Assembly: GCA_008633435.1 (NCBI GenBank)
Contig: RKSL01000030.1
Span: 1 to 33,435 of the forward strand
DNA from: Candidatus Desulfobulbus rimicarensis
GTDB taxonomy: Bacteria; Desulfobacterota; Desulfobulbia; Desulfobulbales; Desulfobulbaceae
DNA length: 33,435 bases
Reading direction: 5' to 3'
Positions within the stretch are counted from its first letter, which is position 1; each line of letters opens with the position of its first letter. Position numbers and translations under genes: made by a program. Below the pieces are notes generated by a model. That model had not been told where the DNA came from, ran no database searches, and saw only the letters and a program-made list of their open reading frames with translations. Below, in pieces: positions 1-33,435 of this stretch.

Positions 1-355
1 GACAACTCCACCCACAGGACTTTAACCTGCTAGAATAACAGCTGATTACGGCATACGGACTGAATAATTTTCGCAAACAGACGCGAAAAAAATTCAGTCC
101 CCTCATGTTGTGGAAAAATTTAATCTGTCTCCCGATAGAATCGGGCATATAAGCAATTTTCTAACCGGACACTACTGTGTTCCAGTACGAGAAAGGAGTA
201 TGGCCTTTTGGGGGTAATCCTAAGCTGTACACAGTTGCGGCAATCGCCGCAATACGTCATTAACAGGTATCAATGTTATCCCGTCAATATACATCGTTAT
301 CTCCCCACCATAAAACATATACAAGGAGGCCATGGGGTATCTTTCCCAGAGAATT
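1..355. other. intergenic region with no supportable gene; palindromes only
   Basis: No convincing ORF is seen on either strand. In particular, nothing resembling a jetB (DUF4194) start follows jetA on the minus strand, where Wadjet operons normally continue with little or no gap. The region holds palindromes at 57-100 and 131-145. It also holds CTAACCGGACACTA at 161-174, which reminds me of insertion-sequence termini, but I cannot confirm that. The window edge prevents seeing what lies further downstream. Confidence 0.5.
57..100. repeat. 18-bp-arm near-perfect palindrome downstream of jetA
   Basis: Arms 57-74 and 83-100 are complementary apart from two central A/T positions, around an 8-base loop. 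The left arm begins GGACTGAAT and the right arm ends ATTCAGTCC. It lies about 255 bases beyond the jetA stop codon. No T-tract follows on either strand, so it is not a textbook terminator. A second small hairpin, CCCGAT-aga-ATCGGG, lies at 131-145. Confidence 0.6.
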
Positions 356-1789
356 TTATCGAACAAACAGTACTCTGGGCAGCCGTACCTGTCTCTGGCT
401 GCCGTCTTCCAGGGTAATGGGTATTTTCTCCTGCTGTTCTTCGTCAACCAGGCCTTCCCGGCAACCGATATTGACATAGGCGACCAACTCGGCCAGGCCG
501 CGTTCCAAAGGGTGGCGGCTGAGTATTTCGGGCAGACTGATCTGGCTGCGGGTTTGGAGCAGCCGTTGAATCCGAGTGCGGAGGCGCTGTTCATCAACAT
601 AGATTTGTTCGTAGAGCAGGTCGGCTGCGCTGTCGGAGCTGCCGTCTTCCACGGTAGTCTCTTCAAGCAGGACCACCCGGGACGGCGTGAACAGGTTGCG
701 GCTCATGGGCAGATTCAGGGTCGGTTTGACCTGGCTGACCGAGGTAAAACTCCGGCCCGTGGGCGGCTCGTTCTTGACGGCAACGGCCTTTTTTTCAACC
801 TCCTTGATCAGTTCCATAATGCGTCGGTTTTCCAGCCAGGCCTGGTCGTCCAGAAAGCGGCGCAGCTGTTCCACCAGCTGGTTGGCGGTCTTATAGACCT
901 GTTCGCCTGATTCCAGCAGGGAATAGCGGATTTTTTCAAGAAAAGGATCAGGGTGGAGTTCCCGTATTTCCTCCAGCCGGTAAATGGCTTCAAGCATTTT
1001 CTGCAGCTCGCTCTGGCGGGCCGGGGTCATGAGCAGTTCCCAGAATCCCTGGAAGCTGCGGCCCTGGTCAGAGTCGCGGATAACGTCCTGATCCTGGAAT
1101 ATTTCGTCTAACAAGTCCCCTTTGGGTTTGTCGCTGGTGGCAATCAGCTCTCTGGTTTCCCTGTCCAGGGTTCGGAAGTTGTATTCCACCTGTCTGAAAT
1201 CGGCCAGCAGCCGACGGGCCATGTCTTCGGCCTGGAAAAACTGTTCCCGAACCCGGGTGGAATCTGCCGGAGCAACGCCGCGATCCCTGACCTCGGCAAT
1301 TTTTTGCTCGATTTCCTGTTTTTGTCGTTCAAGTTCCTGGATAACGGTATCCGGATTCTGTTCTGTGGTCTGGATGATCTCCCGTAGCAGTTCAATAATT
1401 ATGCGCAGCCGCGATTCGGTGCCGACAAAGCGCTTTTCCTCCAGCCCCTGTATCCAGTCGATGGCGCGTGCGGTTGCCGGGGTAAGATCATATTCCGGCT
1501 CATCGCCCCGATCCGGATAATACTTGCGCAGGATTCCCCGGGTCGGGTCAGCCCAGGCCTCCAGGTACTGCGCACCGCTGCGGGGATAGATGTCATCACC
1601 AAAACTGCGGCGCAGACCGAACAGGTAATCATCAAGCAGCGATTCCAGCTCATCCTGTCTGATTCCCCGCTGGTTGGGTCGTACAAACACCTGGTAGAGG
1701 AAGCCCAGGATCAGCGGCGCAGTGTCGGCGGCCAGCAGGCGCAGGGTGGGATGGGTCCGTTTGAGTTCAAAAAGGTAATCGTGTTCCAT
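356..1789 (-). CDS. jetA: JetA-like (DUF3375) Wadjet/MksF-type condensin subunit
   Basis: Predicted kleisin-like subunit of a Wadjet/MksB-type condensin that acts on incoming circular plasmid DNA (known for the family; activity here is inference). I recognise DUF3375 from the N-terminus (EHDYLFELKRTHPTLRLLAA, then APLILGFLYQVF), followed by a helical, coiled-coil-rich middle (around IQELERQKQEIEQKIAEV) and a C-terminal winged-helix-like segment ending RVLFVR. At 477 aa it is close to the family's usual length, so it looks intact. I chose the ATG at 1789 because DUF3375 proteins start just before the YLF/HP motif; an in-frame TTG at 1873 would add 28 residues without similarity. Neither start has a good ribosome-binding site. 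It is preceded on the same strand by a SNF2 helicase. The expected partners jetB, jetC and jetD are not seen, so it may be an orphan or a displaced subunit. Confidence 0.82.
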   Translation of the reverse strand: MEHDYLFELKRTHPTLRLLAADTAPLILGFLYQVFVRPNQRGIRQDELESLLDDYLFGLRRSFGDDIYPRSGAQYLEAWADPTRGILRKYYPDRGDEPEYDLTPATARAIDWIQGLEEKRFVGTESRLRIIIELLREIIQTTEQNPDTVIQELERQKQEIEQKIAEVRDRGVAPADSTRVREQFFQAEDMARRLLADFRQVEYNFRTLDRETRELIATSDKPKGDLLDEIFQDQDVIRDSDQGRSFQGFWELLMTPARQSELQKMLEAIYRLEEIRELHPDPFLEKIRYSLLESGEQVYKTANQLVEQLRRFLDDQAWLENRRIMELIKEVEKKAVAVKNEPPTGRSFTSVSQVKPTLNLPMSRNLFTPSRVVLLEETTVEDGSSDSAADLLYEQIYVDEQRLRTRIQRLLQTRSQISLPEILSRHPLERGLAELVAYVNIGCREGLVDEEQQEKIPITLEDGSQRQVRLPRVLFVR

Positions 1790-1974
1790 GGAATTATCGT
1801 ATTTTGTCTGCAATTCAGCCGTAACGATGTCAGGAATACCATTGCTCTTTATCCTGGGAATTGGGGTATTCAATTGATCGAATGTGGCGTGTAGTTACGC
1901 GTTTTTCATCCGGTGGTGTTCTTGTTCTTGTCCGCTGGTTGAGCTTTGTGGAGAATAAGGGCTTCTTGTTCCCC

Positions 1975-4900
1975 TTAAAAATGGAAAAGCCCGGCCAGTT
2001 CCCTGTGGCTGAGTGTTTTTAAGATGGAACCGTCATCTTCGATAAGCAGTTCGGCTGCAAGGGCACGTTTTTTTTCAATCAGGTGATGGATTTTTTCCTC
2101 AAGAGTGCCGACAGTCACAAGTTTATAGACCTGCACAGGATGGCGCTGACCCATGCGGTGAACTCGGGCCGTGGCCTGTTCTTCCTTGGCCGGGTTCCAC
2201 CAGCGGTCGTAGTGGATAACCACCTGGGCGCCGGTCAGGTCGATGCCGGTACCGCCGGCAAGTAGACTGGCGCAGCAGATGCGACAAGATTTGTCGGTAT
2301 TGAACCGTTGGATTCTTTTGCTGCGCTGTTGTGCTGCCACGCTGCCGCGCAGTTGAATATACTCTGTTTTCTCTGCCGTCAGCCAGGCCTCGATGATGTC
2401 CAGCATGGAGGTAAACTGGCTGAACACAACGACTTTTAAATCAGTTTCCATACATTGCCGGATTAAACGGGTAAACTCATCCCATTTGCCGCTTGAATAT
2501 CGCTGCCAGTCTATACTGCTATCAAGTAGAGAGAGGTGGTCGCAAATCTGCTTGAGCCGGATAATAGTGGTCAACACATGGGAAAAATCATCAAGCACTT
2601 CTCCCTGGTCGAGTTGATCCACCATGCCTTTCACCTGTGCAACAGTCTGGCGATAGGCAGCAACCTGATCTGGGCTGAGCTTACACAGTCTGATATCTTC
2701 ACTGCAGGAGGGGAGGTCTTTGAGTACCTGTTGGCGGGTTCTGCGCAGGATGAATGGAGCAACGATTTTCTGGAGTTTTCTCCGTTGTTTGGGCGTATCT
2801 GCACGGGTAAACAGCTGACGAAACCTGGAAACGGCAAAAAGTCCGGGCAGACAGAGTGAGAGCAGGGTTGCCAGCTCCCCGATTGAATTTTCAACCGGAG
2901 TGCCGGTCAGGCCTATGACAGAAGCTGACTGCAACCCTGAAGCAGCAGCAAAAACTGCGGTTTTTTTGTTTTTCAGGTAGTGCATTTCATCAAAAATGAT
3001 CAGCTCGAATGTACAGGAGGCAAAGATGTTGGCATCCCGGTTGAGAATGCCATAGGTGGTGACCAGAATATTGCTTTCAAGGGCCTTGTTAATATCCCGT
3101 CCTGATCCATGGTAGACACTCATGTTGAGGTCACTGAAAAACTTCTGTTGCTTTTCCGGCCAGTGATAGAGAACGGCTGCCGGGCAGACAATGAGAAATT
3201 TTCTGTTTTCTCCGACAAGCAGAGCAAGCAGTGCCAGGGTTTGATGGGTTTTTCCCAGCCCCATATCATCGGCCAGTATCCCACCCAGGCGATAACTGTG
3301 CAGCTGGTGGAGCCAGGCGGTTCCATGGCGTTGGTAGCCACGTAAATGGGACGGCATGTCAGACAGGGATAGTGCTGGGGATGAAGATTGCTGGAGAAAC
3401 GCGGCTAACGATGCCTTTTTTGTCCGGCTGTTATGGCGCACTTGACCAATCTGTGCGGACAAGGCGATAAACTCGCCACGCCGTAATTTTATATGGCCGG
3501 TTTCAGGGTCAATACGCTCATCGCCCAGAGAGTGAAACCAGTCAAGAGGCGAGCCGGCAAGACGCAACCAGGTGGTTCCCGGTAGCATGTCTTTGCCCTG
3601 ATGACTTGCCGTGAGCAGATCGGTGAGTTGAATTTTTCGGTTGCCAAGGTCATACCATCCTGCAAGGTAGCACCAGTCTTCCTTTTCTGTATACTGGTCA
3701 ATGACCATCATGTCGGGCATGTCAACAATTTTAAGCGCTGTAATTTCCGGGGCAACCTGGTGGCGACCACACTTGAGCGCATCCATATTATTTTTGATAA
3801 AATCCGAAATATCAGCACTCTCCACTGTAAAACCGGTGTGATCATCATGGTTATTTTGTCCGGGAATCGCAAACAGCTGGAGCTGACCCTGCTTGTTTTT
3901 CTTGCACAACCGTTCTTCCCGGGGAACAGGTTTAAGGGTAAACAGTATGTTATCTGTCTGGTAGCGGGTGCCGTACTGTTTGTCTGCCAGTTCAGCCAGA
4001 GTATATTCTGTGCCATCGGTAAGGCGACAGCAGTGGGTGACAACGATTTCTGCGTCGTTACTGAAAAAGACTTTGGAAAACTGGCTGGCCTGTTCCCGGG
4101 CAAGTGAAATTTCCAGCATGGACAGCTTGTCTAACAAGATCCAGGTATATTCTCTGGGAAGTTCGAGGCGCAGTATTGGGTTGTTTCCGGGGGTGGTGAG
4201 CATGTATGAACCGCTGTTCCTGTTGGTTATCTGGAGATCATCGGGCGACAGGTGCAGGAACAGTAAATGGGCAATATACATCCAGAGGGAGTTGTCAAGA
4301 TGCTGCTGCTTGCTGGTTGATCCATGTGCATTGAGAAGACGTTCATTTGGAGTTGCCGCCAGTTCGGCAAGTTTTTTCTGGAGTTGACGCATGGCTGCTG
4401 ATAGAGAAGGGGCTGCTGCTAACGGTTTGTCTTCGGGATGGTTAATGGTAAACAGGCAGACAAGTTCCAGAGCGGCTTTTCTTGAAAGCTGCAGCTGCAA
4501 GTCAAGCCCGGTATCGTCGGTGACGCGCAAAAGATAATTTTCTACGCCGGGTTCCAGCCGCACGTTGCTGCTGCTCATGGATGCCCGGTCGTGCAGATAA
4601 CCAGCTATAACAATCCAGGGCGAGTCAGCAAAACTATCGGCCAGGGGGACAAGCGTATCCTTGTCAATTCGTTGTAAACAGAGTAGAGCCAGTGCCGCAG
4701 TATGCCTGCAGCGACACTGGCCCCGTCTGTCCACGCACTGGCTGCAGGTTCCATCACGGAACACAAAGTTTCTCATCCCTTTTCCGGGTGCCATCTGGAT
4801 TGTTGCCTGGATATCGTCACAGGCAATCAGCCCGGCATAACGCCGTTGTACGGAAAAAAAGCTGATCTCTTCGTTGTTGAGAATCTGTAGACCTTCCTGG

Positions 4901-5004
4901 AGAAGATTGGTTGAAAACCAAGGCTTCAACGCGGTGGTACGAGCCACAGAGAGTTGGGTAGCATTATGCAGAGAAGTTGTTGTTGAAGAGGGCAGCTCAG
5001 GCAT
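1975..5004 (-). CDS. SWIM-domain SNF2-family DEAD/DEAH helicase
   Basis: Swi2/Snf2-type ATP-dependent DNA translocase of 1009 aa. A Cys-rich SWIM-like zinc motif (CSQC-X6-CRCRH) lies at about residues 87-101. A long middle region of unknown fold follows. The C-terminal half is a complete RecA-like pair: Walker A ADDMGLGKT near residue 577, DEMH box (IIFDEMHYLKN) near 670, SGLTGTP-type motif III (IGLTGTPVENS), and motif VI (ATARVHRMGQRHPVQVYKL) near 948. The architecture is that of HepA/RapA-like bacterial SNF2 proteins with SWIM fingers, which remodel protein-DNA complexes and often sit in DNA-repair or defence loci. The nearest downstream gene, about 185 bases away on the same strand, is jetA-like. 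A sigma70-like promoter lies at 5073-5100. No ribosome-binding site is evident at the ATG at 5004. Confidence 0.9.
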   Translation of the reverse strand: MPELPSSTTTSLHNATQLSVARTTALKPWFSTNLLQEGLQILNNEEISFFSVQRRYAGLIACDDIQATIQMAPGKGMRNFVFRDGTCSQCVDRRGQCRCRHTAALALLCLQRIDKDTLVPLADSFADSPWIVIAGYLHDRASMSSSNVRLEPGVENYLLRVTDDTGLDLQLQLSRKAALELVCLFTINHPEDKPLAAAPSLSAAMRQLQKKLAELAATPNERLLNAHGSTSKQQHLDNSLWMYIAHLLFLHLSPDDLQITNRNSGSYMLTTPGNNPILRLELPREYTWILLDKLSMLEISLAREQASQFSKVFFSNDAEIVVTHCCRLTDGTEYTLAELADKQYGTRYQTDNILFTLKPVPREERLCKKNKQGQLQLFAIPGQNNHDDHTGFTVESADISDFIKNNMDALKCGRHQVAPEITALKIVDMPDMMVIDQYTEKEDWCYLAGWYDLGNRKIQLTDLLTASHQGKDMLPGTTWLRLAGSPLDWFHSLGDERIDPETGHIKLRRGEFIALSAQIGQVRHNSRTKKASLAAFLQQSSSPALSLSDMPSHLRGYQRHGTAWLHQLHSYRLGGILADDMGLGKTHQTLALLALLVGENRKFLIVCPAAVLYHWPEKQQKFFSDLNMSVYHGSGRDINKALESNILVTTYGILNRDANIFASCTFELIIFDEMHYLKNKKTAVFAAASGLQSASVIGLTGTPVENSIGELATLLSLCLPGLFAVSRFRQLFTRADTPKQRRKLQKIVAPFILRRTRQQVLKDLPSCSEDIRLCKLSPDQVAAYRQTVAQVKGMVDQLDQGEVLDDFSHVLTTIIRLKQICDHLSLLDSSIDWQRYSSGKWDEFTRLIRQCMETDLKVVVFSQFTSMLDIIEAWLTAEKTEYIQLRGSVAAQQRSKRIQRFNTDKSCRICCASLLAGGTGIDLTGAQVVIHYDRWWNPAKEEQATARVHRMGQRHPVQVYKLVTVGTLEEKIHHLIEKKRALAAELLIEDDGSILKTLSHRELAGLFHF

Positions 5005-5072
5005 GGCAGCGGGTGGGGTGTCATGGTACTTGAGGGCGTATGTATCCAGAAATCATTGTTTCAACAGTGGTT

Positions 5073-5100
5073 AGTGTACCATTTTTTCTGTATATCTCAA
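5073..5100 (-). promoter_or_regulatory. candidate sigma70 promoter for the SNF2 helicase gene
   Basis: On the minus strand, TTGAGA (5100-5095) is followed after 16 bases by TACACT (5078-5073), about 70 bases before the ATG at 5004. The fit to the -35/-10 consensus is good but not perfect. Confidence 0.45.
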
Positions 5101-5146
5101 TACACTTTGGCAGAAACCGGCCAATGCTTTTTTTTCGTACGCTGTT

Positions 5147-5270
5147 TGTAACCGTTCATCAGCACCCTGCTTCGTCCGATCAGGTCTCCTCGTATCGGTG
5201 GTGACACCGCTTCGCTGTTATAGCTCGTCGTCCTGCTTGAACGAATCAGGGGCATTGGTAAACGGTTACA
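5147..5270. repeat. palindromic intergenic element, copy 1 (covarying-arm family)
   Basis: Outer arms TGTAACCGTT (5147-5156) and AACGGTTACA (5261-5270) are perfect inverted repeats. Inner arms CCTGCTTCGTCCGATCAGG and CCTGCTTGAACGAATCAGG (the latter about 5232-5250) are imperfect inverted repeats. The inner core (TTCGTCCGAT on the left, TTGAACGAA on the right) recurs in copies at 28381-28530 and 30944-31070. A half-copy of the left end is at 12722-12763 in inverted orientation. Confidence 0.7.
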
Positions 5271-5331
5271 GATTGGTGGAATATCAAGGCTACAGCGCCC
5301 TTGGTGACAGGTTACCGCTGTTTCGTATCAT

Positions 5332-5399
5332 GCTGAGGGGGTTGTAAACTCCTGCCTTGGGTAGCTTCCGGCAGGAGAGAACTCCCCCTTTTTGTCAGC
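5332..5399 (+). terminator. bipartite hairpin with T-tract, reading rightward
   Basis: Stem halves GGGGG (5337-5341) and CCCCC (5384-5388), inner stem CTCCTGCC (5349-5356) and GGCAGGAG (5370-5377), and closing pair GCTGA (5332-5336) and TCAGC (5395-5399). T5 follows the C-run at 5389-5393. The T-tract orientation suits plus-strand transcription, although both neighbouring genes are on the minus strand. It may act as a hairpin barrier for the ABC operon ending at 5444, or end an unannotated plus-strand RNA. Confidence 0.5.
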
Positions 5400-5443
5400 G
5401 TAACAGGTAGAGCCGGAAAGGGGGATAGGGATGACGAAGAGCG

Positions 5444-6421
5444 TTATTGTGTAGGCAGTTTTGGCTCTGTTTCGACAGGTTCGTCCGGGGGATTTTGAGG
5501 GGTTTGCGCGGTGCCTCTGGTAACCAGTTTATCCCGGGTGGCCTCCAGCAGTTGAGTTATACGCCAGTGTTGAACCTTGAACAGCAGGTCATGGTTTGAT
5601 GTCTTCAGCACATGGTTGTCTTTACTTTCCTTATTGCCAAAGATCCAGTTGATGCTCTCGCCGTTTTCGAGGGTAATTGTGCACGTGAGAAGAGGATCGT
5701 CCAGTGTAAACTCCGGTTTTTCCTCATTGCCTGCAACGTCATCTATCTGCAGGTCGCAGATCAGGTTGACCAGCTCGTTCATTTTTTTGGTGTTGACCTG
5801 TTCATCCTCGGTGAGATCTGCAGGGGCAAAAGTATTGTTATCACGTGTAATGGCCAGTGAACCAATGGTTATGGATTTGATTTTTTCCCTGTCCAATTTA
5901 AGTAAATGGGTGTCAAGCCAGTCTTTGTTTTTGTCTCCGGCATCATATACGGCAAAATCTGCTGTCATGATCTCGTTGCTGTCGGGCAGACGAACATGAA
6001 CCTGGCGAAATGATGGCGAGGTACCGATATACAGTTGAGCAACTGGCTGACTGTTGCTTTTCAGGATGATATACCGTTCAAATTTGTCTGCAGCCACCTT
6101 GAACCGTTTTGCAGCCTCGGGCGTGGTGGCCACCGGCCAGCTGGTTTGCATTTTTTGCAGTTTGGAGAGCAGGGTCTGGACAGCCTCCTGGCTGGCTGCC
6201 ACGGAAAACGTATCCTGGATATGCCAGCTTCCCTGCATTTTTTTCAGGTGAACCCGTGCATTGTCTGTTCCATGGATGATGATTTCATCCACAGAAGCCG
6301 AATCAAAATTCAGCAGAGAAGCTCGGCTGAAATCGGCAGTATCCCGGCTGGTCAATCCAAGCCCGATCAGCACTCCCTGGCCAACGAGCAGTAGAGATAG
6401 CAGAAGTATATATTTTTTCAT
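5444..6421 (-). CDS. DUF4340 domain protein, ABC-exporter accessory
   Basis: 325 aa protein with an N-terminal membrane anchor (ILLLSLLLVGQGVLIGLGL, residues 4-22) followed by a large extracytoplasmic region. The repeated pattern of short beta-rich modules (residues ENARVHLKK-type, then LKLDREKIKSITIG near 180) is typical of DUF4340, a family found almost always beside GldF/GldG-type ABC permeases. The C-terminus is Pro/Glu-rich and probably disordered. The start overlaps the stop of the upstream permease-GldG gene by ATGA (6418-6421), so it is translationally coupled as the last gene of this operon. Its biochemical role is unknown; a periplasmic accessory of the exporter is the usual assumption. 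Confidence 0.85.
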   Translation of the reverse strand: MKKYILLLSLLLVGQGVLIGLGLTSRDTADFSRASLLNFDSASVDEIIIHGTDNARVHLKKMQGSWHIQDTFSVAASQEAVQTLLSKLQKMQTSWPVATTPEAAKRFKVAADKFERYIILKSNSQPVAQLYIGTSPSFRQVHVRLPDSNEIMTADFAVYDAGDKNKDWLDTHLLKLDREKIKSITIGSLAITRDNNTFAPADLTEDEQVNTKKMNELVNLICDLQIDDVAGNEEKPEFTLDDPLLTCTITLENGESINWIFGNKESKDNHVLKTSNHDLLFKVQHWRITQLLEATRDKLVTRGTAQTPQNPPDEPVETEPKLPTQ

Positions 6422-9345
6422 GCCTGCGCCCTCCCGGTGTTAAGGAGTTTTTGATAGTGGTTACGTCGTCTTTTGCCAAGCAGACGATCAAACAGCCAGA
6501 TCAGAGCCAGCCCGACAAGGGCAAAGCCGTAGTTGAGGTATTCCCAGAAAAGACGGTTTTTCGTTGACATGGGAAGCAATGTCCGGGCAAACTGACTTCG
6601 CCCACGGATGGCCAGCAATTCACGGTCTTCCAGTGACCAGTCAGCCACGTTGTTCATCAGCTGTACCGGTGCCTCGTATCCGGTTTTCAGCACACTGGAA
6701 ATAATCCCCAGTGAGGTGTCGGTGAGAAAGGTGTTGGAAGAAAACAGCACCAGTCTTGCCGATTCAGGCGAGTGGTCAATAACCCGGCCAACCACCAGCT
6801 TGTCCTCTTTTTCAGTTGTCGGAACCGGGCTGTTATCTGCTGGTTTTGCATCCTTTTCCGCAGTTTTGTTGTTGTCGGCTGCAGCCAGAAGAGGCGAGGG
6901 CTTATCCGTGTAGAGCGAAGTAAAATTTCCCTCTACCATCACACCAACCAGTCGCTGCTCGAGGTCGGAGCCGGTTTGAAATCCGCTGGCGCCGAATTGA
7001 GCAAAATCAGGTTGAATATTGATGCTGTCAGAAACCCAGGAACGGGGTGAGCTGAAAAGCAGTCTACTCACGGTTCTACCGGAGTTGGCTGCACTATCCA
7101 CTGTAATGGGAGAGGCCCAGTTCATGGTCAGTTGGTTAATAGCGGAGAGCATAGGCTGGTTTTCCGCCATGCCGCTCTGGCGGATATCTATGAAGTAGGG
7201 GTAGTTTATCAGCCTGGTTTCCCGCACTCTGAACATGCCGACCTGACGCTCCACAGGAACAGGAAAGGGGGAATTCTGTTCGTCCAGGATCATTTTTTCT
7301 TCCAGGGAAATCCCCTGGGATTTGAGCCATTTTTCCAGTCCTGAGTTCTGTTTTTTTGCCGTGAGTTTTCCTTGCAGGGTAACATCATACGGAGCCGTTG
7401 CCATGACCACGGTGCCGCCCTGCATCAGGAACTGATCCACAGCAAACACTTGTTTATCCTCAAGATTTCCGGGGGCAAGCACCATGAGCAGATCAGCCTC
7501 GTCCGGTACCCGTCCTTTTTTGAGGTCTGTGTCCACCACAGTGTATTCATCACTCAGGGTTTCCCGCAGCAGCCGGAACTGTTTGCCCTGTGGCATCATC
7601 ATGCCCATCTGCGGTATGGGCGGAGTTGCCGGTGGTGTATAGAGTGCAATGGTTTTCAGAAATCCACGGGAAAACCGTTTCAGCGCGTTCTTTACGTTTC
7701 GTTCCAGCTCCTCGCCGGATAACCCCTGGGGAAGAGGCACCTGTACTGTTTGGCTGTTGTTTTCCAGGGTAATATAAAACCAGAATGTCTGAGGATTGAG
7801 CAGACTGACAGCCATGGGGCGGAAACCAAATTCTGAAGCGATGTCCCGGGCTATTTTGCCGTTATCTGCATCAGGGTCAATGAGCTGCAGGGAGATTCGG
7901 TCTCCTCCTGATTTTTTAAGGGTGTCCACCAGGGATGAGAGCTTTTTTTTCAGGGGGATCAGTTCTTCGGGCAGTTTTTCGTCTGCTGAAATATACCCGG
8001 TGACAGCCACTTTGCCTTGAATATTGGCAAACAGATCGCCACTGCCCTGGTAGGCGTAGAGTGTTTTTTTGATCGCCCGGGTGATATCATATTCAGGGTT
8101 GCGCAGCTGAACATCAAGATCGCGTTCTCCACGGCTTTTAATTTCGATCAGATCACGAAATCCCAGGGTCTCAAACTGATCACCATATTTTATTAAAATA
8201 TCAAAATAGGAATTGGTTACCGAAGCCTGATATTTTGAGCTGGTTTCAAAGGGAACCGGCCGAATACCATATTTTTGTCCAGCTTCCTGTTCAAGCTCGG
8301 GATGTTCTGCCGGGTCGATGATTTCGACTCGAACCTTGCCTTTTCCGGCGATCTGGTACTCCATGAGCAGGTCACGAATTCTGGGGGCCAGGGGAGCCAG
8401 CAGAGGATGGGTCTGGGCGGAAAAATAGCCTCGGATAAGCAGAGGCTCCTGCAGTCTGGCAAGATAATTTTTTGTGGCCGGTGAGATGGAGTAGATCTTC
8501 TCCCTGGTGGCATCAAAGCGGATGGAATCTATTCGGCTCAGCCAGAAATTTGCCGCAAGTATATTGGCAATGAGCAGCATGGTCAGCAGGTTCCAGGCCC
8601 GGTGATTTTTGTTGGATGAGTTCCCTGCCCAGCGCAGTCGTTCCAGCCCGTATACATTCAGGCAGAGAAATACTCCGGTCACAGAACAGTAGAAAAAAAG
8701 ATCACGCAGGTCGATCACACCTCTGCTGATGGAGGAAAATCGGGAACCTGAACCCAGCAGCCGTAAAATCTCACCTCCCTTGTTTCCAACAAGGGAGGTC
8801 AGCGTTTCTGAACCGGGCAGGTAGAAAAGACCGCAGGCCAGTACCGTGCCGATAAGACTGATAATCTGGTTTTCCGAACGTACGGAGATAAAGAGGCCAA
8901 TGGCAAGATAGGCAGCACCCAGAAAAAAGGTGGCCACATAACCGGCAATCACGGGGCCCCAGTCCAGCGGGCCAAGAAAAGAGACTGTAACCGGCAACGG
9001 CAGGGTCAAAAGCAGAGCAACTGCCACCAGCGCCAGGCAGGCAAAAAACTTGCCAAGCACCAGGGAGAGAGGGCGTACCGGGGAGGTAAGGAGAAATTCC
9101 AGGGTGCCGGCACGTCTCTCTTCGGCCCAGGAGCGCATTGTCAGGGCGGCACAGAGAAATATGAGCAGCACAGGCATCCAGTCAAATAAAGGACGAACAT
9201 CGGCTATGTTACGGGCAAAAAATGTTTCAACCCAGAAAAAGATAAACAGGGTCGCAACGAGAAAGCTCCCAAAAAAGAGAAAAGCCACCGGGGTGGCAAA
9301 AAATGTAGCCAGTTCTTTGCGGGCTATACGCAGAATATTTTTCAT
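6418..9345 (-). CDS. fused ABC-2 permease and GldG-like protein
   Basis: 975 aa fusion. Residues 1-240 are an ABC-2/GldF-type permease with about six membrane segments (for example VAFLFFGSFLVATLFIFFWV and LSLVLGKFFACLALVAVALL) and the typical WAEERRAGTLEFLLTSPV motif. A further membrane segment (LLTMLLIANILAANFWL) near residue 260 opens a GldG-like extracytoplasmic module with YSISPATKNYLARLQEPLLI and a GATase-like DUF domain (DLLMVLAPGNLEDKQVFAVDQFL-type region, about 640-760). A last membrane helix lies near 940-960. In Bacteroidetes GldF and GldG are separate gliding-motility proteins; fused versions occur in many Proteobacteria of unknown substrate. It overlaps its ATPase by ATGA (9342-9345) and DUF4340 by ATGA. 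Confidence 0.9.
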   Translation of the reverse strand: MKNILRIARKELATFFATPVAFLFFGSFLVATLFIFFWVETFFARNIADVRPLFDWMPVLLIFLCAALTMRSWAEERRAGTLEFLLTSPVRPLSLVLGKFFACLALVAVALLLTLPLPVTVSFLGPLDWGPVIAGYVATFFLGAAYLAIGLFISVRSENQIISLIGTVLACGLFYLPGSETLTSLVGNKGGEILRLLGSGSRFSSISRGVIDLRDLFFYCSVTGVFLCLNVYGLERLRWAGNSSNKNHRAWNLLTMLLIANILAANFWLSRIDSIRFDATREKIYSISPATKNYLARLQEPLLIRGYFSAQTHPLLAPLAPRIRDLLMEYQIAGKGKVRVEIIDPAEHPELEQEAGQKYGIRPVPFETSSKYQASVTNSYFDILIKYGDQFETLGFRDLIEIKSRGERDLDVQLRNPEYDITRAIKKTLYAYQGSGDLFANIQGKVAVTGYISADEKLPEELIPLKKKLSSLVDTLKKSGGDRISLQLIDPDADNGKIARDIASEFGFRPMAVSLLNPQTFWFYITLENNSQTVQVPLPQGLSGEELERNVKNALKRFSRGFLKTIALYTPPATPPIPQMGMMMPQGKQFRLLRETLSDEYTVVDTDLKKGRVPDEADLLMVLAPGNLEDKQVFAVDQFLMQGGTVVMATAPYDVTLQGKLTAKKQNSGLEKWLKSQGISLEEKMILDEQNSPFPVPVERQVGMFRVRETRLINYPYFIDIRQSGMAENQPMLSAINQLTMNWASPITVDSAANSGRTVSRLLFSSPRSWVSDSINIQPDFAQFGASGFQTGSDLEQRLVGVMVEGNFTSLYTDKPSPLLAAADNNKTAEKDAKPADNSPVPTTEKEDKLVVGRVIDHSPESARLVLFSSNTFLTDTSLGIISSVLKTGYEAPVQLMNNVADWSLEDRELLAIRGRSQFARTLLPMSTKNRLFWEYLNYGFALVGLALIWLFDRLLGKRRRNHYQKLLNTGRAQA

Positions 9346-10286
9346 GATATTTGCTCTTCTTTTAAGGCGGAAATTTCACCAAAAATAGTTTCCAGACTGC
9401 GTTGTTGCCGGGAAAGCTCATACAGGGGCAGTCCAGCCTGTTGGATGATAGAGGCTACCCTGGCTGCTGTTTCCTGACGATCAGCTTCCGGGGCAAGAAC
9501 CAGGTCAAAGTTTTCGCAGTTGTTTTCATGACGTTGACAGCTGATCTGCACGATAGCTTCAACGGGTTTAAGCAGTGTTGCCAGCGTATTTTTATCGGTG
9601 TTGGTGCGCACTCTCAGTCTTTGTTCCGCCTGGAGATCTTTAAGTGTGGTGTCAAGCGCCTTGCGGCCGTTACGGATTATCATCACGCGGTTGCAGATGG
9701 CCTGTACTTCCTGCAGGATATGGGTAGAGATGATGACTGTGGAGTTTCTGGCCAGCTCCAGAATGAGTTCGCGCATCTCAAGGATCTGGGTCGGGTCAAG
9801 GCCATTGGTTGGTTCATCAAGAATGAGAATCTTAGGACGATGCAAAATGGCCTGAGCAACACCCACCCGTTGACGATAGCCCCGTGATAATGTGGAAATA
9901 GGTTGCAGGGCTTTGTCGGTAAGGCTTGTACGAAGAATAACCTCTCGCAGCCGTTGCATCCGATCGGATTCCTGCAGCCCGTGCAGGCTGCCAGCGTAGT
10001 CGAGATAATCCATAACGCTCATCTCAGGATACACCGGACAGTTTTCAGGCAGGTAGCCGATTTTTTTCCGCACTGCCATCGGCGCTGTTTCCGGATGTAA
10101 TCCGTCAATGGAAATGTTGCCCGAGCTTTGCTCAAGAAACCCTGTGAGCATTTTCATGATGGTCGTCTTGCCAGCCCCATTATGACCCAGCAGACCGACA
10201 ATCTCACCCTGTTCAACAGTAAACGATACCTTGTCAACAGCTGTGAAATCGCCATAAGTTCGTGTTAAATTCTGCACAGTAATCAT
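9342..10286 (-). CDS. ABC transporter ATP-binding protein (GldA-like)
   Basis: 314 aa ATPase of an ABC-2 type exporter. Walker A GHNGAGKTT lies at residues 34-42, the signature LSRGYRQRVG at 133-142 (the usual SGG is replaced by SRG, as often in GldA/CcmA-type ATPases), and Walker B ILILDEPTNGLD at 153-164. A C-terminal extension of about 90 residues follows, as in GldA and NatA relatives. It is the first gene of the three-gene operon with the permease-GldG fusion and DUF4340. The ATG is preceded by AGGAG at a 7-base spacing. The substrate is unknown; related systems export polysaccharide or lipid-like cargo or act in cell-surface processes. Confidence 0.93.
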   Translation of the reverse strand: MITVQNLTRTYGDFTAVDKVSFTVEQGEIVGLLGHNGAGKTTIMKMLTGFLEQSSGNISIDGLHPETAPMAVRKKIGYLPENCPVYPEMSVMDYLDYAGSLHGLQESDRMQRLREVILRTSLTDKALQPISTLSRGYRQRVGVAQAILHRPKILILDEPTNGLDPTQILEMRELILELARNSTVIISTHILQEVQAICNRVMIIRNGRKALDTTLKDLQAEQRLRVRTNTDKNTLATLLKPVEAIVQISCQRHENNCENFDLVLAPEADRQETAARVASIIQQAGLPLYELSRQQRSLETIFGEISALKEEQIS

Positions 10287-10708
10287 GCGTCTACTCCTGT
10301 TGTCATTGCGGTATGGAATAGAGGGGAATGTTCAGAAATTCACAATGGAAATATACCGTACATTCACCTGTATCCGTACTCATTCCAAATACATGGATCC
10401 GATGTTTGCAGACATATGCATACTTTTTTAATGCTGACCAGTTCGAAGGTCAAGGAGAGAAACATTACGTTTTTGCAAGGTTGTTCAGTGTGCTGCACGA
10501 GTTGAGGAAATCGGAGAAACCATGGAGGCTTTTTCGTTTGAACTCGGTAAGGGGATCAGTGGGAGGTTCTGAATTTTCAAGGCACGCTTAACCCCTTGCA
10601 GTGATAAAGCCGCAGGCGGAAACTCACTCTGTCTTCTGTCCTCTGGTTTCTGTCTTCTGTTACGGATAAACGGTTTAACAGCTTAGAGGTAATACAGCAC
10701 AGAGGTGT
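10287..10708. other. 422-bp intergenic region with one copy of a dispersed repeat
   Basis: It carries the ABC operon leader at its left end and the 68-bp dispersed repeat at 10596-10663. An 87-codon plus-strand frame at 10328-10591 has no recognisable domain, no ribosome-binding site and ends in the repeat margin, so I do not call it. Nothing else is evident. Confidence 0.5.
10596..10663. repeat. 68-bp dispersed inverted repeat, left copy
   Basis: This sequence recurs in inverted orientation at 14856-14923 with a single mismatch over 68 bases. Internally it carries two direct copies of a 12-mer (TCTGTCTTCTGT on the plus strand) separated by 9 bases. The two copies bracket the radical SAM, membrane protein, radA and unknown genes exactly. 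Confidence 0.85.
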
Positions 10709-12049
10709 TTACGCAGTGGCGACTGGATTTCGTACTGATGCGCGAAACTGTTTCCTGAAAAGCTGCTTGCGTTTGTCTGTACTCTCTTTACTGTAAAGAC
10801 GGGCAGTGAGTTGCCGGAACTGTTCAGCCAGTTGCTGCTCTGACATGTTGCGTGGTTTGAAGTTGACATCAAACAGGGTGCATTTATCCCAGTCATGGGG
10901 GGCAAGCAGCCTGTCCTCCTTTTTTAGACGCTGGTAGAGGGGGGTGCCGGGGAAGGGGGTCTGAATGGTGATCTGTACTTCGTGAAGTTTCGTTTGAGCT
11001 GCAAATGCAAAAACTTTATCAAAGATATCGGGGCCATGATTGTCCAGCCCCAGAATAAAACAGCCGTTCACGCTGATGCCGTGTGACTGGATGGCCGCAA
11101 TGGCCTCTGCGTAATCAGGTTGTTGCTGTTTTTTCCAGTTATGTTTTGTTTCAAGACCGTTTAGCCCCGCAGTATCCGGGCTTTCCAGCCCAATCAGTAC
11201 CTGGACGCAGCCGGCATGTCGTAGCATCTGCAAAAAATCGGGATCACGGGCAATGGAAATATCGGTTTCTGTGAACCAGCGGATATTGCGTTTGGAAAGA
11301 CGGGGAAGCAGCTCTTTCCAATAGGCCCGGTTAACAAAACTGTTGTCATCGGCAAATTCAATAAAGGGTCTGGCCCAGATTGAGCAGATTGTATCGATTT
11401 CGGCTAGAACCCTATCCATGGGTTTTTGTTTGTACTGGCTGGTGAGGATAACCGAACTCGCGCAGAATTCGCAGCGGTGGGGACAGCCTCTGCTTGTCTG
11501 CACAGTGAGCCTGTTATATTTATCCATATCAAGCAGCTCAAAAGCGGGCATGGGTGAATCCTGCAGTTTAAACCCCCCGTCACCTGTATAGAATTGCTGG
11601 AGTTTGTTATGCTCTGCATCGGTGAGAATGTTGAGCCAGTGTGGTTCTCCTTCGCCTACGACAACAGCGTCGCAGTGACGGGAAGCTTCTTCAGGAACGG
11701 AACTCACATGAAGCCCACCCATAACCACGGGGACTGCAAAGCCCCGGATGCGGTCGGCCAGTCTGTAGGCCTCCTTTATCTGCGCACTCAGGCTGGAGAT
11801 GGCCACCAGGTCATAATGTTGTAATATATCCTGCTGGGGGGCATCGTTTAAGGATTCAACTTCAAAATAGTTGACTGTATGGTGTTTGGGGGTCATGCCG
11901 GCGAGGGTGAGTAATCCCAGACTGGGCAGGGAGGCAATCACTTTGCTTCGCTCAACAAATCCGGGCAGGGTTAGCCCCATATCCAGCAGTTTTGTGTCGC
12001 AGGCGCGGATACCGCTCATGGCAATCATGGCTATGTGTAATTTTTTCAT
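10709..12049 (-). CDS. cobalamin-binding-type radical SAM protein
   Basis: 446 aa. The N-terminal ~150 residues form a Rossmann-like B12-binding region (LPSLGLLTLAGMTPKHHTVN, then VVMGGLHVSSVPEEASRHCD and VVVGEGE) typical of the BchE/HpnP/MiaB-neighbour class. I do not see the DxHxxG motif of base-on/His-on B12 enzymes. The radical SAM [4Fe-4S] motif CPHRCEFC has C189, C193 and C196. The later part (DISIARDPDFLQMLRHAGCV and VLIGLES) is the usual TIM-barrel continuation. These proteins often methylate or rearrange lipids, pigments or natural products; the substrate here cannot be read. It overlaps the upstream small membrane-protein gene by ATGA (12046-12049), so the two are probably co-translated partners. 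Confidence 0.9.
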   Translation of the reverse strand: MKKLHIAMIAMSGIRACDTKLLDMGLTLPGFVERSKVIASLPSLGLLTLAGMTPKHHTVNYFEVESLNDAPQQDILQHYDLVAISSLSAQIKEAYRLADRIRGFAVPVVMGGLHVSSVPEEASRHCDAVVVGEGEPHWLNILTDAEHNKLQQFYTGDGGFKLQDSPMPAFELLDMDKYNRLTVQTSRGCPHRCEFCASSVILTSQYKQKPMDRVLAEIDTICSIWARPFIEFADDNSFVNRAYWKELLPRLSKRNIRWFTETDISIARDPDFLQMLRHAGCVQVLIGLESPDTAGLNGLETKHNWKKQQQPDYAEAIAAIQSHGISVNGCFILGLDNHGPDIFDKVFAFAAQTKLHEVQITIQTPFPGTPLYQRLKKEDRLLAPHDWDKCTLFDVNFKPRNMSEQQLAEQFRQLTARLYSKESTDKRKQLFRKQFRASVRNPVATA

Positions 12050-12423
12050 AATACTACCCCCTTAAGTGAAGTCAGTGTTGCAATAATCAGGCTGAGTACC
12101 GGAATGAAAAAAGCGTGTCTGAACAGTGGTTTCCAGGCCGTTAAAAAGCAGATGGTTGGCATGGTCACAGCTCCGCAGATAAACAATACCGAGGCAATAT
12201 CAGTGGCAGGAAACAGGCCAAGTGTTGATGCGGAGAGTGCGTAAAAGAAATTAATTATGGCCAGTCCGAAAAAGGATATATGCCCCAGACGTATCATGCG
12301 CCGGGAGGGTGAACTATAGCCACCCATCCAGTCGGTGCGATGAAAAAACAGACCAATAAGTGCGCCACTTGCGAATCCAAGCAATATACCGATCCAGGCA
12401 CTGTACAAATTGAGTTGAACCAT
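12046..12423 (-). CDS. small four-helix membrane protein, unknown function
   Basis: 125 aa protein with about four hydrophobic segments: IGILLGFASGALIGLFF, ISFFGLAIINFFYALSA, ASVLFICGAVTMPTICFLTA and FFIPVLSLIIATLTSL. I chose the ATG at 12423 because GGAGGAAA stands 5-6 bases upstream; an in-frame upstream start at 12465 would bury that site inside the gene. I do not recognise a named family. Its stop overlaps the start of the radical SAM gene, suggesting that the pair acts together, perhaps with this protein providing the membrane context for a lipid-modifying enzyme (inference). Confidence 0.75.
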   Translation of the reverse strand: MVQLNLYSAWIGILLGFASGALIGLFFHRTDWMGGYSSPSRRMIRLGHISFFGLAIINFFYALSASTLGLFPATDIASVLFICGAVTMPTICFLTAWKPLFRHAFFIPVLSLIIATLTSLKGVVL

Positions 12424-12768
12424 TACATTTCCTCCGGTTGATGTGAAAGATGGATGTTGTTGCAAACTGTCATGGTTGCCATGTTGAGGTGGTCAACATA
12501 CACGTTATGTTATTTTGGGTCAGCGTGATCCTGTTGTGCAGTTTGGATCATTGTAAAAATTGTTGTTGGTGGGTGGCATCAGGAAACGGTAAATGCATAC
12601 CGAAAATTTTATGATGCATTGTTGAGAAACTCTTTTGGACACAAATATTACCTGTTTTTGTGAGAAATATCCACCGTCTAAAAATGTGTTGTTCATTGTT
12701 GTGCAATGATACGTGCAAGGTGAGGAGACCTGATCGGACGAAGCAGGGGGGGGGAACGGTTACGAAAA
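12424..12768. other. intergenic region with operator-like palindrome and half repeat
   Basis: It holds the palindrome ATGTTGA-ggtgg-TCAACAT (12481-12499), which sits in the likely promoter region of the gene starting at 12423. It also holds an inverted half-copy (12722-12763) of the repeat at 5147 and a run of nine G residues (12746-12754) just after the radA stop. No gene is supported. Confidence 0.55.
12722..12763. repeat. half-copy of the 5147 repeat, inverted, with G9 tract
   Basis: Read on the minus strand it begins GTAACCGTT, then a C9 run, then the same 26 bases found from 5167 (CCTGCTTCGTCCGATCAGG, then TCTCCTC). In copy 1 the spacer between the two blocks is CATCAGCAC. The right arm of the element is not found nearby, so this is a solo end. 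Confidence 0.7.
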
Positions 12769-14124
12769 TTACACAAAAAGGCGTTCAACAACATCGTGAA
12801 CAGTGCGAACCGTATGGATGGTCATATCAGGAGAGGGGGCTGTGTCAAGCTGGCGGCTGCTTGATTCGGGCATGAGAAATGTCTTAAACCCCAGTCTTCT
12901 TGCTTCGAGCAACCGCATTTCCATTTGGCCGACAGCCCTGATTTCGCCGGCAAGGCCGACTTCACCGCAGACGACTGTGGTCGGGTCGACCACTTTTTCA
13001 TACAGGCTGGAAAGCAGGGCGACAACAACCCCCAGGTCAAGAGCAGGTTCGTCAATGCGGATGCCGCCGGCAATATTTAAGAAAATGTCGTGATCAAAAA
13101 GCGTGACCCCAATTTTTTTTTCAAGCACTGCTGTGAGCAGAGCCAGTCTCTGCGGGTCGGCACCAATAGCAGTTCGCCTTGCCGTGCCAAGGCTTGAGGG
13201 GCTGACCAGTGCCTGCACTTCGACCAGAATCGGCCGTGTACCTTCTACACTTGGCATGACCACTGAACCCGGCACGTTGACCGGGCGTTCGGCCAGGAAC
13301 AGGGCTGAGGGATTATCCACCTCGGCAAGGCCGCTTTCCTTCATTTCAAAAACACCGATCTCATTGGTGGAGCCGAATCTGTTTTTTACTGTGCGCAATA
13401 CCCGGAATACCTGCCCCCGATCACCTTCAAAGTAGAGCACAGTGTCCACCATGTGCTCAAGCACCCGTGGTCCGGCAATGGCTCCATCTTTGGTCACATG
13501 GCCAATCAGAATAATGGGGATATCGTTATCTTTAGCCAGCCTGACCAAAAGAGCAGTAGATTCTCGCACTTGAGTGACCGATCCGGGTGCCGAGCCGATC
13601 TCTTCACTGTACATGGTTTGGATAGAGTCAACGGCAAGAAAGGCGGGTTTGACAGCCTCGGCAAGGGCGGTAATTGCCTGCACCGAGTTTTCCGTGGCAA
13701 TCCCAATATGTTTATCTTTGACTAAAAGGCGTTCCGCCCGCATCCGGATCTGGCTTACAGACTCTTCACCCGTTACATAGAGTACCTGATGATTTTGCGC
13801 GGCAAGGGCTGCCAGCAGCTGGAGAATAAGTGTGGATTTGCCTATGCCGGGATCACCGCCAATCAGCACCATGGAGCCGGGGACAATACCACCCCCCAGA
13901 GCCCGATCCAGTTCGCCAATCCCGGTCACAAGTCGGGAAGGTTCTCTGCCGCCGTCACCACCAAGGCTGTGTAGCTGGGCAGGTGGTCTGCTGGCAGGAG
14001 TTCTGGGCTTTTTCTCCTGCCTTATACTGTCCCATTCGCCGCAGTCCGGGCAGCAGCCCAGCCATTTCCGGCTCTCATAACCACACTGACTACAGATGAA
14101 GAGGAGATGGTCTTTTGCTGCCAT
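12769..14124 (-). CDS. radA: DNA repair protein RadA/Sms
   Basis: RecA-like ATPase/branch-migration helicase that processes recombination intermediates (established for RadA). The 451 aa length matches the family. Residues 11-28 are the C4 zinc finger (CSQC, then CPDC), Walker A is GGDPGIGKST at 89-98, and the RadA-specific KNRFG motif is at 247-251. The C-terminal ~170 residues are the inactive Lon-protease-like domain (VEVQALVSPSSLGTARRT, then DIFLNIAGGIRIDEPALDLG and GEVGLAGEIRAV). It follows an unknown 210-aa gene by 17 bases, probably in one transcript. The gene appears complete. Confidence 0.97.
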   Translation of the reverse strand: MAAKDHLLFICSQCGYESRKWLGCCPDCGEWDSIRQEKKPRTPASRPPAQLHSLGGDGGREPSRLVTGIGELDRALGGGIVPGSMVLIGGDPGIGKSTLILQLLAALAAQNHQVLYVTGEESVSQIRMRAERLLVKDKHIGIATENSVQAITALAEAVKPAFLAVDSIQTMYSEEIGSAPGSVTQVRESTALLVRLAKDNDIPIILIGHVTKDGAIAGPRVLEHMVDTVLYFEGDRGQVFRVLRTVKNRFGSTNEIGVFEMKESGLAEVDNPSALFLAERPVNVPGSVVMPSVEGTRPILVEVQALVSPSSLGTARRTAIGADPQRLALLTAVLEKKIGVTLFDHDIFLNIAGGIRIDEPALDLGVVVALLSSLYEKVVDPTTVVCGEVGLAGEIRAVGQMEMRLLEARRLGFKTFLMPESSSRQLDTAPSPDMTIHTVRTVHDVVERLFV

Positions 14125-14141
14125 GGCTGGGGGGTAACCTG

Positions 14142-14774
14142 CTATTTCGCAGACTGATTGGTGTCTGAATGGATTTCCAGTCGGAGCTTATTGATTTCTT
14201 CTTGAAAAAGATCTTGCAGGTCGTGGAGTTGGTCACTCATAAAGGAGGAATCCAGGGGAGAGAGTGTTGCAGCATTGACGGGTTGTCCGGCAAGAGTTTT
14301 CAGGGCGGCAATTTCCTGGCGCACAAAATTGCCTGTTTCTGAGATCTGTTTCTCAATCAGCTCGGTAACGGCTGGCTGCACCAGTGAAGATGGTGGGGCT
14401 GGTGGCACGGTCTTGATAGCCGTACATAGACAGCGTTGCTGCCAGTCTAAAACGAGCTGGGAATTTTCTAAAGCCAGATCGAGAGCTTCTTTATCGTTGA
14501 GCTCAGTAGTAATTGTAACATAAGCTTCCCATAAAGTACCAATGATGATGAAAGCCTCAGGGTTTGATTGCACCCTGAGGCTGTCGATATGTCCCGCAAC
14601 CGCATCCATTACCTGCAAAACGAGTTTTGCAGCGGGAGTGTTTGTTTCATCTTGTCTTCGTTCTTTAAGAGAGGTGAGAAGGTCGATTAAAACAGAATCT
14701 GAAACGTCAAGCTCAAGACAGGCAAGCGCCACCCGCAAGTCGTTATCAGCGGGACGGCATTCATCAGTGTCCAT
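14142..14774 (-). CDS. conserved-looking hypothetical protein upstream of radA
   Basis: 210 aa soluble, acidic, mainly helical protein that I do not recognise. The N-terminal ~110 residues look like an all-helical bundle (ACLELDVSDSVLIDLLTSLK, VLQVMDAVAGHIDSL, IIGTLWEAYVTITTEL). A proline-rich linker (PPAPPSSLVQP) near residue 125 precedes a C-terminal amphipathic or coiled-coil section (DQLHDLQDLFQEEINKLRLE). There is no signal peptide, membrane segment or Cys motif. The ATG at 14774 has AGGAG upstream at suitable spacing. It is 17 bases from radA and probably cotranscribed, so a link to DNA metabolism or to cell-cycle events is possible but unproven. Confidence 0.75.
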   Translation of the reverse strand: MDTDECRPADNDLRVALACLELDVSDSVLIDLLTSLKERRQDETNTPAAKLVLQVMDAVAGHIDSLRVQSNPEAFIIIGTLWEAYVTITTELNDKEALDLALENSQLVLDWQQRCLCTAIKTVPPAPPSSLVQPAVTELIEKQISETGNFVRQEIAALKTLAGQPVNAATLSPLDSSFMSDQLHDLQDLFQEEINKLRLEIHSDTNQSAK

Positions 14775-14855
14775 AAACAGTTACTCTCCTTGAAGCTTTG
14801 TAAAAATTATGCGTTGAAGATCTTTGGTAGCGTCAATCAACGGGGTCTGTGACCT

Positions 14856-14923
14856 GTAACAGAAGACAGAAACCAGAGGACAGAAGACAGAGTGAGTTTT
14901 CGCCTGCGGCTTTATCACTGCAA
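14856..14923. repeat. 68-bp dispersed inverted repeat, right copy
   Basis: This is the inverted copy of 10596-10663, with one mismatch (C versus T) over 68 bases and no similarity beyond the ends. It contains two direct copies of ACAGAAGACAGA separated by 9 bases. Confidence 0.85.
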
Positions 14924-15030
14924 ATCTACATTCCGGGCTTCTGTTACATCCTTTGTTGTGTCCGGCGCGCCGGGAATGATGGTGTATCTGTAAGGGGCTA
15001 TCCACTTACCACAAGTTGTTTGTTCGTAGG

Positions 15031-15155
15031 TTGGTGTTGAGAGGGCACCAGCGACATTCTTGTTGGGTTTCGCTATATTTTTATACAGAAAAAGATATGT
15101 TAAAACCAGAGGTTAACGAAACCCAACATTTCAGACATGACCCGCTCAACACCAA
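15031..15155. repeat. nested palindromic (MITE- or REP-like) element
   Basis: Outer arms TTGGTGTTGAG (15031-15041) and CTCAACACCAA (15145-15155) enclose inner arms TGTTGGGTTTCG (15061-15072) and CGAAACCCAACA (15117-15128). Both pairs are perfect. The GTAGGTTGG/GGGTTTCG wording resembles a type of palindromic repeat I have seen in many bacterial genomes; the specific family cannot be assigned here. Confidence 0.7.
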
Positions 15156-15200
15156 TCTGCATTGATAGCCTTGAAGTCTACTTGCTCTAAATGGATACCC

Positions 15201-15238
15201 CGTTATCTGTATATCAATGTGTTATCTGGAAGATAACG
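15201..15238 (+). promoter_or_regulatory. alternative-stem motif (two GTTATCT, one AGATAAC)
   Basis: CGTTATCT (15201-15208) and GTTATCT (15221-15227) can each pair with the single AGATAACG (15231-15238), giving two mutually exclusive hairpins. A further hairpin follows at 15249-15284. If transcribed, this would be an upstream leader of the sigma operon; if not, it may be a three-half-site operator. Confidence 0.35.
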
Positions 15239-15337
15239 AGGTCGGCCAACCAGCTGGAACGGAAAAGAAGCCGTTGGAGCTGGTGAAAAAGATAATCCAC
15301 CCAGCACTTAATCATACTTGAATCTTGTGATTTTGTC

Positions 15338-15343
15338 TATAAT
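15338..15343 (+). promoter_or_regulatory. possible -10 box of the ECF sigma operon
   Basis: A perfect TATAAT lies about 83 bases before the small ORF at 15426. The -35 region at proper spacing (TACTTG, 15315-15320) is weak, so the call is tentative. Confidence 0.3.
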
Positions 15344-15425
15344 GACGGGAGAAAGAAAAATATGGGAATAAAAAATGGAGTTGTTCGTTGTCTAGAGTAG
15401 AGGCAGCTGGAGAAGGAGAAATGTG

Positions 15426-15554
15426 ATGCAACAGGAAGATGAAAAAACCATTTTTTGCTATGCCGTTCACTTTGGGACTAAGGTTTTCCCATACATAATG
15501 AAACTGGCCGGCAGGTGGCACCGGGTGTCTGGATATGCTGAAATGGGCAGATAA
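15426..15554 (+). CDS. 42-codon small ORF overlapping the sigma-factor start
   Basis: The ATG at 15426 is preceded by AAGGAG (within 15411-15420) at 7-base spacing, a better ribosome-binding site than the sigma gene itself has. It encodes 42 aa beginning MQQEDEKTIFCYAVHFG and ending YAEMGR, with no recognisable domain. Its stop codon lies 20 bases inside the ECF sigma gene in a different frame, the usual geometry for translational coupling. It may be a leader peptide whose translation opens the sigma start. It could also be a chance frame; conservation would decide. Confidence 0.45.
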   Translation: MQQEDEKTIFCYAVHFGTKVFPYIMKLAGRWHRVSGYAEMGR

Positions 15555-16080
15555 AAAAGCAGGGCACCGGCAGTTTCGGGAGGATCTGGTGGAGCTCTTA
15601 CCCCGGCTGCGGCGTTTTGCTCTTTCGTTGACCGGAAATCTGGATGATGCGGATGACCTTGTTCAGGCTGCCTGTGAGCGGGCCTTGTCTCGTCGTCACC
15701 AGTGGAGACCCGGAAGCAGGCTCGACAGCTGGATGTTTAAAATTATTCATACAATGATGATTGATGAGGCCAGATCCATGCGTAAACGTCAACCTCATTA
15801 TTCCTTTGAAGAAGAGCGTTTTAACAAGGGATTAAGTGATGGAGTGAAAAAAATTGAGGCAAGATTACAGTTGGAAAAGGTAGCTCATGCCATGCGTGAA
15901 TTACCGGATAATGACCGGATGATTTTATCGCTGGTCTGCGTTGACGGGCAATCCTACAGGGACGCGGCTGAGGTCTTGCAGCTTCCGGTGGGGACGGTCA
16001 TGAGCAGGTTGGCCCGGGCAAGAAAGAAATTGCACGTTTTACTGGCTGCACCTCTTGGGAACACAACCGGAGGAAGGTGA
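15535..16080 (+). CDS. RpoE-like ECF sigma factor
   Basis: 181 aa extracytoplasmic-function sigma-70 factor. Region 2 spans about residues 20-85 (DDADDLVQAACERAL and the WMFKIIHTMMIDEARSMRKR recognition stretch). Region 4 spans about 115-170 (RELPDNDRMILSLVCVDGQS, then the HTH VLQLPVGTVMSRLARARKKL). The ATG at 15535 has no strong ribosome-binding site, which fits coupling to the small ORF at 15426. The next gene, an anti-sigma factor, overlaps by ATGA (16077-16080). The pair would be held at the membrane and released by an envelope signal. Convergent neighbours are the lipid-type operon ending at 16980; a regulatory link is only a suggestion. Confidence 0.92.
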   Translation: MLKWADKKAGHRQFREDLVELLPRLRRFALSLTGNLDDADDLVQAACERALSRRHQWRPGSRLDSWMFKIIHTMMIDEARSMRKRQPHYSFEEERFNKGLSDGVKKIEARLQLEKVAHAMRELPDNDRMILSLVCVDGQSYRDAAEVLQLPVGTVMSRLARARKKLHVLLAAPLGNTTGGR

Positions 16081-16874
16081 TGACTGAACAGGAAAAAATA
16101 GAAAAAAGCGTGACCGATGAAATGATAATGGCCTATGTGGATGGGGAGCTGGCCTTCGAAGAGCAGGAGATGGTTCGGGCAGCTCTTACCGCAGACCCGG
16201 AGCTTTGTCGCAGGGAAGCGCTTTTTCGGGAAACCGCCACAGCCCTTGATGGAGCCTTTGATGCGCCCATCCATGAAGAGGTGCCGGAGCGGTTACTGAA
16301 TGTAGTGTATCCGCCGGAGAGCAAGTCGCTGCTGTCGTGGTTTCAGCAGTGTATTGCCGGGGGTTCTTCCCTGTTGCAACCTGTGCCTGCCGGGGCATTC
16401 GCCCTGATTATTCTTACAGGTATTGTGTTGCTGTTGAACAGGCCGATCCTTTCCCCGCAGCCGGGAGTCCAGACGCTGCTTTCCGGTCGGGCGTTTGACC
16501 ATATTCTTGAAACAGTGTCAAGCGGCAGTTCTGCCGCTGTTACCCTGGGGGATGATGTCGTGCGGATAACCCCGGTACTCACCTTTCAGGATGGGGAGAG
16601 GAGGTTCTGCCGACAGTTTGAACTTGCAGGTGTTGATGTTGACAGTCTGAACGGACAGGGGCTTGCCTGCCGGAGTATGCAGGGGGGGTGGGAACTTGTG
16701 CTGGTCGAAGAGCAGTCAGCGCAACAGGATGCTTCGAGCCAGCAGCAGGGCTATGAACTTGCCGGTGGAGAGGATGCTGTTGACCGGAAAGTCGAGGCGT
16801 TGCGGTCTGGTCATCCACTGACGCCTGCTCAGGAGAGATTATGTATCGGGCAGGGATGGGATTGCGGGACATGA
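16077..16874 (+). CDS. transmembrane anti-sigma factor
   Basis: 265 aa. The cytoplasmic N-terminus carries the anti-sigma signature (DEMIMAYVDGELAFEEQEMV, residues 9-30), without the His/Cys ligands of zinc-binding anti-sigma factors. A single membrane segment (GAFALIILTGIVLLL) lies near residues 101-116, followed by a ~145-residue extracytoplasmic domain that includes two Cys residues (RRFCRQFELAG and GLACRSMQGG) able to form a disulfide. The ATG overlaps the sigma-factor stop by ATGA, so the two are made in balance. It most likely sequesters the adjacent ECF factor. The sensory domain is not one I can name. Confidence 0.85.
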   Translation: MMTEQEKIEKSVTDEMIMAYVDGELAFEEQEMVRAALTADPELCRREALFRETATALDGAFDAPIHEEVPERLLNVVYPPESKSLLSWFQQCIAGGSSLLQPVPAGAFALIILTGIVLLLNRPILSPQPGVQTLLSGRAFDHILETVSSGSSAAVTLGDDVVRITPVLTFQDGERRFCRQFELAGVDVDSLNGQGLACRSMQGGWELVLVEEQSAQQDASSQQQGYELAGGEDAVDRKVEALRSGHPLTPAQERLCIGQGWDCGT

Positions 16875-16979
16875 AAGGGAGTATGCCGGTGTTACCCCTG
16901 TCCGGTTTCGCAAAGCTCAACCAGACCTACACAATGTATTATATTTTCCAGGGGTTGATTCTTGCCGTTGGCCTGGTCT

Positions 16980-17624
16980 TTAGCATAGAGTTTTGTACAC
17001 TGTCTCGGCCAGTTCCTGTTCGCGGGAGCGGAAAAAATGGTCTGTGTCGGGGAGAGTAATAACGGTTTTGCTTAAGGTGTCGGCCAGCTCGTCTGTCGGG
17101 GTCAGGTCGTCATCTGCTGCAAGGATGACATTGACTGGCAGCGGAGTCTGTTTAAGAGGAGAGAAATCGTGGTCATGCAGTGGTGGGGTAATGGCTGTCA
17201 GTGAGAGTGTCTGCCCTTCTTGAGCCACGTGTTGTCCGATAAAAGCACCAAAGGAATAGCCGATAAGATGATGACTGGAAAACAGTTTTTTGCTCCAGGA
17301 GAGCAGGCGTGCAGTATCGTCAATAATTTCTGAAAAATCGTTGCGTTGATCAAGTCTGTCCCAGAATTCAAACAGGGGGAGATCGGGTTCCGGGGTACTG
17401 CTTTTGCCCACGGCGCGATAGTTGAAGAGCAGCACGGGGAAGAATGGACAGAGTGTTTGTGCCAGCGTCTGCACCACGTTATTGTCTATGTTTCCGGCCA
17501 GGAGCGGGTGGGGCGGACAGAGTATGATACCGCAGGAGCTTTGGGCTGAGCTATAGAGCAGACGGGCTTCCAGCCTGCCGATGGCGCAGGGGATAAAGAG
17601 TTCTGTATCGTGGTTCTGCTCCAT
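16980..17624 (-). CDS. alpha/beta hydrolase (COG2945-like)
   Basis: 214 aa serine hydrolase. The nucleophile elbow GYSFG is at residues 122-126 (Ser124). A catalytic Asp is expected in AADDDLTP near 172 and His in DTDHFF near 196. The N-terminal motif (CPPHPLLAGNIDNNVVQTLA, then LLFNYRAVGKSS) is typical of the COG2945 subgroup, some of which act on acyl or thioester substrates. There is no signal peptide, so it is probably cytoplasmic. It is the last gene of the seven-gene operon; its start shares one base with the upstream ligase stop (TAATG at 17624). Possible jobs are editing thioesterase or release of the acyl product. Confidence 0.85.
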   Translation of the reverse strand: MEQNHDTELFIPCAIGRLEARLLYSSAQSSCGIILCPPHPLLAGNIDNNVVQTLAQTLCPFFPVLLFNYRAVGKSSTPEPDLPLFEFWDRLDQRNDFSEIIDDTARLLSWSKKLFSSHHLIGYSFGAFIGQHVAQEGQTLSLTAITPPLHDHDFSPLKQTPLPVNVILAADDDLTPTDELADTLSKTVITLPDTDHFFRSREQELAETVYKTLC

Positions 17625-18673
17625 TAATAGACGCCGCTGCTCTGGTTTTGTTCGGGGAGCTTAAGGGGGCGAACGTTAGTGATTGTTCTGAAATCACCAG
17701 CGGTAACATAGTTGCCGCAGTCCCGTTCCATCAGGTTGATCAGCAAAAATGAAGGGTCAAGTCGGTGTAGTACGACCCTTCCTGTTTCACCGGCCTGTTG
17801 TACTGTCTGTAAATCGATGTCATCGTCGCTGGCTGTCGGCACAAGTTGCAGCCAGAGAGCCGGATCATCCATGGTAAAAACGGAATTCTGATCTGGTGCG
17901 GGTTCCTCCTGCTCAAATGTTACTCCAAACAGGCTGTTACCGTAGCCGGGTAGAATGACCGCATTGGGAAAATGGTGGTGGAGTGAGGCTGTCATCTCCT
18001 TGGTCTGCACCATGCCTCCGGTGTGGATGCCGCGTATTTGCAGCCGTTGTCGGCTGTTCATCTGTTCGGCTAGTGCGCTGAGCAGGATGGGGGTGGTAAA
18101 GAGCACATCAATGTTCTGGCTGGCAATAATGTTCATGGCCTGGTCAAGCACATGTTCAAGGTAGAGAGTAAAGCCCAGCGACGGTTGATGCTGTCTGCGG
18201 AACCAGCGGACATCACAGTCCACGGAAAACGGTTCGAGGCTCTCCACAGCTCTTGCCATGTGTCGGGCTGCCTGGCCAATGATGTGTGGGCCGCCCGGGC
18301 CGACAAACAGCCACCTGCCCTTTACTGGAAAATTTCTCTTGGCAACAGCGTATAACCAGGGACGAATAAAGGCATGGTTAAATTCTTTCGGGGTAAACAC
18401 CCTGCGGCAGGGTGTGCCGGTGGTGCCTCCGGTTTCAGAGAGAATCATTTTTGGCAGTTCGGGCAGAAGTGCTGCCGGAATAAAATCGGTAATCGGTCGA
18501 CTGCGGAGCTGGTCAAGGCGCATGGGGCCGAGCAGGTGAAAATCTGCGCAGGTGCGGATCTGTTTGCGTGCGTCAAGAGAGCGTTTCTGTTCCTGTTCGA
18601 GCCAGTAGGGCGTTCCTTTTTCGGGATCAAAATGGATTGCCAGGATTGTTTGAATCAGCTGCTTGTGAATCAT
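17624..18673 (-). CDS. LuxE/PaaK-like acyl-activating (AMP-forming) enzyme
   Basis: 349 aa member of the adenylate-forming LuxE/PaaK group, which activates carboxylic acids as acyl-adenylates for transfer to a protein Cys or CoA. The ATP-binding loop SETGGTTGTP is at residues 79-88, followed by FTPKEFNHAFIRPWLYAVAK and GPGGPHIIGQ; the HTGGMVQTKE and LPGYGNSLFG motifs are typical of the family. Starting at the ATG at 18673, with AGAGGAT upstream, gives a family-like N-terminus; a longer frame from 18763 lacks similarity and overlaps the RND gene. It is one base after the exporter stop. LuxE partners a thioester reductase in bioluminescence; here the SDR in the same operon could play that part (inference). 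Confidence 0.82.
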   Translation of the reverse strand: MIHKQLIQTILAIHFDPEKGTPYWLEQEQKRSLDARKQIRTCADFHLLGPMRLDQLRSRPITDFIPAALLPELPKMILSETGGTTGTPCRRVFTPKEFNHAFIRPWLYAVAKRNFPVKGRWLFVGPGGPHIIGQAARHMARAVESLEPFSVDCDVRWFRRQHQPSLGFTLYLEHVLDQAMNIIASQNIDVLFTTPILLSALAEQMNSRQRLQIRGIHTGGMVQTKEMTASLHHHFPNAVILPGYGNSLFGVTFEQEEPAPDQNSVFTMDDPALWLQLVPTASDDDIDLQTVQQAGETGRVVLHRLDPSFLLINLMERDCGNYVTAGDFRTITNVRPLKLPEQNQSSGVY

Positions 18674-18674
18674 G

Positions 18675-20666
18675 CTATCCTCTCTGTGCATTGTTTTCTT
18701 CGCCCGTGAGCAGCAGTGCCGGAAGCAGCACCAGATCACAGAAAATGGCCAGCCACATGGCAAGACTGATCAACAGACCAAAGTTACGCAGCGGCAAAAA
18801 AGGTGAGGCCGCAAACCCGAGAAAGCCGACGCCTGCCACCAGACTGGTAGTCATCATGGCCGGGCCGGCATAGTCAAACACCTGCTTCAGGGTTTCAGTG
18901 CGGCTGTTGTCGGCTTTACGCAAATGTTGCCAGCTGTGGAGAAAATGGATGGTGTCGTCCACAACAATACCAAAGACTATGGAGGCAACGGTGACAGTGG
19001 CAACACTGAGCGGAATACCGATGACACCCATGGCACCAAGTACCAGAAGGACGGGTAGAATATTAGGTAAAATGGCCAGCAGTCCCAGCTTCCATGAACG
19101 GAGAACACACCCCATAACAAGAGAGATAGCCAGAAAAGCCGCACTGAAGCTGCTCACCAGGGTGGCAAAGAGCGTTTTCTGTCCCCGGGTATAGAGCGGC
19201 ACTGAACCGGTTATGTAGGGGAGTTTCCGCGGGCCAAAACAGAGCTGGCAAAAGGTTTCGACTTTATTGACCAGTTCAAGGGTTTTTTCCGAGGCCATGG
19301 TGCGGGTGAGCAGGGTAATCCGGCTGATGTCTTCAAGCATGAAGTCAAGATCTGCCATGGTGAGGAATTCTGCCCCTTGCCGGGTTGCTTTGGGGACAAC
19401 AAGACCACTGGGAAAGGTGTAGAGAATATGGGTGATTTCCGGGTTGGCCTCTGCCAGCAGCGCCATGTTTTTTTCAATTGCTCTGTTGGACTGGCGGGTG
19501 TTGACAAGGTCTAGTTCAATGGGTGTCAGGCCAATCCCTGCGCCCTCTATAGCCTGGTAATCTCGTCGTACAGGTGATTCCCCACTGAAAAAATCAAGAA
19601 TAAACGAGCCACGTTGCAACTGTTGTGCCCCAATTATCCCCAGCACAAGGGCGAGAGCCATGCCCGGCAGGATGAGCTTCTTCTGGCGAGAGATCAGCTG
19701 GTGTAGCGTGCTGAAAAACGGAAAAGAGTATCCGCGCTCTGTAGGTTGAAAAAACAGCGGTAGCAGGAGCAGGGAGGTGACAAGGGAGAGCAGCGTACCG
19801 ATGGCTCCCCAGAGGCCGAGTTGCTGTACCGGCTGATAATTGCTGAGCAGCAGGGATAAAAAGCCCAGCGCTGTGGTCAGCCCGGACAGGAGGCAGGGCA
19901 GGGCAACTCTGGAAAGAATGGCCATGGGGTTCTGGCCGGGTTCTGCTTGTTTTGTGACCAGATGAATGGCGTGTGAAATGCCAAGAATCATGGTTAGAGG
20001 AGGGAGTGCCAGTAAAATCATATTCATCTTGATTCCGGCAAGGCCCATCAGCCCGGTGAGCTGTAATCCTGGTAACAATCCGCAGGCCATAATGAGCGTG
20101 GTGTTGCGGATGTTACGAAGTAACAGGATAAGCATAGCGCAAAGCAGGGTAATAACCAGCGGAAACATGGTGCTTGTGGAGCGGGCTGAGAGTTTATCCA
20201 GCCTGTCTGTGAGCAGCCAGACCCCGCCCAGGCTGGCCTTGTCTTGCCCTGTCCGGGTGAGGACGTTTTCTGCATCTGCGAGCAGGGCAGAGAGTTGTTT
20301 CGGGCTGGTCGTGTATTGAGGGACAAGCGTGATAAGCACAGCTTTTCCCCCGTTTTTCGGGGTTATGCCAAGGGCTGTCACATGGTCAACATGGCGGATC
20401 TGTTGAAGTTGACTGGTCAGGGAATCCGATGTCTCAAGCGTGCGTCCGGGCAGGTAGATGAGCAGCGGATCGGTTATTTGGTGTTCCTGACGAAACTGCT
20501 GATACCTGTGCCATTGCGGATCATCATTGCTCTGCCAGACCGGCAGGGAGTTATCGACAGTACTCTGCATGGCTCCGTAGCCGCAGACGATTGTAGTCAG
20601 CGCCAGCAGAAGAAGAATCAGCGAGGAGCGGGCCCGGATGGCCAGAAAAAAATCAGTTGTTCGCAT
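18675..20666 (-). CDS. MMPL/RND-superfamily lipid exporter
   Basis: 663 aa inner-membrane protein with the RND/MMPL two-fold plan: membrane segment 1 (LILLLLALTTIVCGYGAM), an extracytoplasmic loop of about 130 residues, five segments between about 170 and 315 (FPLVITLLCAMLILLLRNI, then MILLALPPLTMILGISHAIH), a seventh near 335 (LILPGMALALVLGIIGAQQL), a second loop and a last group of five (515-655). The GDxxxD-like region IVVDDTIHFLHSW near 600 is typical of the HAE3/MMPL class, which moves hydrophobic or lipid-like molecules such as hopanoids and mycolates to the outer envelope. It has neither MFP nor OMF neighbours. It sits 6 bases after the aminotransferase stop, in the same operon, and is the likely product exporter. 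Confidence 0.9.
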   Translation of the reverse strand: MRTTDFFLAIRARSSLILLLLALTTIVCGYGAMQSTVDNSLPVWQSNDDPQWHRYQQFRQEHQITDPLLIYLPGRTLETSDSLTSQLQQIRHVDHVTALGITPKNGGKAVLITLVPQYTTSPKQLSALLADAENVLTRTGQDKASLGGVWLLTDRLDKLSARSTSTMFPLVITLLCAMLILLLRNIRNTTLIMACGLLPGLQLTGLMGLAGIKMNMILLALPPLTMILGISHAIHLVTKQAEPGQNPMAILSRVALPCLLSGLTTALGFLSLLLSNYQPVQQLGLWGAIGTLLSLVTSLLLLPLFFQPTERGYSFPFFSTLHQLISRQKKLILPGMALALVLGIIGAQQLQRGSFILDFFSGESPVRRDYQAIEGAGIGLTPIELDLVNTRQSNRAIEKNMALLAEANPEITHILYTFPSGLVVPKATRQGAEFLTMADLDFMLEDISRITLLTRTMASEKTLELVNKVETFCQLCFGPRKLPYITGSVPLYTRGQKTLFATLVSSFSAAFLAISLVMGCVLRSWKLGLLAILPNILPVLLVLGAMGVIGIPLSVATVTVASIVFGIVVDDTIHFLHSWQHLRKADNSRTETLKQVFDYAGPAMMTTSLVAGVGFLGFAASPFLPLRNFGLLISLAMWLAIFCDLVLLPALLLTGEENNAQRG

Positions 20667-20672
20667 GATCAG

Positions 20673-22121
20673 TTATCTGCCGGTCAGGGCACCTGTCCAG
20701 GAGGTAAGAAACTTTAACCCTGCCGAGGACAGGGCATGGTTGACCCTGGTCTTGATCAGCTCCTTTGGTCCCTGACCAAGCAGGTCGTCCAGGGAGGAAA
20801 TAAAATAGTCCAGCTCTTTTTCATCAATAATAAGCGGAGGATAGACTCTGAGCACAGAACGGTTGTTGAGCATCAGTGTGCCAAGAATACCAAACTGTTT
20901 GAGCAGCGCCGCAGCCACCATGCCGGGTAAATGTTCCCTGAGGATATTTTTTAATCCCGGAATATGAAGCGGCAGGTATGATTTTGCCTGGTTGAGGATA
21001 TTTTCGTCAAACTCTATACCGATCATCAAGCCGCGGCCGCGTACTTCCCTGATCCATCCTGGGTGTTTTTGCTGCACCTGTTTCAACCCCTTGACCATTG
21101 TTCTGCCCAGACGCTCTGCCCGTTCGGCAAGATCGTCGTTGATGTAGACCTCCAGTGCGGCCATGGCAGCAGCGCAGGCCGTGGATCGCCCACCAAAGGT
21201 TGAGGTTTGCACCAGGCATTCATGGGGGTTGCCATAGGCGGTGGCAAAGACGTGTTCGCTGCAGACGGTGGCTCCGATTGAGGCGATTCCACCACCAAGC
21301 GATTTGGCCAGCACCAGAATATCAGGAATAACCTGCTCATGGTTGCAGGCAAACATGGTTCCGGTACGGCACATGCCGGTCTGGATTTCATCGAGGATGA
21401 GCAGCACTCCGTGACGGTCGCAGATCGAGCGTACTTCCTGCAGATACCCCGCAGGCGGGATAATCACCCCGGCTTCGCCCTGGATGGGTTCAAGGATGAC
21501 ACCTGCAATCTGTTCTCTGTTGTTTTTGTCTGTCAGCACGTCGTCAATGGCCTGGCTGTCTCCAAACGGCACCTCAAAACCGGGCAGTAAGGGGAAATGT
21601 TCACGCAGACGGGGGGCACCGGTAAATGAGAGCGCTCCCAGAGTTTTGCCGTGCAGGGAATTTTCGGCATAAATAAATCGGGGGCGCTGTCCTTTAAAAC
21701 AGCGGGCGGCCAGTTTCAGGGCAGCTTCAGTGGCTTCAGTACCGGAGTTGCAGAAATAGAGTTTGTTGAGATCGCCCGGGGTTATCTGGCTTAGATTACC
21801 GGCAAGGCAGGCTGCGTAAGGGGAGAGCAACTCTTTGGAAAGATCAACCCGTTGACAGCTCAGCAGCTCACGTACTGCGGCGCTGACTTTGGGGTGGTTA
21901 TGACCAAGATTGAGGGCTCCGTAGGAAGAGACAAAATCAAGGATTTTTTTGGTGTCAGTTGTGGTTATAACTGCGCCTTCTGCCCTGAGCGGCTCGATAG
22001 TCGTGTATTCTCCCATTTCCAGCAATGTTACCAGTCCGGGATTAATATGCTGACGAAATAACTCTACTGTTTTTGAACGTGGCTGGTTGGGCACCTCGGT
22101 TACCTTGATCATAGCTGTCAT
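20673..22121 (-). CDS. class III PLP-dependent aminotransferase
   Basis: 482 aa fold-type I enzyme of the acetylornithine/putrescine/4-aminobutyrate group. Visible features are the GTEATEAALKLA phosphate-binding stretch (127-138), Asp244 in LILDEIQTG for the pyridine nitrogen, and Lys273 in VLAKSLGGG for the Schiff base. The C-terminus is about 30 residues longer than usual (KTRVNHALSSAGLKFL). Enzymes of this class often convert an aldehyde to a primary amine, as MxcL does after a reductase in myxochelin synthesis. That is the most economical role here, next to the thioester-reductase-like SDR whose stop shares one base with this start (TAATG at 22121). The natural substrate is unknown. Confidence 0.9.
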   Translation of the reverse strand: MTAMIKVTEVPNQPRSKTVELFRQHINPGLVTLLEMGEYTTIEPLRAEGAVITTTDTKKILDFVSSYGALNLGHNHPKVSAAVRELLSCQRVDLSKELLSPYAACLAGNLSQITPGDLNKLYFCNSGTEATEAALKLAARCFKGQRPRFIYAENSLHGKTLGALSFTGAPRLREHFPLLPGFEVPFGDSQAIDDVLTDKNNREQIAGVILEPIQGEAGVIIPPAGYLQEVRSICDRHGVLLILDEIQTGMCRTGTMFACNHEQVIPDILVLAKSLGGGIASIGATVCSEHVFATAYGNPHECLVQTSTFGGRSTACAAAMAALEVYINDDLAERAERLGRTMVKGLKQVQQKHPGWIREVRGRGLMIGIEFDENILNQAKSYLPLHIPGLKNILREHLPGMVAAALLKQFGILGTLMLNNRSVLRVYPPLIIDEKELDYFISSLDDLLGQGPKELIKTRVNHALSSAGLKFLTSWTGALTGR

Positions 22122-23581
22122 TATACATGCCCCTTCTGGTAGGGATATCGGGAAAAGAATTCTTCCAGAGCCGTTGCCGTGCGCAACCCTTCTCTGGTAT
22201 TACCGTTAATGTTGATCTGTCCCCGGAAAAATCCATCCTGCGGTGAACGTTCTGCGCAGACAACCTGTAAAAAGGTTTCCGGGGTAACAGTATAGCCAAA
22301 ATCTCCTGCCTTGCCAGGGGCGACCGCACGAAGACAACCTGTGACAATGCGGATGTGCCAGGTGCCGACATTAAGAATTTTCAGCCAGAACAATGTGTTG
22401 AGGCTGCTCAGGTTTTTCAGTAAAGGCTGGTCAAGAAATCCTGGAAGAAAGCCGTTGAAATAGTCGGAAATGCCTTCGGATGCAGGCGGTTGCAGCTGGC
22501 GAGTTGTCGATTTTCTGGAGGTATTTGTTCTGTTGGTTTTACATGAAAGAAAGCGTGAAAAAGCTGCCAGTACTTCTTCGGTGGTCAGTCCCGGTAGGGT
22601 GTTTTTGCCCAGGGCCTTGTTGAGGTTGTGCCGGGAGAAGGTCAGGTCAAGATCAAGATAGTCGGCATACACTCTGGTTCGGCGGGACAGCAATTCTTCT
22701 GCTGGACGCAGTGGTTGTCGGCGGATTTCTTCTCCGGTTGCCCAGCGCACGACTTTTCTGCCAAATGCCTGGTTAAAGAGCAGTTCGATTTCCTCATTGG
22801 CAAATGTGCTGCTGCTGGTCAGGTGGTATGTTGTGTTGTGGCTGTCCGGGAGTTCTGCGAGTGTAAATATTGCATCTGCAACCATATCGTCAAAGACAAA
22901 GGGCATGGATTGCTGTCGGTTGCCCCGCACCCGGATTATTGCAGGGGTGAGCTTGTTACGTTGCTCTGCAAGAAGGAGGCGAAACAATGCGTCAAGAAAG
23001 GTAAACGGGCCAAAATTTCCTCCTGAATCACTGTCTGGATTGCGCTCCAGGATAATACCGGGGCGGTATATTGTTATTTTTGGGATAGTCAGCTGTTGCT
23101 GCTGTTGTCGAAGGAAAGATTCGCCCAGAAATTTGCTCTGTTCATAAAAGTTGCGGAATTGTTGCCCCTGATCAAGCATTGACTCGGCAAAAATCCCCTT
23201 GTATTTGCCACAGACAAAGGCCGTACTGATATGGTGGAGCGGAGCCTTTGCAGCCATTGCAAACCTGTAAATATTTTGTACTCCGTCAATATTGGTCGGC
23301 TTGTACTCAGCAAGGCTGGTGCCTTTAAAGTCGGTGCGGGCTGCCAGATGAAAGATTTGCCCCGTTTTTTCGGCCAGCTTCTGGCAGGTATTGGTATCGA
23401 GCCCGAGTAGAGGGTGGGAGACATCACCACGCACCCATTGCAGGGAGGGGGTGTCTGCATAGATGGATGGGTCAGGGGTGCGGCAGACGACTATGACTTG
23501 TCGGCCTGCGGCAAGCAGCTTTCTGACCAGATATTTTCCCAGAATGCCGGTACCGCCGGTAACAAGAACAGTCGTGCTCAT
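22121..23581 (-). CDS. thioester-reductase-like SDR fused to SCP2-like domain
   Basis: 486 aa. Residues 1-340 are an extended SDR of the male-sterility/thioester-reductase (fatty acyl reductase) type: GGTGILG nucleotide-binding motif at 9-15, FHLAARTDF at 77-85, and the YxxxK pair at Tyr146/Lys150 (YEQSKFLGE). After a low-complexity Arg/Thr/Pro linker near 350-375, residues about 400-480 resemble an SCP2 sterol/lipid carrier domain (WHIRIVTGCLRAVAPGK and FGYTVTPETFLQVVCAERSP). SCP2 domains bind acyl chains or sterols, so the fusion suggests the reductase takes a lipid substrate. Overlaps: ATGA with the U32-like gene and TAATG with the aminotransferase. The reaction proposed is acyl-thioester to aldehyde; oxidation of a 3-hydroxyl is an alternative. 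Confidence 0.82.
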   Translation of the reverse strand: MSTTVLVTGGTGILGKYLVRKLLAAGRQVIVVCRTPDPSIYADTPSLQWVRGDVSHPLLGLDTNTCQKLAEKTGQIFHLAARTDFKGTSLAEYKPTNIDGVQNIYRFAMAAKAPLHHISTAFVCGKYKGIFAESMLDQGQQFRNFYEQSKFLGESFLRQQQQQLTIPKITIYRPGIILERNPDSDSGGNFGPFTFLDALFRLLLAEQRNKLTPAIIRVRGNRQQSMPFVFDDMVADAIFTLAELPDSHNTTYHLTSSSTFANEEIELLFNQAFGRKVVRWATGEEIRRQPLRPAEELLSRRTRVYADYLDLDLTFSRHNLNKALGKNTLPGLTTEEVLAAFSRFLSCKTNRTNTSRKSTTRQLQPPASEGISDYFNGFLPGFLDQPLLKNLSSLNTLFWLKILNVGTWHIRIVTGCLRAVAPGKAGDFGYTVTPETFLQVVCAERSPQDGFFRGQININGNTREGLRTATALEEFFSRYPYQKGHV

Positions 23582-24789
23582 TTGGTCATGTCCTGTTGTT
23601 GGCTCTGGTGCTGCCAGTTTTTGGTGGCACGGGCTGTTTCTTCCCGGCTGGGGATGTGGCTGACCAGCTTATGGATGTTGCGTTGCATAGTATTAATATA
23701 GTGTTGCCGCAGTGCATCATCACCCCAGTTGAGGGCAGTTTTGCTCCAGTTGTGGCAGTGGTTGCAGCCGTCACAACCAAGGCGGCAGTCCCTGGTTTTT
23801 CGGGCAAAAAAATCGAGAAAGCCATCAAGTTTATGGTTGTCGAGATAAATGTCAAGATCCGGCAGAATAGAGCCGTCTGGCTGGGTGTTAAACTGTTGCC
23901 AGTGGGGCCAGCCCAGCAGATCGAGCAGGTTGCCGGAAAATGACCTTCCAAGATATGCCCGGCATAGCCGGAGAATCTCGTCTTCCGGCAAACCACGACC
24001 GGCCAGCTTGAAATAGCGGATGCCTGATTCTTCCCAAAGCCCCATATCCTCAGGGCGCAGCCATGGGCTTTTGAGAAATTCTCCTTCCCGTTGCAGTTTT
24101 TCCAGGAAACACCAGTTGAGATAGAACTGGTTGTATGGTGTTCCTCCAGGATTCTCAGGACTGTCATGGGAACCAAAGGCGGCAACGCCGTAATGGTTAT
24201 GCTTGTAGTGACATTGATAAATACAGACAGTGTTCACTATCAGTTCAATCGGCAGCGGGCTGTGTCCCATGGCCTGCTTGAGAAAAGTGAAGTCCCGGTT
24301 GACTTCAACATCGAGCACAACCCGCTTTGCGCCGGCTCTGTGGAATTGCTCAAGCCCTCGGATGGAATCAACATAGCCAATGGTGGAGACCACGATTTCA
24401 AGTTCAGGGAAAGTGGCCTGGATAATTTCGATCAAGTAAGGAATGGTCACGGTGACAGAGCTGACCCCGCATTCCACCAGAAAACTGAGTATCTGTTGAA
24501 ATTCTCTGCGACCTTCATGGGTATATTCCAGATTTGCGTAATATGGCGCATTGAAGAGATAATTAAAGCGCAAACCCCGCATCTTGACTGCTTTGACGTG
24601 GGCAGCAAATTGTTCTTTTGAGAGTCCGGGAAGGTATTTTGCCGGTCTGGCCGAGTTGAAGCGGGAGTGCTGTAGTGATCCATAAAGCTCAAAAACACGA
24701 TTTTCAGCGGCATGCTGCTGGTCGTTGAGGGTAACAATCTTTTCCAGAAAGCTGTCGGTAAATGTGGTTGGAACTGTCAGCAGGATCAT
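23578..24789 (-). CDS. peptidase-U32-like protein with Cys-rich C-terminus
   Basis: 403 aa U32/collagenase-like TIM-barrel family member (ELYGSL near residue 35, SVTVTIPYLIEII near 111, VLDVEVNRDF near 158). The conserved IELIVNTVC-IYQC stretch supplies C189 and C193, the place where U32 proteins such as UbiU/V and TrhP coordinate [4Fe-4S]. A second Cys group C335-X3-C339-X2-C342-X2-C345 (CRLGCDGCNHCH) lies near the C-terminus. Several U32 proteins perform O2-independent hydroxylation rather than proteolysis. There is no signal peptide. It sits between the pentahaem lipoprotein and the SDR, overlapping each by ATGA. An O2-independent modification in the pathway is possible, but the family's substrate range is broad. 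Confidence 0.78.
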   Translation of the reverse strand: MILLTVPTTFTDSFLEKIVTLNDQQHAAENRVFELYGSLQHSRFNSARPAKYLPGLSKEQFAAHVKAVKMRGLRFNYLFNAPYYANLEYTHEGRREFQQILSFLVECGVSSVTVTIPYLIEIIQATFPELEIVVSTIGYVDSIRGLEQFHRAGAKRVVLDVEVNRDFTFLKQAMGHSPLPIELIVNTVCIYQCHYKHNHYGVAAFGSHDSPENPGGTPYNQFYLNWCFLEKLQREGEFLKSPWLRPEDMGLWEESGIRYFKLAGRGLPEDEILRLCRAYLGRSFSGNLLDLLGWPHWQQFNTQPDGSILPDLDIYLDNHKLDGFLDFFARKTRDCRLGCDGCNHCHNWSKTALNWGDDALRQHYINTMQRNIHKLVSHIPSREETARATKNWQHQSQQQDMTK

Positions 24790-25820
24790 TGGACTTTGCC
24801 AGTCGTGGTTCTTGCCAGTTGCAGGGCAGTCGCTCTGCCAGTCTGTTTGAGGACAAGTTGCAGTGAGTAACTGGTACCCTGATGGAGCGGTTTGCCAAAA
24901 CTATCCTGTGATAGAGTAAAGCGCTTACTGCCACCGGGCTGGAGAGGGTTGTCTGTGTCGCTGACCAGTAGTGTCGCCGAAGGTGGGAGGGGCATGTTTA
25001 CAGTATGTTTTGGCAAAAGAACAAGCATAAGAGAGGATTCTGTATATTCCCCACCGGGGAGGTTGTGAGGGAGCTGGTTGGTTATCCTGATCTGGAGCTG
25101 GTTGTATGGGGCTCTTGTTGTGTCTATTCGCACTGCGCCTGGGAAATTTGTCAACGTGGCAAGGTCGATGGTGTGGCTGCGCACCTCATGGGTATCTTCA
25201 AACGAGACAAGGAGTTTTGAAAACATGTTGGTGCCACGGGTTGACGTTCGTGTAACCTTAGCCATGTGACATTCCTGACATTGGGGTAGAGGCGTATTGT
25301 CTTTGTGGGCAGAGACACTTTTTTCCCAGGTGGAAAAGGTCTCTTCATGGCAGACACCACAGAGTCCACTTGATGTATAAAAGGCTGGGTCAGCCTTGAC
25401 CGGGTGAGGGGTGATCAGGGCAGAGCTGTCATGGGGGCCATGCATTGCGTTCGCATCGAGATGGCAGGATGTGCAGGTAATCCCTTCTGCCAGAGAATAA
25501 TGACGAGGAGTTAACTCGTCGCTTCGAATGTTTTCCGGAATGTGGCAGGCCAGGCAGCTTTCGTCTTCATAGTTATCTGTAGCCTTGCGAAAGAGCGGGT
25601 CTGAATAGGCAAGATTATGGGCTGAGCCATGCCATTCTCTGAATTGGTCAACATGACATGAGCCACAGTCAGTCGCCCCAGGGCCGGTTCCTGCCTGTCG
25701 GTCAACGGCTGTCAGGTGGCTGAATCCGGAACAACCTTGAAAAAGCAGAAGAATCGGGAAAGAGAACAGGAGGATATAGCGAGTGGATTTCGGCTGAGTA
25801 CAAAGGAAGTGTTTATGCAT
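24786..25820 (-). CDS. pentahaem c-type cytochrome, predicted lipoprotein
   Basis: 344 aa. A lipobox-like signal (SFPILLLFQGCSGF) near residues 20-33 places a lipidated Cys at the cell envelope. Five CXXCH haem motifs follow: CGSCH, CLACH, CTSCH, CGVCH and CQECH, in the first 60% of the protein. The spacing and the WHGSAHNLAYSDPLF segment, with a His likely to serve as a distal ligand, recall cytochrome c554-type proteins. The C-terminal ~130 residues are a beta-rich domain without haem. I used the ATG at 25820; an in-frame TTG at 25832 is possible. It is the first gene of the operon, behind a good promoter at 25879-25906. An electron-transfer function is clear; the partner is not. Confidence 0.88.
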   Translation of the reverse strand: MHKHFLCTQPKSTRYILLFSFPILLLFQGCSGFSHLTAVDRQAGTGPGATDCGSCHVDQFREWHGSAHNLAYSDPLFRKATDNYEDESCLACHIPENIRSDELTPRHYSLAEGITCTSCHLDANAMHGPHDSSALITPHPVKADPAFYTSSGLCGVCHEETFSTWEKSVSAHKDNTPLPQCQECHMAKVTRTSTRGTNMFSKLLVSFEDTHEVRSHTIDLATLTNFPGAVRIDTTRAPYNQLQIRITNQLPHNLPGGEYTESSLMLVLLPKHTVNMPLPPSATLLVSDTDNPLQPGGSKRFTLSQDSFGKPLHQGTSYSLQLVLKQTGRATALQLARTTTGKVQ

Positions 25821-25878
25821 TATACAGGTCAATGATTGAGGTTAATCATCTGGTGAAAGACTGTGTTTCAGATTAAGG

Positions 25879-25906
25879 ATTGTACCACGTTGTGCGTGAA
25901 GGTCAA
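25879..25906 (-). promoter_or_regulatory. candidate sigma70 promoter of the seven-gene operon
   Basis: On the minus strand, TTGACC (25906-25901) is followed after 16 bases by TACAAT (25884-25879), roughly 60 bases before the first ATG. This is the best promoter match seen near the operon. Confidence 0.55.
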
Positions 25907-25984
25907 GGTGGATGGATGCCTATTTGGCCACTGGCTGCCCGGCAGGGAAAAGACAACGAAATTTCAATGATATTGCGTGTGAAA

Positions 25985-26929
25985 TTACTTGTCATCTCGA
26001 CATAGGCGGGCAAACCCCCCTGGAACTGTACCGGATGACCAGTAGATTTTGCCCTGTTTGTAATCGACAAACCAGTAGCCAGTGGGGCGTCGGCGTGCTG
26101 CTGTAAAAATAAACGGCTGCTCACTGGAAAAGCAGGGTGCAAGGTAAAGGCCTTTGCTGTTGGCCGTTGACTCCATGAGTGAAAGTGCTTCTTCAATGGT
26201 GGGAAGCCGCCAGTCCTTGTATCCGCCAATCGAAGCAATATTGAGTTGTTCTATGGCCTGTTTCATGGTGCGGATGGAACTGAGTTCCAGGCCTCCCTGC
26301 TGCCATATTAATCCTGTGTGTTCGTCAATAATAACGGGCTTTCCGGGGGGCTGGGTAAACGCATTGGCAAAATTGCCTTCGGGGTGTAGTTCCTGGTCAA
26401 AGAAGTTCCATTGTCGAACGATGTGTTCGATCTGGTCATCATCAAGTTTTTCGTTATTTGTCGGTAGCTGTAAAGGACGAACCCTGCAGGAAAAATAACC
26501 AGGTTCAGGAAGGGGGGAACCCATGTCTTCGTCGGTTTCAGCGGTCTCAATCATAGGGATAATATAGGCGCTGTATTCCGGTTCAACCACGTATGTTATC
26601 AGCCATTGTTTAAGGAGGTCATCAATCGGGTAATTATCGCGTGAAGTCGCCGTGCCGCCCTGGCCTGTTATACATTTATACAGGAGGTCAAGCGGAGCTT
26701 TGATTTCGGCAAGAATGTGGACATGGCGAACGCCCCGCTCCATAAGATAAAGCCTGGGTTGTGTGCCCCAGTTGTCGATAAAGAAATAGCAGATGCGCTC
26801 TTCGGTATTGGTCAGAGCGTCGCGCAACCCTTTTGCTGAAAAAGTGCAGAAAGCAAGGTCTGGGGTCATTGTCCATTCAATTGAATTACTTGTTGATTTA
26901 CTCAATTTAAGTTGGCTGAATAATGACAT
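25985..26929 (-). CDS. DUF1566 (Lcl C-terminal-like) domain protein
   Basis: 314 aa. Residues ~200-312 carry the DUF1566 pattern: GLIWQQGG, then MKQAIEQLNIASIGGYKDWR, the characteristic DWRLPTIEEALSLM, and a final YWFVDYKQGKIYWSSG. DUF1566 is a surface or adhesin-associated module in Legionella Lcl, but also occurs in many soluble proteins. The N-terminal ~190 residues (TFSAKGLRDALTNTEERICY, then LHPEGNF) are not familiar and have no signal peptide. The start at 26929 follows AGGA at 5 bases. It stands alone between the lipid-type operon and the divergent perR operon. Function unknown. Confidence 0.75.
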   Translation of the reverse strand: MSLFSQLKLSKSTSNSIEWTMTPDLAFCTFSAKGLRDALTNTEERICYFFIDNWGTQPRLYLMERGVRHVHILAEIKAPLDLLYKCITGQGGTATSRDNYPIDDLLKQWLITYVVEPEYSAYIIPMIETAETDEDMGSPLPEPGYFSCRVRPLQLPTNNEKLDDDQIEHIVRQWNFFDQELHPEGNFANAFTQPPGKPVIIDEHTGLIWQQGGLELSSIRTMKQAIEQLNIASIGGYKDWRLPTIEEALSLMESTANSKGLYLAPCFSSEQPFIFTAARRRPTGYWFVDYKQGKIYWSSGTVPGGFARLCRDDK

Positions 26930-27029
26930 TGTTATCCTCAGTTTTTGACGTTTTAAGGGAGGCAGTTCAATATAACTTACTGTCCTGTAAAGAGTTTATC
27001 ATATCCTGGGGCAGAAGAAAGATTTTTTC

Positions 27030-27058
27030 TTGACACGGGAATGGTTATTAACTACTAT
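27030..27058 (+). promoter_or_regulatory. sigma70 promoter of the perR operon
   Basis: TTGACA (27030-27035), 17 bases, then TACTAT (27053-27058), about 34 bases before the ATG at 27092. The AT-rich inverted repeat GTTATT (27044-27049) and AATAAC (27066-27071) overlaps the -10 box, and ACAAT-aggc-ATTGT (27078-27091) follows. Both are reasonable sites for autoregulation by the Fur-family regulator, but neither matches a strict Per box. Confidence 0.6.
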
Positions 27059-27091
27059 TAGAAAAAATAACAATTGACAATAGGCATTGTG

Positions 27092-27769
27092 ATGAAAGAT
27101 ACCCTGAGAATGACCCATCAGCGGGAAGTGATTCTTGATGAGCTGGGCAAAGTAAAGACGCATCCTACGGCAGATTCTTTGTACGAAAGGGTGAAAAAGC
27201 GATTGCCCAGAATAAGTCTTGCCACGGTTTATCGTAACCTGGAAATTCTTTCTGAGGCGGGGATGATCAGGAAACTTGAGATCAGCGGTCGGCAGAAGCG
27301 GTTTGACTGGGATCTGGAGCAGCACGATCATATTTTCTGTGTGCAGTGTCAGCGGGTTGATAATCTTGAGCTCAAGTCGCAGCAGAGGATTTCTCTGCCG
27401 ACAGAGGATGACAAGGGGTACCAGATAGATGGTTGCCGGGTTGAGTTTTATGGTGTTTGTCCCCAATGCCAGAAAAAAAATGCGAATCCAAAGAAAAAGA
27501 GAGGGACCAAAAAAATGGATTGTAAACCAAAATCCTGCGGATCGGGTGGGGGGTGTAAGGCTGGCTTGAGTGAGCGACAGCAGGAAGTCCTTGAAGCTCT
27601 TGCCAAATGTGATAAAGCTTGTGGTAGTAAGGATATTGCCGCAGCCACGTCTCTTGAGCCAAAACAGATCAGTTGTCAGATAACTGCGCTGAAAAAGAAA
27701 GGGCTGGTGGCCAGCCCGGCGCGTTGTAAATATGAAATAACTCAAGATGGCCGCAAGGCCCTGTCGTAA
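27092..27769 (+). CDS. perR: PerR/Fur-family regulator with C-terminal extra winged helix
   Basis: 225 aa. Residues 1-~125 are a Fur/PerR unit: MTHQREVILDEL, the recognition helix RISLATVYRNLEILSEAG, and the HDHIFCVQCQRVDNL metal-site region with two CXXC pairs (CVQC and CPQC) as in zinc-structured PerR. A Lys-rich linker then leads to an extra domain: MDCKPKSCGSGGGC and a winged-helix-like tail (LSERQQEVLEALAKCDKACG, then SLEPKQISCQITALKKKGLV). Ordinary PerR is about 140-150 aa. The ATG at 27092 starts the usual MKDTLRMTHQRE N-terminus; a TTG at 27074 is in frame. Twelve bases separate it from rubrerythrin, so it likely controls the peroxide-defence operon it heads. Confidence 0.85.
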   Translation: MKDTLRMTHQREVILDELGKVKTHPTADSLYERVKKRLPRISLATVYRNLEILSEAGMIRKLEISGRQKRFDWDLEQHDHIFCVQCQRVDNLELKSQQRISLPTEDDKGYQIDGCRVEFYGVCPQCQKKNANPKKKRGTKKMDCKPKSCGSGGGCKAGLSERQQEVLEALAKCDKACGSKDIAAATSLEPKQISCQITALKKKGLVASPARCKYEITQDGRKALS

Positions 27770-27780
27770 GGAGAATGACC

Positions 27781-28356
27781 ATGGCGGAATTGAAAGGCTC
27801 TAAAACAGAAACGAATATCCTTACAGCTTTTGCAGGGGAATCCCAGGCGCGAAATCGGTATTCGTTTGCGTCCAAGGCTGCAAAAAAAGAAGGTTTTGTT
27901 CAGATTGCTGCGATTTTTGAACGAACAGCTGAACAGGAGCGGGCTCATGCCAAGACGTTGTTCAAACTGCTGGAGGGCGGAGATGTGCAGGTGAGCGCGT
28001 CTTTTCCCGCAGGCATTATTGGCACGACCATGGAAAACCTGGAAGCTGCCGCGGCTGGTGAAGAACATGAATATATGGAGATGTATCCTGAGTTTGCCGA
28101 GGTGGCTAAAGAGGAAGGGTTTCCAGTCATCGCTGCGATTTTTACAGCCATTGCCAAGGCCGAAAAGCAGCATGCCAAACAGTACCGTGATTTTATTGCC
28201 AACCTGAAAGAGGGCAAGGTGTTTAAACGTGATGAAACCATGATTTGGTATTGCGCGAAATGTGGATATGTCCACGAAGGCACAGAACCCCCTAAGAAAT
28301 GTCCGGCATGCGCCCATCCGCAAAGTTATTTTGAGCTGCTTGGTGAGAACTGGTAG
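27781..28356 (+). CDS. rbr: rubrerythrin
   Basis: 191 aa, the classic length. The N-terminal diiron four-helix domain has ligand motifs ESQARNRY (about residue 20), EQERAH (about 53), EEHEY (about 97) and EKQH (about 130). The C-terminal rubredoxin-like FeS4 domain is YCAKCGYV and KKCPACAHP (about 158-180). Rubrerythrin reduces H2O2 to water in anaerobes, taking electrons from rubredoxin. I chose the ATG at 27781 because AGGAG lies 7 bases upstream; the ATG at 27775 would be too close to it. It is 11 bases behind perR and presumably cotranscribed. Confidence 0.96.
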   Translation: MAELKGSKTETNILTAFAGESQARNRYSFASKAAKKEGFVQIAAIFERTAEQERAHAKTLFKLLEGGDVQVSASFPAGIIGTTMENLEAAAAGEEHEYMEMYPEFAEVAKEEGFPVIAAIFTAIAKAEKQHAKQYRDFIANLKEGKVFKRDETMIWYCAKCGYVHEGTEPPKKCPACAHPQSYFELLGENW

Positions 28357-28380
28357 CGCAGGATTTGTTAGAATAATGCC

Positions 28381-28530
28381 TGTCCCAAAATGGTCTTTTT
28401 GTCCGATTTCTGCGTCATGCTCAAAACATAATACTGGGAATATCCGGTCTGCGCTTATTTTTTTCGCAATCCTCGGAGTCTCCCGTCGGTCGCTTACCTG
28501 AGCTCGAACAAAAATCCTCATTTTTGGACA
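28381..28530. repeat. palindromic intergenic element, copy 2 (covarying-arm family)
   Basis: Outer arms TGTCCCAAAATGG (28381-28393) and its partner at the right end (CATTTTTGGACA, 28519-28530) pair with few mismatches. The inner core TTTGTCCGATTTCTGCGTCA on the left and CCTGAGCTCGAACAAAAAT on the right matches copies 1 and 3. The element fills most of the rbr-prx gap (28357-28588). Confidence 0.72.
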
Positions 28531-28588
28531 GACACTAGAAGAGATTGAATGAAAAATTATTAAAAGACTATTACGGAGATATATTTCA

Positions 28589-29182
28589 ATGAGCACTTTA
28601 GTCACCAGGCAGGCACCCGATTTTACAGCAACCGCTGTTATGGGAGATAATTCTTTTAAAGATGATTTCAAACTTTCCGATTACCGGGGGAAGTATGTAA
28701 TTCTCTTCTTCTATCCCCTTGATTTTACCTTTGTCTGTCCATCGGAGATTATTGCCTTTGATAAGGCACTGGCAAAGTTTCAGTCAAAAAATTGTGAAGT
28801 GATTGGCGTTTCCATTGACTCGCAGTTTAGCCATTTTGCCTGGAAAAATACGCCGGTTAATGAAGGTGGGATCGGCAATGTTCAGTATCCGCTGGTTGCA
28901 GATCTTGACAAGAAAATTTCACGTCAGTATGGAGTGTTGCTTGATATGGGCGTGGCGCTACGCGGTACCTTCCTTATTGATAAAGAAGGCGTTGTTCGTC
29001 ATGCGGTAATTAATGATCTGCCCCTTGGTCGTTCCATTGATGAGGCTCTGCGCATGGTGGATGCCCTGGAATTTCATGAGACCCATGGAGATGTCTGCCC
29101 TGCCAACTGGAAAGAGGGCGAAGATGCGATGACGCCAACAGCTGATGGTGTGGCAGATTACCTGGCAAAACATGCTGGATAA
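28589..29182 (+). CDS. typical 2-Cys peroxiredoxin (AhpC/TSA)
   Basis: 197 aa thiol peroxidase that removes H2O2 and organic peroxides in the cytoplasm. The peroxidatic Cys50 is in [10 protein letters not shown] and the resolving Cys170 in HGDVCPANW, the pair that defines the typical 2-Cys class. The N-terminal [20 protein letters not shown]-like segment and the [15 protein letters not shown] stretch are family hallmarks. The ATG follows GGAG at about 10 bases. No AhpF is nearby; thioredoxin or rubredoxin-type partners would be needed. The repeat element at 28381-28530 separates it from rbr, so it may have its own promoter. Confidence 0.95.
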
Positions 29183-29209
29183 AAGACGTATTTTCTGCTG
29201 TACCATGGC

Positions 29210-29232
29210 CCGGAGGAGGCTGTCTTCTCCGG
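29210..29232. other. small hairpin between prx and dfx
   Basis: CCGGAG (29210-29215) and CTCCGG (29227-29232) can pair around an 11-base loop. No T-tract follows, so it is a weak or Rho-dependent signal at best. Confidence 0.35.
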
Positions 29233-29268
29233 AATAGAGAAGATGTTAATAGAAAAGGAGAAGTACCC

Positions 29269-29643
29269 ATGACTAAAAAAAATGAAGTGTATAAGTGTCC
29301 TTTGTGCGGAAATGTGGTCGAAGTTATGCACACGGGTGCCGGTGAGCTTGTCTGCTGTGGTCAGCCCATGGATTTAATGAGCGAAAATACCGTTGATGCC
29401 GCCCTGGAGAAACATGTGCCTTTGGTCGAGAGCGTTGCCACTGGTTTCAAGGTTTCAGTGGGGTCTGTGGCTCATCCAATGGAAGATAAACACTGGATTG
29501 AGTGGATTGAGCTTATTGCCGATGGCAAGGTGTACCGCCAGAATCTTAAACCCGGTGATACCCCTGAGGCTACGTTTTGTGTAGAAGCTTCTGAGGTAAC
29601 TGCTCGCGCATATTGCAATCTGCATGGAAACTGGCAGTCCTGA
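29269..29643 (+). CDS. dfx: desulfoferrodoxin (superoxide reductase)
   Basis: 124 aa class I superoxide reductase (2Fe type). The N-terminal desulforedoxin site is C10, C13, C29, C30. The catalytic Fe centre has H49, H69, H75 and H119 with C116 as the axial thiolate, and the conserved E47-K48 pair. It reduces superoxide to H2O2 without producing O2, with electrons from rubredoxin. The ATG follows AAGGAG at 8 bases. Two rubredoxin genes begin 2 bases after the stop, matching the electron chain. Confidence 0.97.
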
Positions 29644-29645
29644 TC

Positions 29646-29855
29646 ATGTCCGCTGCAGAGGAGATGTACCAGTGTCAGACTGTGGATTGTGGATATATTT
29701 ATGATCCTGATCGGGGAGATAGGCGGCGCAAGATACCTGCGGGTACAGCGTTTTCAGATCTTCCGGATGGCTGGCATTGTCCAAGCTGCGGAGCCGGGAA
29801 AAAGATGTTCAGGCCTTTGGCCGGTCCTGGTTCAACTATACAAGATGGAATTTAA
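29646..29855 (+). CDS. rubredoxin with CX4C first knuckle (copy A)
   Basis: 69 aa electron carrier with one Fe(SCys)4 site. The first Cys pair is C-QTVD-C, with four residues between cysteines, not the usual two; the second pair is CPSC. Otherwise it is rubredoxin-like (GYIYDPDRGD, then FSDLPDGWHCPSCGAGKK). The N-terminal extension MSAAEEM and C-terminal tail RPLAGPGSTIQ differ from the 52-aa form. I recall similar "type 2" rubredoxins in some sulfate reducers. It starts 2 bases after dfx, probably translationally coupled, and it has a near-duplicate immediately downstream. Confidence 0.93.
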   Translation: MSAAEEMYQCQTVDCGYIYDPDRGDRRRKIPAGTAFSDLPDGWHCPSCGAGKKMFRPLAGPGSTIQDGI

Positions 29856-29870
29856 TCTGGAGTTATTCGA

Positions 29871-30080
29871 ATGTCTCAACCCGAAGAAATGTATCAATGC
29901 CAGACTGTAAACTGTGGGTATATATTTGATCCTGACAAAGGGGATCGGAAAGGAAAAATAAAAAAAGGAACTTCTTTTAAGGATATTCCCGATGACTGGC
30001 GTTGTCCAGTTTGCGGGGCAACTAAAAAGGCATTTAAACCTCTCGCAGGTCCGGGGTCGGTAATTGAGGAAAATTCCTGA
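29871..30080 (+). CDS. rubredoxin with CX4C first knuckle (copy B)
   Basis: 69 aa, same length and plan as the preceding gene: C-QTVN-C, then CPVC, with the same PLAGPGS tail. It has more Lys ([15 protein letters not shown]) and was probably formed by tandem duplication. It has its own GGAG at 8 bases before the ATG, 15 bases after the previous stop. Electron donor to superoxide reductase, rubrerythrin or the flavodiiron protein is the likely role. Confidence 0.93.
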
Positions 30081-30107
30081 TTGGCAAGATCTTTACATAA
30101 ACAAGCA

Positions 30108-30190
30108 TGGCTGGATCATAATCGCCAGCCACAAAAAGCTATGAAAGTCGGTCACTGGGGCGTGATCCGTTCGTAAGTGCTGCGACTTTC
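30108..30190. other. two hairpins after the rubredoxin pair
   Basis: TGGCTGG (30108-30114) pairs with CCAGCCA (30125-30131). GAAAGTCG (30143-30150) pairs with CGACTTTC (30183-30190). Both are perfect. Neither has a T-run, so they are structural or repeat remnants in the 231-base gap before the third rubredoxin. Confidence 0.45.
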
Positions 30191-30311
30191 AGATAAAGCG
30201 CAATGCCTTGATGGCACAATAAGCTAAGAGAATCAATAGGTTACGCTATAAAGATCGCGCAGCCCGATTTTCAGATAAATAAATTCAAAACAGAACTAAA
30301 AGGATAGAACC

Positions 30312-30470
30312 ATGAAAAAACAGCGATGTCTTGTGTGTGGCTATGAGTATGATCCGGAAGCAGGTGACCCCGGCAACGGAGTTGCCCCGGGGACTGCCTG
30401 GGAAGATGTGCCTGATGACTGGTGTTGCCCAGTTTGCGGCGCTGGTAAAGATGAGTTTGAAGAAGTGTAA
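30312..30470 (+). CDS. canonical rubredoxin
   Basis: 52 aa, the classical size. The first Cys pair is CLVC and the second CPVC, giving the standard CX2C twice; [19 protein letters not shown] and WEDVPDDW are typical rubredoxin motifs. The ATG at 30312 has AAAGGA about 8 bases upstream. It sits after a 231-base gap, so it may have its own promoter. A strong terminator follows at 30484-30520. It is the third rubredoxin of the cluster and the best candidate for the partner of the flavodiiron protein or rubrerythrin. Confidence 0.95.
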
Positions 30471-30483
30471 ATTATTCTCTTTT

Positions 30484-30520
30484 AACACCACCTTCCCTGA
30501 TTGGGAGGGTGGTGTTTTGT
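30484..30520 (+). terminator. intrinsic terminator after canonical rubredoxin
   Basis: AACACCACC (30484-30492) pairs with GGTGGTGTT (within 30508-30516), with an inner TCCC/GGGA stem, followed by a T-rich tail (TTTTGTTTG). It is suitably placed 14 bases after the stop. Confidence 0.8.
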
Positions 30521-30535
30521 TTGTTGTAAGCTGAT

Positions 30536-30555
30536 TTTTGTATTATTTGTATAAT
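30536..30555 (+). promoter_or_regulatory. -10 box within AT palindrome before the DsrE-like gene
   Basis: ATTAT-ttgt-ATAAT (30542-30555) ends in the TATAAT box at 30550-30555, 35 bases before the ATG at 30591. The 9-mer TTTTGTATT (30536-30544) recurs before the flavodiiron gene (31242-31250). The -35 is weak. Confidence 0.4.
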
Positions 30556-30590
30556 TCATTTTTCAACAAACAAAAAAACGAGGTATTTCA

Positions 30591-30938
30591 ATGAGTAAAA
30601 CAGTGTTGTTTGCGTTTCGTGGTGATCCCATGTGTTTTGTGCATGTTCTTCTCAATGCTCTTGAGTTGGCAGAAAATGACATGGAAGGAAGAATTGTGGT
30701 TGAGGGTGATGCAGTAAAGTTAATCCCTGAGATGAGTAAAACCGATCATTTTTTGCACCAGTTATACACCAAGGTGCGCGAGAAAAATCTCATTATCGGA
30801 GCCTGTAAGGCCTGTTCAACAAAACTCGGTGTTGCCGAGGCTGTCAAAGCTGAAGGGGTTGAACTCATTGGGAGCATGGCTGGGCATCCAGCGGTTGGTG
30901 AATATCTCAGGCAGGGATATACAGTTCTTACATTTTAG
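30591..30938 (+). CDS. DsrE-family-like small protein
   Basis: 115 aa, with the DsrE/DsrF-like alpha/beta fold: KTVLFAFRGDPMCFVHVLLN at the start and GACKACSTKLGVAEAVKAEG in the second half. The GACKAC segment supplies two Cys residues (CKAC) at the position where DsrE-type proteins carry a sulfur-transfer Cys. A GAGG lies 8 bases before the ATG. Its role next to oxygen-defence genes is unknown; sulfur-trafficking or redox sensing are both possible. It follows the canonical rubredoxin terminator, so it is a separate transcript. Confidence 0.8.
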   Translation: MSKTVLFAFRGDPMCFVHVLLNALELAENDMEGRIVVEGDAVKLIPEMSKTDHFLHQLYTKVREKNLIIGACKACSTKLGVAEAVKAEGVELIGSMAGHPAVGEYLRQGYTVLTF

Positions 30939-30943
30939 GCCAC

Positions 30944-31070
30944 CTTGAAAAATTGGCGTTTCGTCCGATCTCTGTGTCACGGGGAAATGAATAGTTTCAC
31001 ATATAACGAATGTGCTGCGATTTGTCATTTTCCTGTTCCTTGAGCTTGAACGAAAATTCTAATTTTCAAG
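30944..31070. repeat. palindromic intergenic element, copy 3 (covarying-arm family)
   Basis: Outer arms CTTGAAAAATTGG (30944-30956) and its partner (AATTTTCAAG, 31061-31070) pair well. The inner core TTTCGTCCGATCTCTG on the left and CTTGAGCTTGAACGAAAAT on the right is shared with copies 1 and 2. The rest of the 352-base gap up to 31290 holds only the AT-rich flavodiiron promoter region. Confidence 0.72.
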
Positions 31071-31241
31071 ACTCCTTTCGATTTCCCTGTTCTATAGTTT
31101 TCTGCCTTTATCTTTTCTTGAGGCATCAAGATTACCTGGTATTTTTTACAGTGCCTTTCTTCTTGTCTGGCAGTTAATCCCTTGTAAGAATACTGGCGTA
31201 CTTTCATATCATTCTTTTTTTCTGGTGAGTGGTATGTTATC

Positions 31242-31286
31242 TTTTGTATTTACAATAATTTAATTACTTATACAATGAGGAGGGGA
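31242..31286 (+). promoter_or_regulatory. AT-rich operator/ribosome-binding region of the flavodiiron gene
   Basis: TTGTAT (31244-31249) and ATACAA (31270-31275) are inverted repeats 20 bases apart. TTTTGTATT (31242-31250) is shared with the DsrE-like promoter. GAGGAGGGG (31277-31285) is a strong ribosome-binding site that decides the GTG start at 31291. Confidence 0.4.
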
Positions 31287-31290
31287 CATA

Positions 31291-32511
31291 GTGAAACCTG
31301 TCGAGCTTGCAAAAAATGTCTACTGGGTCGGAGCCATTGACTGGTTGACCAGAGATTTCCATGGATATTCCACCAAACGTGGAACAACCTATAATGCATA
31401 TTTGATTGTAGATGAAAAAATAACACTTATTGATACGGTCAAGGCTCCGTATCGAAGTGAACTTATGCATCATATTCGTGCAATTATTGACCCCAAAAAG
31501 ATTGATTATCTGGTGGTTAACCATGTCGAGATGGATCATTCCGGATCTTTGCCAGAGGTTGTGAAGGAAATCGAGCCGGAAAAGGTGATCTGCTCTAAAA
31601 TGGGACATAAGGCTCTGCTCAAACATTTTCATCAGGAGGACTGGCCCTATCATATAGTTACCCCTGGAGAAGAGTTGAGTCTTGGCGAGAAAACCTTGAA
31701 TTTTCTGGAAACGCGGATGCTGCACTGGCCTGATTCAATGTTTACCTATATTAAAGAAGATCAGATTGTCTTTTCAAGTGATGCCTTTGGTCAGCATCTT
31801 GGCACAAGCGAGCGTTTTGATGATGAAGTGAATCAGGATGTGCTCATGTATGAATCCACAAAGTATTATGCAAATATCCTGACGCTTTACTCTCCAATTG
31901 TAAAGAAGCTCATTGCCCAGATAGAAGAAATGCAGCTGCCTATTAAAATGATTGCACCTGATCATGGCGTGATCTGGCGGAAAAATCCTGGTAAAATCAT
32001 TGACGCTTATTCACGCTGGTGTGTTAACGAGGGTAAGGGAAATGCCTTGATCATTTATGATACTATGTGGGAGTCAACCCGGAAGATGGCAAAGGCGATT
32101 GCCGAAGGATTGCAGGAAAAGGGTGTCAGTTATAAGCTGCTTGATCTGCAGGTTAACCATAGAAGTGATGTAATGACGGATGTTCTTGATGCCAGTGCCG
32201 TTATCCTGGGATGTTCAACTCTCAATAATGGTTTGTTGCCTCGCATGGCTGGCTTTCTCATGTACATGAGAGGGCTGCGCCCAACGAATATCCTCGGAGC
32301 AGCCTTTGGTTCCTTTGGCTGGTCAGGTGAGGCCGTCAAGTTGATGAACAAGTCAATGCAGGAGATGAAGTTCACAATGATCCATAAAGGCTTGCGGGTG
32401 CAATACGTTCCCGAGGATGTGCATTTGCGCGAATGTGTGGAGCTCGGGCATACAGTGGCAGAGGCCTTAGAGGATTTAAAAGCGGGAAAAGAGGTTGTTT
32501 CTGTTGAATAA
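31291..32511 (+). CDS. roo: flavodiiron protein, rubredoxin:oxygen oxidoreductase type
   Basis: 406 aa A-type flavoprotein that reduces O2 (or NO) to water at a diiron site, with electrons via FMN from rubredoxin. The metallo-beta-lactamase-like N-terminal domain has all ligands: H78-X-E80-X-D82-H83, H145 (TRMLHWPD), D164 (FSSDAFGQ) and H225 (APDHGVIW). The C-terminal ~150 residues are the flavodoxin domain (ALIIYDTMWESTRKMAKAIA and ILGAAFGSFGWSGEAV). It starts with GTG at 31291 behind GAGGAGGGG. This is the terminal oxidase of the local rubredoxin chain. The gene appears intact. Confidence 0.96.
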   Translation: MKPVELAKNVYWVGAIDWLTRDFHGYSTKRGTTYNAYLIVDEKITLIDTVKAPYRSELMHHIRAIIDPKKIDYLVVNHVEMDHSGSLPEVVKEIEPEKVICSKMGHKALLKHFHQEDWPYHIVTPGEELSLGEKTLNFLETRMLHWPDSMFTYIKEDQIVFSSDAFGQHLGTSERFDDEVNQDVLMYESTKYYANILTLYSPIVKKLIAQIEEMQLPIKMIAPDHGVIWRKNPGKIIDAYSRWCVNEGKGNALIIYDTMWESTRKMAKAIAEGLQEKGVSYKLLDLQVNHRSDVMTDVLDASAVILGCSTLNNGLLPRMAGFLMYMRGLRPTNILGAAFGSFGWSGEAVKLMNKSMQEMKFTMIHKGLRVQYVPEDVHLRECVELGHTVAEALEDLKAGKEVVSVE

Positions 32512-32619
32512 CCAGGATTTTGTTGACAGGTGCCTGAGGCGGGATGATTATCAGATCTCTCTTGGTAGCAATGAAGGAAGATTTTCACTTAATGAATTGA
32601 TGAGGTTCAGGAGGAATTG

Positions 32620-32943
32620 ATGAAAATATTGGTTGATAAAAATATAGTTGAATTCAGCATGGATTCACCTCAGGAAACAGCAGATATGGAAGTCCTGTGG
32701 AGAGTGCTGGTTGATTGTGTCTCAGATAATAAGAGGATGGAACCTATTGGCGAATATATTCCGAGCAAGAGTAATATCGCCCGCTTTATTATTGAAGGAG
32801 TTCCATCTGAAACTGTATATACCGATGACACAGTACAGGATGAGTGTACAGTGGTTTGTACCGTTTGTAACAAATATTCGCATCTTAAACCGGGTGATTC
32901 TGTGCCTGTTTGTTGTGGTAAGCCCATGGAAGATATGGACTAA
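32620..32943 (+). CDS. small protein with C-terminal desulforedoxin-like FeS4 site
   Basis: 107 aa. The C-terminal ~30 residues have CX2C-X14-CC followed by GKPMEDMD, closely matching the desulforedoxin motif of the dfx gene in this window (CX2C-X15-CCGQPMDLM). That suggests a rubredoxin-like Fe(SCys)4 centre. The N-terminal ~75 residues are an unfamiliar module (LVDKNIVEFSMDSPQETADM, then IGEYIPSKSNIARFIIEGV). The ATG at 32620 has AGGAGG 5 bases upstream; the TTG at 32617 is too close to it. It sits 108 bases after the flavodiiron gene and may be an additional electron carrier or an oxygen/redox sensor. Confidence 0.72.
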   Translation: MKILVDKNIVEFSMDSPQETADMEVLWRVLVDCVSDNKRMEPIGEYIPSKSNIARFIIEGVPSETVYTDDTVQDECTVVCTVCNKYSHLKPGDSVPVCCGKPMEDMD

Positions 32944-33066
32944 CCTGTATATGCATGGCTGCAGCAAGTTGATCAATATCAACGAATAATGGGTGCCCTG
33001 AATTCTAGCTTGATAAGCTTATGAAAATGAGGACTGGGTACGTCAAAACTGTTCACTGTGAATTTT

Positions 33067-33102
33067 AAAAAGCCCTTACCGGTCATCGGTGAGGGCTTTT
33101 TT
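33067..33102 (+). terminator. intrinsic terminator of the flavodiiron region
   Basis: AAAAAGCCCTTACCG (33067-33081) pairs with CGGTGAGGGCTTTTTT (33087-33102). There is one A-bulge-like mismatch (T opposite G), a 5-base loop and a T6 tail. It also has an A-run on the left, so it may work in both directions. Confidence 0.85.
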
Positions 33103-33247
33103 GGGTGAAGTACAATGGAAGTGGAACTGGGGGAATGAAAATGGATATCCTGTATGGGGATGGGCTGGTACACCAAACATGTTGAAGGGTTCCATTGGTA
33201 AAATAGATGAAGAAAGCGTTAAACAAGGACACAATGTGTGACAAAAA

Positions 33248-33287
33248 AGTAAATAAATATTGCCTAAAAAGGTAATATTTATTTATT
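33248..33287. other. long AT-rich hairpin
   Basis: AAATAAATATTGCC (33251-33264) and GGTAATATTTATTT (33271-33284) pair around a 6-base loop, with one G:U, and the pairing extends a few bases on each side. It is 100 bases upstream of a likely gene start at 33391 and could be an operator or a structural hairpin. Confidence 0.5.
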
Positions 33288-33390
33288 ATGTACATGTTGG
33301 ATTCTTCGCGGGGAAGATGCTTGTTCTCACCAAGTAATGAAAACTGTTCCCATCAGGCTGAAACTCTGGCTATATTTATAAGGACGATGA

Positions 33391-33435
33391 ATGAGGGGTC
33401 ATTTTTTTTGTAAAAAAAGAAAAATCATATTATTT
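33391..33435 (+). CDS. start of a gene running off the window (partial)
   Basis: The ATG at 33391 follows AAGGA at 6 bases and stays open to the window end (15 codons, MRGHFFCKKRKIILF). The N-terminus is basic then hydrophobic, as in a signal peptide. The length is too short to be certain, and an overlapping ATG at 33387 stops after 8 codons. Confidence 0.35.
   Translation, partial: MRGHFFCKKRKIILF

Follow-up and report, generated by a model that had tools for sequence, protein, structure and literature searches.

A conserved seven-gene cassette in Desulfobulbales that resembles an anaerobic acid-to-amine assembly line with an exporter

Seven genes on the minus strand of a 33,435-nucleotide stretch of Candidatus Desulfobulbus rimicarensis DNA (the whole stretch that we analysed, herein referred to as the window) form a cassette, shared as a group among sulfate-reducing bacteria and related lineages, that looks like a previously undescribed anaerobic assembly line, in which a greasy or aromatic acid is converted to an amine and exported. 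We hypothesize that the cassette is a horizontally mobile unit that synthesizes a hydrophobic primary amine without using oxygen and exports it, a reading to which we give an even chance. What the sequences themselves show is which families the genes belong to, that their catalytic residues do not vary, that the genes keep their order and are inherited together, and that most of them reappear in a distant genome; from these observations we infer each reaction, the substrate (lipid or aromatic), the product and the order of steps. From 25820 down to 16980, the genes are as follows:

24786..25820, minus strand: pentahaem c-type cytochrome lipoprotein (344 aa; Pfam Cytochrome_C554, 1.7e-7)
23578..24789, minus strand: U32-family protein (403 aa; Pfam Peptidase_U32, 1e-8)
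22121..23581, minus strand: thioester-reductase-type extended SDR fused to SCP2 (NAD_binding_4, 2e-36; SCP2, 3e-4)
20673..22121, minus strand: class III PLP aminotransferase (482 aa; Aminotran_3, 8e-89)
18675..20666, minus strand: MMPL/HAE3-type RND exporter (663 aa; TIGR00921, 1.5e-35; Pfam MMPL)
17624..18673, minus strand: EhpF-type adenylating protein, herein the ligase (349 aa; PDB EhpF 3l2k/3hgu, E 7e-35)
16980..17624, minus strand: small alpha/beta hydrolase of the XC6422/Atu1826 type (Pfam Abhydrolase_1; PDB 3trd, 2i3d, 2fuk)

Synteny and joint inheritance of the cassette

The seven co-directional reading frames overlap or lie no more than 6 bases apart. Direct reading of the junctions identified ATGA overlaps between the cytochrome and U32 genes and between the U32 and SDR genes, and TAATG overlaps between the SDR and aminotransferase genes and between the ligase and hydrolase genes; the aminotransferase and MMPL genes are spaced by 6 bases and the MMPL and ligase genes by 1 base. 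The reading frames and junctions therefore confirm the same-strand operon, in the same gene order, that an earlier sequence-only reading had described. For the ligase, orthologues do not support the TTG at 18763 that had been listed as its start, and we place the start at the ATG at 18673. An Rfam search of the window returned no match, and no gene for an acyl carrier protein or other acyl carrier is present among the seven.

All seven genes occur in identical order in 13 further Desulfobulbales genomes belonging to four families, and incomplete copies occur where contigs end; Desulfopila aestuarii and Desulforhopalus singaporensis are the carriers with species names. The sequence-only reading had proposed looking for this gene order in relatives and had allowed that the genes might be scattered there without synteny, which is not the case. 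Because the flanking genes vary between carrier families and the cassette genes co-evolve more tightly with one another (distance-matrix r 0.76-0.96) than with radA (r 0.35-0.71), we regard the cassette as one unit, and its recurrence amid differing flanks far exceeds chance. Synteny and joint inheritance likewise support the earlier claim of a single functional unit. Presence is patchy across the order, the cassette U32 protein being encoded in 23 of 258 genomes. A single-protein SDR scan of the genome contigs gave no match, and a U32 profile did. In one genome that is 99% complete (G056), the last four genes are absent from the locus, the U32 gene is interrupted by a nonsense codon and neither the cassette aminotransferase nor the ligase is found elsewhere in the genome, which is the pattern of a decaying unit. 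Reading this in-frame TGA as selenocysteine was rejected, as it replaces an invariant arginine (CGA to TGA). Another locus (G237) lacks the cytochrome gene, which speaks against our preferred reading. An ECF sigma/anti-sigma pair was considered as part of the system and rejected, since the cassette has no such pair next to it in G004, among other genomes.

Every family in the cassette is common by itself, as would be expected if the genes were conserved neighbours, each with a housekeeping function of its own; however, the joint horizontal movement and patchy presence of the genes make that explanation very improbable, as does the finding that genomes without an intact cassette hold only distant aminotransferase paralogues (31-39%). 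The cassette aminotransferase is distinct from housekeeping paralogues at other loci of the same genomes (31-39% identity), and thus does not appear to be the housekeeping enzyme that the sequence-only reading had considered it might prove to be.

Activation, reduction and transamination

The proposed pathway would begin with adenylation of a carboxylic acid by the EhpF-type protein. The ligase aligns to EhpF over its full length (profile positions 5-352 on chain positions 21-366, E 7e-35) and comprises an ANL superfamily core without the C-terminal domain, as in EhpF. It matches no Pfam family, LuxE included, and LuxC is absent from the operon; the proposed route does resemble LuxC/LuxE in activating an acid and reducing it to an aldehyde, but the earlier assignment as a LuxE/PaaK-like ligase has to be corrected to the EhpF family. 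Separately, a LuxC-LuxE-U32 cluster is present in related genomes (L086, L087).

EhpF/EhpG (D-alanylgriseoluteic acid) and GriC/GriD (grixazone) are two-component aryl carboxylic acid reductases, and GriC/GriD convert an acid via acyl-AMP to an aldehyde (PMC10179220), the logic that we propose for the cassette. In contrast to EhpG and GriD, the reductase partner here is the SDR-SCP2 protein, and the cassette adds an aminotransferase, a U32 protein and an MMPL exporter. Four plasmid relatives of the ligase directly adjoin an aldehyde-dehydrogenase-type reductase of the EhpG/GriD type, which is absent from the operon of the window. That known EhpF relatives pair with such a reductase and not with an SDR argues against the proposed pathway. 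A thioester reductase normally requires a thioester substrate, which the ligase, being of the EhpF type and without the C-terminal domain, might be unable to supply.

In the second step, the SCP2 domain would carry the activated acyl group while the SDR reduces it to an aldehyde. The fusion noted in the sequence-only reading is present (SDR domain, residues 1-350; SCP2 lipid-binding domain, about 388-471), and the SDR can now be placed more sharply as thioester-reductase-type, with the MxaA reductase domain as its best match by both sequence and fold and the CAR and AusA reductase domains also related. The Rossmann motif TGxxGxxG (T8-G15) and residues S119, T120, Y146 and K150 are invariant in 14 sequences, consistent with an R-domain, and the score against NCBIfam TIGR01746 is 107.3 bits, under the cut-off of 213.35. 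Most genomes encode SCP2 as part of the SDR protein, and one family (f5) has it as a separate, ATGA-coupled gene. Thioester-reductase SDRs also occur in the myxochelin (MxcG/MxcL), coelimycin and MxaA systems, and those of myxochelin and coelimycin are paired with an aminotransferase, as in the cassette (for coelimycin, PMC9594044); in MxcG, coelimycin and MxaA, however, the reductase ends an NRPS or PKS, whereas the cassette SDR is free-standing with SCP2 and has no megasynthase.

The aldehyde would then be converted to a primary amine by the aminotransferase, whose PLP lysine K273 and D244 are present in 18 of 18 sequences. The earlier class III assignment stands and can be refined to PigE/YgjG-like: among NCBIfam models PigE is best (442 bits, under its cut-off of 850) and YgjG second (389 bits), and in the PDB the matches are YgjG (2e-100) and PigE (4e-92). 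The PigE model covers two domains, of which the stand-alone 482-aa enzyme has one, without the fused acyl-thioester reductase domain. YgjG is a putrescine aminotransferase and aminotransferases are reversible, so that the operon could in principle be catabolic, with an imported hydrophobic amine being deaminated and the resulting aldehyde turned into an acid and then activated; yet the reductases closest to the SDR release aldehydes or alcohols, EhpF/Gri-type proteins serve biosynthesis and characterized HAE3/MMPL proteins mostly export, and we consider such a salvage role improbable.

PigE and TamH convert thioesters to amines (PMC8341465, PMC9594044), and the tambjamine (TamA/TamH) and prodigiosin (PigE) systems resemble the cassette in activating, reducing and transaminating to a primary amine with, in PigE, a related class III aminotransferase. 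They differ in that the TamH and PigE reductase domains are acyl-ACP-reductase-like and fused to the aminotransferase (PMC9594044, PMC8341465), whereas the cassette aminotransferase stands alone, and in having no U32 protein, SCP2 domain or cytochrome, all three of which the cassette possesses. Since full acid-to-amine modules are already known, the logic is not itself undescribed, as had been suggested; only this assembly is, and a search of the open-licence literature turned up no published cluster with all of these genes, in agreement with the sequence-only reading.

The U32 protein and a rearranged cluster

The U32 protein and SCP2 point, less firmly, to oxygen-independent hydroxylation, which was absent from the earlier proposal. 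At some point in the pathway, the U32 Fe-S protein together with SCP2 might hydroxylate the substrate without O2, as UbiU/UbiV do with UbiT. UbiT is an SCP2 protein and UbiU-UbiV are U32 proteins, and Zymomonas carries ubiT fused to ubiU (PMC6747719). The cassette likewise combines an SCP2 fusion with a U32 protein; characterized oxygen-free U32 hydroxylation concerns ubiquinone and RNA only (PMC11574389). Unlike UbiUVT, the cassette has a single U32 protein, without a match to the UbiU or UbiV models, and its partners are a ligase, an SDR and an aminotransferase rather than Ubi enzymes.

The cassette protein contains the Peptidase_U32 domain (35.2 bits against a cut-off of 22.4), has no transmembrane segment and matches the fold of the U32 protein Mk0906 (5d88); its structure model is of intermediate confidence (pLDDT 77), with residues 190-219, which include C193, below 50. 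Seven cysteines are invariant in 18 orthologues (C189, C193, C227 and C335-x3-C339-x2-C342-x2-C345), and the protein falls in a clade bearing the C-terminal CX3CX2CX2C motif. The U32-oxidase motif CX6CX15CX3C occurs in 0 of 18 orthologues and 0 of 86 more distant relatives, and the hydroxylation reading therefore has two supports, the pairing with SCP2 and a single contig of a distant genome (G540).

On that contig, homologues of SCP2, the hydrolase (125 bits), MMPL (327 bits) and the ligase (340 bits) are grouped with a 678-aa U32 protein, whose halves match UbiU/TrhP and UbiV and which has CX6CX15CX3C; a class III aminotransferase other than that of the cassette is also encoded there, as are two multihaem proteins. 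There is no SDR nearby, and reduction there may therefore fall to another enzyme. This rearranged version supports a probable carboxyl-to-amine conversion and, less firmly, a UbiUVT-like oxygen-free hydroxylation; no further instance of the arrangement turned up among the relatives of G540 that were searched. No U32 relatives were found on plasmids, and the other cassette enzyme genes do not recur alongside distant U32 relatives, a few of which have a weak MMPL match nearby. Among 48 fragments carrying such distant relatives, whose loci are not independent, 14 have an AMP-binding protein alongside and 23 a strong B12-radical-SAM match.

The missing canonical motif, and the fit of SCP2 and MMPL to a lipid, would also suit a simpler TamA/TamH-style cassette for a fatty amine or fatty aldehyde, in which the U32 protein is an Fe-S electron carrier or performs an undescribed reaction other than hydroxylation; TamA/TamH indeed turn a C12 acid into an amine (PMC9594044). 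The chorismate-derived aromatic clusters in which EhpF relatives reside, the UbiU-UbiV-like U32 protein in the same place in G540 and the want of an acyl carrier tell against this alternative, which we consider unlikely.

Export and the nature of the product

In our preferred scheme, the hydrolase would remove, or proof-read, an ester or thioester, and the MMPL pump would carry the product over the inner membrane to meet the pentahaem lipoprotein. The predicted triad of the hydrolase (nucleophile Ser124 in GYSFG, Asp172, His196) is invariant in 12 sequences, and the exporter has 12 TM segments predicted by hydropathy. The cytochrome is a pentahaem lipoprotein as first read, with five CxxCH motifs (residues 52, 89, 116, 154 and 181; 5/5 invariant across 17 aligned sequences) and a signal peptide with a lipobox-like LLFQGC. 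MMPL also matches the HpnN model (4.8e-27) and the SDR weakly matches the HpnA model, which brings to mind an aminohopanoid-type pathway with an HpnO-like aminotransferase and an HpnN-like exporter. The squalene-hopene cyclase (TIGR01507), however, is encoded by 11 of the 258 genomes in the order, but by none of the 23 that have the cassette U32 protein, among them the source genome; with the cyclase in no carrier, hopanoid synthesis was rejected as unlikely, and we regard this pathway as the least probable of all.

The activate-reduce-transaminate-export logic of the sequence-only reading is upheld by the enzyme families (EhpF-type, thioester-reductase SDR, PigE/YgjG-like, HAE3/MMPL), but the substrate could be something other than a fatty acid, given the occurrence of EhpF relatives in phenazine and other chorismate-derived aromatic pathways. 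This occurrence, the action of U32 hydroxylases on rings (PMC6747719, PMC11574389) and the multihaem cytochromes of both the window and G540 versions would suit an aromatic, redox-active product, namely a prenylated or alkylated aryl acid that is hydroxylated by U32, converted to an aminomethyl compound and exported as an electron mediator working with the pentahaem lipoprotein. The cassette has no prenyltransferase, chorismate-converting enzyme or ring-forming gene and the redox role is conjectural, and we view this product as rather doubtful. That the product is a new kind of exported amine, lipid or aromatic, hydroxylated anaerobically by a new U32 Fe-S clade and possibly acting as an envelope redox mediator with the lipoprotein, is a tentative proposal that we likewise think unlikely as a whole.

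If true, the hypothesis would extend oxygen-free U32 hydroxylation to the specialized metabolism of strict anaerobes, through the cassette and its G540 relative, and acid-to-amine conversion may have been built from another set of parts. The cassette offers a defined gene set for testing in two sulfate reducers that are in culture and whose lipids and metabolites have been little studied.

Layout and joint inheritance of the cassette

The sequence-only reading had placed seven co-directional genes between 25820 and 16980, an arrangement that is borne out, on the minus strand, with junctions (read from the sequence) that are ATGA or TAATG overlaps or else gaps of 1 and 6 bases; the sole boundary changed is the ligase start, moved to 18673 on orthologue evidence. 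Its protein names (in transcription order: pentahaem cytochrome lipoprotein, U32 protein, SDR-SCP2, aminotransferase, MMPL protein, ligase and hydrolase) match the Pfam and NCBIfam assignments in outline. An ECF sigma factor and anti-sigma gene (15535-16874) adjoin the operon end, are absent there in the Desulfobulbales genome G004 and are apparently a local difference outside the cassette. Elsewhere in the window are a B12-binding radical SAM protein with DUF4070 (10709-12049, outside the operon) and an oxygen-defence cluster (27074-32511: Fur-family regulator, rubrerythrin-like, peroxiredoxin-like, desulfoferrodoxin and ODP-flavodoxin genes), the latter kept in the genome G001.

A search of 258 Desulfobulbales genomes recovered 23 close orthologues of the cassette U32 protein, including the window's (53-75% identity to it), spread over four families; a further, distinct group shows ~30% identity. 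Two congeners of the window's organism lack the gene. The complete set, in the same order and strand, is present in 14 of the 23 carriers (window counted), and contig ends interrupt six carrier loci and the cytochrome gene of G004. The G237 locus is without the cytochrome, its listed match being part of an adjoining divergent gene group, and G056 retains only the first three genes (L033, contig C9, 9546-13252: cytochrome, U32 with one nonsense codon, possibly a sequencing error, and SDR, adjoined by an era-like gene); the cassette aminotransferase and ligase were not found in this 99% complete genome. Across 84,980 species, close orthologues occur only in records named as Desulfobulbales or as unclassified Deltaproteobacteria/Proteobacteria, and the contigs of the latter match carrier genomes already counted. 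Named carriers are Desulfopila aestuarii DSM 18488 and Desulforhopalus singaporensis DSM 12130. Some carriers belong to the Desulfocapsaceae, the family of Desulfosediminicola, for which a published study reports unidentified aminolipids (PMC8497536).

Flanking genes vary between genera. Evolutionary distances correlate more strongly between cassette genes (r 0.76-0.96) than with radA, outside the cassette (r 0.35-0.71), and in trees the cassettes of G084, a member of the window's family, and of G237 fall among those of other families, observations which together argue that the cassette has moved as one block.

A putative acid-to-amine core

The best-supported part of the proposed mechanism, given the family affinities of the three enzymes, is an acid-to-amine core: an acid-adenylating ligase, whose relatives feed aldehyde formation, would yield an acyl-AMP or thioester intermediate for a member of an aldehyde-releasing reductase family, followed by the aminotransferase. 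The ligase profile matches EhpF across its whole length (E 7e-35), with no other strong match. Plasmid relatives are annotated as AMP-binding protein, arylcarboxylate reductase or phenazine biosynthesis protein; an aldehyde-dehydrogenase-family gene directly follows at 4/5 plasmid loci inspected, and chorismate-using genes surround three of those four pairs. GriC and GriD form a carboxylic acid reductase working via acyl-AMP (PMC10179220).

By sequence, the SDR is closest among solved proteins to the reductase domains of MxaA, AusA and CAR; its predicted fold is nearest MxaA and its catalytic residues are invariant among orthologues. The aminotransferase, with invariant PLP lysine and aspartate, best matches the PigE model (442 bits), then that of YgjG, the same two proteins that a PDB search returns; PigE aminates an aldehyde (PMC8341465), and TamA/TamH carry out the complete acid-to-amine conversion on fatty acids (PMC9594044). 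The hydrolase is of XC6422/Atu1826 type with an invariant catalytic triad, the MMPL protein of HAE3 type with 12 TM segments, and all five cytochrome haem motifs are invariant. The presence of SCP2 and MMPL points to a hydrophobic substrate and the EhpF relatives to an aryl acid, readings that can be mutually compatible.

On paper, the cassette functions like an acid-to-amine cascade. It differs from the lux system in being without LuxE or LuxC, is not a TamH/PigE fusion, and resembles UbiUVT in one respect, yet is not UbiUVT itself. A hopanoid link was rejected, the cyclase occurring in no cassette carrier.

A rearranged version and the U32 clade

When 395 genomes of the phylum were searched with profiles, the ligase turned up outside the order only in G540, within a rearranged second version of the cassette:

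L227 (G540, contig C116), 5729-17707, all genes in one direction

Homologues of window genes are SCP2 (a clear domain match, 2e-13), hydrolase (29% identity), MMPL (28%) and ligase (38%), after which come a multihaem protein, a 678-aa U32, a different class III aminotransferase (32%), a YceI protein and a redoxin-multihaem protein; there is no SDR nearby. The same kinds of parts thus appear again, with the U32 and aminotransferase taken from other branches. The version comes from one draft-genome contig, and a search of relatives of G540 turned up no further copy.

More tentative than the core is a hydroxylation step, in which U32 and SCP2 would hydroxylate the substrate as in UbiTUV, which pairs SCP2 with U32 proteins (PMC6747719). 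The proposal draws on that pairing and on the G540 U32: one half of this protein matches UbiU/TrhP and the other UbiV, and it contains CX6CX15CX3C, the motif given for U32 oxidases (PMC11574389). SCP2 is a weak match in the window (3e-4) and a clear stand-alone gene in one carrier family, f5 (3e-8).

The window protein matches both the U32 domain and the U32 fold. CX6CX15CX3C is found in 0/18 cassette orthologues and 0/86 more distant relatives; in its place the cassette proteins have a central CX3C plus one Cys and a C-terminal CX3CX2CX2C, and 75/86 distant relatives have CX3-4CX2CX2C. The cassette U32 is thus a member of a separate clade, one that resembles an Fe-S protein, and its hydroxylase role is one that we infer. 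Distant relatives share fragments with B12-radical-SAM enzymes (23/48) and AMP-binding enzymes (14/48; loci not independent) and lie near LuxC and LuxE in two genomes of the order, neighbours which associate the clade with acid-activating and radical chemistry.

Among loci L115-L155 (e.g., L116:9929-12712, L125:9929-12712), members of a U32 clade with C-terminal CX4CX2CX2C directly precede a B12-binding radical SAM enzyme, a pair present in many genomes of Syntrophaceae and of other deltaproteobacteria. Two cassette carriers hold a second, FAS-like cluster (L086, G228 contig C19, 195-19421; L087, G237 contig C57) of distant U32, LuxC, LuxE, FabZ-like dehydratase, FabF-like synthase, MMPL and B12-radical-SAM genes, which could be another anaerobic acyl pathway.

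We rate the cassette as an undescribed cluster built of known enzyme kinds, its most interesting member being its U32 clade.
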